Shown piece by piece: positions 1 to 64,000 of a DNA stretch of 64,000 nt. Position 1 is the first letter of the stretch, and the number at the start of each line of letters is the position of its first letter. The notes beneath the pieces are model-generated. The model was not told where the DNA came from. It saw nothing but the letters and a program-made list of their open reading frames with translations, and searched no databases. Source of the stretch: Apostichopus japonicus (taxonomy: Eukaryota; Echinodermata; Holothuroidea; Aspidochirotida; Stichopodidae); NCBI RefSeq assembly GCF_037975245.1, contig NC_092577.1:33800898-33864897 (forward strand), given 5' to 3'. The translations under genes and the position numbers were made by a program.

Positions 1-405
1 AAGAAAAGAAAAGAGAAAAAGAAAAGAATGAAGTCCTGATGTCCGATATGGTGTAGAAAATACATCCATACTGAGAAGCATATCACTAAAGCAAAAAAAA
101 AAAATAATTTATCCTAAATGTTTAACAGAGCAGAAATACATCCTTTCAGAGGAGCATATCACTAAAATTTCCTTTAAAAATCCTAAATGCTTCAAACAAG
201 GATATTCTGGGGGGGGGGGGGAGGGGAGGATTAATCTTTAAATCTCCAAATTTATTCCTGCAGGAAATGAGGTGTCTTCAAAGCTCTCTCGACATTAAGA
301 ATTAATTTACTGTTTATTTGAACGTGGCCTGGATGTGAGCAATCACCGTTTTCCCTATCGGCCAATACCATTTTTGGGAACAAACACCGTTGAATTCAAA
401 CTCAC
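1..405. other. ARS2 intron 5 (partial)
   Basis: A/T-rich, with an A-rich start, a G tract near 210-225 and no open frame of note. Interpreted as intron 5 because exon 5 ends at a consensus donor at 405. Confidence 0.6.
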
Positions 406-575
406 TCGTGTCCATGATTTTCATAAGGTCTGGCGCCGAGGAGGCGTCGAGCCCGCCTCTGGCTAGAATCTCCTTGTTGAAGATCTCCATGAAGATGTGA
501 AGCCTCTGCCTCTGTCGTACCAGCTTCTTGTAGTTCTCTCGCTCCCTCTCGCTGGGGTGGTACTTCATCTTGAAC
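406..575 (-). CDS. SRRT: ARS2 coding exon 5
   Basis: Starts at CGCCAAG|G and continues DEEW into [17 protein letters not shown]. It ends at ATGGACACGA|GTGAGT (KIMDT, compare KMLDA in vertebrates), phase 1. The open frame runs on to 314 past the donor, but that part loses the family similarity and is read as intron. Confidence 0.88.
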
Positions 576-3500
576 CTTGGCGATAGAATTTTAATAGACG
601 GCAAGAAAAATGTTATCGGTCTGGCAAGGATTTCATCATCATGAGTAACATTGCAGACTCTTCCCCAACTCATTTCTTGTTTCCTTCAAACTTTCCCGCA
701 CTTTTGAAAAACTCATATTTTTCTATTCTGTTTTTTAATATTTTATTCTTTCCCATAGGTTTCATATCATGCTCGTATGGGCATGCTCCATACAGAATCG
801 AAGACAACTTTCATTGGTAATGGTTTTTTGCCCTTTTTTTTCCGTCAGAGAGCTAGCTCCTTTTGTTTACTCGACTTTGTGAGAAACGTTCTATCGCTGG
901 TTCGGTAATCAGAATAACACTGAGCCTAGAAACAGTTGGTTTTCAACATTTCAAGAAGTCACTGCATGTGAAAACATTGCTAATTCTCCACTTCAACTAC
1001 TGACCCTTCCTCCACTGCCTCTAACCCCCCCCAAGCTCCCCTCCCCTAACCTTGACATTAAAGACATACCCTGCCAATCCTCACTACTGCAATCTGCACA
1101 ACTTTGGTTATTTGAAATCTAAATTTTATATACATTTAACATGAACTTTTAACAAATGCTAAAGAAGTTTCAATGCGACCATCACCAATGACATGCGAAG
1201 GTCTTACGAAGAAGCGATAAGATATTTTGTAGGAAATAGTTCAAAGTTTTGCCTGCAAAGTTCTAAAGCATTTGAATGTGGAGATGTTTGCATCCAGTTA
1301 CCATGGAGATGTTTCATCTTTTCAAAACATCAAGTATTTACAACAACAAAATCACTTTGTTTCTACTTTTTATTGCACCGTTGGCTCCCATTATGTAAAT
1401 ATAAATAGAAGAGATAAATAGAGGCTTGGAAAACTAGTTTTTTTCTTGTAAGACAAAACTTTTCGAACCCATGCAAAATCTATCGTTCACCTTCTAGATA
1501 GATAAATGTCAATATTTCTATTTAAAACTCCAATCAACAGGCCCAATCACCAACAAGAATAATTTTTAGAGTGATAAAAAACCACGATGAATGAGAAAAA
1601 TGTGACAATATCGCGTGTCTCAGGCCTTACCTACCAGCACACCATTGAGTGTGACACCCAGCCTTTACTCAGGCTTTCGTACAAAAAGACTGAGAAAAAC
1701 CAACCGTCATAATAGGTTCATTTCCCGACGTGAGGATTCCGTACATCTTCCGTCTACTTAACAAGGAAGTGAACTTCCGTGAGTCCCCGCTTTTATATTT
1801 GCTCAAAGGTAACAAAAGTGGAATTTAACTCGCGATTTGTGATTAGAGAAGCTCTTGCCTACACAAAGGGGTGAGTAAAAGCTAGCCCTACGACGCTCAG
1901 CGACCACTGCATTGTTTCACAGGGTCGCGATTTTGTATTTCTTAAAACGCAGATGAATTTAACTTTGCACGTTGGCAACAAGTCTTCCCCATCTCTTCAC
2001 AAAATACGCTGTCTGGGGGGTAAAAGTTCAAGTTATACATACGAAACAAATTCAATACGACAAAACAACAGATCAATTTAAGAAAGAAAAGAAAATGAAA
2101 GAAAACATGAACTTTCTATGCCAACAAAAACATGACCAAATATTCTACTATTTAACAGAATAAAAACTGTTTGAAAGTTTCTTCAACATGAGTTTATTAT
2201 TTCTTAAATTAAAATGGAGTTTGTTTTCATTTACAGAACTTCTGACCAGCCAAAACTGACCTACTGTATAGAGCAGTAATACAATTTGTCACTGTCCAGG
2301 GTTTCAATTCCTCAGAACAAATAAATGAGAAGGAAAATATTTTAATGTAACTTAAAGTGATATGTTGCATCCCTCAATTAAACTGCCAAACAGCTTGAGC
2401 TGGGTAAGTTTATATCTGGAGGCAAACTTAAGAACCCCCCCCTTCACTATGCCCAGTAGCACTGTCAGAATTAATGTTAAAATCAACAATTAGAACATTT
2501 CTTGATGGTTGGTTAGAAGTGTGCTGACATTCTTTTCCAGTTAAAATTTCCAAACTCAAAGTTTATTTATTGTCCACAAGAGTATACTTTTAGTATAAAT
2601 TTTAGACAAACAATTTTTTGGGCATCCAACAATTCCAGGAAGGTTTGTAATTCTCTTTTCTGAGATGACAAGAGGAGACGAGAGCAGGAAGAGGAATCTG
2701 GGGATGGGAGTGGGGGGGGCGGGTTGGGTGACCTAAATATCGATATTATTAATATTTCATGTAAACTGCTCACCATTCTTCATCTTTGTGGGCCAAGAAG
2801 AAGTCGCTGAGTTGCCCTTTCTTAAATTCCAACTTGTACTCGTTGTACTTCTTAACTGCCTCCTGGTCATCTATGTTGTCTTCTTGAGTGGTCAGAAACT
2901 GCTTGAAGCTAAGTAGCTGGGTCGAATCTTTCTCGGCCCTCCTGTAGAGATATAGCATTCATGCCATACATGATTGCATTCCATTACCAGAAATCACAGA
3001 ACAATTTTGCAAAAGTCCATGAAAAAGGTTTTCACACCATTGTTGTTCACGAGTAAATTTGAAAACTAAAAATTCAAAAAACATTGTTGGTGGTGATTGG
3101 ACCAAAACATAATCCATCAAAAGGGTTCATTGTCTTGTCTTTCTCAGTGTTTTGCCATTTTACGGGAATAAGAAAATTCATATCAGACAGCTTAACCGTG
3201 AGACACTCTCCTATCACCCTAGTCATAAGAAAAGCAAAAACATAGCTTCAAGTGCCCATGGCTCTGTGTTGTTATTAGATATTAGACTTACTCTTGTCAC
3301 CCATCTTTCAACTGCAATCAGTTATTCAATGAAATCAGTGATAACTTATCACAGGGATAAACAATGTAACTTAGGTGTTTTAGGAGTTCTTCATTAGCTC
3401 ACCTGGGTCCTTTCTCTCTGGACTGATTCCAACCACCTTGGGAATATCCCTGGTTACCATAGCGATCATTGTAGTAGTTTGGTTCCCTAGAAAGAGTCAT

Positions 3501-5271
3501 GTAAAATTTGTCAAAAATGCAAAACTTCAATGCAAGGTGGCAGATGGTTGCCATAATTTATGCAAATGGTATTCGAATGTCCTTCATACCAGATTCATTC
3601 CGGTGACCTGTGCTGTTGACAAATTATGCTTTTCGAAGAATGTACATTCTCGACCCAAAAGAGTGCATTCAGCTGATAATGACCTACTCTACCTCTCTCA
3701 AATTACCAACCAGTTTGTCAAATTTCTACAGTTATTGGATAGATAACAAACTTGGTTAGAAAAACACTGAATTTTATTGCCATGGGCCAAAATGCATTCA
3801 AATTTCATGAGAGGAAAGGTTCTGGTGCATCGTTTCTAACCTCTCCCTTATCAATAAATAATTGTTTTTTTTTTATTTTGAGGATTGAATAGACAAAGCA
3901 TGAGTCATATGTGGAGTCTTGACAGTTCACTATTGTTCCAAGATGACCATACTTGACAAAAAGATGTCAATTATTGAACTACAGAATGATCACTTATAGA
4001 TCTAAACATCGCCGAGTTCCAGAAACAGAAGGCGTTCTCTGCTTGGGTAAGCCTAATATCAGGCAAATAGCCAAGGGGGGGGGAGAGGCGAAGAAGGCAA
4101 CCGTCCCCCCCCCCTTCAGCATATTTTTTTGGTATGTTTTTTATGATATCTCTAGTAATTTAAAGCTTAGATGCAATTTACAATGCCATTTTCAACGATC
4201 AGGGAGGCATTTTCAGGCAAAATTTTCTTGTACGCGTAGCGCCAACTAATGGTGGCGCTATGCTTAGATAGTTATCAATGCAGAATCTACGGCTCTGATA
4301 GTTTGCCTACAGGTTTGCCCCTCCCTTGGCAAATTCCTGGCTACGCCCCTGCCTAATATGCATCCACTGCATGGAGAATATTAAGAATATACTGTAAATG
4401 CTTACAGATCTATATTTAGCTAAACATTGCAGGAAAACCCTGAAATTATCATCTTCCACCCTGACTGCTTACTCACCAATCACGCCTCGGTCTTTTGTTT
4501 GGTGGACTCATCTGATCACGATAGTTATCAGAGCGCCCTCTAGAGTAGTTCTGATACGGACGTCGGTTAAAATCGTTGCGATAATTCTCCCTTCCGTCTC
4601 TCCTGTTTGTAAAGAGAGGATTTGACTTCTCATTGAAAAACATATATATTTAGTATATTTCATTTTAAGGCTTCTTTCTCAGTCATTCTAAATTAGTTTT
4701 ATAACAAGCAATCAAGCCTTTCTCGTTTGCACACACCCATTCAGAAGCTGTCAAGCAGATGTTAAACATACAGTTCAAGTATTAAGGTGTTGAAAGCAAT
4801 TTTAGGCCCAGTGTGCTATGCCTTAAAGTCGGGTCTACCACGAACTGACTGTGTATACACTGCTACTTCAAAATCCTTCTTTGTTCAATTAAGGAGTCCC
4901 TACTCTGACTCAGAATTGCCTAAATCCTAGGACCGTGAGCACTCGACTCCAAACTATTAGGAGTCACAAAGAATGATTTATCACTTATCGCATAGCTATG
5001 CAAGGCTTTACATCATTGCACAGATACTGTGTGTGGAGTCAATTTTGTGCACAGAAACTATATACTAATATTAGAGAACCTTTTCAGGGCCTTCGAAACT
5101 GCTCGACAAAATCCGACCACTACTTTTACTCTATGATTGCAATTTTTTTTACCTGTCAGCCCAGTTATCTCGTCTTCGGTCATCTCTCTCTCTCCTATCT
5201 CTATAGTCACTTCTCTCCCTCCGAAATTTGTCCCGTCTCCTCCCACGCTCATATTCATCATCGCTGTCCAT
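406..5271 (-). CDS. SRRT: ARS2/SRRT (serrate RNA effector), N-terminal five coding exons; partial at left edge
   Basis: ARS2 links the nuclear cap-binding complex to miRNA processing, 3' end formation and RNA turnover. Five minus-strand exons join in frame with GT-AG borders: 5271-5153, 4602-4477, 3486-3403, 2941-2774 and 575-406. They encode about 222 residues and leave phase 1 for an exon beyond the left edge. The start [20 protein letters not shown] is nearly the vertebrate ARS2 start. It is followed by an Arg/Asp-rich stretch, [12 protein letters not shown], then the SERRATE/Ars2 N-terminal domain, with [20 protein letters not shown] and [15 protein letters not shown] read across the exon 4/5 junction. 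The family is about 850-900 residues, so three quarters (RRM-like core, zinc finger, C-terminal leg) lies outside the window. The motif order, phases and start leave little doubt. The exon borders come from consensus sites, not transcripts. Confidence 0.93.
576..2773. other. ARS2 intron 4
   Basis: 2.2-kb intron. AT-rich except for a moderately GC segment at about 1600-1930 that I do not recognise. It also has C-rich runs near 1026-1050 and a G-run near 2710. No coding similarity is seen. Confidence 0.6.
2774..2941 (-). CDS. SRRT: ARS2 coding exon 4
   Basis: Acceptor TCTCTACAG|G and donor GAATG|GTGAGC. Encodes the first half of the conserved SERRATE/Ars2 N-terminal domain, including [13 protein letters not shown] and [11 protein letters not shown]. 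This is the most diagnostic exon. Confidence 0.93.
2942..3402. other. ARS2 intron 3
   Basis: 461-bp AT-rich intron between exons 4 and 3. Nothing recognised in it. Confidence 0.6.
3403..3486 (-). CDS. SRRT: ARS2 coding exon 3
   Basis: Acceptor TTTCTAG|GGA and donor CCCAG|GTGAGC. Encodes a Gly/Asn/Tyr-rich low-conservation linker, residues 82-110. 84 nt and phase-compatible with both neighbours. Confidence 0.82.
4060..4350. mobile_element. hAT-like MITE in ARS2 intron 2
   Basis: A 291-bp unit between direct repeats gcctaatat (4051-4059 and 4351-4359). The ends are imperfect inverted repeats: left CAGGCAAATAGCCAAGG, right (reverse complement) CAGGGGCGTAGCCAGGAA. The 8-9 bp target duplication and CAGG start fit hAT-type non-autonomous elements. 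It holds G/C homopolymers and a short gcgccaactaatggtggcgc hairpin near 4230, and no reading frame. Intron 2 outside it (3487-4050, 4360-4476) is plain AT-rich sequence. Confidence 0.75.
4477..4602 (-). CDS. SRRT: ARS2 coding exon 2
   Basis: Acceptor ACAAACAG|GAG and donor TTG|GTGAGT. Encodes residues 40-82, Arg/Asn/Tyr-rich, ending [11 protein letters not shown] as in the family (SPPQKRMRRDW in vertebrates). 126 nt, phase 2 in and 2 out. Confidence 0.9.
4603..5152. other. ARS2 intron 1
   Basis: 550-bp AT-rich intron between coding exons 2 and 1. Nothing recognised. Confidence 0.6.
5153..5271 (-). CDS. SRRT: ARS2 coding exon 1 (start codon)
   Basis: Encodes residues 1-40, acidic MDSDDEYER then Arg-rich. 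It ends with donor CAG|GTAAAA at 5152. The ATG at 5271 is preferred because the protein matches ARS2 from its first residues. An AG 10 bases upstream of the ATG (AAATAG|GAAAGCAGTC) suggests a further 5' untranslated exon, which I did not locate. Confidence 0.9.
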
Positions 5272-7010
5272 GACTGCTTTCCTATTTTTCATTAAGAAAG
5301 CAAATGCATTGATGAATTTAATTTAAAAAAAATTATTAAGTATATCAGCCAAGTTTCCGGTTTAAAAAGTTATTTCTAATTGAAGAAGTACAATTGCAAA
5401 TGTTCTTTATATCTTTACTGTTTTGGGATAGCTGCTAATTCTTGCTGGCACAAACCCGCAGTGAATATGTAAGTAAGCATGACACGTTTCATCCAGAATG
5501 AAGCCACATTTGCTAGCTTTCACAAAAATGCTGCATAACATTGATTAACATTTTCATTTATTAACAATTTTTTAAGGTGAAATAAATTGCCAAATCTCCA
5601 GAGTTCCCTAATAAAGTTTGTAAAAGTATCTGATAAGATCTCATAGATACATTTAAATAAACTTTGGCTACCACTCTTTGGAAATCAGTTATGGCAACCC
5701 CAGCAGTAGTCTATTTGATGCATACATAATTATATAGAGAGTCAAAATACTTTTATCCAACTACTTTTGTACATAAAGTTCTTTCTCATATTTGTCGGGT
5801 TTGACATTTTCTGACCCCCTTTGTTCAAGCAGACAACCTCAGTGAGAAATTCAATTGTCTGGTATATAACTAGTTAGTCTTCTTGTAAAAAAACATTAAA
5901 AATAGGCTTAGCGTATAAATGCCCTAACACACACACACCTAGTGGCTAAATAACTCTACTAATTTAACTTCTGTGAAAAGAAAATACCTTTTGGTTCTAA
6001 CCCCTCTTGGACAAAGCATTCTACTACTGTAAAGAAAGGCACAGCTGATAATAACTGAAGGAAACTGATTTTTCAGTTCACCACAGAAATTTAGGCCTTG
6101 GCTTATCCCAATGAAATTGCATCATGTATATTTTGTCACTCTTCAAATTATCAAATTGGTAGCCTATCCCTACTGCTTTCATTAATAACATTTTAAAAAC
6201 TGTACATTTGACAGACGAACAATACAATGTTTAGTTCACTACTACTTACCAGGCCATTCAACTTTCTACATTACAAATACTACTACTAGCCTAGGCTACT
6301 TCTGTACAGTACTACTGCTAGTACTATACTACTAGTACTAGGCTTAGCATAGTCTTGAAACTGTTTCCTACTCCTAGGACTGTTGCCTAGGCCTTTTAAA
6401 TAATTGACTAAGTTAGACCACTATTACAGCCTAGCAAGTACAATTTTTGTAAGCTAACTCAGGCAAGTTGGGCTACAGTAGCCTGCTTTTGTTTCCGATT
6501 TTAGTTCCTGAGACTTTAGTACAAACAAGTAGCTTAGGTCTTGTAACTGCTGGAGCCTAACATAACAAGGAATTAAGAAGTTTAACAGCGCGAACAACCA
6601 GACAAGCAATCCTCATGCCGGTCGATTCAGAAACATGCCCATCATGTTCTCACCGCAATAAACAAGAAAATCGTGTTTATCAGTTAATTATTTTACCGCT
6701 GTTATGTTACCTTAGATCAATAACGGACGAAAAAACGATGTGAACTGTTTGGTTTTAGTCACGGCGTTACTGTTTCATGGTCACGTGGTAACGTTTGCAT
6801 TTGCAACTGGCCAAAAAGTAATTGACAAAAGCAGCTCTTTGCGACAGGCTGAAGCTGGCCAACAGACCCGCAAATGAACCGCTGAAAAAGTAACAGTCTG
6901 TCTCGATTGGGGTATTGAAGGTGAGGAAGATTAAAAGTGCCATCAACATAAGAAAAATTTGCCGCAATAAGTCACCAGTTTTCAGTAAATTGTTTAGATA
7001 ACAAGACAAT
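5272..7010. promoter_or_regulatory. 5' region of ARS2 (untranslated exon, intron and promoter not resolved)
   Basis: Upstream side of ARS2. AT-rich to about 6200, then a stretch (about 6240-6560) dense in short CTAG, GTACTA and AGGCCTAGG-like words. Around 6580-6760 it becomes more mixed in base composition, which could be the transcription start. No TATA box or exon is proved. Confidence 0.3.
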
Positions 7011-7018
7011 ATCTTATC

Positions 7019-8407
7019 CAGTGGCGTAGGAAGGTACTTTGAGTGTGGGGGCTGAAGACTGAAGGCCGGCCTGGAGGAGGGGTCTAAGGGGAGGGGGACC
7101 CCTCCCCTTTGGATTTTTTTTGCATTTCCAGGTGGCCTCAGATGCAATTTGGTGCAATATAGCACACTTCAACACCTACTCCATTTTGTAAATAATGTTG
7201 CATTTTCACCTGGCCCTAGATGCAATTTGGTGCTCCAAATGAGATTTTTTTTCACATTTGGAAATGAAAAAGGGGTTTTCTGACTTGCGAAGCGGGGGGC
7301 GGAATGATACTTCCCCCACTGGCGGATCCAAGGGGGGACCAAGGGGGGTCATGGCCCCCCCCCCAAAGGTGAGCCAAAAAGTGTTTCCGAACATCCGCTA
7401 AATCATATGATTGGAAATTAAAAAATCGAGAGGAATAGCAGTGGTAGACTAATCTAAACCTTTTCGTTTTCTGGTTTAAAATTAAATGCAGAGCTCCCAA
7501 CTGACCCGCAATTCGCGGGAATTAGACCCGCATTCTAACACCCAAACCCGCTGACCCGCACAAGCGTCCGAAAAAACCGCATTGCAATTGTCAAGTATAC
7601 ATACAAAAAATTTGCATCAAATTTTGACTTAGCAACCATCATTTCTTTAGCATTTAGCATAATAGTGTATAAAACCTCCTTTACAGCATCATTTGAACCT
7701 CAAATTAGCCTATAATTCTTTTCATTGGGGCGAGCAGCGAACATTTTCATGCCACGGGAAAGAATGAATTATCACCTACTATTCAATTTATTGATGTTAC
7801 ACACAATAAAATGCATATTTCTCAGAAAATTTTGGGTGACAAAAGCCTTTCTAAGTGCCACCATTTTACATGTAGGCATCACCAGGATTCCAAAAAAAAT
7901 CAAAAGGGGAGGGGGACAGCCCCTCCCCTTATACCCCTCCCCCAGGACGGCGATTCGTGGCATGGACCAGCATTTGCCTTCTCAGGAGTTGGGAGCTATG
8001 CAAATGTATGAGCATGAGGTATTACAGTTTAACACCATTTTGCAGTTACAGGCTGGTTGTAAGAAATTTATAACCTATGAGAAATAAAATTTCTTGAGAA
8101 AGATGATCCCAACTTTGTTTTATAAATATTTTAGAAAATTACACCTGGGAAACATTTTTTTTAGAAGTAAATTAACATCACCATTGTACACTTTTGTCGC
8201 ACCAAATTGCATCTGAGGGCATTCAGCAATGGAAAATTTTTCAAAGGGGAGGGGGCACTCCCCTCCCCTTAGACCCCTCCCCCATATCACTCTAATATGC
8301 CACTTTGGCCCCTCCCAAACAAAGACCCTGGATCCGCCAGTGCTTCCGCCCCGCATATTTTTCACCGGGGGGGGGGGGGGCTGGCGCCCCCGGTTCCTAC
8401 GCCCTTC
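7019..8407 (+). mobile_element. hAT-like element carrying a nested insertion
   Basis: Perfect 8-bp duplications atcttatc flank it at 7011-7018 and 8408-8415. Ends are CAGTGGCGTAGGAAGG and, reverse-complemented, GAAGGGCGTAGGAACC. The left part (7019-7316) and right tail (8343-8407) are collinear with the uninterrupted copy at 10663-11035. Shared features are a G/C-rich hairpin, then repeated 'gatgcaatttggtgc' words. No transposase is present. It is longer than the 373-bp copy because another element sits inside at 7317-8342. Confidence 0.85.
7317..8342. mobile_element. nested hAT-like insertion (TIR CACTGGCGGATCCA)
   Basis: Inverted ends CACTGGCGGATCCAAGG (left) and CCCTGGATCCGCCAGTG (right) bound a 1,026-bp unit. 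The flanking bases cttcccc (7310-7316) and cttccgc (8343-8349) look like a 7-8 bp duplication of the cttccgcc present once in the empty copy near 10970. Inside are two further G/C hairpins resembling the outer family (7880-7945 and 8248-8285). No intact coding capacity is visible. Confidence 0.75.
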
Positions 8408-8417
8408 ATCTTATCAA

Positions 8418-8545
8418 AACTCAGAAAAATGTTGAATTGCTCAGTTGCTTTAACTGAGCAATTGCACATTTTTCTGCAGAATGTTTACTTGTCAACTTAT
8501 CAGATCTCGTCAATTCAACATTTTTCTGAAAAATGTTCAATTTTC
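8418..8545. repeat. clustered stem-loops
   Basis: TTGCTCAGTT and AACTGAGCAA form a perfect 10-bp hairpin (8436-8460). It is enclosed by AGAAAAATGT...ACATTTTTCT arms. A second hairpin AACATTTTT-ctg-AAAAATGTT follows at about 8516-8537. The same word thus occurs four times in alternating orientation. Confidence 0.6.
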
Positions 8546-8870
8546 TCCACACCTTTCTGTCTTTGTCCTTCTCCAGTTTACTCCCTATCCCTTTCCCTTA
8601 ATCCTCTCTTTGCCCCTCCTCTGTTTATCTCCTACCTCTCCTCTTCCCCTGTTTGGTTTCTTTCTTTCTTCTCTCCATCCCCTGTCTACTGTACTAATCC
8701 CCTTACATCTATCTCTTTGTGTTCAACATGCTCATTAACCTGTCTGTATTCTGTGTGCTTTTTTGTCCCTTTTGTTACTGTTACTCGTCATTTAGCCTTT
8801 GAAGAAGATCCTGCTAGGATCGAAACGTCAGGCCAACTTACTTTTACACAAGATATATCATTTGTTAAAC
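8546..8870 (+). repeat. dispersed repeat tail with GATCCT/AGGATC hairpin (copy 1)
   Basis: A C/T-rich lead ends in cctttgaagaagatcctgct and aggatcgaaacgtcaggcca. A closely related end occurs at 56440-56556, so this is a dispersed repeat. The final part folds as GCCT...AGGC enclosing GATCCT-gct-AGGATC followed by GAAAC. That layout resembles ribozyme-like ends of some retroelements (Penelope-like elements, retrozymes), but the core is not canonical. The C/T-rich open frame over it is low-complexity and not a gene. Confidence 0.5.
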
Positions 8871-9470
8871 ATTCTTAGAAATAATGTATTTCTGCAGTCT
8901 GCCAATAATATACCTTTGCAATTTGTGAAGAAATATACGATATGTGATCAACCTAACCCAAACATGTGCTTATGATTCAACGACAACGAACCATGCACCT
9001 TATTTATTGGATTGTACTCCTTTCATTCATGAAACAAAAATACTGTGACATTTGACAAACATGTGACCCTGGAGAGACTACGGAAGCCTCCCGAGGCTCC
9101 TCTTCAGCAAGACTACTTTCGTCGCTGGTTTATTTTGGACTATACCATTCAATAGTAGGTAAGCATCAAGATTTTAACATGGTGAAAGATTGGCATATGT
9201 TTAGTAAGTTTTTCAAACGCATTTAAATGATAGTTCGTATTCGCAATTTTACAAGGCCCGTATAAAAATGACTCCATAGTTTCACTTTCGGGAAACTAAA
9301 AAAATATTACTCGATCATGTCCACCCACGACTGCGGTTGTCTGTCTGTTTGGCCTTTTGCCAGCTATGTACGTTTTTGTCTGATACGCCACAACTTATGA
9401 AGGGACTTTTAAATTGTCGCGCTTGTTGAGGCAGTACAGGGAGTTGTAATTTCTACTACTTTTCTGCCAA
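8871..9470. other. unassigned interval
   Basis: Plain sequence upstream of the first mini-membrane-protein gene. No exon, repeat or RNA gene recognised. It may contain that gene's promoter. Confidence 0.3.
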
Positions 9471-9479
9471 AATAGCTGT

Positions 9480-9677
9480 TCTCGTTGGTTGCTGGAGTTA
9501 AAGCTTCAATCTTTGCCCAAATTTGTCACGCATATCTGCAAGCAAGTGTTGAACGTGTTACAAAGCGAAAGTATAGCGAAAATGCGGTAACATCTAACTG
9601 GACAGTTGTGTACATATATAGATACAATAACAAAGCTTCAAGATATAACTACAGATTCCGGCTATAATAACAATGAG
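9480..9677 (+). other. candidate first exon of mini-membrane-protein gene A
   Basis: The right border is a strong donor, AACAATGAG|GTAAGTTAA, at 9677/9678. If joined to the acceptor at 11084/11085, the ATG at 9673 reads in frame into the main exon (MSLIKMGYR...). Translation could therefore begin here or at the inner ATG at 11095. The left border is arbitrary. Gene B has an equivalent donor at 15647/15648. Confidence 0.45.
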
Positions 9678-10662
9678 GTAAGTTAAATATGACTGTTTCC
9701 TTTGGTTTCATTTCATAATGAAAGATTATAACATATTTTCAAGTTCATGGAGATATTGCTATACAAGTTAGACTTGTATTAATATTATTATTACATAAAT
9801 GCCTATAGTTTCCTTTCTACCGTAAATACTGCCGCTCAATGGTTTCACTGTATGAAAACATTAATACATACGTGCAATGATTTGGTCATGTACTCTATTA
9901 CCATTATGTACGTTTGTGCAATCGGTGACATACTTGGTCTGGGTTCAAGTTCTGGTACAGTTCTTGTCATATGTTTTATAGGACAATATATGCCAGCAAT
10001 TCTTGATAGCTTGAGAAGCGCCTATGTTAGTATAGGATTACCGTAATATATGCGTCACCCTTGTTAATTCGACTATAGATAGCTATAGGTTTACACAATG
10101 TTGTTCAAACGTATATATGTTCAAATTTGGCAATCTGCCAGTAATGCTGTGTAATATTCAGTTTGACTTCATCATAAAGATCTTTGTAACCCTCTCTATA
10201 CCCTACCCAGATCATGGAGGTTAAAATATTTGACCTTTTTTCAGCTTAAATGTAGATGCCTAATTGTTGTTTTATATTTCTTATGTGTATCGCTCTGCTA
10301 CATTGTTTGAATGTAGGTGTATAATAATACTTAGGTGTTTATGGCGTAGTATAGTCCGCAAAATGCAATAGTGTATACGTCACAACACGTAACACCGTTT
10401 GTATAAATAGCCTATTGGCGTCGCGCCAAATCATTGCTACAAATGGTATATGAACAATCCCATTTAAAGAGGGAACTTTGTCGTTATTGAAAACACACAA
10501 GTTTGTTAGATGAGTGTGCCATATTTATACTTCTCTATACATCGCAGGCGATAGTAGGAAGCTGAAATCCACCCTATGGTAGCGTAATAAACTGGCGGAG
10601 AGGGGAGGGGTAAGGGGACGAAAGACGACGAAGGTAAAAATGTTAAGCTGTTAAGGTATGAC

Positions 10663-11035
10663 CAGTGGCGTGGGAAGGTACTTTTGATGGGGGGTGGGGC
10701 TGGGATAGATGGCCGGCTTGGGGGAGGGGTCTTAGGGGAGGGGGTGTCCCCCTCCCCTTTGGATTTTTTTTGCATTTCCAGGTGGCCTCAGATGCAATTT
10801 GGTGCAATATAGCACACTTCAACCCACCCACTCCATTTTGTATATAATTTTGCATTTTCACCTGGCGTTAGATGCAATTTGGTGCTCCAAATGAGATTTT
10901 TTTCTCATTTGGAAATGAAAAAGGGGTTTTCTGACTTGCGAAGAGGGGGGGGGGTGGCGGAATGATACTTCCGCCCCTCCATATTTTACACTGGGGGGGC
11001 TGGCACCCCCAGCCCCCCCGGTTCCTACGCCCTTG
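10663..11035 (+). mobile_element. hAT-like MITE, uninterrupted copy
   Basis: 373 bp with ends CAGTGGCGTGGGAAGG and reverse-complement CAAGGGCGTAGGAACC. Flanks ggtatgac (10655-10662) and ggtatgaa (11036-11043) match at 7 of 8. It is the same family as the element at 7019-8407 and serves as its empty-site reference. It lies in the putative intron of gene A and ends about 50 bp before the 3' splice site. The rest of that intron (9678-10654) has no recognised content. Confidence 0.82.
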
Positions 11036-11094
11036 GGTATGAAAATTCATTTTTTTTAATTCAGAGTATGTTTATTTTTCTCAGTCTCATCAAG

Positions 11095-11442
11095 ATGGGC
11101 TACCGTACTTTCCTGAGCACCACCGTGACTTTGCCTTTTATGCTTTGGTTGGCCAATGCCGCACCTACTCTACCATTATCAGATGGACACGTACCGACCG
11201 TGGCACCAAATATTCCGAAATCAGATGTCCACGTGACGGTAGGGCTATCTGCTGGAGTCATCTGCCTCATTGTCGTAACCACCATTGTCATCATGGCATG
11301 CTCGGGGGCTTTTTTCCTTTGTATGAACCTCAGAGTTACTAGCAAAATGGCCAAAAATCTTTCCAATAATTCCATTTACATTCCCATGGAGACCAGGGAA
11401 AGGGGCAGCGACAGAAGACAGCAAGCAGAGCTGAACCACTGA
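11095..11442 (+). CDS. mini single-pass membrane protein A (unrecognised family)
   Basis: 115 residues in one exon, preceded by the acceptor TATTTTTCTCAG at 11084. Residues 1-23 look like a signal peptide (MGYRTFLSTTVTLPFMLWLA, then cleavage near NA/AP). A Pro/Asp-rich stalk of about 30 residues follows, then a hydrophobic segment around 53-80 (GLSAGVICLIVVTTIVIMAC), then a polar tail of about 35 residues ending QQAELNH. Predicted to be a type I surface or endomembrane protein. Gene B (18788-19114) has the same exon start (TCTCA...ATGGG), layout and size although the residues have diverged, so the two look like tandem paralogs. An AATAAA lies at 11644. I know of no matching family. The start could instead be in the upstream exon. 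Confidence 0.6.
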   Translation: MGYRTFLSTTVTLPFMLWLANAAPTLPLSDGHVPTVAPNIPKSDVHVTVGLSAGVICLIVVTTIVIMACSGAFFLCMNLRVTSKMAKNLSNNSIYIPMETRERGSDRRQQAELNH

Positions 11443-14400
11443 AAAGAGTGATTTATAACCATGAAACTTTCAATAGGCGTGCGTCATGTAAGCCATTCCT
11501 TGGTTACAAATCCGCAACTTCCACTTGTATATCAGGTCGGGGGGGGGGCGGCCAGTGGAGAAGGGGGAGGGGGGAGGGGCACAGGGGAAAAGTCCCACCC
11601 AAATTTTGTGAAAAGCCAGACACTGGTTCGCCTTTTCATAAACAATAAATAGCCCTTTGTGGTAAGGAATAGCTTATTCTTTTTAAATTAGATAGTATTA
11701 CTCGTCAATGAAAAAAAAAACGATGCCATTTTTGAAAAACCGCAAGTTAATCATTTTATTACGAAAATCAAAGCTGATAAATTGTTCTTTCAAATTTTCG
11801 AGTTTTTGTGTGGTACGCAGATTTTTAAACAAAGTCATGATACGGCCCATTGGCCATCTCGGCTCGTGTGCTCAACCCACCCCTCTCCTACACCCCTCCC
11901 CCACCCCTCCCGCCGATGAACGTCCTCTTCCACCAACCCTGGGTCAGGTAAAATCTACAACAGCCTATAACGTATGTTGTACATATGCCATCATATATGG
12001 AACATATTTCGTTAAAGGCTAGGCGACGGTCTTTTAAGTCATCGCCGTTTTTCGGTGAGTGGATGATCGGTTTTCTAAGTTACCGTTTTTTCGGTGATTA
12101 GATTGCAATGTAATCTTACCTCTTTTTTTAGGGTGATTGAATTGCTCTGTTTTCTAAATTATCGTGTTTTATTGGTGATTGCTCAACTACAATTATGTGT
12201 TCAAGTGTCTTTCGAAAGAAAGTACCTTTAAGTTTTGTGAATTTAAGAGGGAGATATATTATGGTGCTTATGATGGTGCTATTATAATTTGACTTTAAGG
12301 TCAAGTGTGTCTGAAGGTGCATGTGAATTACTGAACTGTTTATGAAAAGATGTCCATATACTTCTACCAAAATATCTTAAAATAATATGTCGAAAAGAGA
12401 AGAAAAGAGCAAAGTAAATTTATGACTATAGGTCGGGACGCGAATCAGTGACCCTTGGGTTGCAAACTCAGATAGTTTCAAAACCCATTTCTAATCAGCC
12501 ATACATTTTTTGGCTCTTTTTCATTGTCTAAAATTTCTCAGTCAGTTTTCCATGATTAATTTTTCAGTAAATATATTAACGAGCTGTATACCAATGAATT
12601 TTTGTTTAGTGACGCAATTTGTCTGCAATGGTATATAGGTACATTGTGCACTTTACAGTACCTTCACATATAATTTATCTTTTTTACCGCCTTTTCTGTA
12701 TAATTTTGTAGAATATATTTATAGGATATCGTCAGGGCCTATAGAGTGTTTTGATTGCAGCTTTTCTGTGTATATTTGTAGATAAATGATAGATTTGTTT
12801 TCTTTATCGACCACTTCAACTACTGCGCCATGTGTCCACGCGGTATAGCTGAAAAGTATATAGTCAGTTTTAAATATTACGCATAACATTTGTTTATATA
12901 TCTGCACAATTAACAAATTAATTGTTATTTACTTCTTGTTTATGTTTTGGTTTCTGTTGTTGATAAAATCGTACAAAAGACTTTCACTGTGACTGAAGTA
13001 ATGTGTAATGTGTGAAAAATCAAATCGGAAATTTACTCTTTAGTTGGTGTGATATATATGAATGAATGTTACTTGTATCATATTTTGTTTTATTTACATA
13101 TTTTGATTAATATTTCATACCAAGATCTCATTTCATTTACGTCTGTATATAGTGTGTATGTCGGGAGTACTCTCGTAATAATAATAAGAATCATAGTAAT
13201 AACAACAATAACAGTATTAATAGTATAATAACAACAATTACTGTAATAATGCTCGTGTTTATGAACATTTTCGATAACATTTTCGTCGCTGCAGGTCTAT
13301 AATAAATCTCCATGACAATGCTGGACAGTTGATTGTATAATTAGCAAGTTTCATCGAAATAAAGTAAAATACAATACTGATAAAATGATCAATCCCCTTT
13401 GTCGAATTAGGTTGTTCCATTTACCCAAGTTATGGGAAGTGCCTCCTGGGTCGGGACCAGTGGTTGGGGACCATCATACCCCCAGTTTACACCACTGCGT
13501 CAGTATATTGATCAGTTATGGTGGGGTGGGGTGGGGGGGGGACTGAGTTATCAGGTGTACATTGTTATATTTGAACCCAGTAGGTAAACGGTTATCACTC
13601 TCTTACTTGAGATATGTGAGGACGGAGCTTTTACTTGTTAAATGGTTGCGGCAATGTTGTACAATGCCAGGAGTAGTCAACCTATGTTAAGAAAACCTGT
13701 TTATAGAAACTAATCGCACAAACCAAACACACTATTTATATAGTTTGTTGACGAACACCTGTTTATTTATTTGTTTATTGTCGGGTACTGTTGCAATGTG
13801 ATCCAATATTCTTTGGTTCCCTGTCATTACATAAATTGACTTTTGTTTTTGAAAAATAACCATTTAAAGATGAAAGAATGAAAAAAAAAACCGAGCTGAT
13901 TATGTTAGAAGTATTACTTTGTTTTAATTTAAGGTAGCTAAGAAAATGATGTAATGTAAATACAGAGAGAGACTGCAGTAAGCCTTTATATATTTAATCT
14001 CAGTTGGGAAAAGTTGATATTTTGTAACTTTGGCAAAGATATATATTTCGTTGATTCATTACTTAAATTTTATTTATTTATGTTAAGTTTTGTCAGAGAT
14101 ATAAATAACACATTTTATATGTGTATTGTAAAACACGAGTAAATAAATGATATATCTAACACGTGTAGGCTACATTCTTAATGCTCCTCTATTTAGGGGC
14201 GGGAGTTGTTAGCACGCGAGAGGAAGATAGAGTCAGGGGAAACAACTTCCTCAACAAATTTCTCAAACTGAATTAAGCATTAACATACATGAATAAACAA
14301 TTCGACATTTCTTCCTTAATGATGGCAAATTATTTAAACTTCCACAAATCCCTCCCCCCCCCCCCCTCCAAAAAAAAAAATCATCATCGATGTTAGGCCC

Positions 14401-14820
14401 AAACAGTTACATAGTCTTAGATAAAGTAAACGTTATAAATGCAATAAGAACGTTCAATTAAAGCCACCGGGCTTCTCTGCCCCCCAACCCCCTAAGGTGG
14501 GTTAAGGTACCGTAGTGGTCCTGATGATACAGTTACCATACACTTGACAATAAACCAAGCCATTATGCCTACTTTGCAGATTTCAACCGTGCGTGCAGTG
14601 TTTGATTAAACGAGCTTTAAACCCCGATCAATGTAAAAATTCGAAATTCCGGTTGGGCATCAGCTGATAAGTATCATGTGAATAAAGCTTTTAATCACGC
14701 GGTGGATAGGGATAGGCACTGTATTGTTTGTATATCTTCCTCATCTGTTTACTTACAACGCCGTACTATCATATATAACCATGGTTGAACTTGAGATAGT
14801 CCGCCAGGGCACTGACCGAC
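11443..14820. other. intergenic AT-rich interval
   Basis: Contains a G-rich patch (11537-11585), a C-rich patch (11870-11945), three loose copies of a ~48-bp 'cggtgatt' motif (12030-12180), an AAT/AAC-rich stretch (13174-13245) and C/A homopolymers near 14350. No gene recognised. Short open frames here are AT-rich noise. Confidence 0.5.
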
Positions 14821-14829
14821 GGATCACGA

Positions 14830-14833
<4 letters not shown>

Positions 14834-14894
<61 letters not shown>

Positions 14895-15025
14895 TGAATG
14901 TAGAGAGGCAATATAGAAAAGTGCCTTGCTCAAGAACACAATAGATAATGATCTGGCCAGGACTCGAACCTGCAAGCCATCACAAGTCCACTCATGCCTA
15001 AACCACTTTGACCACAACACTCTCT
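14834..15025 (-). repeat. tRNA-derived SINE with (TA)n tail
   Basis: On the minus strand a B box GGTTCGAGTCC follows an A-box-like TGGTTTAGGCATGAGTGG. Next comes the body CTTGAGCAAGGCACTTT, typical of tRNA-derived SINEs in marine animals, and finally a (TA)n run of about 60 bp (14834-14893). It reads like a polymerase III retroposon head plus tail. It is not a functional tRNA, because no acceptor stem closes it. Confidence 0.7.
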
Positions 15026-15529
15026 AAAAGTATCACCTGCTAAATTTGTTCACTTCGAAATATTATTTTTATATCATTAGGCCTATTATTATTATTATAA
15101 TGACTGTATTTTACAGTTCTGCCGATGGACATCCTTTGTCTCTTTCATGAGTTTTTACTTGAACGCACAGCGACGCCGGTTTTCATATCTAATTATTATC
15201 ACTTGATAAACATGTGATGATTTGTATTCCATACAGGGTTCCCCAATGTTTGTTTAACGAGCTTTTGTTGTTGCACAATAACGGGGAATCACCCACCCAC
15301 AGCAACAGAATAATTACTTAGTCATTTAAAGTTGCGCGGATTTCACCATTGCATTACAACGTATTCTCCAGTCGCATAAGAAACATCGTTTGAAAACCGT
15401 CTGTTCTCCAGTGCAACTATTTGCAATTCACGATATTTGCTCTTACGGAAATACTGTTATCTAAAACGCGTTAACCTGTTAATCCTATTAGCCTATACTT
15501 ATATTTATATATACATTAGTTTTATCTGT

Positions 15530-15647
15530 GTTCGTTAATAGAGACGTAACTTAACACTAAACGTACAGCAGAGATAACAATTGCAAGTTCAGTGATAACA
15601 AGCTTTATCGAGGACAATACAAACAGTAACAAGAATTGCCTCAGCAG
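15530..15647 (+). other. candidate first exon of mini-membrane-protein gene B
   Basis: Ends at donor CTCAGCAG|GTAAGTCG (15648). It joins the acceptor at 18780 without an in-frame ATG of its own, so translation should start at 18788. The left edge is unknown. Position and role parallel the 9480-9677 exon. Confidence 0.4.
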
Positions 15648-17229
15648 GTAAGTCGTAACATTTGAATCTTTTTTCTTTCTTTCATATCGCTGTGAAGCAA
15701 TTAAAGAGGTACAGGAATACCTCGAAATACATATTACGTCAGAATAACCACCATTGGAAGGCGGAAATTGAAATGAAACTTATGTACAAAATCTTACCAT
15801 TCCATTTCCCGTCATAATAGGCCTAGTACTACACGGACTAATTTACGTTTAATGTGATACTGTCTGAACAAGCTGTATTTCTATCAGAATTTAGTACGTG
15901 GTAAAAGTCTTAAACATTTCGGTGTACATTAGCCAATACAGTGTCTTTACTTGTGTTGACAGAATCATTAAAAGTCACGTTTTTACACCCTAAACATTTA
16001 CCCCCCCCCCCCCACCCAACCTTATACCCTTCAATTTCTCTCTCCCCAATACCGCTTACCGTTACGTATAACATATTTCCTAGTCATACAGTTAGTTTTC
16101 CCTTGATATAACGTTAAAATCATAATATTATGATACAATGATCGAGGTCAGTAACGTTGCCTGTTTGCATGATTGCATGAAGGTCACCTCCATGTATATC
16201 TGATAATGATGTCAACATAATGGCGCAATATGCACTACGGAGTACATTACCAATCATCAGCGTGTTATCAACAAAATAGGTTAAATAGGAAATACGTGAT
16301 TTATTATCAATTTCATAAATTTTAAATTTGATTAAGGGCTATACACTATACAATTATTTGTCCTCCCTCCCCTCCCCTCCCCGCCCGCTCTTTGCTTTTG
16401 AAAATTAATCAATTATTTAAGGGTCCATTGCAAACATATCAACGACATCGTAACGCTTCCATACATTATGAAACCAAAATAGAATGGGATTTCCCGATCC
16501 GAGTGTCGTGACCCTGTGTGCTTTCTCTATACTGGGCAGACAAAAAACATGCCATGAGTGTGGGATTTAAGTCTAGTTTATTTGGTCCGTATTATAACAG
16601 TGGTAATCTATGAAATATGAAATATGAGTTTGCTAAAATAGTCGCTTGGTTGGAACTTACTATGTATGGGCATAGGCCTACATCTATATACTATATATCT
16701 TACAACATGCCCCTTTGTTATGATTGAGTATATATATATATTGTTGTACACACAACCAACCCAAGCTAGCTGCGTACTTGAGTTCATGCCAACATGGCAC
16801 ACCGTTTTGTTATAGACTGGACAAACGTGAAACTAAAGTAGTCCACCTGCTAAAATGTTGGCGAGGGTACATGAAGAAGATTGAGCGGACTACTGATTTA
16901 CCAGTGGAGTGAAAGATAAACGGGCGAAAGATGAGCACCGGATGGGGTTATTAACTAGACTATACAACTGCTTAAGCATAACTTGGTAATCTAATTATTG
17001 GAAGCCTTTCTTTACATATGGCATATACCCCTTCCTAGCCCAATCCCTTTCTATCCATCACATCGCTACCCATTCCCTTCCCGTTCCTACCCTTAATACT
17101 CCTACCCTTCCTTTATCATACCTACTCCTTCCTACGTACCCACCCGTTCCTAACCACTATTTCCTATCACCTACCCTTCCCCTCCGGTCAATCGTACCCC
17201 TTCCAAGCAAACCCTTTCCGGCTCTAGCA
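15648..17229. other. gene B intron, unique part
   Basis: AT-rich. It contains a C homopolymer near 15995-16010, C-rich runs near 16360-16385 and a CCTTCC-rich stretch at 17030-17215. No coding signal. Confidence 0.4.
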
Positions 17230-18720
17230 CTGTTTGTGTCTCCTGGCTGTGGAGGGTGGGATGAGGAGGGGGTGGGGAGTTGTTACAGCTATATATCTCT
17301 GTCACAAAGACCAATATTGATGGTTGGGATTGTGTCTCCTGGCTGTGGAGGGTGGGATGAGGAGGGGGTGGGGAGTCGTTCCCGACAGCTATATATCTCT
17401 GTCACAAAGACCAATATTGATGGTTGGGATTGTGTCTCCTGGCTGTGGAGGGTGGGATGAGGAGGGGGTGGGGAGTTGTTACAGCTATATATCTCTGTCA
17501 CAAAGACCAATATTGATGGTTGGGATTGTGTCTCCTGGCTGTGGAGGGTGGGATGAGGAGGGGGTGGGGAGTTGTTACAGCTATATATCTCTGTCACAAA
17601 GACCAATATTGATGGTTGGGATTGTGTCTCCTGGCTGTGGAGGGTGGGATGAGGAGGGGTGGGGAGTTGTTCCTGACAGCTATATATCTCTGTCACAAAG
17701 ACCAATATTGATGGTTGGGATTGTGTCTCCTGGCTGTGGAGGGTGGGATGAGGAGGGGGTGGGGAGTTGTTCCCGACAGCTATATATCTCTGTCACAAAG
17801 ACCAATATTGATGGTCGGGGTTGTGTCTCCTGGCTGTGGAGGGTGGGATGAGGAGGGGGTGGGGAGTTGTTCCCGACAGCTATATATCTCTGTCACAAAG
17901 ACCAATATTGATGGTTGGGATTGTGTCTCCTGGCTGTGGAGGGTGGGATGAGGAGGGGTGGGGAGTTGTTCCTGACAGCTATATATCTCTGTCACAAAGA
18001 CCAATATTGATGGTCGGGATTGTGTCTCCTGGCTGTGGAGGGTGGGATGAGGAGGGGGTGGGGAGTTGTTCCCGACAGCTATATATCTCTGTCACAAAGA
18101 CCAATATTGATGGTCGGGGTTGTGTCTCCTGGCTGTGGAGGGTGGGATGAGGAGGGGGTGGGGAGTTGTTCCCGACAGCTATATATCTCTGTCACAAAGA
18201 CCAATATTGATGGTTGGGGTTGTGTCTCCTGGCTGTGGAGGGTGGGGTGAGGAGGGGTGGGGAGTTGTTCCCGACAGCTATATATCTCTGTCACAAAGAC
18301 CAATATTGATGGTTGGGGTTTGTGTCTCCTGGCTGTGGAGGGTGGGGTGAGGAGGGGTGGGGAGTTGTTACAGCTATATATCTCTATCACAAAGACCAAT
18401 ATTGATGGTTGGGGTTTGTGTCTCCTGGCTGTGGAGGGTGGGGTGAGGAGGGGTGGGGAGTTGTTACAGCTATATATCTCTATCACAAAGACCAATATTG
18501 ATGGTTGGGGTTTGTGTCTCCTGGATGTGGAGGGTGGGATGAGAAGGGAGTGGGGGAGTTGTTCCTGGCAGCTACATATGTCTATTACATATACCAATAT
18601 TGATGGCTGGCCGGGTTTGTGTCTCCTGGCTATGGAGATTGGGGCAAGGATGGTGGGGTGAGGAGGGGGGAGGGGCAGGGAACTGTTCATGTACGTTATC
18701 TCTGTCACATAGACCAATTC
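17230..18720 (+). repeat. G-rich ~100-bp minisatellite, about 15 copies
   Basis: Units of 93-101 bp begin near tgtgtctcctggctgtggag and contain gggtgggatgaggagggg, then ggggagttgtt, ctatatatctctgtcac and aaagaccaatattgatgg. The first dozen copies are nearly identical; the last three (from about 18507) drift. Small length changes come from presence or absence of 'cccgac' and extra G. It lies in the presumed intron of gene B, ending about 60 bp before its acceptor. Open frames across it on both strands are repeat artefacts. Confidence 0.92.
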
Positions 18721-18787
18721 GATGTTGCTTGGGTTCGTGCGTCCTATAAGTAGAGAAACTTTGTTTTTCTTTTCTTACAGTCTCAAC

Positions 18788-19114
18788 ATGGGTGGAAACC
18801 AGATCAAACATTTCTTGTGCCTATCATGGATGGCCATCTGGCATACTCTTCTCTCGTTGGTCGATGCCCGACCAATGTTCAGCGAACACGTGACAAGTAT
18901 GACACCAAACTCAAAGTCTACAGTTGAAGTGGCCGAGGGGTTCCCTACAGAAATGACAGTTTTCATTGTCTTTGTAATTTTGATTGTTTTTGTTTATGTC
19001 GGTGTTATTAATGTTCGTACATCTGTCACTTGTAGTAAAGAAATATCAGAAGAAATCAGAGAAACCAAAGATGGAAGCAAAGAGAATGACAATGACATGG
19101 TTCGTAACGTATGA
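18788..19114 (+). CDS. mini single-pass membrane protein B (unrecognised family)
   Basis: 108 residues. The exon starts at 18781 after TTTTCTTACAG. Residues 1-26 form a signal peptide (MGGNQIKHFLCLSWMAIWHT, then LLSLVDA/RP). A Ser/Thr-rich stalk of about 28 residues follows, then a membrane helix at about 55-75 (MTVFIVFVILIVFVYVGVI) and a charged Glu/Lys/Asp tail ending NDMVRNV. Same architecture and 5' exon border as gene A, 7.7 kb upstream on the same strand, so probably a tandem duplicate that has diverged fast. No known family is recognised and function is unassigned. The ORF extends upstream to 18722, but that part is intron. Confidence 0.58.
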   Translation: MGGNQIKHFLCLSWMAIWHTLLSLVDARPMFSEHVTSMTPNSKSTVEVAEGFPTEMTVFIVFVILIVFVYVGVINVRTSVTCSKEISEEIRETKDGSKENDNDMVRNV

Positions 19115-19159
19115 CATGAAAGAAGTGATACTGTTTCTCAAGATACAAGTGATCACGTA

Positions 19160-19395
19160 GCTAAAACGTTATCCAAAAGGGGGTGTGGTGAGGGGGTGGG
19201 AATATTGGTGATGGGGTTGGGGTAGTGTTGAGGGGTGGGTGGTGTTGAGGGGTGGGGTGGGAGTGAGGGGTTGGGTTGATGGCTTTGTGAGTTGTGGAGT
19301 GTGATGAAGTGTGGTGTGGTAAAGGGGTCGGTTGGTGGTGATGGGTGAGGTGGTGGTAATGGGGTGGGACTGGTAGCGAGGGGGTGGAGTTTCTC
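19160..19395 (+). repeat. G/T-rich simple sequence
   Basis: Irregular repeats of ggggtggg, ggtgtgg and tgaggggtggg downstream of gene B. No defined period. The Pro-rich minus-strand open frame is its shadow. Confidence 0.7.
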
Positions 19396-21891
19396 CAATT
19401 ATGTTCTAATATTACTATGACTTGGTCAGAACTTGATAACTTGGTTGCAACTCAAGACAACATGCAAATTTAGCGATGAACAACAACCACTCTAGCCACT
19501 ACTAGATATAGCGCTTCAAGTAATATTTGACGTTTAGAGTCTAGCAAAAAGAAGAAGAAGAACAAGAGAAAAACATGATAAAGGTAAAATAAAATGTTAA
19601 AATGTAGATGCATATTGTTTCTGATAAAAGCCATCAGCTGTTGTATCGTCCACCAAAATTATGCTAGAATCATGTTAAATTGTGGTCACTCATGTTCCAA
19701 ATACAACATGCCATCTACTGTCAGCTTCCAAAATGTTACCTCATTGATAAGGCTAAATTATTTTGTCTACTTTTACACCCCTTAATATCTGAGAATGTTT
19801 TGGGGTTGGAAGGGGGAGGGGGGGCGGCTACGGAACCCATGAATGAATTGGAGTATTTTTGCGGGTAAACTTTGAGCAATCTCTATTATGCTAGACTTTA
19901 GTCTAAAACCCATGACCTTAAAATGAAACGTGCGCATATGCCAATGTCATTGTTGGTTGCCATTACGGTGTTAACAAAAATATGCATGCAATAATTCTTT
20001 ACAATTTATACATTTATATTTTCACTGAGTAGTTTTCATTAAGAAATCTTAACGTTATAGTTATGATTTCATGCCAAAGAATTAGGTGCAGTTACAACTT
20101 GTAATCAACATATCAGGTAGATTAGTTTATTGTCTCTTAATTTAGTCAAATTTAGTAAAACTTGAAAGAGCAAATGGCAAATATGTCCTCTTTATAGTGT
20201 TTTGTTTTAACGATAACTCATCTCAGGTTGTCTACTTATTTTATGATTTGTTTTCTTTGTTTCATGCTCGATCTTCATTTTTATATTCTTGATAGAAAAC
20301 TTGACATATTTTTGTGTTGTTTGAAATCGATTATGTTCACGGTTGTACCCCTAATGACCCCTGTATATATACCTATGTACAAAGTTTCATTGCCAGAGAG
20401 ATATCACCTTAAACTGTGAGGCTCATAGGTGGTATAACCATTAGCTGTGGTAGGCCAGCTTTAACTCTCAACCCTTTATCATACCTGCTTTTTTCTTATC
20501 ATATTATTTTTTCTTATTTTTATTTAACATTTATTTTGGTGTTTTATTATGTTTGAGCTGATAATTTTCTTTTGTCTGAAATATGTGTAATGCACGGCCA
20601 ATGCAAAAATGTCGTTACCTTTCTATCTTTGTTACAAATGCAAACATACTTACTCAGTGTTACTATGGCAACCACACGATACTTACTCTTACTTCAAACA
20701 TTTTTTTTACGTTTGGGCGGCAAACTGACTATATTTATCAAGGTTACACCGCATTGATCAATTTCACTGTATATATGTTTATTATACGTATATGTAGTAA
20801 GGTTATATGAGAATAAGCTAGTTATCAAGTCACCTTAACTTAGCCATCTTTAGAAAGGGTACTGATAGGAAACACCAACCTAACCACCATCACTGGCCTA
20901 TGTGATAACGATGTCTGTCATGAATACATTGTACAAACAGCTTAGGCAAATACTATTATTCCATTTCGCAGGTTTACAAAGATTTAATGTTCCTGCACAC
21001 ACACACACACACTACAAGGCTGAAGACTTGATCAAGTCAAAATATGACGTCATCGAGCCACTTGTGCATCAATTTCATCTTGATGTTATTCTCTATTTAT
21101 TTACGATTCTAATCTTCTCTAAATGGAGGGCTTTTGTAAGTACAACAGACACATGTTTCAGTCTCAGCACTTTAAGGTAACTTCCTCTCCACCATGAACA
21201 AACAAAAAACAAACTGGAGGTAATAATTACAGGTGTCAGTTTCCCCATAGTGACACTATGACGTCACAAATTAACACAATGACAGTTCTAATAGGCACAA
21301 CGTTTAAAGTAGAATATCTCCCAAGTGAAACAAAATGGAAAATCTCAGTTGTTTGTAAGGGTTGTTCATCACAAACATCTCTGTCACATAAGCTAAAGTT
21401 GATAGTTGGCTTTGTGTTTCTAACTTAATATATTATATATAACTTAAATATTAATATTCACGTTCTCCATAATTAATTGGGTATTACTCACCGGTTAAGT
21501 ATTAAGTATAGTGTATCATATCACCAGAAAGAATGTAATAGTATCTGATTATTAATAATAATATAATGTAACATATTGTCAAATGTAATATCAATGATTA
21601 AAATTTATATAAAAATAAATTTATTAAACATTACTTTTTCCGGGCGGCCTAATTGGTACTTGATTAAAGATATAATTAGATTTTGTGGAGTATATATTAT
21701 AAACTGTGACTTTGTACATAGTGTAAGTAGAAATAAATTAAAGTACGAACAAATCCGCACCGATTGTGGTATTTTGTTTTTTCTTCCTTATTTTAGGATC
21801 GGGTTTGCGGTAAAGACTAAAGTCGTTTTTAGCAAATTTTTCGACGCCTCAGGATCTAAAACAAAACTTATGGGGGAGGATACCAGATCTG
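19396..21891. other. intergenic AT-rich interval
   Basis: Contains a G-run near 19810-19830 and a short (AC)n at 20996-21011. Several short open frames show no family resemblance. Nothing else supported. Confidence 0.45.
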
Positions 21892-22121
21892 TACCCCTCC
21901 TATGTACCCCTCCTATGTACCCCTCCTATATACCCCTCCTATGTACCCCTCCTATGTACCCCTCATATGTACCCCTCCTATGTACCCCTCCTATGTTCCC
22001 TTCCTATGTACCCCTCATATGTACCCCTCCTATGTACCCCTCCTATGTACCCCTCCTATGTATCCCTCCTATGTACCCCTCCTATGTACCCCTCCTATGT
22101 ACCCCTCCTATGTACCCCTCC
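21892..22121 (+). repeat. 13-bp minisatellite (TACCCCTCCTATG), about 18 copies
   Basis: Near-perfect tandem repeat with rare substitutions (tccctatg, ctcatatg, cctatatac). Because 13 is not a multiple of 3, every forward frame reads the same 13-residue Pro/Tyr-rich peptide, so the long open frames here are spurious. Confidence 0.93.
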
Positions 22122-22433
22122 ATTTCAAAATCTTGGACCTGCCTCTGGCCATTCCATGCAAGTTGATGCTCCTATCTAAATTAGGTGCATATGTGTGTGT
22201 GGCTAGGGGGGGGGGGGTTGGTGAGCTGAATTTTCTAATCATAAAATATATTTGCGATAGTGATATCTTCAATTTGATTGCGAAATTATATATTTATTGG
22301 GTTAAATGAAAATATAGGGGTAAAGCTTTCGACAAACACAAAGAAAACAAAATGATATAAGAAACTTTGACTGAAGTTTATTTTCATGGTTTTGAAATAA
22401 AAAGTTTCTAAGCTTGACTTAAAACATAGACAT

Positions 22434-22500
22434 CCAGCCCTGTGAAGTCATTTCGATGCTGGGCTATTTGTGCTATGCCGTTGTATAGTTACTTTTAACC
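22434..22500 (-). repeat. SINE-head fragment (related to 28080-28205)
   Basis: ccagccctgtgaagtcattt then atgctgggctat and gttgtatagttactt match the segment at 28143-28195 in order and spacing. Confidence 0.5.
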
Positions 22501-22534
22501 ATCCCCATATGTCCCCGAATATCCCCATATATCC

Positions 22535-22537
<3 letters not shown>

Positions 22538-22631
<94 letters not shown>
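22538..22631. repeat. (TA)n microsatellite
   Basis: About 47 TA dinucleotides with one AA interruption, preceded by 'ccccatatat' repeats. Open frames in both directions are artefacts. Confidence 0.95.
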
Positions 22632-22632
<1 letters not shown>

Positions 22633-22990
22633 GTGTTATGATTGTACAGAGTGCACCTCTGGTGATTTGAATCTGACAATTTACACAGAATAACCCCTCT
22701 CTATTAGCAAGCCAAGCCGTAAATAAAAAATGTGTAGCAAGTGGTATGACAGTATGATTTATAGTAAATAAGTAAAGAACAATTCATACGCATTCACACA
22801 CCAGTAGAATCACGAGTGGGTATACGGACTTAGGTCTGTGTATATTTAAGAAGAGAATTCAAATAAGCAAGCACACCACCTGAAGTACATAAACATTATA
22901 GATATAATAGACAAGTCCTGGTATATATCATTTGCTGTTAAATACTACTTGCAACCAATTTCCACAATTTTCAAAATATTGCACTTATCC
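22632..22990. other. unassigned AT-rich interval
   Basis: No gene or repeat recognised between the TA tract and the next inverted-end repeat. Confidence 0.3.
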
Positions 22991-22995
22991 AAGTA

Positions 22996-23263
22996 GGGGG
23001 CGGATCCAGGATTTTATAATGGAGTGTGTGGACCTGGTGTCGTTGAAGCCGAAAACCGTGTAATGGGTGGGTCCTGTGGGAGGATCTAATGAAAAAAAAA
23101 ATGAATGTTGATTCAAAAGCATACTTAGATCTCTATCTATTGTGTTAACGCTTACTTTTTTAAATTTTGAGTGAGGAAAAGTGGGGAGGAGGGGGGGGGG
23201 TAGGGGTGCGAACGCCTACGGCCCACCCCCTGAAGCGACACTTGGTTACGTGCCTGCTGCTAT
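22996..23263. mobile_element. MITE-like repeat with GGCGGATCCAGGA / TTACGTGCCTG ends
   Basis: Starts ggggcggatccaggat and ends acttggttacgtgcctg, with an internal G-run and ccaccccctg. The ends resemble the TIR-like ends at 4060-4350 and 35865-36497. No target duplication seen, so the limits are soft. Confidence 0.45.
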
Positions 23264-23444
23264 AAGTTAAGTGTACAATACTTTCTCTCAAACAATTCTG
23301 TGCGGTCAACAATTAGAAATAATTTTCCTTGGACAGGCCCAAAAAAGAACAACAATTAGAACCAATCCCTTGCTATTGTCTTAAGTACTGGACAGCTGCA
23401 TATATCCAACTATGTGGTAAATTATTGCAATTATTCTTGACGAA

Positions 23445-24779
23445 TTATACTGGTTCATTAAGAACTCTATTGACACTCTGGTTATTAGTGTCGGGTCCTT
23501 GTACCATCTGATGTTCTTCACCATCGTGTATGGGTGATTCTTGAGCAGTTTTGCAAACTTTTTCTTTCTTACATTTTATAATAATTATCAATAACACAAC
23601 AACAACAATAGTAATAACAGTAACAATGACAATCCAAACAATATTATCTGAATATGACGAGTTGTCTGTCTTCTCCGTAGACGTATCTTCTTTAGAAGTA
23701 TTGGACTCTTCCGTGACGTCACCAGGATTACTCATAGTTGCATTCGTCGTTGTTTCAGGACACGTGGTATCTTCGGGTTTTAGTGTCCTAGCCAGAACTA
23801 TTTTCATGGTGACGGTATTTACACATGTCCATGTACACGATGTCCTCAATGTCTCGTCTCTCTGTATCCACTCCCTTACATCGTTAAAGGAGCAATCACA
23901 TCTGAATGGGTTACCGTCAAGTAGCAAATTATCAGTTACATTCATAAAATAAGTAATATTTGTGGCATCAGATATCTCATTATTCCTAATATCTAGTGTT
24001 TGAAGTCCCATCAACGGCTCACTACTCAAAGGTCGTGGAATGGACTGTAACCGGTTATTGGCCAAGTTTATGGTTTCAGACGAAAAGGGAAAGAGCCAGG
24101 AGTAGATGTCTAGAATCGAGTTACTGCTTAAATCCAGAATCTTTAAATGATGCAGGGGTTCTAATAATCCGTTTGGAATGCGTGTTAGTTGATTTGAATT
24201 TAGATGAAGGCGAAGAAGAGCAGACAAGTCCATGAACAAATTTGGAGATAAATCCGTCAACCGATTCTGTCCAAGAAACAAAGCTGAAAGTTTAGCCAAG
24301 TTAGAAAACGTACCTTCACTGATTTCAAGTAAATTGTTCCTGTCGAGGTGAATTTGTTCAATGGTGTCTTGAACACTGTAAAATATCGTCTCTGGTAATA
24401 TCGCGATATTATTCTGAGACAAGTCGATACTGACAACCTTTCCTAACCCTGAGAATGATCCAGGCTGAACGTCGGTTATCGCGTTGGCCAATATATCGAG
24501 ATTCTCCACGTGACGATAATGGAGAAAAGAATTGTTCGGTAGAGAGGTTATATCGTTGAATGATAAGTCGAGAACACGAGCGGCTGCACAACCGTCATGA
24601 ATCGGTATCTGATCCAGCTCTGTTTCCCTACAGTCAGCAATTCTATGTTGGCTATCGTAGAAACACTCATTCCTGCAAGTGGGACTAGAGAATGCTTCAG
24701 TCAATACTAACAACAGCCACAGAAATTGCAGCTGCAAAGATAGAAGAAAATGAAGAGAAATTGATGACATTGTTGACAT
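23445..24779 (-). CDS. LRR single-pass transmembrane protein 1
   Basis: 444 residues if started at MSTMSSISLHFLLSL (ATG 24779). In order: signal peptide; LRRNT (CRNECFYDSQHRIADC); nine to ten LRRs, e.g. RVLDLSFNDITSLPNNSF and LRLHLNSNQLTRIPNGLL; LRRCT (DGNPFRCDCSFNDVREW); a Thr/Ser/Glu stalk; a helix at about 378-401 (IVWIVIVTVITIVVVVLLII); a 43-residue tail. A type I surface receptor or adhesion protein by architecture; ligand unknown. A good acceptor (TCTATCTTTGCAG|CTG, exon from 24731) sits inside the signal-peptide region where the paralog also has one, so the true start may lie in an upstream exon. Repeat 7 is two residues shorter than in the paralog at 29931-32018. Stop TAA at 23445-23447. 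Confidence 0.85.
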   Translation of the reverse strand: MSTMSSISLHFLLSLQLQFLWLLLVLTEAFSSPTCRNECFYDSQHRIADCRETELDQIPIHDGCAAARVLDLSFNDITSLPNNSFLHYRHVENLDILANAITDVQPGSFSGLGKVVSIDLSQNNIAILPETIFYSVQDTIEQIHLDRNNLLEISEGTFSNLAKLSALFLGQNRLTDLSPNLFMDLSALLRLHLNSNQLTRIPNGLLEPLHHLKILDLSSNSILDIYSWLFPFSSETINLANNRLQSIPRPLSSEPLMGLQTLDIRNNEISDATNITYFMNVTDNLLLDGNPFRCDCSFNDVREWIQRDETLRTSCTWTCVNTVTMKIVLARTLKPEDTTCPETTTNATMSNPGDVTEESNTSKEDTSTEKTDNSSYSDNIVWIVIVTVITIVVVVLLIIIIKCKKEKVCKTAQESPIHDGEEHQMVQGPDTNNQSVNRVLNEPV

Positions 24780-25395
24780 CTCAGTGCAAGCATAAATGTT
24801 AATCCTTTTAATACCGTACTTGTAATGTTGTATTATAAAGTCTATTAACTCCATCAAATCATATTAGTTCAACTACCAATAAACAACAAAGCATCACCAT
24901 TTATCCTTGACAAATTTGCAACACATTAATAACATGTCTTTTGAGGCCATAAAATCTTTAAGCTTTCCCAAATGAGTTTTGTGTTGTATTTAAAGGAGCT
25001 GATCTTACGGTATGCGTATTAGACTTGAAGGTCCAGTCACTTCTTCAGTAACGACTATGAGTAACGACAACTTATAATATAATGTTACAATGCATTTCTT
25101 AATGATTTAATGGATGATCTAGACTTCTCTTTATCTGGTAAAGAATGCCAGCAATGTAGCAGAACGATAACGTTAACAGTTCCTAATAATATTACTTCGA
25201 CATTTTATTGATACATGTAATTTATTACCATTGTCTTCTATAATTGTCATGAAAATTAGAGTTTGTAGCCAAGCCAATTAAAACAGTGCGGTAACATGTT
25301 ATTACACGATCGACAAACAAATGTAGCCATATTTAAAATTAAAATAATATGAGACAACTTCATTCAATTTAAATATTTAAATCAGACAATTTTGT
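24780..25395. other. upstream flank of LRR gene 1
   Basis: AT-rich with no recognisable exon. A promoter or 5' exon of LRR gene 1 could be here but cannot be placed. Confidence 0.3.
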
Positions 25396-26125
25396 GTGAT
25401 CACGTGGTTGAGCGTGTGCAAAACTGCGGATAACTTTCTTCTGAAGTGTGATCAATTGTTTTCATGTGACATTGGCTGGTTTCAAACCAAACAATATATG
25501 AGTAAATGAGGTAAAATTGAAGTCTGATAAATAGTTCTGGGAATTTTCCATAGATGGATATGCTTCGGGTTTGATAAACTTCCAACCCCTTTTGAAACCC
25601 GGCCTAGAAATATGATCAATGTGTTCACACCAGGAAAGATTAAAATCAATGTAAATAATTTTACATAGAGCCAAACGTTCCATAAATGTCGAAAAAGAAA
25701 GGGAATTGTCTGGGCCCAGAATAGAACCTTCGGGAACACCACAGAGTACATTACAAAACTCTGAATTATTACCATCGTAAGAAGTAAATTGTTTTCTATT
25801 GGAAAGATAGCTAGTAAACCAAGTGAGAGCAGGTCCCCTAATGTTGTAGTGACGAAGTATTTTTAAAAGCATAGGAAAGTGCCAAAAATGAAGTGATTAT
25901 TGCTAATAAGCAAGTACTCAATTTATCAACTGCATCAACAAGTTCCATTTCAGTAGAATAGCCAGTATAAACCATATTGACCATCACAAATAGCATCATG
26001 TTTAGCAAGAAAATTAATTACTTGGTTTTACATAAGACGTTCAGGAATTTTTGATAAACAGGGTAACACGGAAATTGGGCGATAGTTTACAAATTAATAT
26101 GATTCTCCCTTCTTAAAACGTACTT
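25396..26125 (-). pseudogene. non-LTR retrotransposon (LINE) reverse transcriptase relic
   Basis: Minus-strand translation gives recognisable reverse-transcriptase blocks in order across several frames. NYRPISVLPCLSKIPERLM lies near 26070-26010. HYNIRGPALTWFTSYLSNRK and CGVPEGSILGP follow, in a 136-residue frame at 25462-25872. A jump then leads to YIDFNLSWCEHIDHI and a C-terminal SILPHLLIYCLVWN block. The catalytic YADD region is deleted between CGVPEGSILGP and the following block, and there are several stops and frameshifts. The order and motifs fit CR1/Jockey-type LINEs. It is dead and 5'-truncated, and lies between the two LRR genes. Confidence 0.82.
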
Positions 26126-28079
26126 ACAAGTAGGTTACTATGCCTATGCGGTTATAAGGGCTACATACTGTACCTATGACTCATATTTACAGTTTAGATT
26201 GCAGCAATGACACTATAATACATAAACAGTAGAAAGTAGTGAAAATACTTACAACTTCCATTTTGTCCAAGTATAGGCTATAAGCCTATAACGTATATAA
26301 CGAGGTATATACGGTATATACGGTACCAGTTTTAAGATAGCTGCTTTAGGCTGTTTGTGGTAAGGTGAACTTCGAACTCAATAGAAGATTTTAAGATATC
26401 ATTAGATGCGTGTTACAAGTTCCAGTGCGATGTTTGTTTTGTTTTTGATAATTCGTATTTGAAATTTGAATAGAGATAACTAAACATAAAATCGAAAGTC
26501 AACATTGTGACGTAAAATACCACGTGACAAAATATGACATAGGTGATAATATACGTCCCTTAAACCACGAACTTACAGTCCTCTACTCGAACTTATAGTT
26601 CTCTACCTCGAACAGTAATATTTGGCATATATTCCTCCCCAGCCCACTCCTCTATGCAATCCTCCATGCACGGTCTGACAGAGTGTTATTTATGGAGGCA
26701 GTTTGCGATGCGTGTAAGAACAGCGTCAAGTTCTCGGCATAAGGTTGGTAGAGGGATCGAAATTCACAAAACAGACTCGAAGGAGTCTACGAAAGGCGGA
26801 GAACTGGGTGAAGATATTAACGTTTTTCTCATGAATATTCTATTTGTCGAAAATATCAAGACGTTGTTGCATCATTGGTAACAGCTGCAACTTAAATAGC
26901 CCCCTTAAATCTTGGGTTAAAGTGTCATCGTTAAAAGCTGTCAAAATTACACAGTTTATTATTGTGTGCACAATATTGCTATGTTTTATGAGCATGGGTG
27001 AATTTAATATAAATAATGCCAGCTATCTGCAGAACTTACGTTCCTTCGGCGTCATAAATGCTTTATTTTTGTTATCTTTTTGTTGTTATATTGGAGTGCA
27101 GCTTATATACATCGTCACCTATAATATTTTGCCACGTGTTTTAGGTTTGATTAGCTCCATGATGTTACGGTATCACTATTCAAATTTCAGATAAGAATTA
27201 TTCAAAACATATCACTCAATGCTTCAGCTTCCGGGGGGGGGGGGGGAGATGGGGGGGGGGGGTAACAAGGGCTCGGAGATAAACATCCCATAGAATGTTA
27301 AAGTCAACCTTCTCTCTTTATGCGTTATTGGGTTTCTTAAGATGCTGCTGCTCCCGGGGACCAACCCCAACCCACCACCTGTACTCACAACCAATAATAA
27401 TGTACATATGTGTAGAACAAATTGTCGCTTTTGTTGGCTGACTTTTCGAAACGTTTCTCGGCCAATCACTAAAGTCGTTCTCAATAAGAGCTAGTCAGTC
27501 TGGAATTCGCACTGCCTCCCACCCTCCCTTGAAAAATTTCAAAAGTATGTCCCTGCTTACAGCGTGTTATATCCTAGATGAGTTGATTTTTTTGGCCATT
27601 TTATCATTTTGGTATGCGCGACATGGCCAAGTGTTGTTACTGGATATGTATTGAGCCTATTGGACACTGTGTGGCTATAAAACCCACGCCGAGGCATGTG
27701 ACCTACCAAGTTTGAAGTCCATCGGCTATGATACGGATTATATATTAAGGAGTAGTTCGCGAAATGTGAGATAGCTATAGACTGGAAGGTGACTTAAATT
27801 CTGACTTTGCTCAAATACTGCAGAAAATAATGCGTTACATGCATTTTAGCGCGAAAGGACTGCGCTCTTGGGCTTACAGCAAATGGGGAGAGAATTTCTC
27901 ATTTTGGAATAGCTTATACAAAAAACAACATGATGAAAGAAAATATATTTGTTTTACTTTTTTATTTTCCCGGTGATTTTTAGTACAAATCTGCAAAGAC
28001 TTGACTTAAATAACTTATTAACAGTAATCCCTTGCAAGTGATATTACAAAATGTTGAAGGAGCAAAGACATTCTAGGCT
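26126..28079. other. unassigned interval
   Basis: Mostly AT-rich. G homopolymers at 27232-27262. Plus-strand open frames at 26654-26881 and 26844-27194 have no recognisable domain. A possible old repeat lies at about 27560-27790. No gene supported. Confidence 0.35.
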
Positions 28080-28205
28080 ATTACGTGATTCGAGCCAGAG
28101 ACCTCATGACTACTAGACCAGTGTTCTACCAACTGTACTATCCAGCCCTATACAACCACTTCAATGCTGGGCTATCTTCGTTGTATATTTACTTGTAAGA
28201 GATTT
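28080..28205 (-). repeat. tRNA-derived SINE head
   Basis: Minus strand reads GGGCTGGATAGTACAGTTGG and TAGAACACTGGTC (A-box region), then CTGGCTCGAATCACG (B-box region). The tRNA-like cloverleaf is incomplete. The upstream 28143-28200 part is shared with 22434-22500, so this is a repeat rather than a tRNA gene. Confidence 0.6.
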
Positions 28206-29930
28206 CTGTTATAAATTAGCATAGCTAATCACTGTTTAAAAACAAAACAAAAGGCGAGAGTATTAAGCTGCGATAAAAGTAAATCACTTAGATATACATA
28301 CAAAGCCAATGCATGAAAGCAATATGCAAAAATTTAAAGGAAAGAGTTATATGTTACTATTAGAATTTTATTGAATGCAAGTAAAACACGACTTTATTCG
28401 TCTTTTAAAAAAAATATAATTTGCACTTTAATCAGCTGTATGGTGAAGTATAAAATGTCATCAAAGCTATACATATCCCTTCCCGATCCATCTTTGGATA
28501 TGCTAAAAATATCAAAATTGGTCACCAATATATATGATCTTGTTTCATACATAAACTTCATGTGAATTATTCCTCACCTCCCGCCTCCATTTGATACTTG
28601 ATTCTACAAGTTTCACCATTCTCCAAATCTTTGTCGGACTAATTCGAAGCTGTAAAATCGCTTTTAAGTAAGTTATTCCCTAAACCGTTTAGCAACATGA
28701 GGATTTTGAAATATGGTGAATTTGTTTTCGTATAGTTGCCAGTTTTAGTTCACAAAAAGCCATCTCAGCCTTCTGTTGTTATTTTGACAATAGTGATAAA
28801 TTTCAAAATACCAAATCTCCCGCCGCATTTCTCCAAAATGAAATCTGAATGAAAATTAGTGTTCAAAATTTCAGTATTTAAAACAATTGTGGCAAGTCTT
28901 GTTTTTTCAAAGTGTACAAAATCACTTCGACTGGGTATTATAATTATTATTGATTCGATTAAGAAGGGTTCACGATTTATTACAAATTGGGTTCAAATAG
29001 GTGAAAACTCTGGTACGGCATGACGGTCTAAAAGTTACGAAAAGTTGTAATTATTTCAAGAGTTCAATGAAGTGAAACTTTGTGAGTGAAAGAAAGTCTT
29101 AAACGCTGCATGTGAAGGAGGAAAGAGTTAAAGCTTTAATGAGATAAACTTGTAAGAACAAAAACCAATAGGCAACCCCCTCCCCCCAAATGGGGTAGGG
29201 AGAGGGGTGGGAAGAAAGTAATATATAATTCTTGAACATGGTATCTTTCTAATATAAACAGTCCTGACAAACTGATGTTATAAAGAAAAACAGCAGTAAG
29301 TTATTTCATTTGCTCTAATGATTAGATTAGCTTAGATGTGAAAATTGATCAGAAAGTAGTACTGTATTTTCAAAAGAACCAGAGTTAAGTACATTTCGAT
29401 ACATTTTGAGTTGATCAGAAAGTAGTACTGTATTTTCAAAAGAACCAGAGTTAAGTACATTTCGATACATTTTGAGTTGATATAAACATGAAAACATCGA
29501 GTTAAATCAAACAAAGATTGAAATTAACATGTTTCACCATGTTTTCATGAGAAAAATATCTTGAATAATTTCAGTAAAGTGTATTTCATAGAAAGCGAGT
29601 TATAATGGTGTCTTGATCCTGGCGTACCGTTATCCAGAGGTGTCGAGCACCGGGTCGCGCCTCTTATGATAAGTATATTTATGAAAATGACTGAGGAACA
29701 TTAGTATTTAAACCAAATTTCCTGGGCCCTTTATTGACCTCTGAGCTACAGTATAGCCTGTGGCAATATGAATATAATCACAAAGCCTCACTATAAACAC
29801 CTTTATAAGCAGTTGCGAACAGTTGAGACAATTTTTTTAAAGCTGTATTTTTGCGATACCCCTTCAAATCAACTCCTGACAACCTAACGGTACGTACAAT
29901 ATTGTATACAGAGCAATTAACGTTTCCTTG
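28206..29930. other. intergenic interval downstream of LRR gene 2
   Basis: AT-rich with a C/G-rich patch near 29175-29215 and the 66-bp duplication listed separately. No gene recognised. Confidence 0.4.
29347..29478. repeat. 66-bp tandem duplication
   Basis: Two identical or near-identical 66-bp copies beginning gatcagaaagtagtactgta. A recent slippage-type duplication. The open frame across it is incidental. Confidence 0.9.
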
Positions 29931-32018
29931 TCAGCATTTTGAACTGGTTTGGTCTGAATTATCAGTGGAGTCACCCATCAACTTAATTCCAACCGATGTA
30001 GTTTTACCTTTTTCTGTGAAGCTTACATTAAGTTGTGTGGATGGTGGACTTTTGACAAAACTTTCATTAAGCTCGTTTTCCCGCGTATAATTTTCATCAT
30101 CATGCAGCTTATTTTCAGTGATGTGAACCAAACCATCAATTTCACCTGAATGGTCATCATTGCCGTTCTTAATGTCCCTATCAGCGCCACCACCGAAGAC
30201 GAGCTTCTTCCGGGGCTTTTCAGAAGAAGAGTTGTTTTCGATTTCTTTGTTGTTCTTATCTTGAGGTGTCCTCTTGCGAAGCCCATTTGCACCAATGTTA
30301 GATGGACTCTTGGCTTCAGAATTTGGGTATCCTGTGTTCTTGCTTTCCTTATTTGGTGTCCTCTTGCGAATCCCATTTGCACCAATTTTAGATGGACTCT
30401 TGGCTTCAGAATTTGGGTATCCTGTGTTCTTGCTTTCCTTATTTGGGGTCCTCTTTCTACATCCATTTGTACCCTCTGTGGGTGGACTCTTGGTTTGAAA
30501 ACTTTGATCGATTTTACTTTCTTTCTCACTGAGGTTGTTTTCTGTTAGGTTTACCACCAATTTTTTAGCCTTCATGCCGCCTGATGTTCTGTTGTTGCCA
30601 GTTGTACGTGGCGTCTCGACATCTGACATCTCAGTTTTATTATCACTCGATCGTCTCGGAGAGCTGTAATCTTGCATTCGACTGACGGCTTTCTTTAACA
30701 GTGTTGGGGTCTTGCGGGATTGAATGATTGCTTCTGTCAGTTTTTCAATTCTTTTGTTTGTTTGGCAGAGACAGATGGCAAGAATAACTGTGAAAAATGT
30801 CAAAAAAAACAAAAAAACGAAGACAACCACAATAACAAGGGGAACAGCCCAACCATCCAACATTGATATGAAGGTATGATGGGTGACATTAATGTTATGT
30901 GACACCGGGGGAATCTGTTCCCATTGCATTTTCCAAATTACATGATTTCCCTTCGAAGGTTTGACCGTAGTCTTCATGACGTCATCGGCGGGTTTAATCG
31001 TATGTGTTTTCGACGTTGTTGTTTCAGGACACATGGTATCTTCGGGAGTTAGGTCTTTAGCCAAGACTGTTTCGTTAGTAACTGGGTGTATACATGTCCA
31101 AGTGCAAGCATCACGTGACGTCTCGTCCCTCTGTATCCACTCCCGCACATCATCGAAGGAGCAATCACAACTGAATGGGTTACCATCAAGTAATAACTTA
31201 TCAGTTACATTAATGAAATAAGTAATATTAGTGGCGTCAGATATCTCATTATTCCTAATATCTAGTGTTTGAAGTCCCATCAACGGCTCACTACTCAAAG
31301 GTCGTGGAATGGACTGTAACCGGTTATTGGCCAAAGTTATGGTTTCAGAGCATAATGCAATATCAAACAACTTTGGTGAAACTTCTACAATTGAGTTACT
31401 GCTCAAATCAAGAATCTTTAAATGATGCAGGGGTTCTAATAAACCGTTTGGTATGCGTGTTAGTTGATTTGAATTGAGATGAATGCGAAGAAGAGCAGAC
31501 AAGTCCATGAACAAATTTGGAGATAAATCCGTCAACATATTCTGTCCAAGAAACAAAGCTGAAAGTTTAGTCAAGTTAGAAAACGTACCTTCACTGATTT
31601 CAAGTAAATTGTTCCTGTCGAGGTGAATTTGTTCAATGGTGTCTTGAACACTGTAAAATATCGTCTCTGGTAATATCGCGATATTATTCTGAGACAAGTC
31701 GATACTGACAACCTTTCCTAACCCTGAGAATGATCCAGGCTGAACGTCGGTTATCACGTTGGACGATATATCGAGATTCTCCACGTGGCGATAATGGAGA
31801 AAAGAATTGTTCGGCAGAGAGGTTATCACGTTGAATGATAAGTCAAGAACACGAGCTGCTACACAACCGTGATGTGACGGTAACCGGTCCAGTTCTGATT
31901 CACTGCAGTCAGCGATACTATACTGGCTGTCGTAGAAACACTCATTCTTGCAAGAAGGGCTGGCGAATCCATCAGAAGCCAACAGTTGAATCAGAAACAC
32001 AGCCACCAATATGTTTTC
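29931..32018 (-). CDS. LRR single-pass transmembrane protein 2, long basic tail; start exon missing
   Basis: 695 residues from acceptor TTTATTACAG|GAAAAC at 32018. No in-frame ATG precedes it, so the start lies in an unlocated upstream exon. Order: rest of signal peptide (ILVAVFLIQLLASDGFA), LRRNT (CKNECFYDSQYSIADC), nine to ten LRRs, LRRCT (GNPFSCDCSFDDVREW), stalk, a helix at about 393-418 (VIVVVFVFLFFLTFFTVILA), then a tail of about 277 residues rich in Ser/Thr/Lys. The tail has two full and one partial copy of a 30-residue unit containing KRTPNKESKNTGYPNSEAK. The ectodomain is almost identical to LRR protein 1, but the stalk, membrane helix and tail are not. The long tail with many S/T-P sites suggests intracellular signalling, by inference only. 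Confidence 0.86.
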   Translation of the reverse strand, partial: ENILVAVFLIQLLASDGFASPSCKNECFYDSQYSIADCSESELDRLPSHHGCVAARVLDLSFNVITSLPNNSFLHYRHVENLDISSNVITDVQPGSFSGLGKVVSIDLSQNNIAILPETIFYSVQDTIEQIHLDRNNLLEISEGTFSNLTKLSALFLGQNMLTDLSPNLFMDLSALLRIHLNSNQLTRIPNGLLEPLHHLKILDLSSNSIVEVSPKLFDIALCSETITLANNRLQSIPRPLSSEPLMGLQTLDIRNNEISDATNITYFINVTDKLLLDGNPFSCDCSFDDVREWIQRDETSRDACTWTCIHPVTNETVLAKDLTPEDTMCPETTTSKTHTIKPADDVMKTTVKPSKGNHVIWKMQWEQIPPVSHNINVTHHTFISMLDGWAVPLVIVVVFVFLFFLTFFTVILAICLCQTNKRIEKLTEAIIQSRKTPTLLKKAVSRMQDYSSPRRSSDNKTEMSDVETPRTTGNNRTSGGMKAKKLVVNLTENNLSEKESKIDQSFQTKSPPTEGTNGCRKRTPNKESKNTGYPNSEAKSPSKIGANGIRKRTPNKESKNTGYPNSEAKSPSNIGANGLRKRTPQDKNNKEIENNSSSEKPRKKLVFGGGADRDIKNGNDDHSGEIDGLVHITENKLHDDENYTRENELNESFVKSPPSTQLNVSFTEKGKTTSVGIKLMGDSTDNSDQTSSKC
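30271..30470 (-). repeat. 90-bp in-frame coding repeat in LRR protein 2 tail
   Basis: Unit length 90 nt (30 codons): copies start at 30271, 30361 and (partial, diverged) 30451. The copies keep the frame, so the tail length can change by slippage without frameshift. Confidence 0.85.
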
Positions 32019-32329
32019 CTGTAATAAAGAGGGAGGTAATAAAAGTAAATTATGTCGCTGCAATTAGGTATCTTACATAAAGACTTCAATCCCTAAATCC
32101 AACCAGTTAGATAAGAAATCTAATACATCTGACAAGTGCACTGTAGCCTAAGTATATTGATATTTTTTTTTTTACTGTAGGTGGTTTCTGCCATTTAAGG
32201 AATATAACCTTTGGAAACAGGTTTGGTGCATTTTGTTGCGTTTCTTAGGAACTGAGCGGGATACCAAGATGGGAGTTGGACCAAACTTTTTTTTTTTAAC
32301 TTGTTCCGTGGTATTTATTTTTACTTAAA

Positions 32330-32640
32330 AAAAACGCCACAATACAAAAATGTATTGATTGTGGTTTCGGTGATGTGACATGAGCAGTTTCCCTCATGAA
32401 TCTGACGTAATGCAATATCATGTTTACAAGGTTTTCACAATTTTAAATCATGTTGACCCCAAATGGCCTTTGACCTCCACCAAAAACAATAGGCTTCTTG
32501 TACTCAATGTGGTCCTTCTACACACCAAATATGAAGTTGCCTCAACCTTCGTGTTTTATCGTGTTTACAAGCTGCGCGTCACAAACACACACACACGCCA
32601 TCATGAATGAAAGGTTACGATTATCATCGAACCAAAAACT
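32330..32640 (+). repeat. dispersed repeat (copy 1 of family also at 62845-63460)
   Basis: Contains caaaaacaataggcttcttg, 'tgtggt.cttctacacaccaaatatgaa' style text, 'atcgtgtttacaagc', 'cacacgccatcatgaatg' and 'ttacgattatcatcgaa', all in the same order as in the copy near the right edge. It starts with an A-tract and an 'aaaaatg.attg' word in both copies. Confidence 0.8.
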
Positions 32641-33560
32641 GAACGTAGACTAAACAGCTTGTTAATGATGTCTTTAGGCACAAAATCAAGTTTGATATGT
32701 TGTAGGCCATTGACATATACTGCCATCACTTATCAGTCCAGGTTGGTTATAACGTCTGTACTGGTCACTATTACGTTTGGAGGAATGACCCTCTGCAGGT
32801 TGGTCAGTAAATGTGACTGGCCTATATTGTCTACAGTAATGCACTGTTAGGGCATATATATGCAACACCTAACTTTTTTGCAACACACTGAAAATATGTC
32901 AATGACAAACTGTATCATGTTGATTGTCATCCCAGGGCGAGTGTAATGTTTACATTTCTATGTTTTGGTTTAGTTACTGAAATTTATAAAATAATGGATT
33001 AAGATTGAGCCTAGACCATCAATTAAGCCTTGAAGGGTATTCCACATTACGAGAGGAAGATATATTGTACTGGTCAGTCAAAAACATATTTACCCCTGAA
33101 ATATCCTACGAATTGTAGAAATAGCCCTAACCAAATTAACAAACACACAATTATCACATATATGTTATTTGGACTTGTGTTCAAGTCATATATAAAGTCA
33201 AATATAAATATATTTATATTATAAAGTCAAAAAATAAATATAAAGTCAAAAGTTCAAGTCAAATCATATATAAATTCAAACTGAATTTCGACTTTTCTTA
33301 CAGCTGACGGATTTTGCATTTGACGGTTGGGTTGTATTCTCTTTTAAATATTGTTGTACATCCTTAACAGTTCTGTCCATCCAAACTAGTGTGATGATTA
33401 TGTCTGTGATCGTTTGATGATTGTAGTGTAGTATCAAATAAACGGTAAATAAGGGGGCGGGGGTTGCTGGAGGGAACTAGACAGTGAAATTGAAAGATCG
33501 TTTTTAATGTAACTGACATCTCTTTTCGTCGCTAACTGTACGGTAGGCCTACCACTTTTG
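32641..33560. other. unassigned interval
   Basis: AT-rich. A run of 'ataaagtcaaa' repeats lies at about 33186-33275. No gene recognised. Confidence 0.4.
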
Positions 33561-33564
33561 ATTA

Positions 33565-34130
33565 TCCCAGGAATAAATTTACCTCAAATTTACCGAGGTA
33601 ACATACCACACTTTTACCCCGGGCGGTAAAACCGGGGTAAAAACGCGGTAAATTTGTTGTACATTACCGCGGTGTTTTGGCCCTATGGACGCCGTAAACC
33701 GCAGTAAATTACCACAAATTTACCATGGTTTTACCTCACTTTTACCGCAATTTACCACGGTGTTACCATACTTTTACCGCGCTTTTACAACACTTTTACT
33801 ACGCTTTTACCCCAAATTTACCGTTCTTTTACCCCAATTTTACCGTATATTTACCACGCTTTTCCCTTAGTTTTACCTCAATTTACCATATTTTACCACA
33901 GTTTACCATTCTTTTACCCCAATTTTACCCTAGATTGACCACGCATTTACTACACTTTTACCCTAAATTTACCACATTTTTACCATTCTTTTACCCCAAT
34001 GTTACCGTAGATTTACCACGCTTTTACCTTAGTTTTACCTCAATTTAGCATACTTTTACCCCAATTTTACCGTAGATTTACTACACTTTTACCTTAGTTT
34101 TACCTCAGTTTACCATGATTTTACACTAAT
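33565..34130 (+). repeat. TTTACC-type tandem array, left
   Basis: Irregular 10-20 bp units built on ttttaccgc, ttttacccc and atttacca. They are almost all in one orientation after an initial stretch with ggtaaa dyads. Phe/Tyr/Leu/Thr-rich open frames across it are artefacts. Confidence 0.88.
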
Positions 34131-34710
34131 TGTAGGAGTTTTACCTAACATTGAGCATGATTTTGTCCTAACTTCAATCAGCATGTACACCATATATTTC
34201 TTTGAATTTCACCCATCAGTGTACTGTATCATAATTTGGCTATATGCATTTACCCTTATTGTAATGGTTGTATGCCTGACATGTAAGTCCTCAGTTGTAG
34301 AATGCAACAGTTTTTAATTCATCAAATCCATGGAGGTTTCACACATGAGAAAGCTTTGTTGAATTTCAATTACCCTAGATAGTCTGATTCCTGACTCTCT
34401 TCTTTTGACTTAATTGGTAGTCCAGATTGGACTTTTGATCTCTGATTGTTCTCAAAGACTTGTTTTAAAACGAAAGAGTACTGTGATCATCATCATATCA
34501 TATACATCGTATTACGCTTCCACCCGAAGGTGCTTCAGCAGACTAAGGAAATCCTTAGTCGGAAATTATTGAGGTTCCAAGTTTTTGTGTGCGTGGAAAG
34601 ACACCGGCGAATCTCGCCTTCTCTTTTCGAATAGTGCCCTGAAGTAACGAGGCAGGGGTGTGTAGTCCTGCTCCCGGGACCGCAATTCAACGTCCCCTCC
34701 GAAGGACGTG
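34131..34710. other. interval between TTTACC array and GATATC element
   Basis: Ordinary sequence, more GC-rich at 34600-34710. No gene recognised. Confidence 0.3.
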
Positions 34711-34735
34711 AGTACCGTATGGCAAGCCGTTTTAC

Positions 34736-35252
34736 TTTTTATTCGATATTTGATGATATCATCAAATATTTGGTGATATCAGCAAATAATTGTTGATATC
34801 ATCAAATCATTTGATGATATCATCAAATAATTGCTGATATCAACAATTATTTGATGATATCAGCAAATAATTGTTGATATCAGCAATTCATTTGCTGATA
34901 TCAGCAATTCATTTGTTGATATCATCAATTCATTTGGTGATATCACCAAATAATTGCTGATATCAATAAATAATAGCTGATATCAACAAATATTTGCTGA
35001 TATCAGCAAATGAATTGGTGATATCAGCAATTGAATTGATGATATCAGCAAATCATTTGCTGATATCAACAATTCCGACATATCACTAATTAATTAGTGA
35101 TATGAGGAACCGAATTGCTGATATCATGAAATGATTTGGTGATATCATTAAAAGATTTGCTGATATCAGCAATTGAATTGGCGATATGTTGGAATTGCTG
35201 ATATCAACAATTCATTTGCTGATATCACCAATTCATTTGCTGATATCAGTAA
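34736..35252. repeat. left GATATC array
   Basis: Units such as tgatatcagcaaatgaattg, spaced 20-21 bp. Bases flanking GATATC vary mainly at two positions, and several units are full 18-20 bp palindromes (e.g. atttgatgatatcatcaaat). Confidence 0.92.
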
Positions 35253-35768
35253 TTCAAGCGTATCGAACCAACGTCTACAAAAAGGAATTAGAAACGAGCG
35301 CAATCAACAGGCATTCTTTTTGGGCTTAAGGGCGCTGTTTGGCTGGTAGCGGGCACAGAAAGGCGCCTGGTGCGAGGTTAATTTCAGCCTTGGTTATAGC
35401 GATCAACGGGAGGGGAAAGGGGACTAAGTTACACAGTACCACTACTGCCACTGGGAGACCTCCGTGGCTACCCATGCACTTGTGACAGGGAGGACAAACA
35501 TTGGGCAAGCACCGAGTAGGCCAGGCCTATAAACCTATGAAAAATAATATCGGGGTGGTTAAGTAGCTCAATATGAAATACCAAAATGTAAAAGTATACC
35601 CTGGTCGGCGGGCGACAGAAGCAGGCTGGGAACTGTGTCCATTGGACTGGCTCCCCGATGGTGGCTGCGATTTGTTTCAAATATTGGGGTGGGGGGACTT
35701 TAACTTGGGTGCAGACGCGTAACAATTCCCCCACCCCAAATTAAAATTGTTCGCGCACTTCGTTATTT
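35253..35768. other. interior of GATATC element, left part
   Basis: Moderate GC, no recognisable coding domain. Short open frames on the minus strand lack family resemblance. Confidence 0.3.

Positions 35769-35848
<80 letters not shown>
35769..35848. repeat. (TA)n microsatellite
   Basis: About 80 bp of uninterrupted TA inside the GATATC element. Confidence 0.95.
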
Positions 35849-35851
<3 letters not shown>

Positions 35852-35864
35852 GTATATATAAATA

Positions 35865-36497
35865 CAGGCGTGTATCCAGGATTTTCTAACCCGGGCGCGC
35901 GATCGAATTACTATCTAAGCGGAGCGCCACAGAAAATTTCTGGTTTTGATAGCCCCCAGATCACAGGAAATGGCACTTCTCGGGCTTGAAAATGATCAAC
36001 AAGTTGTACACTTTGGCCTGAGAATCAAGTTTTTCCAATAGTTTTTTTTTTCATCCATAACCTTTTTCAAGATTGTCACCAGTCACACATCATGTTCGAC
36101 CTCATCGCTTCTCCTGTGGATCATTGCTTTGGAAGGTAATACTATGTAACGGCCTATACAATACCCGTCAGCCCCACTTTTCAAGGTTTGAAGCCCATTA
36201 TTTGTTCAGAATTTGAATTATAAATTCACTTCAAAATATATCCATAAATGTTGCACAAAATTTCATCTATGGTCAACCAATATAGAAAAAAAACCTTCAA
36301 CCCCTAACAAACCGGTCAAAATGGCACGAGTAGAGGAGAGGGAAGTATGATGAAGAATGTTGGTCAGGGAATTTTCGAAAATTCAGACACAGTTAATTTA
36401 TTGTGTACAAATATTATAAATATAAAACTTCGATATCGTTAAAAAAGACAAAAAATATCTTCGCCCCACCCCCCCCCCCTACTTGGCTACGTGCCTG
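35865..36497. mobile_element. MITE-like insertion inside the GATATC element
   Basis: Left end caggcgtgtatccaggattt, right end ccctacttggctacgtgcctg. Reverse-complementing the right gives CAGGCACGTAGCCAAG, an imperfect inverted match. It has a CAGG-type end like the MITE at 4060-4350. No clear target duplication, possibly because the left flank is TA-repeat. Confidence 0.5.
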
Positions 36498-37230
36498 CGG
36501 TTAGAAATCTTGTAGGAAACAGGCCAAATGGAAACCCAGTGAACCCATATCGATGTGGATCATATATATGATTGTACGTACTTACACTCATTCACAAGAG
36601 ATGTACAGACATTATGATAATAATCATGAGTGACAACATGCTATACGGTCACAGGAACGACGACGAAGAGTCATTTACCTCATAGCGCATGTGTTGGATG
36701 AAGTTTAAGCCACCGCCAAATAGGATTTGGATAAATAATCTCATGCATTATTTTCTATTTATAGCCACACAAAAACACTATGCCACCAAATATTGGGGGG
36801 GGGGGGAGATATTAGATACTATATCCCCCACCTAAAATATGTCCCCCCCCCATGATCGCCGCTCATGGCTGCAACATTCCGTTCCGTCTGGCTGTGCCTG
36901 TGCGTCTGCGATGGAAAGGAGCTGATCGTGCACAGCTGCTATTGAATTGAACCTATGCTCATCGATGCTCGCGTTAATCCGTTCTAAATTTCTCTTTGCT
37001 TTGGAGAAGACGTTCTTTCGCTTCAGAAGCATTCTCATTGCCAGTTAAGAGCCTATCTACTGCGCCCCGAGAACTTCTGTCAATAATGCTTCATCAAGTT
37101 TACCGCAATCGCCAAGGTGAAAGTAACGCTACCCGTACCCTGTTGTCTCGTCACTGTCATTTGCATGTACTGCTTAGTACACTGACATTGTGTGCGCATG
37201 CTTGTAAGACGGGCTGCCACGGTTGAATTA
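36498..37230. other. interior of GATATC element, right part
   Basis: Contains G/C homopolymers (36796-36850). A minus-strand 68-residue frame (36832-37038, RKNVFSKAKRNLERINASID and onward) looks helical and charged but cannot be assigned. It might be a relic of a gag-like or captured exon. Confidence 0.25.
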
Positions 37231-37236
37231 CTGATA

Positions 37237-37712
37237 TCATCGTCACGGTTGAATTACTGATATCAGCAAATGATTTGTTGATATCATCAAATGAATTGGT
37301 GATATCAACAAATGAATTGGTGATATCAACAAAAGCATGCATTAGTGATATGTACGGTTCATTTGCTGATATCATTAAATCAATTACTGATATCACCAAT
37401 TGATTTGTTGATATCAGCAAATGAATAAGTGATATGTTGGAATTATTGATATCATCAAATGATTTGCTGATATCACCAATTATTTGATGATAACAGCAAA
37501 TAATTGTTGATATCATCAAATGATTTGCTGATATCACCAAATAATTTGCTGATATCACCAAATAATTGCTGATATCTGCAAATATTTGTTGATATCAGCA
37601 ATTATTTGTTGATATCAGCAATTATTTGATGATATCAACAAATGATTTGATGATATCAACAATTATTTGCTGATATCACCAAATATTTGATGATGTCATC
37701 AAATATCGAATA
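37237..37712. repeat. right GATATC array
   Basis: Same unit family as the left arm, in inverted arrangement at the outer end. It is followed by the inverted terminal sequence reading gtaaaacggcttgccat outward. Confidence 0.92.
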
Positions 37713-37741
37713 AAAAGTAAAACGGCTTGCCATAGTACCGC

Positions 37742-38165
37742 TTCCCACGATACCACGAGAAATACTGTGATCATAGATACCTAGACCTGTCAAGTCATTT
37801 AATGGACCTGACAGAGAATACCCAAATCTGAGGACACTGATTGGTCAATTTTCGTGTGCTACAGTGTCGAGGCACAGAAGCTATGCCTTATGTGTGCTAG
37901 TTTATATAGTTCTTTTTTCATTTTAAAGGCTTTTAGGTTCTCCCAAATAATGAAAAAAGAATTAATTGTTGTCTCCTCTCAAATATATCAGGGATTCCAT
38001 GAAGGAATTCTCTATGCATCTATCCTCTGCTTCTTTTTTTTTTAGGAAAAGAGATGCATACTATAACATATAAGAATAGCAGTTTGTCTCTCTTCTTTAT
38101 TCAACTCGAATCCACAGGTAATTTATTAAGATATGAATACAACAAAAGGTTTGTCATATCAGTCT
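37742..38165. other. unassigned interval
   Basis: Sequence between the GATATC element and the next array. Nothing recognised. Confidence 0.3.
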
Positions 38166-38169
38166 TGCA

Positions 38170-39045
38170 AAAATATGGGACAAAATCATGGAAAATTGCT
38201 GTAAATTTACCATCATGTTTCATAGTGTGACCCATATATATTCTACTGTGGTAAAATCATGGTACAATTATGGTAAATTTACCATAGTATAATTGCACCA
38301 TATAGTTTTACCTTATTTTTACTGTGGTTAATCATGGCACAATTGTAGGAATTTCACATATGTAGTTTACGTACCATATAAACTTACCCTACTTTAACTA
38401 CAGTAATATCATGGTAAAACTATGGTAAATTTACCGTAGTAAATGTACCACGCTTTTACCCTACTTTTACCGCGGTAATACCATGGTAAAACTGTGGTTA
38501 ATTTACCGTAGTAAATGTACCGCACTTTTACCCTACTTATACCGCGGTAATATCATGGTAAAACTGCGGTAAATTTACCGCGGTAAATGTACCACACTTT
38601 TACCCTACTTTTACCGCGGTAATACCATGGTAAAACTGTGGTAATTTTACCGTAGTAAATGTACCACTTTTACCGCGGTAAACCCTGGTAAAACTGCGGT
38701 AAATTTACCGCAGTAAATGTAACACACTTTTACCGCGGTAAACCATGGTAAAATGCGGTAAATTTACCGCAGTAAATGTACCACACTTTTACCCTACTTT
38801 TACCGCGGTAATACCATGGTAAAACTGTGGTAAATTTACAGTAGTAAATGTACCACACTTTTACGGCGGTAAACCATGGTAAAACTGCGGTAAATTTACC
38901 GCAGTAAATGTACCGCACTTTTACCGCGGAAATACCATGGTAAAACTGCGGTAAATGTACCGCGGTTGATTTTACCACACATTTACCCTATTTACTACAC
39001 ATTTACCATAGTTTACCGCGGTAAAATTAGGGTACATTTTTTGCT
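38170..39045. repeat. TTTACC-type tandem array, right (dyad form)
   Basis: Composite units of about 70-100 bp mixing both orientations, e.g. tttaccgcggtaataccatg then gtaaaactgcggtaaattta. Many short dyads appear (taccgcggta, taccatggta, aatttaccg/cggtaaatt). Clearly related to 33565-34130 but with palindromic phrasing. Confidence 0.9.
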
Positions 39046-39859
39046 GTAATTAGTAATAGAATGTAACACCAAACGGTTTCAGTTGTTTTCCGCATACGTT
39101 ACTTTCCGCTGAAAAAAAACTGCGGAAAACACCTTTTTTTCACTTACCTGTACACTATATTTTTCCGCAATTTTAGGATACCAAATTCAGGCAGGATGAT
39201 TAAAATAACATGAGAAAGTATCAAAGAACGTCGATCAAGGATGGTTAGACTGAGTTCATGTCAGAAAAGTTAGACTGCTTATAATTTAGAGGAGGCTTGG
39301 GGTGTTTGTAATTAGGGATTATTAAGAAGTATGAGGCGGTCGGCGGATAAAAGGGCAAAGGGACGCCCGCGTTATGAAGGATTGAGTATCTAATAAAGTA
39401 TTAAAACTGCGGTCCGATGATGGTTTAAAAAAAAAAGTTGTGAAAGGCGGTATCTTTGATTTTCGCTGGAAATGGCTGTATCAGTAAGGCATGTCGAAAA
39501 CTACAACCCAAAAAGGTGGCGCTGTTTAACTAAAATTAAACTTGTGCTTACAGCCTAAGCTAGTGCTTACAGCCTAAGCTACAACCTTAGCTATCCTAAA
39601 TCTAGTCTCGAAGCTACATTTTATCCTGTTACAGTCAAATCCTATCTTCTCCATCTTCCTAAATCCTTCCATATGCCTAATCATTTCAGTAAGTCATTCT
39701 GTTCCTCCCAAAAAAAAACGGTACTTTCCGCTGAAAAAACGTTGTTTTCCGCTGACAAATTTGCATTCAAATCCAAAAAAGTCCTGCACAAAATCCTGCG
39801 GGATTTTATGCAGGAATTATGCCAGGATTTGGCCACATCCTGCAGGATTTATGTAGGAT

Positions 39860-40775
39860 TCCTACAAGAAATTTTGCAGGATTTTAAAGGGCTATGCAGG
39901 ATAATTTACAGGAATGTACAGGACTTTTGAAAGACTTATGCAAGATAATATACAGGATTGTACAGGACTTTTGAAAGACTATGCAAGATAATTTACAGGA
40001 TTGCACAGGACTTTTGAAAGACTATGCAAGATAATATACAGGATTGTACAGGACTTTTGAAAGACTATGTAAGATAATTTACAGGATTGTACAGGACTTT
40101 TGAAAGACTATGCAAGATAATATACAGGATTGTACAGGACTTTTGAAAGCCTATGCAAGAAAATTTACAGGATTGTACAGGACTTTTGAAAGACTATGCA
40201 AGATAATTTACAGGATTGTACAGGACTTTTGAAAGACTATGAAAGATAATTTACAGGATTGTACAGGACTTTTAAAAGACTATGCAAGATAATATACAGG
40301 ATTGTACAGGACTTTTGAAAGACTATGCAGGATAATAAACAGGATTGTACAGGACTTTTGAAAGACTATGCAAGAAAATTTACAGGATTGTACAGGACTT
40401 TTGAAAGACTATGCAAGATAATTTACAGGACTGTACAGGACTTTTGAAAGACTATGCGGGATAATTTACAGGATTGTATAGGACTTTTGAAAGACTATGC
40501 AAGAAAATTTACAGGATTGTACAGGACTTTTGAAAGACTATGCAAGATAATTTACAGGATTGTACAGGATTTTTGAAAGACTATGCAAGTTAATATATAG
40601 GATTGGACAGGATTTTTGAAAGACTATGCAAGATAAAAAACATGATTGTACAGGATTTTTTAAATACTATGCAAGATAATATACAGGATTGTACAGGACT
40701 TTTTAAAGATTATGCAAGATAATTGACAGGATTGTACAGGACTATTAAAAAGATTATGCAAGGTAATTTACAGAT
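39860..40775 (+). repeat. left ~43-bp tandem array of the foldback element
   Basis: About 20 units of gattgtacaggacttttgaa followed by agactatgcaagataattta. Single-base variants only; the last three or four units drift. Stop codons occur in every unit. Confidence 0.93.
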
Positions 40776-41170
40776 CTGAATACTGTTTATTGGCATTTGT
40801 ACATCCTGATTACTAGAAATTTTAGTTCTTTAAAGAAAAAAAAGGCAAAAGTGGAAAGATGACTTTGCCAAGTAAAAGTCACCATCAGTCTATAATAGTG
40901 TTGGTTAAAGCCACTTTTAAGAAAAAACTGTCCAGAAGATCTCCTTTGAAAAGTTAAGTTGTAAGTGACAGCAACATACTTTCCATATCCTGGATTTAAA
41001 TATATAAAACTAAATACCATTTAATGTCAAACAATAACTGTTAAAAACAAAATAAAAAATTTGGGTTTAAAGTTTAATCCCACTTTGAAAAAAGAACTGT
41101 CTGGAAAAATTCCTCTGAAAAGTTAACTTGTAAGTGAAAGCCACTTTGGATGGATGGTGTCAAGCAGGCA

Positions 41171-41291
41171 ACTGGGCTGACTCTGGATGGACTGCGAGGG
41201 GCAACCAGGAGCCGGAAGGATTGGAGGATGAAAGCCATGGTCATCGGGGGTCAGACACGACTGGACGGTACAAGTTCACAAGTTAAGTGAC
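41171..41291 (+). pseudogene. possible LINE C-terminal fragment
   Basis: One frame reads VKQATGLTLDGLRGATRSRK then DWRMKAMVIGGQTRLDGTS. This resembles the tail of LINE reverse transcriptases, which end in a Trp-Gly-x-Ser/Thr-Leu...Arg...Trp-Arg pattern. Only about 40 residues, so the call is tentative. It lies in the foldback interior. Confidence 0.4.
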
Positions 41292-42433
41292 AGCAATATG
41301 CTGTCAGTTTGAATAAAACTAAAGACTGTTTAATGGTAAGCAATAACCATTGAAAACAAATAATATGCTACTAATGTTTAAAGGCCTTCTTTGTTTTATG
41401 ATCGATGTCAGCTTCTTGGATATGTATTTGCTGAATCTTGCAGCTCCCTCAGTAAATTGCAGCTTTCTTTCAAACATTCCGTGCTGCAAGAAACAAAGTG
41501 AATGAACACTTAAGAATTGACTTATCATGATTTACAGTAATAGTGTGATCCTAAAACTCTCTTGCATTGCTAGATGAGTGCTTTCATGGAAAGTTAAGTT
41601 CAAACTTTCCTGGGGTTTAGAATGTCTCACAATATTTATCTCTGTTGGTATCCAACCTATATGGACTAGCAATCAGTCCAACCAAGTACATTCTTTTGTC
41701 TCAAATCCAAAGGAAAAACCTTCTCACCTAATTGAAAGATGAACTTTGAAGATGAAGCAACAATTGATTCTTGAATTATGACAATCACAAAGTTCTGAAA
41801 CCCTCCAAGGGCAAAATATACACCATGACTTAAAGCAACTTTCTTTTTTGGAGTTATAGCATTGACAAGCATTTTAGAGTTAGACCTCTACTGACCATGA
41901 ACTTATAACAACATATAGGTAGTATGCTTACCAACAGCAATAAACATAATTGTACAAACTTGAAATTTCAAGTGAGGTTATGTATTCCATTATAATCAGA
42001 AAGTAATGCAATGCCTAGGTAGCTTAAATAACATAATGGTAAAGAACTTCTACCACCCAAAGATGGTTCTATAATTAGCAGAGATTTTAGCAACTTCATA
42101 TATATATTATATACCAACACAAAGAATGTCTTTTCAGTTTTGCATGCATCTGATCTGTTGCCCTTCGCAAAGGGCAAGCTAGCTTTTGTTTCTGAACATT
42201 AGATGGACAATTTTTGTTTTGGTTTAGAATTTGGGTTCGCTCAATCTTTTGGTTGGAAAAACTACACCACTATGGTAGCTACTGGAATGCATAATTCTAC
42301 TGATAAATAGTTCTGTCAGTGTTACAAAATGATTTACTCCTGGAAAACAGCTTATCCAGTAAATTATTTTGTACACTTGTGTACTAAGTCATGAGCTTGT
42401 AATATAAATGTTACTCGTTTGAAAGCTTTTAAT

Positions 42434-43256
42434 AATTACTAACCTTTCATAGCATTAACCTTCATGGGAGACAACAGCGGTTTTGCATCTCTGTCACTGT
42501 TGAATCTTGGAAAAGAGTTCCTCACGACTTTCATTTTAAAGTGTTGGTACCCCAAATTGACACCAGTAAAGTTTCACGAACATATAGTGTTTCTCTTAAC
42601 TACAAATGGCCTCCCACTTGTCTTCAGGAAGCCAAAAATCTGCACCAATATTAACCTGTGAACAGAAAATATGATATACTGTACATGTAAGCAAGCATAG
42701 ATACAGATTTAGCACATGATAACTCACATTATCATAAACATATATTAAAATTTTATAACATATTGGGAGGTAAACATTTAATTCTAGGTCCCTCAAATTA
42801 TAAGCCAGGAATAGCAGCTTATCCAAATAATTATTTTGCACAGTATAACACCAAGTTATTTTTCTAAGCTTAATAATCATGTTTATAATGTAAATACTCA
42901 TCCCAAATCTGTTAAAAATTCGCCTAACTTATGAAGCTTGCACGTAAATGATGTACCAGACTGTTCTTCTTTTAAAACAGGTAATGAAAAGTATCTTTAT
43001 TGTCATTACACAGTAGGGTACAATAGTTAAACTCACTCTTCCATCTTTTTTCTCTATGGCACTTGTTCCTTTGCTTTTGGACTCTCGGATAAACTCTTTG
43101 GTCCTGCAAAGGGTACACATACAGTATATCAACTTAACACAAAATGTCTTTAAGCCATATAACACTTTTCTCCACTTCTGTTGTTGCCTCCACACTGGTG
43201 TAGTACATCACAGGAAACCTCACCCTTGACCTGGATATTTGGCTTTTCAATTCTTC
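42434..43256 (-). other. chain of coding-looking exons inside the foldback element (unrecognised)
   Basis: Short minus-strand segments have splice consensus at both ends: 43256 (TTTTTCCAG|GAAGAA) to about 43224-43232; 43103-43037 (TTTGCAG|GAC...AGA|GTGAGT); 42655-42618 (TTCACAG|GTT...CAA|GTGGGA); and about 42520-42436 (...VRNSFPRFNSDRDAKPLL..., then AAAG|GTTAGT). Peptides such as TKEFIRESKSKGTSAIEKKD and VNIGADFWLPEDKW look protein-like. I do not recognise the family and some joins need weak sites. It could be a captured host gene, the element's own gene, or noise. Confidence 0.25.
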
Positions 43257-44107
43257 CTGGAAAAAGGAAATGGCAAAGAAGTATTCATCATTTGAAGAAA
43301 ATGAAATAAAGTTGTTACCACAAAAAGGTTGTGAGATTTGCTTCCACAATAGTCTCAAAAAAGCAATTCCAAAGTTTGATGCAGACTGTATAAAGCTGAA
43401 CATTTGAACAAGAGTGTCCTCACCAGAATCAAATGCCCAGACTACAGAGATAATAAAACATAGGCTAAATCTTTGTTTGTTTTTATGATCTAAAAATATA
43501 AAATTTTAGAAACACAAATGCACTGAACCAACTTATTTATACTATAGGCCTAATCGTTTTTAGTTGTTATATTGCTTGCTCACTTAACATTAACAAGCCT
43601 GTTCAGACCTAGGCTAGAGAAGAATCAGTACTTTGTTACTCTAAGTTTGTCTTTCGATCCTTTCATTTAGTCTTACTAATAGTGCTAAAGTATATTATAC
43701 CGATGACTAGCCAACATAATTTGTTCAGCCTACTGTACTAGTACTGTATGTTTGAAGATTTAGCCTTGCTTTATTCAATCACATACTAGGCCTACATAGC
43801 CTACAGGCCCTAGCCTACCCTGTACCCATTTAGATTCACGTGGGAAACTACAGAAAATCTTTACCAAATGAGTGTAGGCTTCAAATAAAGTATTGAGTCT
43901 TAGTCCCAGCATTTGTTTGGAAATACATAGAAGATGATGTGCCACTGTGTTCAATCTAGCCCAAAACACACATAACACAATGTTAACTGATGTTTTTAAT
44001 GCAGTTTGGTGTAAAGAATGCCACAGTAGAAGCCTAAGCTACTCACTGTCATTGCACTTGTGTATTGCAAAACGCCAGCCTAACGACGGTTACACTCACC
44101 ATATTAG

Positions 44108-44604
44108 TATAGTCAGTATTGCGAAGTTCGACATACTGCGAAGTTCGGACCACCCTAAGAAATACACGATTTCACCATGAAAACCTACAGGAAGAGTCAA
44201 ATTTCACCAAAAAGTACGAAGCTACAGTTATTTTCTCTCCAAAATGACCCGTATGCAATAAATTACTTACATATTTGTCGATAAAATGACGAAGATCTAT
44301 GAAGTCTGTTATAATTACTGAAAGAGCAACTGCGCCACCAATTTTATCACCAGCGCCACACTGTGGGTTGCGTGTCCGAACTTCGCAATACTCTAGCAAA
44401 GAAATACCAGTTCCACAATCACGAAGAATCTTCTTGGAAAACAACGTGAAAACAGTTTGCAGGAAAGAAAGTTTGGCCGTGTATCGTACTATAACAAAAT
44501 TCTCCCACCATATGAAGTATATTTTCAAATGATTTATACCAGAAGATTTAGTTTTGGGGTGTTTTAAGTCTTAAGTGTCCGAACTTCGAAGTCACCATCC
44601 TACT
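44108..44604. repeat. inverted CGAAGTTCGGAC motifs (possible MITE)
   Basis: attgcgaagttcg at 44115 and gcgaagttcggaccacc at 44139 face cgtgtccgaacttcgcaata (from 44371) and aagtgtccgaacttcgaagt (from 44573). Ends are inverted but no target duplication is clear. A 118-residue minus-strand frame over it (44172-44528) shows no known domain. Confidence 0.4.
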
Positions 44605-45234
44605 AGTGGCCTGACAATTAACGTTATTTTTACCTCCAAGTTTAAGGAATAACAGGTAGGCGGTTAATAATTCCATTCTTCTGTAGACCTTCTTGGGTGA
44701 GTAACAGTTGAAAGTTGCTTAGAAATTTCCACAAAAATTATTTTGTAAATCAATTTATTTGTATCAGAGTGATCGTGTAAAACTATGCCAGGCAATGCTT
44801 ACGCTGTGCAGAAGTTAAACAGCTGCCTACGCGTTGCTTCGCGGTTTCGAATTGAATATGGTGTTGGAGTCAAAGGTCAACTTAAACCTCGTACACAATG
44901 TGATTATAAAAAATGGAGAAAATTGTCTTAGACCTCCCAATTTGAGAGTTTCGTGTTACTGAAAATTATGAATATAATTAATTTATATCAAAAATTTAAA
45001 ATAACGATAAATTGGGAAAAGTTGAATCACAATATAAATTGTACATTAATTATTTTAATCTTGATCTTGACTTGGCAATATGCGTTTTACTTTCAGTGAC
45101 TATGAATCACTGATCTAAATATAGATGCGAGCTCATCTCAATCACATCAAAATAATGCAGGTGTATGCTGCGTATTAAATTATAAACTGGAAGAACTTCT
45201 CTCTCATAAATTATGAACTATCCTTTAATTTGTC
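44605..45234. other. foldback interior, right part
   Basis: AT-rich. No gene or repeat recognised. The left interior (40776-41170, 41292-42433) is likewise AT-rich with a diverged internal duplication ('aagttaa.ttgtaagtgacagc', about 40900-41140 and 41275-41360). Confidence 0.3.
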
Positions 45235-47190
45235 ATGCATAACCTTAAAAGTCCTGTACAATCCTGTATTTAACTATCTTGCATAATCTTTTAAAATCCT
45301 GTATAATTTCTTGCATAGTCTTTCAAAAATCCAGTTCCATCCTGTATATTATCTTGCATAGTCTTCAAAAATCCTGTATATTTTCTTGCATAATTTTTTT
45401 AAAATCCTTTATGATCCTGTAATTATCTTGCATAGTCTTTCAAAAGTCGTGTACATTCCTGTATATTATCTTGCATAGTCTTTCAAAAGTCCTGTACAAT
45501 CCTGTATATTATCTTGCATAGTCTTTCAAAAGTCCTGTACAATCCTGTATATTATCTTGCATAATCTTTTAAAATCCTGTACAATCCTGTAATATCTTAT
45601 GAAAATATATATTAAAAGTCCAGTGCAATCCTGTAAATAGTCTTTCAAAACTGCTGTTAAATCTTGTAATTTGTAAAATTAAAAGTCTTTTACAATCCTG
45701 TAAATTGTCTTGCATTGTCTTTTAAAAGTTCTGTATATTATCTTGCATAACATTTTAGTAATCATGTACAATCCTGTAAATTATCTTGTAGTCTTTTAAA
45801 AGTCATGTAAAATCCTGTAAATTATCTTGCATAAACTTTAAAAACAATTCTGCACAATCCTGTTAATATCCATGTATATTTACTCCAGAATCCTGTAAAA
45901 TCCTGTAAAATTTCTTGCATAGTCTTTGAAAAATCCGGTTCCATCCTGTATATTATCTTGCATAGTCTTTCAAAAATCCTGTAAATTTTCTTGCATAAAT
46001 TTTTTAAAATCCTTTATGATCCTGTAATTATCTTGCATAGTCTTTCAAAAGTCCTGTACATTCCTGTATATTATCTTGCATAGTCTTTCAAAAGTCCTAT
46101 ACAATCCTGTATATTATCTTGCATAGTCTTTCAAAAATTCTGTACAATCCTATATATTATCTTGCATAGTCTTTTAAAAGTCCTGTACAATCCTGTAAAT
46201 TATCTTGCATAATCTTTCAAAATCCTGTAAATTTTCTTGCATAGTCTTTCAAAAGTCCTGTACAATCCTGTATATTATCTTGCATAGTCTTTCAAAAGTC
46301 CTGTACAATCCTGTAAATTATCTTACATAGTCTTTCAAAAGTCCTGTACAATCCTGTAATTATCTTGCATAATCTTTTAAAATCCTGTATAATTTCTTGC
46401 ATAGTCTTTCAAAAATCCGGTACAATCCTGTAAATTTTCTTGCATAATCTTTTAAAAGTCCTTTACGATCCTGTAATTATCTTGCATAGTCTTTTAAAAG
46501 TCCTGTACAATCCTGTAAATTATCTTGCATAGTCTTTCAAAAGTCCTGTACAATCCTGGAAATTTTCTTGCATAGTCTTTCAAAGTCCTGTACAATCCTG
46601 TATATTATCTTGCATAGTCTTTCAAAAGTCCTGTACATTATCTTGCATAGTCTTTTAAAAGTCCTGTACAATCCTGTAAATTATCTTGCATAATCTTTTA
46701 AAATCCTGTATAATTTCTTGCACTGTCTTTGAAAAGTCCGGTTCCATCCTGTATATTATCTTGCATAGTCTTTCAAAAGTCCTGTACAATCCTGTAAATT
46801 TCTTGCATAATCTTTTAAAAGTCCTGTACAATCCTGTAATTTCTTATGAAAATATATTAAAAGTCCAATGCAATCCTGTAAATAGTCTTTCAAAACTGCT
46901 GTTAAATCTTGTAATTTGTAAAATTAAAAGTCTTTTACAATCCTGTAAATTGTCTTGCATTGTCTTTTAAAAGTTCTGTATATTATCTTGCATAACATTT
47001 TAGTCATCATGTACAATCCTGTAAATTATCTTGTAGTCTTTTAAAAGTCATGTACAATCCTGTAAATTATCTTGCATAAACTTTAAAAACAATTCTGCAC
47101 AATCCTGTTAATATCCATGTATATTTACTCCAGAATCCTGTAAAATCCTGTAAAATATCTTGCAGAGTCTTTTAAAAATCATGAGTACAA
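45235..47190 (-). repeat. right ~43-bp tandem array with ~1.25-kb higher-order repeat
   Basis: The reverse complement of the left-arm unit: agtcctgtacaatcctgtaa then attatcttgcatagtctttc. About 45 units. A distinctive variant block (near 45597-45900) recurs with few changes about 1.25 kb later (46845-47160), so the arm itself has been segmentally duplicated. Confidence 0.92.
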
Positions 47191-47279
47191 TGTAAATACA
47201 TTCTCGCATATTTCTAGTAAACAACGTAATGGAGTGCCTCTATTAATTAATAGAGGGAGAGAAAATAATAGAGAGATAA

Positions 47280-47770
47280 ATTTCTCCAAATATTTAAAAA
47301 CTCATACATGTACAACGCGAATGAAGGATTCTTGCATGCATACAGTATGAAGGATTCCTGCATGTAAGGAGTCCTGTGTGCATATGTGAAGGATTTTTGT
47401 ATGCAACCCTAATTATTTTGTATAAAGGATTCCTACATGTGTATGAAGGATTTCTGCATGTGTATAGACTGAGTGAAGGATTCTTGTAGGTTAATGAAGG
47501 ATTCCTGCATGTTTACGAAGGATTCTTGTATGTGTATTAAGGAATCCTGCATGCATATGAAGGACTCGTGTACGTAAATAAAGGAATCCTGCATGCTTAG
47601 GAAGGATTCCTGTACAAGCATCATGGAATCCTGCATGCATATGAAGGATTCTTGTACATAAATGAAAGAATCCTGCATGTGTATGAAGGATTCCAGACTG
47701 TGGCTGAAGGATTCCTGCTTGCATTTGAAGGATTCATGTTTGTTAATGAAGAGTTTTTATAGTGAATTCA
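47280..47770 (-). repeat. second tandem array (aaggattcctgcatg units)
   Basis: About 14 units of 30-35 bp built on gaaggattcctgcatg and gaaggattcttgtat, between the ~43-bp array and the terminal TTTCCGC region. Confidence 0.85.
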
Positions 47771-47990
47771 AGAATCATGTATTTTTGTAAAAGAATCCTG
47801 CACTACATTGAAAAAATCAAGTTTCTAACACTAAGTGGTTTATAGTTCAATCTCCATTTGGAAGGAATCCTGTTCCATATGCAGATTCCTGCAGGACTTT
47901 TTTGTATGGGCAGCTGCATGTTTGCGGAAAACACCGTTTTGTTTCAGCGGAAAGTAACATGTGCGGAAAATAACGGTACCCACACCAAAC

Positions 47991-48500
47991 TAGCTGCCTA
48001 ACAAAAATGTTTATACAGCTAAATGCCTGTGAACTGAGAAAAAAAGGAGGGTGTCCCCTCCCTGGTGTACAAACCACTTTTCAACCTCACACGAAAAGTT
48101 AACTAGTTGTATGCCACACATTATTTTTTTAAGTTTACCATGGAGCAATAAACTATTATAGCTCAACGAGTTTACGTAGCCTAAGCTTGATATACAGCTA
48201 TGTAGTAGGTACAGTAGCCCTAGCTAGTACTATTGTGAGGCATAGCCTATGTGGTCGCTAGAAGTATACTATATGTAAGCCTCATTGGCGTCAATTTAAC
48301 GATAATTGACATAGTGACTTCAAGCAGTAAAATGTACTGAAAACACGCACCTTCGCTTTCATTTTGTTTGACGTTTAACATCACCAACAAAGCAAAAAAG
48401 CGTTTAAAAGCGTTCAAATTCAAATATGGCGCCCACTGAACGGAATAAGCCTTTTCGGAATTACTTTTTGCGCATGTGCGTGACCTTTCTCCAAAGGTCA
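47991..48500. other. interval left of the transposase gene
   Basis: Contains CTAG/AGGCCTA-type words at 48150-48260. It may hold the transposon's left end and promoter, but no inverted terminus was found. Confidence 0.3.
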
Positions 48501-48662
48501 AATAAGAACTCAGCATTTTCTCAGCTGTACTGTGTACGTGTCACTGTCATAGACAATCAATTATCAACACTGAGTAACTTACACTACGAACCAAAATAAA
48601 CCGAACTTTCAACAACTATTTCTTTGCGTTTTTATCCGTTCAACAACGATAACGACTAACTG
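48500..48662 (+). other. probable 5' untranslated exon of the transposase
   Basis: A strong donor, ACTAACTG|GTGAGTAG, at 48662/48663 pairs with the acceptor CTTTTTCAG at 49444, 13 bases before the transposase ATG. The left limit is arbitrary. The intron 48663-49444 holds a G-run near 49096-49107 and no coding signal. Confidence 0.45.
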
Positions 48663-49456
48663 GTGAGTAGAAGAGAAATCATAAACGTCATTTGGAAGTA
48701 AAGTTGTTTAGAAAATCTTTGAAATGAGACTAATGTGGGTAGGCTTCAGTATCGCCAAATTCACGTAGGCCTAGGCTAGGACGTGGCGTACACAACGTTG
48801 TTTCGATTTTGGCCAAACTATTGTTAAAACTCATTCGTACGTAGAACATATTATGCTGCAAATTACAATACAATAAGAATGGAAAAGAGAACGATGTAAC
48901 ACTAACGGTAAATTTAGTGATTCAGTAAAAACCATTGTTGTACGGTGTTGGCTACAGTACTGGCTAGGCCTATTGTGGTTAATTCACTTAGGCTAGCAGT
49001 TGCAGGTGCACAGTGACGAAGATAATTAGGGTCAAGAGAATATGAGTCCCATTCTTACTTGCATATGTGGTCGTCTGTTTGGAGTGAAAGAGGAAGGGGG
49101 TGGGGGGTTGGAGTAGTTGCACATGAACCACTTTTCAGGTTTCTTTTGAACAGATTGGACTGTCTTTCAATCTTTCTTTAAAAGGGGTTCACCCTATGGA
49201 CTTACTTTTTGATAGCCTTCCCATAGTTCCATTTATGTCAGTTGAGATACGTTACTCCGTAATTGATACTGAAGCAGTTATCTATAGAATATTATGGAGA
49301 ATCCTTCAGGAATTTCCATTAGCTGTGCCATTTTACATTTGTTAAAAATTTAAAATGCAGTCATAATTATTGCAAAAATATCACACGTTTCATGGATCGT
49401 ACAGTCTTTCTTCTATTAAATACTTCTCCTTTTGTCTTTTTCAGATTTCATCTATT

Positions 49457-51055
49457 ATGGTGAGGATATGTGTAATTTTTGGCTGTGGGAACAGTACCAA
49501 ACATATAGACAAATGGTTAGCTCAGCTGTGCGAAGTACATGGTCTAATGTTCGGAAGCTGTGTATGCAAACCACCGTTTAGCCTCTTTCCGTTTCCATCA
49601 GAAAAGAAGCATCCATATAGACGTCAAGCATGGGTCAAGTTGGTTAACAGAAAGGGAACTGATGGCAAGAATTGCAAACCACAAACGTATTCTAGGATTT
49701 GTTCCAAACATTTTAGGGATGGAGAACCTACAGAACTCAATCCAGATCCCACAGAATTACTTGGATACGATTTGATTTCTACATCCTCAAAGGGTAAACT
49801 TCCAAGGAAACCACCATTAAAGCGTTGTTCCCCATCCACCAGTGAAAAGCTGGAAAAGGCAAAGAAGCAAAAAGCAGACTGTCCTGAAGCTAAAGTGCCA
49901 ATTCCTGCTTCATTTCATACGAAAATTGAGACAGAAGATTATCAACCAGAGTACACTCCAGCAGTAGACCATTCGTATGGTTTTCTTGGAAATGACTGTA
50001 CTTCTTGCAAAAGTAAGAATGACCGAATTTCAAAGTTAAAAGAACGACTAAACCATTTAAGGACAAAAAGTAAAGCTCGCAGCAAATGCTCGTCAAGGAG
50101 TTACTTCTCTATCTGTAACATTGTACTGAAATCTGACTCAAGCGTGAACTCATACACAGGAATTCAAAGCAGGGACAAGTTCATTGCTTTTCATAACTTT
50201 TTACTTCCAAAAGTTGCAAAAATGAGGTACTGGTATGGATGCAAGAAGTCTTCTCCAAGGAACACACCAAGGGGTAAAAGGACCCCAATGAAACGAGGAC
50301 CTGCAAGAAATCTCACTGCTAAGGAAGAACTCATAATGGTACTAATGAAGTTAAAAATGTCGTTGACGATGGCATTCCTTGCAAGTTTATTCTTTGTTTC
50401 AGGTGGTACAGCCTCGAACATATTTACTACATGGATTAAATTCCTTGCATTTGAACTGAAACCATTCATTTTATGGCCTGACAAGGTGCAAGTTCTGACA
50501 AGCATGCCACCGTCTTTGAAAAAGAAGTACCCAAATCTTCGATGCACATTGGACTGCTCTGAAATATTTATAGAACGTCCCAGGAACTTGGAACTGCAAG
50601 CATTAATATGGAGTGACTATAAGCATCACAATACGGTAAAATATATGGTAGCAATAGCCCCCAATGGAATGATATCCTTCTTATCAAAAGCATGGGGTGG
50701 AAGAACATCAGATGTGCACATCACTAAGGAGTCTGGATTCTTGAATCTTATTGATCCTCATGATTTAATCCTTGCAGACAGGGCTTTCACAATTAAAGAA
50801 GAACTTCTCCTCAAACAAGCTACCCTCGAAATCCCACCCCCAAGCAAAGGAAAAGAACAGCAGGCACCAGAAGAAGTTGGACGCACCAAAAAGATTGCTA
50901 ATGCGCGGATTCACGTCGAGCGGGCCATTGGCCGCATGAAATGGTTCCGTATTCCGAAGGACACTTTACCAATTACTCTTATACCTCTTGTTGATGACAT
51001 TAATACTGTTTGCGCTGCTTTGGTGAATCTACGTTCTCGTTTGGTTTCATTGTAA
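49457..51055 (+). CDS. THAP-domain DDE transposase (ISL2EU-like), intact
   Basis: 532 residues. N-terminal THAP zinc finger C2CH: C5, C10, C82, H85 (SRICSKHF), with conserved W59 and a NPDPTEL end. An insert between C10 and F41 adds CVC and WLAQLCEVHG, as in transposon THAPs of this group. Residues 110-250 are a linker with a short basic helix; a predicted DNA-binding helical region lies at 270-340. A DDE_Tnp_4-type nuclease has candidate triad D366 (TLDCSEIFIERP), D441 (LILADRAF) and E488 (HVERAIGRMK). It should bind transposon ends and cut and paste them in the nucleus. The ATG at 49457 follows a splice acceptor at 49444; the open frame upstream is intron. No stop or frameshift. A domesticated host gene is possible, but the neighbouring YqaJ gene argues for a transposon. 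Confidence 0.9.
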   Translation: MVRICVIFGCGNSTKHIDKWLAQLCEVHGLMFGSCVCKPPFSLFPFPSEKKHPYRRQAWVKLVNRKGTDGKNCKPQTYSRICSKHFRDGEPTELNPDPTELLGYDLISTSSKGKLPRKPPLKRCSPSTSEKLEKAKKQKADCPEAKVPIPASFHTKIETEDYQPEYTPAVDHSYGFLGNDCTSCKSKNDRISKLKERLNHLRTKSKARSKCSSRSYFSICNIVLKSDSSVNSYTGIQSRDKFIAFHNFLLPKVAKMRYWYGCKKSSPRNTPRGKRTPMKRGPARNLTAKEELIMVLMKLKMSLTMAFLASLFFVSGGTASNIFTTWIKFLAFELKPFILWPDKVQVLTSMPPSLKKKYPNLRCTLDCSEIFIERPRNLELQALIWSDYKHHNTVKYMVAIAPNGMISFLSKAWGGRTSDVHITKESGFLNLIDPHDLILADRAFTIKEELLLKQATLEIPPPSKGKEQQAPEEVGRTKKIANARIHVERAIGRMKWFRIPKDTLPITLIPLVDDINTVCAALVNLRSRLVSL

Positions 51056-51788
51056 GCCATATTTTCTCAGCCAGGCTCCATAGACTTTCTAGCCTCAATT
51101 TTTTCCAGGGTTGAAAATGTTATGTTAAAGTTCAAGAAAGTTAAATGTCTCTTTGTTATGAGTTTCACCTTCAATATTCATGTCATTTCTTGTTTATTAA
51201 ATACTGCAGCACATAACCATTTGTTACAATTGATTTTTGAACAACTTACTTTTAAATGAAAACTTAGGGCCCAATACAATATAAAAGAGGAAACTTCAAT
51301 GGCTACTTTCATTCAGTTTCTGGAAAAGTGTACCAACACCAGTCTCTCACCCCCCCCCCCCCATTTTTCAGATTCTGTTCCCAGTGCCCCCATTCCTCCT
51401 GGAATATTTAATAAATGTTGCAGATGAGCTGTCAATTGCCACATGAAAACAAAAAGCATATAATAATAATTCTACAGTACTAACAGTGTGAAAGAAAGTA
51501 AAGAAGTGAGCATTGAAATATATCGAAACGTTGTATACTCTGTAATTAAAATTTGTATATCTATCAAATCTTTACCTAAAAGATTCACTGCAAGGGCTGG
51601 AAAATATGTATCGCAATACGGAGAAAATTGTCACTTATTAATACCCCCCCACCCAAAAAAAAAAAAAAGCAAAAGAAATTAAACTGTAATATCAACTTGA
51701 AAGCAGTACTTATATTTGCTCACAACATGAAATAACTAAAGGAATGTCTCACAATTGAAAGAAAACTAAAAACTACTGTGTGAAAATC
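51056..51788. other. gap between the two convergent transposon genes
   Basis: AT-rich with an ATTAAA near 51197 that could end the transposase mRNA. C-tract at 51349-51362, C/A-rich patch at 51644-51668. Nothing coding recognised. Confidence 0.4.
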
Positions 51789-52810
51789 TCATGCATTTTT
51801 AGACTTAAAAATATCTTTAGATAAAAGTTCAATTGCCAGGAAGTTTCTGAAGAAGAAATCACTGAGTCTCTTCATTTCTAACCAATACTCCTGATCAAAA
51901 AATGTTCTAACTTTTAAAAATCCATGTCTTGAATATAAAAACAAGTCACACCATTTGGTCCCAGAAACTGCCATTTCTAAAGTTACTTGGGAGTAGTACG
52001 CATGTGATTTCTTTAAAGTTGGTTTTTCTTCTACTTCACATATATAATCCAAATTGTTACAAGTTGGTGTTGTGTGGGAGACTGAGAGGGGGCACTTAAT
52101 CTCCAACACTCCTTTTCCACAGCACTCGCAAGAAATTATGCAATCTGGACTTGCTGCCAGGAACACATGGTCTGCACACACCAGTAAACCACTTTCTTCT
52201 ACCCTTAATTTATGGCCCTCAGCTTTCATGGTGGATATGTACTTATCCCGAGCTTCGCTCTCCATTTCCCTCCCATACTTCAAGGCAGGGATGTTTGGAT
52301 TTACATCGCTGTAGAGAATTCTCTTTAGTAAACATGTGTTATCCACATCCTCACCCTTCTCAAGCCTACGAGCTCTAGTTAAGACAGAGTGGACAATGGA
52401 TCCTGTGATACGACCTTTCCTTTCTTCGAACCAATAAGAGTTGTTGGACTGGCCTCTTGTTTTCTTCTCTATAAGTGTTACTGTCGAGGATGAATATACT
52501 GGGATGGTGAGAAGGAATTCCTGTATGCTTCTTGATAGGTCTGCTAGAGCAACAAGTGAAGTAGGTATAGATGTTTCCACTTCAACCGTTTGTCCTAAGT
52601 TGATATCAGCAGAGGGTTCCACTGTTGTTGTTATGGGCATCTGTTCACCTGTTGAACAATATGCAAAGACACAGGCATCTGGAAAAGCATGTTGGAGTGT
52701 CTTCAACCCCTCTAGGCTTGGAAGACTTTTTCTTTGAGGAATTGGAGTACTGGCTTGAGGTAAAAATAGTTGCCTGAATGCTGGGTTGATTCCCTCTGAT
52801 GATGGTTTTG
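51789..52810 (-). CDS. YqaJ-like exonuclease domain (main exon of transposon ORF2)
   Basis: About 340 residues from acceptor CTTCCTTAG|C at 52810. The C-terminal 230 residues carry the YqaJ/lambda-exonuclease-type restriction-like fold. Visible are WFEERKGRITGS, ALKYGREMESEARDKY, then the catalytic core SPDCII...GKGVLEIKCP (Asp and Glu-x-Lys) and YYSQVTLEMAVSGTKWCDLF. Partner proteins of this type accompany THAP-DDE transposases in ISL2EU elements; their exact role in transposition is unproven. This exon itself is open and its catalytic residues look complete. It joins the SWIM exon upstream (53006-53179) in the wrong phase with the best-looking donor, so the full gene is probably disabled or the junction differs. 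Confidence 0.82.
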
Positions 52811-53005
52811 CTAAGGAAGGTAGAAAGGGGATAAATGAAAGCTGTTATTAATTCTATCCAGTAAATATCATGTTTTTCATATCTGGAGAGTATGCAGTAT
52901 TCTTTTATCAGTTACAGGTAGCATCAACTTGAAGATACAATTAAGTTTAATTACTATTATTGTCTTCAAACAACTAAGTTACTGTCTAACTGTTAGAATA
53001 CTGAC

Positions 53006-53179
53006 CAGCCTGTTTGGAAAATTTGGGTCATTTCACATATTCTCTTCGGCTGAACACTGTGTTTAATCCCAAAAGATTTCCATCCGCATTCACGTGACGT
53101 GCAGGCTGGATTGGTTAATCCATTTTGCCAAGCGAAATCCACCTTAAACAATACTGCAGCAATATGATTACAGGTACTG
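53006..53179 (-). CDS. ORF2 middle exon with SWIM zinc-finger end
   Basis: Acceptor GATACAG|CAG at 53179. Reads STCNHIAAVLFKVDFAWQNG then NPACTSRECGWKS. Joined to the upstream exon it completes a SWIM motif, CTCFAG...CNHIAAVLF (CxC...CxH), the typical partner of YqaJ in these transposons. The right border is likely TGG|TCAGT or nearby and is uncertain. Confidence 0.7.
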
Positions 53180-53481
53180 CTGTATCTGTTGACAATAAAA
53201 GAATATAATGGGTGAAAAGAATTTCAACAACATTTTTTCCTGTATTTGCTGCTTAAAGGGTGAAAATCAAGCAAAAAAGTTTATGATGTGGGAAAAATGA
53301 TACAGCCTTATCTTTACTTCAAAGACATTGGAACAGACTTCTACAGTATCTGTGATTCTTGGTTATTTGCCTAAATTGCAAATACCATATATTATATAGT
53401 GAAGTAAAATATTAGTTTGGTTTACTGAAGGTTAAGCTGTCCTCACTTTTTTTAAGTACAAGGATAAATGGTTTAACTTAC

Positions 53482-53940
53482 CCTGCAAAACAAGTACAGA
53501 AAGCTGCATATATTTCCCCAGACGTTTTTCCAAGGCACACCCACACATTCCATGGAATGTTATTAACATTTTGCGAAGGCCTGCACTTGGCCCATAGTAG
53601 GCACAGGTTACTTGAATCACTCAACGCGTGGTAGAACACTTCTTTCAACCAGCCAGACGCAAAGTAACTATAACCTTTCCATCTTTGTAGTCACTCATGA
53701 GACGCTTTTTTAAGCTAACGTCATCAATGTTTTCCAAGTACAGTATCTCCCAATGTCGAAAGCCATTGTTGGGGGCCATTTCGTTATCCCACTTTTCTCA
53801 TTTTCCCACCCATCTGTAAGTTGAAGAGGATCAGGTATTGCTTCTTCACCGATTTTCAACAAATTCTGGTACTGTATTTCCTTCTCTTCATCGATAGTTT
53901 CTTGGGGCCTAGGCTTACGCACTAACTCAGGCATTTTCAT
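53482..53940 (-). pseudogene. ORF2 first exon, two apparent frameshifts
   Basis: Starts MKMPELVRKPRPQETIDEEK (ATG 53940) and ends at donor GCAGG|GTAAGT. Translation must change frame twice to stay family-like: from ...TKWPPTMAFDIGRY to YLENIDDVSLKKRLMSDYKD (near 53744), then to YSYFASGWLKEVFYHALSDS (near 53665, next to an A-run). Each break looks like one missing base. Beyond them it runs to VWVCLGKTSGEIYAAFCTCF, the first half of the SWIM motif. The breaks could be real decay or homopolymer sequencing errors; the second lies in an AAA run. Confidence 0.72.
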
Positions 53941-53960
53941 TGCCGCAAACACTAAGAGAG

Positions 53961-53988
53961 CAGAGCCGTATCTCTATATACGGCTCTG
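53961..53988. repeat. hairpin upstream of ORF2
   Basis: AGAGCCGTA-tctctata-TACGGCTCT, a perfect 9-bp stem about 20 bp upstream of the ORF2 ATG, flanked by agagag on both sides. Possible transcript or terminal structure. Confidence 0.6.
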
Positions 53989-54073
53989 TAAGAGAGGGGG
54001 TTATAGCGCTCACGAGGGTTAAACCTCTTCAAAAATAAACTAAGTCCGAGATCTGTCACCCGATTCTCCTTGT

Positions 54074-54182
54074 CGTCACGATAACTAACGTGGTTCTTGC
54101 TAATGGTGATCCACGATAGTTATCGTGGTGTGTTATAACTTCATCACACATGTTATGAATTTCACGATAACTATCGTGGACC
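54074..54182. repeat. cluster of CCACGATA(GT/AC)TATCGTGG dyads
   Basis: ccacgatagttatcgtgg at about 54111-54128 and its reverse complement cacgataactatcgtgg at about 54163-54180, with a related cacgataactaacgtgg at 54077-54093. The two full copies are inverted about 34 bp apart and enclose ttataac/gttatga words. Could be transposon terminal sequence or a regulatory dyad. Confidence 0.6.
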
Positions 54183-55301
54183 CTTACAAGCCATTCAAGG
54201 AGACTTTTGATGCTGGGATATTACAGAAAGCGACTGGGATGCTAATTCTAAAGACATTGGCAATTTCTATCGTCATTATTGTTGTTGCTAACATAAATCT
54301 ATACACTGTGTGGTGTAGTAAGCCTGTAACCAACATCAAACAAGTTAAATGCCTGGTTATACGCAGAATCGAATTAGATAATAAGTCAACCACAACTCTG
54401 CCAACCCTTCCGACTTGGGTAATATTCATGTAGTAAGTGCATTTATGTTATAGAGAAATTGATAGGCGTATGTTAGAGATAACTGATCAGTTCTACTACT
54501 ACTTACTAGCCTAACATAAGGCCTTATTGTACATAGGTCTAGGCCTAACTACTCGTAGTCGTACAGTAGGCTATGCCTAATTGAAATTCGGCTACTTAGG
54601 GCCTAGTACTACTACTAATATTGGTACTAATGTTATTGTTCAGAGAGTCAGTGCAACTTGTTTTGTTAGGTTATATGCCTAGTTTTTAGTAGGGCTATTA
54701 TCACTGACCATATCACACAGTGCCACTCTTTTTGGGCATAGGCTAGGCCTACCTTAATTTGGTCCCTTGGTGATGACTAACTTAAGTAAAGTGGGAATCC
54801 TAAAAGTACAAGGCTACATTGAATTTGAAGATGCCAGAAGTGCACACTGGCATGCTTTTAAGTGTACATACAGATAGGTGTACAAGAAAAGACTGCAAGT
54901 ACAGTTCGCTCAAGCATGTATTCTTTATTCAAATGAGAACCAAGAAGAAAATAAATAAAACATAGCCTGTTGTGCTTATTTTACAGAAAACCCACAAGAA
55001 ATTAATAAAGAAATGTAAATTTTATGTCATTTATTGGTTGTCCTCCACACTTGCTCTTTGTTATTCCTAGGTGCCGTTGTACAGTAGGTGATGTGTTTGG
55101 ACATGTCATAATTGGGAAACATGACATATTTAGTCCTTGGTACTTAGTAATTATGAATGTAAGTCAAGGGTTTTTCATCATTCCTCTGATGTTAATTTAC
55201 TTCATATTTAATACATAGTTCTCACAATGCTTTGTCTAAGCAAATTTTGTACAAAACTACACAAAGAGCATGTTATCCAGGTTGGACATTCTTGTGTACA
55301 A
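54183..55301. other. unassigned interval
   Basis: Includes an AGGCCTA/CTAG-rich stretch (54495-54750). Short open frames (54125-54433, 55024-55218) show no known domain. Confidence 0.3.
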
Positions 55302-55366
55302 GACTTTGTCATGAGGTTGAACCCAAAGCATGGTTTTGGAGTGTGGGTTCGAATCCCACCAAAGTC
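55302..55366 (+). tRNA. tRNA-like sequence lacking a D-arm (probable pseudogene or SINE head)
   Basis: Acceptor stem GACTTTG/CAAAGTC (7 bp), anticodon-like stem CCAAA-gcatggt-TTTGG and T-arm GTGGG-ttcgaat-CCCAC are all perfect. Only about 9 bases remain where a D-arm should be. The loop would read ATG at the anticodon position. 65 nt is too short for a normal cytosolic tRNA, so function is doubtful. Confidence 0.4.
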
Positions 55367-56439
55367 CCCAGATGAATGTCCTTTCTAGTGTATCATGTAG
55401 CATTTTTGTAATGGAACATGCATTCTGGAATAATTGATGAAGACTTTACAGATATTAGTGAATTACAATATCTCCTCATAACTACACAGAGTTTAACTTT
55501 ATACAACATTAGATGATACTGGTCAATATTTGGACAACCAATGTACCAGTGAGGAAATAAGAAGACCCACTATAAGATATACACAACTGCTTTCTCATTC
55601 AACTTTACCGAAGGGTTCTTTAAATCTACAACAGGTGCCGAAAAAATATGATTGAGAAGATGAAGGGTCTCGGGTAAGATAAGCACTTTAAGCTAACCGA
55701 GATTCACCCGCTTACCATGGGTCAATAAATGAGTGTAACTCAGAAATTATCCAGTAGTTTTTATGATTGTTTAAATTGTATAAAATTTTCAATTCACTGC
55801 ACTTTACAATACAGTACAGTACAGTATGTCCAGTCCCATTTTTCAACGCATTGTGAAACTTCTTGTGTGCCAGACCATACAGTAGGTAGTAGGAATGATG
55901 CAATGTGTACTTGGTGTACACTATGGACATTAAATTGAACCAGAAGGCTTGGTGAGTCCTTGCCTGAAAGATGTCAGTCAGCCTGAATGAGTTTCATTTA
56001 TTTTCTGTAGACAGTTGGTAGAGAGTGTTGTATGTTCTTTTCTGCAATTACCCATTGTCAAAGGTGAAACCACTTGATACAGATGAAGATAACACTACTT
56101 AGATCAAACGTAAGGATGATCTTTTCTCAGTTATTTTAAAACAGTATGACACCAACATTTGCTATTGTTGCCATACTGTAGAGAATGATCTTATTGGATG
56201 ACGTCTTTTTCAGATTGAAGGAAATACCATGGAAATATTATATGAATTGGTTTTAGAAGTTAAATTGCTGTAAGGTAGGTGGTCATTTGACATGTGTTGT
56301 CAACTCCACAAGTTTAGAATGTTGTAAAGATGCATTTCCTGACATCTGACCCCAGCAAAAAATGAAAGCAGCCATAAACTCACTTTTGTTTCCTATCCAC
56401 TTCAGTTGCAATCTTGAGTTATCATGTTTACAGGGTAAA
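55367..56439. other. unassigned interval
   Basis: No recognisable gene. Contains a short 'cagtacagtacagta' run at 55810-55825. Confidence 0.3.
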
Positions 56440-56556
56440 AACCTGTCTGTATTCTGTGTGTGTTTTTGTCCCTTCTGTTACTGTTACTTGTCATTAGCCT
56501 TTGAAGAAGATCCTGCTACGATTGAAACGTCAGGCCAACTTAGTTTTACACATGTT
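56440..56556 (+). repeat. dispersed repeat tail with GAAGAAGATCCT hairpin (copy 2)
   Basis: cctgtctgtattctgtgtg through cctttgaagaagatcctgct to gaaacgtcaggccaactta matches 8738-8845 in order. The hairpin stem is decayed here (acgatt instead of aggatc). It is truncated on the left relative to copy 1. Confidence 0.75.
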
Positions 56557-58250
56557 TACAGGGTTTAAGGATTTGCCATTTGAGGGAGCTCAAATGACCA
56601 ATGACCTCTTCCCCAAATTGTACATGCTTGTTACTGTTTGTGAGAATCAGCTAGCTACTTGCTATATATGGCACTCATTCTGGAATTCCACTTTATGGCC
56701 TCAGGTGACCTTAAATGCCCTTTGACCACAGCTTAAACAAAAATATAAAACATTGATTCTACTCAAATCTGTAGAAAGTGAGTGGTCACTGTGAAATCTA
56801 AACATCTCATAGTTAAGAATTAACCAATGTTTATTTCCTGAATAAGCCTGTCTACAAGATTCTCAGTTTTTGGCATTTGATCACCTTGTATGACATTTGG
56901 CTGAGACGTCATGTTTGAAGTCCATCCAAGTTTACAATATTGAGTTATTTTGTTTAAAAACCTGAATACATACTTACCTACATGCATACATACACACATA
57001 CACACATACATACACAAACACCCATGCCATTATGACCGCAAAGTATTTACTGTATAAGCCATTCATGAGTTAGTCAATTAAGTTTACTTTCCAAAAGTGG
57101 GTTCTGATCTTTAAAGGTAAACTTATCCTAAATATTAGTAATGGAAGGTAAAGTGCAAGTAATTCTAAGATCTTATTATTGCATTTTGATGAGTGGTTGA
57201 TCACTAGTTTCAGTACAACAACAAACTAGTCTTCCATTTTGAATGTGAACAACCACAATACAGTAGCTTCTGTATTAATGCTCATTGACCACTTTTACTT
57301 GAAAGTGAAATAGTGTGTTGACATTGATCCATGCGACAAAAATACTGTGTGTTTTTTTATTTTTTTATACCTGTATGTTGCTATAAGGGTAGAGTTGCTA
57401 GCTTGCCCAGTGATGCATGGGTTTTGAAACAGAAATCGGACTCAAATTAATAGAAAAACAAAACATTTTCATGTGATTGTGCATCGAAGGAACCACTTGT
57501 GTATGCCATACAATAACTTCACTTTTGGTGCACATGATAGCTTCAATTGATAGAATCCTCATTTCAAACGAAACAGAAATTTTCCCACAATCCTGGGATA
57601 TATACATGTACAGTAACATATTACTGGAATGGTCTACATTTTTTGTGCATGTTTGTGAATCTGCATATTGCTATGTTGATCTTGTTTAACCAAATAGTGT
57701 GTTGAGGGATAAATAATCTGTTGGCATGTGCTTAACCTGTACATTGCTATTTGTTCGATATTGGTGGACTTTAACACAGTTGTATTAAAGACAAAGCATT
57801 TACAGTAACTGAAAACTTTGTGCACACCAAATTTCATTGTTAAACTGCAAACTGCTTCTTTTCTTTTGAAAGTATGTAATTATTGTAGTAAATCTCTACT
57901 GCAGTGATTCCTATGCATGGTTGTTGGTAAATGAGATGGTAACAAATACAGGTATAGTGAGTATTTATCAAAATTCTAAAGAAGACTTTTTTTACACATG
58001 TATGTGTTTTGGGTAAAAATACAAGTGTTCCTTGTCATTCTCTCTCCAATTTCGAAATTGAAGACCCCCTATCTCCCTCCCCCTTCCCTTAATGAAGGAA
58101 ACTTCACATTCACCTAAGTTCTTCATGTTTTTCATCTTCAAAAGTTTTCCTGCAAATATGCCTCCGAAGAAGACTTTTTTTTACCAGAAGAAGCATAAAC
58201 AAATACCTATCTGTGACAAGGATACCAGTCAATTTCTCCGTGGTCAATAA
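56557..58250. other. unassigned interval
   Basis: AT-rich with a cacata/tacata run near 56985-57015. No gene recognised. Confidence 0.3.
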
Positions 58251-58255
58251 GCCAC

Positions 58256-58474
58256 ATGTTTCAACTGAAATGTCTGTGTGACGGAGCAGTACCATCAAGC
58301 AGTCAAACTCCATCTATGGATCATCTGGCTGATGAGGTCAGCATTGAGAAACTTCCAGTACCAAGAAGAAGGAAGAGGTCAGTGCATGGCAAAATATTAG
58401 ACGAAACAGCATACATTGAATCCTCTGTACCCTCTTGCACCTGTTGCCACTTTTGTTCCCAACCCTCCCCTTGA
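58256..58474 (+). other. coding-looking segment, unrecognised
   Basis: An open frame containing SIEKLPVPRRRKRSVHGKIL and DETAYIESSVPSCTCCHF, basic then Cys-rich. It could be an exon of a decayed or unrecognised plus-strand gene, together with the segments at 59384-59461 and 60313-60500. No domain identified. Confidence 0.22.
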
Positions 58475-59383
58475 ACTTGTATTGGTCATCTGCTTCGACT
58501 GCGAGACTCGACCAGTGAAGTGCCCTGGATGAGCAGTGGAAAAGGTAGCACTGAATACAAAGTATCACAACTTGGTGCAGTATAAGGTATGCTACTCTAT
58601 TTTCCTTACTTCAGACTCTGTACCTATATGTATATGGTTTGCATGGGTTATACATGGGTATAATAGGTGCTGTGGGTAAGGAGCTATGATAGGATTGGTG
58701 GGATATGGATGTGTCATGATATCAAGTTATTATGTATTTTTGTACTAGCTGCAATATTGCTAGGATATCAATTCATGCTGTAAATATCAATATATTAAGT
58801 GATGCCCTAATTGCATGTGTGTCAATCAAGCACAGGTTCACAGGTTAATGAAGATGGTGAATATCCGTCTTATGTTGATGCAGTATGTTTAGTCGTCACC
58901 ATCAGTAGATGTATACTATGTGCTGATGAATATCAGTTTCGATGTTTATTCCCTGTCAAACGCAAAGGAAGCATATATGTGATGATAATGCTATATGTTT
59001 TTGTCTATGTGATGCATTGGCTTGTACACATGATAGATCAAGAAGTACTTTGTTTATGAACTTCACATGTACATTGACAGTTTGAGTATTAAAAAAAAAT
59101 CTTGTTTTATATGGAGGTCTAATGCCAGCAAAGGTCTGTAATGTAAAGGTAAAATAGTTGACAGAGGTCAAGATCTGAAAACATAAAACTTTGCACGCAG
59201 TTTATATCTGAAGTTTGGACTAATATTTATTGCGCATGACAAATCTTCTCTTAGGAGGGGTTTATTTCTAACATGAAGTCCTTAAAGTAGTTTATGGCTC
59301 ACAAAACTGATCACCAATCTGTTTGTATATGATTTTAATTTGATTATATAAAGATAGTGTTTGTTCTACTTTTTAACTTTTAG

Positions 59384-59461
59384 AAGGAGCTGAAGGCTAC
59401 CCACCATGAAGACTGTGGTAACTTTTTCATGAGGTCAATGGATGTACAGTATTTGACCATA
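59384..59461 (+). other. possible exon, unrecognised
   Basis: Between an acceptor-like TTTAACTTTTAG and a GAG|GTACTG donor. Reads KELKATHHEDCGNFFMRSMD then VQYLTIE. The next possible exon (after CCTATTTAG at 59714) stops within a few codons in the matching phase. Confidence 0.22.
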
Positions 59462-60312
59462 GAGGTACTGTAAATTGTAAAACACGTTTCTTTTTTCATA
59501 TGATTGCGTTGCAAATTAATGTTGTGCAGGTGTGAACTTTGGATGTCACATGAAATCTTCTGCAATGTAGTGTTGATGTAACCATTTACCAACTCACCAT
59601 ATCACCTTCAATCAGTATGAAAATGGTTCCTGAGAAAAGCTAAATTCCCTTTGATTTAATATCATTTACAAACTGTATTTATTACTGACTAACTGTTTTT
59701 TTTTTCCTATTTAGATGGACAAGCTATTGCACAGCAGTTAGGAAAACAATTTAAAAAATCTTCCTGATCAATAACAGGCTCTCATCAAACCCTACAATCA
59801 AAGTTTCAGTCATATAATTTGTATCATGTTTTGGATGATGCACATTCAACGGATTATTATTGTATATGTTTGACAGTTGACTGACTGATCAGTTGTTTTC
59901 TGAGTCATTGCACCTTTAAATGTACATATATCTATTTGCTCTGGTTGTTACAGGGTAGACAGTCAAAAACAGTATTATTTGGTTCCTAACAACAGCAGAC
60001 AAAGTAGGACTGACATCACTAACCATTACAGTTTAAAACTAGATGGAAACATGTATCATACATATATCATCCACATATAGAGCAAACATAGATTGTAATC
60101 CTGCTGGTGTTTGCAAGCCTCTTTGCATTCTATAACATGAAACTATATTTATATCCATTTAGTCATTTATTTGTAGAAAAATGTGCACAATTACAATGAC
60201 TGCATCACAACTGCATCACTGACTGCATATAGTATTTGTACAATGAATGAATGCATTGTTAGTATTTACTTATTGTTCAACAAGGGAACACACTTACTTC
60301 AAAATTTCCAGG

Positions 60313-60500
60313 ACAAGAAAAACTTGAAGAGGAGGGCAGTTTGTGCCCTCAACATGCTAGAGAGAGCAAAAAAAGAGGAACAAATCACCACAAAGGATGT
60401 GAAGTACACCATTCAGATTGATGATGTTCAGGCCTCATTACTTCATAACCTCATATCAAACTTAGAGCTTCAGAGCTACCAAATAAAGAAGGCCTGTTAG
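60313..60500 (+). other. possible terminal exon, unrecognised
   Basis: After AAATTTCCAG: DKKNLKRRAVCALNMLERAK, then KEEQITTKDVKYTIQIDDVQ, ending at TAG 60500. Charged, helical and codon-like. There is faint resemblance to the RRRVYDALNVL helix of E2F/DP factors but key residues differ, so no family is claimed. Confidence 0.3.
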
Positions 60501-60640
60501 TTCTTTACAAAGGAAACAAGTCTTCTATTGATTCTTTATCACCTATATTAAAAAGTCAATTTGATATTGCAAGTAGAGGAAATATTGATATTCCTGTGAT
60601 ATTCCTGTGATATTCCTGTGAGTCAGTTAATCTTAATGAT

Positions 60641-60966
60641 GGTGGTGTTGGAGGTGGTGGTAGTGGTTGTGGTGGTGATGGTGATGGTGGTGGAGGTGGT
60701 GATGGTGGTGATGGTTGTAATGATGGTGGTGATGGTGGAGGTGGTGATGGTGGTGATGGTGATCATGGTGGAGGTGATGATGGTGGAGGTGGTGATGGTG
60801 GTGATGGTGATGATGGTGGAGGTGGTGATGGTGGTGATGGTGATGATGGTGGAGGTGGTGATGGTGGTGATGATGGTGGAGGTGGTGATGGTGGAGGTGG
60901 TGATAATGATGATGGTGGAGGTGATGATGGTGGAGTTGGTGATGGTGATGATGGTGGAGGTGGTGA
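60641..60966 (+). repeat. GGTGAT/GGTGGA trinucleotide-type array
   Basis: Tandem gatggtggaggtggt and gatggtggtgatggtgatga units. Val/Met and Ile/Thr repeat frames on the two strands are artefacts. Confidence 0.93.
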
Positions 60967-61410
60967 ATGATTTCATTTACTATTATGTGTTCAATGCAAG
61001 GTCCATCAGTAACATTTTACTACCAAATGGTTTCCTAATAAAGAAGCCACTGACAAAAAAAAAATGCCATCAGATAGGATCTTCATTAATCTATCTTCTA
61101 AAAATATTCTTACTGCTTGCAATATGTTATCTCTATTGTCAAGTTATATTAATAAGATATTTATGGTCAGTGCAAGAAAATCTTTAATTATTCTTTTGTT
61201 GCCTACAGTAGTTTATATTCAACAGATAACTAAATGAAGGAAATTGTTATTGCATTGGTTAGATCAGAACAGATGTAACGGTATGGAACCTATATAAGGT
61301 ACTCTGATTAGCTGCAGGATTCTTATATAGCTTCTCTGGAGAAACTTCAAAGATTTTTGCATGTGTCAATGGAAAGTATTTACCAGTCTTGCATTCATGT
61401 ATGATGAATA

Positions 61411-61629
61411 TTTGAAGAAATTTTAAATGGGATCCTAAATGAACACTTCCAGAGTTATGAAATTGTAAATGTCAAATGTGCTTTTCTTGCCAAGCCCAAT
61501 GATGATGGAGATTATACTCCCAAAGTTCTCAGCAACTTATATGTAGGACTACTCCTATGGATTTTGCATTACTTCCACAAAAAGAAGCACTTAGAGGAAG
61601 CATCCCTTAAAGCAGTTTTGATTTTGTAG
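61411..61629 (+). other. short coding-looking frame, unrecognised
   Basis: 73-codon frame: FEEILNGILNEHFQSYEIVN, then VKCAFLAKPNDDGDYTPKVL, ending at TAG 61629. No ATG at its left, so if real it is an internal or last exon. Function unknown. The surroundings (60967-61410, 61630-62170) hold nothing recognised. Confidence 0.25.
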
Positions 61630-62170
61630 CCACTAGAGATTCAAATCAGACCTGACATAGTCATTACTGTATTTTTCAAATTTCCTGTTAAGTAACTTCC
61701 ACTTGCAAACATGTTTTTTTCCACTCAGTCAAAGATGGAGGATAATACAAACTAAACATGAAATGTTATCATATTTCATGCAGTGCTGCTTTCATTTGTA
61801 CCATACCATTAATTAAATTTAAGGACAAGTTCTACTATAGAGCAACACTACAGTTCTCACTCAGATACAGGGATCATTCATTGACAAGCATAATTCTTAC
61901 ATTGGTAGAGGTTATCTATTGACATGTACTTCCTTTAAGTAATCATGTGTACATGTTAGTCATGTTAAATTGGTATTGTGGTTTGCTAGCCATTTCTCAT
62001 GTATTAGAAATGGAAGGGATATGATTTTTCTGACTGTTTTAAGTCATCTTTCTTTTAACAGACATTATAAATACAACAAAAAACATCTCCTTATTATTTA
62101 GTCTTCTGTCCGTCTTAAATTTTGAAATGCTGCACCAATTCCTAATGTGGAGTGGGTGTTTGTCATACAG

Positions 62171-62246
62171 CTCACATCAAGTGACTGAAATTGTTATTGG
62201 GCCTTGAAACTATCTGATATGGCGGAAGATAACCCCAAGTATAATT
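62171..62246 (+). CDS. possible first coding exon of an unknown gene, running right
   Basis: Acceptor GTCATACAG at 62170, then 48 untranslated bases, ATG at 62219, nine codons (MAEDNPKYN) and a consensus donor AATT|GTAAGT. No downstream exon was recognised before the window ends, so identity is unknown. Confidence 0.35.
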
Positions 62247-62844
62247 GTAAGTGGTAATAGTATTCAGTGTGTGTGTTTTTTTTTCTCTGTCTCCCTTTTT
62301 CTAATTTCCACTTGTAACAGTCCATTGAAAACATAAACTACATATATACTTTGCGAAAACGAATTGTACTTGCTGATGAGCAAGTGGTATGCTAAATGAT
62401 TGGTTCTAAGAAGGTGAAAGGATGTCTAAAGGGTGTTCTCACTGGGTTCCGTCTGAAGTTGGTGATCATACCCGCCCCCACTCCCACACCTCCTTGTATG
62501 TCATAACATACTGCATGTGGCACTTGATTGGTCTATTCATCATTTGACTGGATATCCACATGTTGCTATGTAAATAACCCTTCCCACCCACCCACACCCT
62601 TACTTGAAAGAAGGTGATCCTGTATAGTTCAGCTTCACATGTTATCTAGCATGTGAAAATGCATGTGGTTCATGCCCCTCCACCTCCCCCTCCCCACATA
62701 CAACCAGAATAACATCTACTTCCACAGTAAGTTTTAAGAGAAGGCTTGCATTTGTGTAGCATCCATTTTGTGTGATATTGTCATTCGGGGAAAAGGAACT
62801 CTAACCCATGTAACTCATCCTCCTATGTTAACATACACTTTAAA
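62247..62844. other. unassigned interval
   Basis: Contains C-rich patches (62470-62490, 62580-62600, 62675-62700). No gene recognised. Confidence 0.3.
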
Positions 62845-63460
62845 AAAAAAACTGAATGCAAAAATGCATTGTGGTTTTGATGATGCAACATGATCAGTTT
62901 TCTTCATAAATCTGACGTAATGTATAGTGATGGTGTACTTGTTTACAAGGGTTTCACGATTTGACACTAAAGGACCTTTGACCTCGACCAAAAACAATAG
63001 GCTTCTTGTACTTAATGTGTCACTTCTACACACTGAGTATGCCGTTGATCTGACCTTCCCTTCTTGTGATATCATGTTTACAAGTTTTCCCAAGTTAACC
63101 CCCGGTGACCCAAATGACCTTCACCTTCATCAAAAACAATAGGCTTCTTGTACTTAATGTGGTACTTCTACACAACAAATATGAAATTGGTCTGACCCTC
63201 CCTTCTTGAGATATCGTGTTTACAGGGTATTCACAATTTGACCCTGGTGACCCAAAATGACCATTGCCTCCACTCCAAAAACAATAGGCTTCTTATACAT
63301 TATGTGGTACTTCTAGGCACTAAATATGAAATTGGTGTGACATTCCCTTCTTGAGATATTGTGTTTACAAGCAGCTGGGCGTTTACAAACGCACTGACGC
63401 ATACATACATACGCCATCATGAATGCAAAGGTTACGATTATCATCGAAACCAAAAATGGT
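62845..63460 (+). repeat. dispersed repeat with three ~130-bp internal subrepeats
   Basis: Same family as 32330-32640, but here the core with caaaaacaataggcttctt occurs three times (about 62989, 63131, 63278). Each core is preceded by 'tgaccc...aatgacc' and followed by 'cttcttgagatatcgtgttt'. It ends cgccatcatgaatgcaaagg and ttacgattatcatcgaaacc as the other copy does. Confidence 0.85.
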
Positions 63461-64000
63461 GAAACTTATATGTCATATCTTCGGGGATCTGTGACAATAT
63501 TGATTGCCGCATTTTGTTTTAAAAATGACACCAATTTTAACTTGCAAAGTTGTAACGTCACAATTACGTATGCAAGTAATCAAAAGACTCTCGGTTTGGA
63601 TATGTGTTCGGCATTAAAATCACCCACCGATCTTTCAATATGCAGCTCTCAAACTTTTAGGCGGACACATTGAGTTTAACCCATAGTTAAAAAAAAAAGC
63701 CTACGCCTTTCCAAAAATGAGATTAAGCAAGAGTAATATAAAGTAGCGTTGTATTTTAGAATACCTCGAGTTGGCAATGTCACAATTAGAAGCCGGATTA
63801 CTTGAGGTGGAACTGTTTGGTCCAACTGAACAGTCTTTCCCAGCTGGGGAAAATAGCTAGCCCGCTTGAGACCCACTTATACAAATTGAACACCAACTGT
63901 AAACACATCCTGATGATATTTTGCCATATATATAGTGAGTTGAGTTTTACGTCACTTCCCGTCAAAACTTTACTCAGATGGGTACTTGAATGCTACGCTG
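63461..64000. other. unassigned right edge
   Basis: An open frame (63419-63673) starts inside the repeat and has no recognised domain. Nothing else supported. Confidence 0.3.

Follow-up and report, generated by a model that had tools for sequence, protein, structure and literature searches.

The window analysed here, the whole 64,000-nucleotide stretch of Apostichopus japonicus DNA, contains between 39066 and 47990 what we read, with a probability of about 0.9, as two nested mobile elements, namely an 8.15-kb non-autonomous foldback of TRC/CACTA type and the MITE with TTTTCCGC ends within which it lies. The outer MITE is divided into a left part (39075-39763, + strand), which comprises the GGTTTCAGTTGTTTTCCGC... 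end, the middle and the first half of a subterminal hairpin up to GACAAATTTG, and a right part (47919-47981, + strand), which supplies the second half of the hairpin and the right end. The 9-bp target duplication ACACCAAAC of this MITE, recognised from the sequence and by a flank-match test, stands at 39066-39074 and 47982-47990. The inner foldback occupies 39764-47918 (+ strand), within the loop of the MITE hairpin.

The inner element begins with a left subterminal zone of GTCCTGC and ATCCTGCGGGATTT repeats (39775-39876, + strand), followed by a left arm of 20.8 copies of a 43-bp unit (39877-40773, + strand; TRF), a core (40774-45212) and a right arm in which the 43-bp unit recurs, inverted, about 37 times (45241-47165, - strand, the start also being placed at about 45240; TRF and unit count). 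The outer right arm contains 21/42-bp repeats of the TGAAGGATTCCTGCATG type (47320-47751), and the right terminus of the element, reading CCCATACAAAAAAGTCCTGCA on the - strand, is intact at 47890-47910. The first-pass annotation had correctly noted two arrays of opposite orientation and a 4.4-kb interior between them. Its 20 copies for the left array are close to our figure of about 21, but its 45 for the right array exceed the number present, which is 36.4 in the main TRF row, with 37 CTTGCA units. By eye, a stretch of about 0.6 kb is present twice in the right arm, about 1.25 kb apart. The two arms pair as inverted repeats, the best pair covering 197 nt with 94% complementarity, and the left arm carries the motif [CA]A[GA]GA at a spacing that is 10-12 bp for 64 of its 72 intervals. 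These motifs are probably protein-binding sites. Drosophila FB elements have a variable middle domain enclosed by long inverted arms that consist of tandem repeats, and the inner element likewise has long inverted tandem-repeat arms and a middle domain.

Sequence matching the family of the inner element spans 39775-47910, leaving 8-11 odd bases at each junction. The element has ends of its own, CCCATAC...GTATGGG, which the earlier annotation missed; in the window copy the left-end CCCATAC is degenerate. Beyond the foldback the MITE sequence continues, and the insertion overlaps the empty MITE loop by 2 bp, TG. An alternative in which a longer loop was the target and CA was duplicated was rejected because such a loop is found in no short copy examined. 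The insertion of the window copy itself is not a clean textbook case.

The occurrence of ACACCAAAC at two sites is, taken alone, weak evidence for a duplication, and the 9-mer occurs four times in the window as against 0.78 expected. The duplication is credible because at least 8 of 9 flanking bases match in 25 of 31 paired outer-MITE end sets, compared with 9 of 3000 random site pairs, in a test that took the best of 25 small shifts per pair and whose 31 sets include the window's own copy and a few mispairings (e.g. L033 139-1064). Six of seven short outer-MITE copies show a 9-bp target duplication by eye. The inverted ends are also real, with 90% identity over 39 bp and a score of 58, where 500 shuffles reached no more than 28. 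Both features had been ascribed to the foldback, but they belong to its host, a multi-copy MITE of 0.4-1.2 kb. Seven short copies (L002-L008) with TTTTCCGC ends have no match to the foldback arms or core, and the MITE loop, which at the window locus would read GACAAATTTGTTTGCGG without the insert, is unbroken in all seven of the short copies inspected by eye; a pattern search gives the same result at 31 of 33 short-copy loci, the exceptions (L025 and L027) being 712-bp elements with no space for an insert. MULE target duplications range from 8 to 11 bp, and by the length of its own, 9 bp, the outer element may be a MULE-like MITE; it may also be of Merlin-like origin. Pfam MULE domains have 38 matches in the genome.

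With at most two mismatches, CCCATACAAAAAAGTCCTGCA has 70 genomic matches as against 2 for a reversed control; 38 of these ends form 19 convergent pairs, 145 bp to 12.7 kb in length, and for the other 32 no partner was found. A 2-bp target duplication flanks 16 of the 19 paired copies (null rate 0.075, P = 7e-16), or 15 of 18 independent ones, with 7% expected, since L076 and L077 derive from a single insertion that was duplicated. The 2-bp match is absent in three of the 19, and L074 is readable as 3 bp. The duplicated dinucleotides are AT (five copies), AA (three), TG and TA (two each), and TT, CA, CG and GA (one each); for L060 the surrounding 125-bp satellite reveals the empty site, which is TA. 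The size forms that share the family ends are MITEs of 145-232 bp, copies of about 1.2 kb, four other copies of 7.1-8.5 kb and one of 12.7 kb. L059 and L060, two whole arm-bearing copies flanked by DNA other than the outer MITE, show the full order ends-array-core-inverted array-ends, and two further copies on C16 have paired ends around core matches. The first-pass proposals of a foldback-type mobile element and of further genomic copies are thus both upheld.

The 12.7-kb copy, on C17, has the family ends and two 43-bp arms that match those of the window at 85% and 75%, and carries a Transposase_21 (Tnp2) ORF with an E value of 5.7e-6 and 26.1 bits, just below the Pfam cut-off of 28.6. A second copy of this transposase on C3, 98% identical over 1.4 kb, scores 29.9 bits, above the cut-off; one family end is nearby, and the far end does not fall within the stretch examined (L087). 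An in-frame stop interrupts both copies, which may no longer be active. Protein pieces of both show 31-44% identity to three of the five other Transposase_21 proteins in the genome (best E 1e-63) and 22-26% to the remaining two, of which one also falls short of the cut-off. A transposase-bearing relative, as the first-pass annotation anticipated, probably does exist, but it is of Transposase_21/CACTA type and not of MULE type. The interior of the 12.7-kb copy matches the window at the nucleotide level only in the arms and not in the core, so that simple deletion from that copy does not explain the foldback. Most paired copies of the family have no transposase gene.

In the partial texts of PMC1636069 and PMC4298943, TRC elements are marked by CCC ends, a 2-bp duplication and Transposase_21. 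The family of the inner element has a terminus starting with CCC, a 2-bp target duplication and a Transposase_21 protein in a same-ended element (below the cut-off in the 12.7-kb copy, above it in the C3 copy), and we therefore assign the inner element to the non-autonomous TRC/CACTA foldbacks and not to MULEs. The subterminal direct and inverted repeats of canonical CACTA/EnSpm elements are represented by the inverted 43-bp arrays; the CACTA terminus and 3-bp duplication are not found, CCCATAC and 2 bp standing in their place. A MULE or Mutator foldback origin of the inner element is out, given the 2-bp duplication and the association with Transposase_21. The piggyBac family, whose marks include CCC ends and a TTA/TAA flank, was considered on account of such features and rejected, since L060 has only TA and other copies differ. 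Neighbouring THAP/YqaJ genes suggested ISL2EU, for which the partial text of PMC4482050 gives an AT duplication and GG ends; CCC ends and varied duplications do not fit. Another element nearby in the window resembles an IS3EU foldback.

The nested reading has to be weighed against others. It is improbable that the MITE moves, or formerly moved, the foldback as cargo in a Pack-type composite: both MITE ends and the 9-bp duplication survive undamaged on either side of the insert, but entry of the MITE first predicts a perfect 9-bp duplication equally, and no second composite was found among the candidates scored, 40 of 328 in one search and 40 of 225 in another. We consider still less probable the single 8.9-kb MULE-type foldback of the first-pass annotation, for which TTTTCCGC would be the true ends, the 9-bp duplication its own, the interior captured and the source of transposase a MULE. 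The perfect duplication, the inverted ends and the MULE domains of the genome would suit it; however, L002-L008 share its supposed ends without arms or core, at other loci the arms lie between ends and 2-bp duplications of their own, L059 and L060 lie in other DNA, the transposase between such arms is Transposase_21, and the same scored candidates include no second 8-10 kb copy with both arms and TTTTCCGC ends. Least credible is that the arms are ordinary satellite DNA beside an unrelated repeat, by chance or misassembly, for although tandem arrays are common in the window, the full order recurs in L059 and L060, the two C16 copies have paired ends around core matches, and the partial text of PMC10344927 presents the matching published assembly as HiFi-based.

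The interior had been taken for captured unique sequence, a view that does not hold. No recognised coding domain is present in the core: a six-frame search for a host-gene domain yielded no useful Pfam match (best E 0.073), and no reading frame longer than 174 aa was seen by eye in core copies at 11 loci, on which grounds host-gene capture was rejected. The core is copied many times in the genome and is largely common to a second family, apart from a separate 0.49-kb insertion (44103-44591) with TCACCAT at both sides (44096-44102 and 44592-44598), which is absent from related copies and has 98-99% copies elsewhere. The second family has CCCAGG ends, 2-bp duplications (three of three copies checked), arm units of 29 bp/10 bp as against 43 bp in the window's family, and most of the core with the same two outer edges. 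The motif phase is near-helical in three of the examined arms. Two TRC-like families that share a core and differ in their arrays might mean that arms are exchangeable modules, a suggestion that we offer tentatively and regard as possible but doubtful. If it were true, binding-site arrays would be swapped or rebuilt around a core, and a non-autonomous element could switch transposase.

Likenesses to known systems are several. The sea urchin TU elements, presumably the sea urchin foldback cited in the foldback paper discussed below, are echinoderm foldbacks whose long arms are likewise built of repeats, but they have an 8-bp duplication and a 15-bp arm unit. The Drosophila foldbacks FB, Tetris and Galileo share the long tandem-repeat inverted arms and variable middle domain. 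The partial text of PMC4079207 describes this structure, cites a sea urchin foldback and places most foldbacks, though not all, in Mutator. Paper abstracts place Galileo in the P superfamily. Tetris duplications are 8-9 bp, in contrast to the 2 bp of the inner element. The TRC elements of the CACTA superfamily (SmTRC1 of Schistosoma, the Tribolium and Aedes TRCs, and Hydra Spongebob/EnSpm-4N1) share the CCC terminus, 2-bp duplication and Transposase_21, and SmTRC1 has a tandem-repeat region, although the partial texts of PMC1636069 and PMC4298943 describe it as one 3' region without foldback arms. In the sea cucumber family, by contrast, long inverted 43-bp arrays stand at both ends and most paired copies are without a transposase gene. 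Plant CACTA/EnSpm elements are similar in the direct and inverted subterminal repeats that lie internal to their short TIRs and in their Tnp2-type transposase (PMC8978399 and PMC4158355, partial texts), but differ from CCCATAC ends with a 2-bp duplication in having CACTA and 3 bp, and their arrays extend over several hundred bases rather than kilobases.

The anatomy and the sibling copies show that the MITE, a short element that is non-autonomous and has TTTTCCGC ends, entered ACACCAAAC and yielded the 9-bp duplication; its continuation beyond the insert, with the TG overlap, shows that the 8.15-kb foldback entered the loop of its subterminal hairpin. The MITE was probably the earlier of the two. 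The inner element has lost, or never had, a transposase gene, keeping the family ends and both arrays, and presumably owed its movement to Transposase_21 supplied in trans by a family member such as the 12.7-kb copy. By analogy with what is thought of CACTA subterminal repeats, the arrays most likely offer many in-phase sites for the element's protein, and their expansion and contraction by slippage or unequal exchange may account for copy lengths between 145 bp and 12.7 kb.

The mechanism class is already known. In the titles and abstract openings of open-licence papers, with partial coverage, we found no report of a foldback of CACTA/EnSpm origin or of sea cucumber CACTA or foldback elements, which is weak evidence of absence; a CACTA-origin foldback with helically phased arms and a core common to two families looks new. 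Ends, arms and target duplication all connect the inner foldback with a CACTA/TRC transposase of the same genome, in a family that spans a transposase-bearing copy, the foldback, the copy of about 1.2 kb and the MITE. It becomes testable whether foldback arms are amplified transposase-binding sites, and whether the foldback form has evolved independently in several superfamilies, as the IS3EU-like neighbour in the window may also bear upon.

The first-pass annotation was sound in what it observed and half right in how it was read: the 9-bp direct repeat, the inverted ends and the two inverted 43-bp arrays were each confirmed in the window, and the structure is a TRC-derived foldback nested in an unrelated MITE. 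In the genome searched (671.58 Mb, 35 contigs), where the window occupies C17:33800898-33864897, the terminal 135 bp of the outer MITE (39075-39763 and 47919-47981, between the 9-bp duplications at 39066-39074 and 47982-47990) has at least 41 matches, 40 of 328 first-look candidates having been scored, and in 23 of the 41 listed the alignment starts at the first base past the 9-bp duplication. At seven loci besides the window (L002-L008) the elements measure about 0.4-1.2 kb; their left and right ends are those of the outer MITE, and they carry its subterminal hairpin and its middle segment, 39200-39712, whole or in part; searches of these seven loci for the 43-bp arrays and the core gave no match. 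The 9-bp duplication is visible by eye in six of the seven; the exception, L002, is internally duplicated. Because the ends and the duplication recur on such short elements, which lack arrays and core, the proposal of a single 8.9-kb element does not hold. Flanks agree at 8 or more of 9 bases in 25 of 31 paired MITE end sets, against 9 of 3000 random pairs, taking the best of 25 small shifts and with the window and a few mispairings included among the 31 sets. The hairpin loop GACAAATTTGTTTGCGG, with small variants, was found by pattern in 31 of 33 short-copy MITE loci, and the two missed (L025 and L027) hold elements of 712 bp. In the window the hairpin sequence stops with GACAAATTTG at 39763 and restarts with TGTTTGCGG at 47919, so the interval between is an insert; TG is present at both of its edges.

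This insert, the inner element at 39764-47918, is structurally a foldback. Its true ends, CCCATACAAAAAAGTCCTGC...TTTTTTGTATGGG, were seen in two whole copies, L059 (contig C7, 7,125 bp) and L060 (C11, 7,249 bp), the latter in a 125-bp satellite whose uninterrupted unit reveals a TA duplication. A genome scan for the end pattern that allowed 2 mismatches at most found 70 ends (36 plus, 34 minus) versus 2 for the reversed control; 38 of them form 19 convergent pairs, and the remaining 32 are partnerless in the list. The paired copies comprise eleven of 145-232 bp, three of about 1.2 kb, four of 7.1-8.5 kb and one of 12.7 kb, and their 2-bp flanks match in 16 of 19, the exceptions being L065, L066 and L074. 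Two copies of about 1.2 kb, L076 and L077 on C8 and C10, have flanks that are the reverse complement of each other and so represent one insertion duplicated between chromosomes, which leaves 15 matches among 18 independent copies. The window copy has an intact right terminus; at its left terminus AAAAAAGTCCTGC is kept and CCCATAC is missing, and each junction includes a few unexplained bases.

The 12.7-kb copy (C17:20118461-20131132, flanks GA/GA) has both arms, one 85% identical to the window over about 0.6 kb and the other 75% identical over 2.25 kb, and the core of the window element is absent from it. Between the arms is a 290-aa frame matching Transposase_21 (E 5.7e-6, slightly under the Pfam cut-off); past one stop it continues in frame for another 179 aa, which by themselves match nothing in Pfam. 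A second transposase copy, at C3:30888234-30889641, is 98% identical to it over 1.4 kb, matches Transposase_21 at 29.9 bits, above the cut-off, and has one in-frame stop at another position. About 3 kb away lies a CCCATAC-type end (C3:30885259), and the opposite end was not found in the stretch of C3 retrieved. When the protein pieces of the two copies were compared separately, they were 31-44% identical to the Transposase_21 proteins of L061 (C3), L091 (C16) and L089 (C17) and 22-26% identical to those of L088 (C11) and L090 (C7), the last itself scoring below the cut-off. The genome has 20 Transposase_21 matches, 15 above the cut-off, and 14 control genomes have none, a weak control since the three that are named are prokaryotes.

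TRC elements, as characterized in the available part of PMC1636069, are marked by a CCC terminus, by Transposase_21 and by a 2-bp duplication, seen there in 7 of 14 copies, all of which the inner-element family has, whereas canonical CACTA elements differ from it in both terminus and duplication length. Spongebob was placed in TRC by its CCC terminus and 2 bp, according to the portion of PMC4298943 available. The foldback is not a MULE, and the MULE-type source suggested earlier for it is not borne out, as 2-bp duplications and Transposase_21 fit TRC.

A Pfam search of the core (40774-45212) gave no useful domain match. The 4.2-kb core query has at least 150 genomic matches (40 of 1662 candidates scored). 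Among 16 loci (L043-L058), L045 is a copy with the 43-bp arms; in the other 15 the match starts exactly at 40774 in every case and ends at 45212 in 14, with long segments about 75-91% identical to the window, and beyond these edges the loci run into other sequence common to one another. Outside the core, 29-bp repeats were present in all six of these loci run through TRF, and 10 of 14 right flanks read CCTGGG and then diverge. The whole copies checked start with CCCAGG (3 of 3) and have the 2-bp duplications GT, TT and AT. Such starts and duplications, together with the matching core edges, indicate a second family with TRC-type ends, the same core and different arms. It is the edges and most of the core that are common to both families, not the whole, because 41142-41285, 41699-42213 and 44095-44604 have no match in the 15 loci. 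The last of these stretches is mostly a 0.49-kb insertion, a small, recently active element (44103-44591) with TCACCAT on either side; copies 98-99% identical to it occur on several chromosomes. The core may have passed between the families, or else the arms did. Separately, L061 868-2847 (C3:12237567-12239546) is a 660-aa Transposase_21 frame without stops, the best blastp partner of the 290-aa piece among five compared; it overlaps a second-family copy by 19 bp at that copy's left end (L061 2829), and that element may be inserted in or next to the gene.

The inverted 43-bp arms exist as first described, with copy numbers of about 21 and 37 in place of about 20 and 45. The motif [CA]A[GA]GA is spaced 10, 11 or 12 bp apart in 64 of 72 intervals of the left arm and 109 of 139 of the right; in the core, taken as a control, it occurs 15 times in 2.8 kb, with 10-12 bp spacing absent among those listed. 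The 43-bp unit can thus be read as four 10.75-bp sub-units, nearly four turns of the helix. Periods of 21 and 42 bp occur in the outer zone of the right arm. The second family shows a 10-bp period in its left arm and, in its right arm, one of 29 bp with no 10-bp peak, so the phasing is not universal. By analogy with CACTA subterminal repeats, as treated in the accessible text of PMC8978399, the arm motifs are putative protein-binding sites.

Other elements lie nearby. A second foldback-type element (34712-37740) has inverted ends TATGGCAAGCCGTTTTACTTTTTATTCG at 34718-37734, GTACCG on either side, inverted arms built from a palindromic 21-bp unit, TTTGCTGATATCAGCAAA, and a 2-kb interior with many copies, the long matches being 82-96% identical (40 of 3828 candidates scored). 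Its TATGG...CCATA ends and 6 bp fit IS3EU of the fungal families in the part of PMC12730594 available. On both sides of it, within 33566-39033, are arrays of the TTTACCGCGGTAAA / TTTACCACACTT unit; with CCCAGGAATAAATTTACC starting at 33566 and GGTAAAATTAGGG ending near 39033, there may be a further TRC-like element here, but the 2-bp flanks of this candidate differ. A THAP, HTH_Tnp_4 and DDE_Tnp_4 gene (49367-51055, plus strand) and a convergent YqaJ exonuclease gene (51789-52844, minus strand) together make up the two genes of an ISL2EU transposon, whose ends were looked for and not identified. Two related leucine-rich-repeat genes, of one long frame each, lie on the minus strand at 23448-24863 and 29934-32063.

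The majority of foldbacks are assigned to Mutator, and exceptions exist (PMC4079207, in the part available). No report of a CACTA/TRC-derived foldback was found among the titles and abstract openings listed from the open-licence literature searched. The TRC-derived foldback appears to be a new variant among known kinds. Its main interest lies in a family that runs from copies with a transposase down to MITEs, in arms phased with the helix and in a core common to two families.
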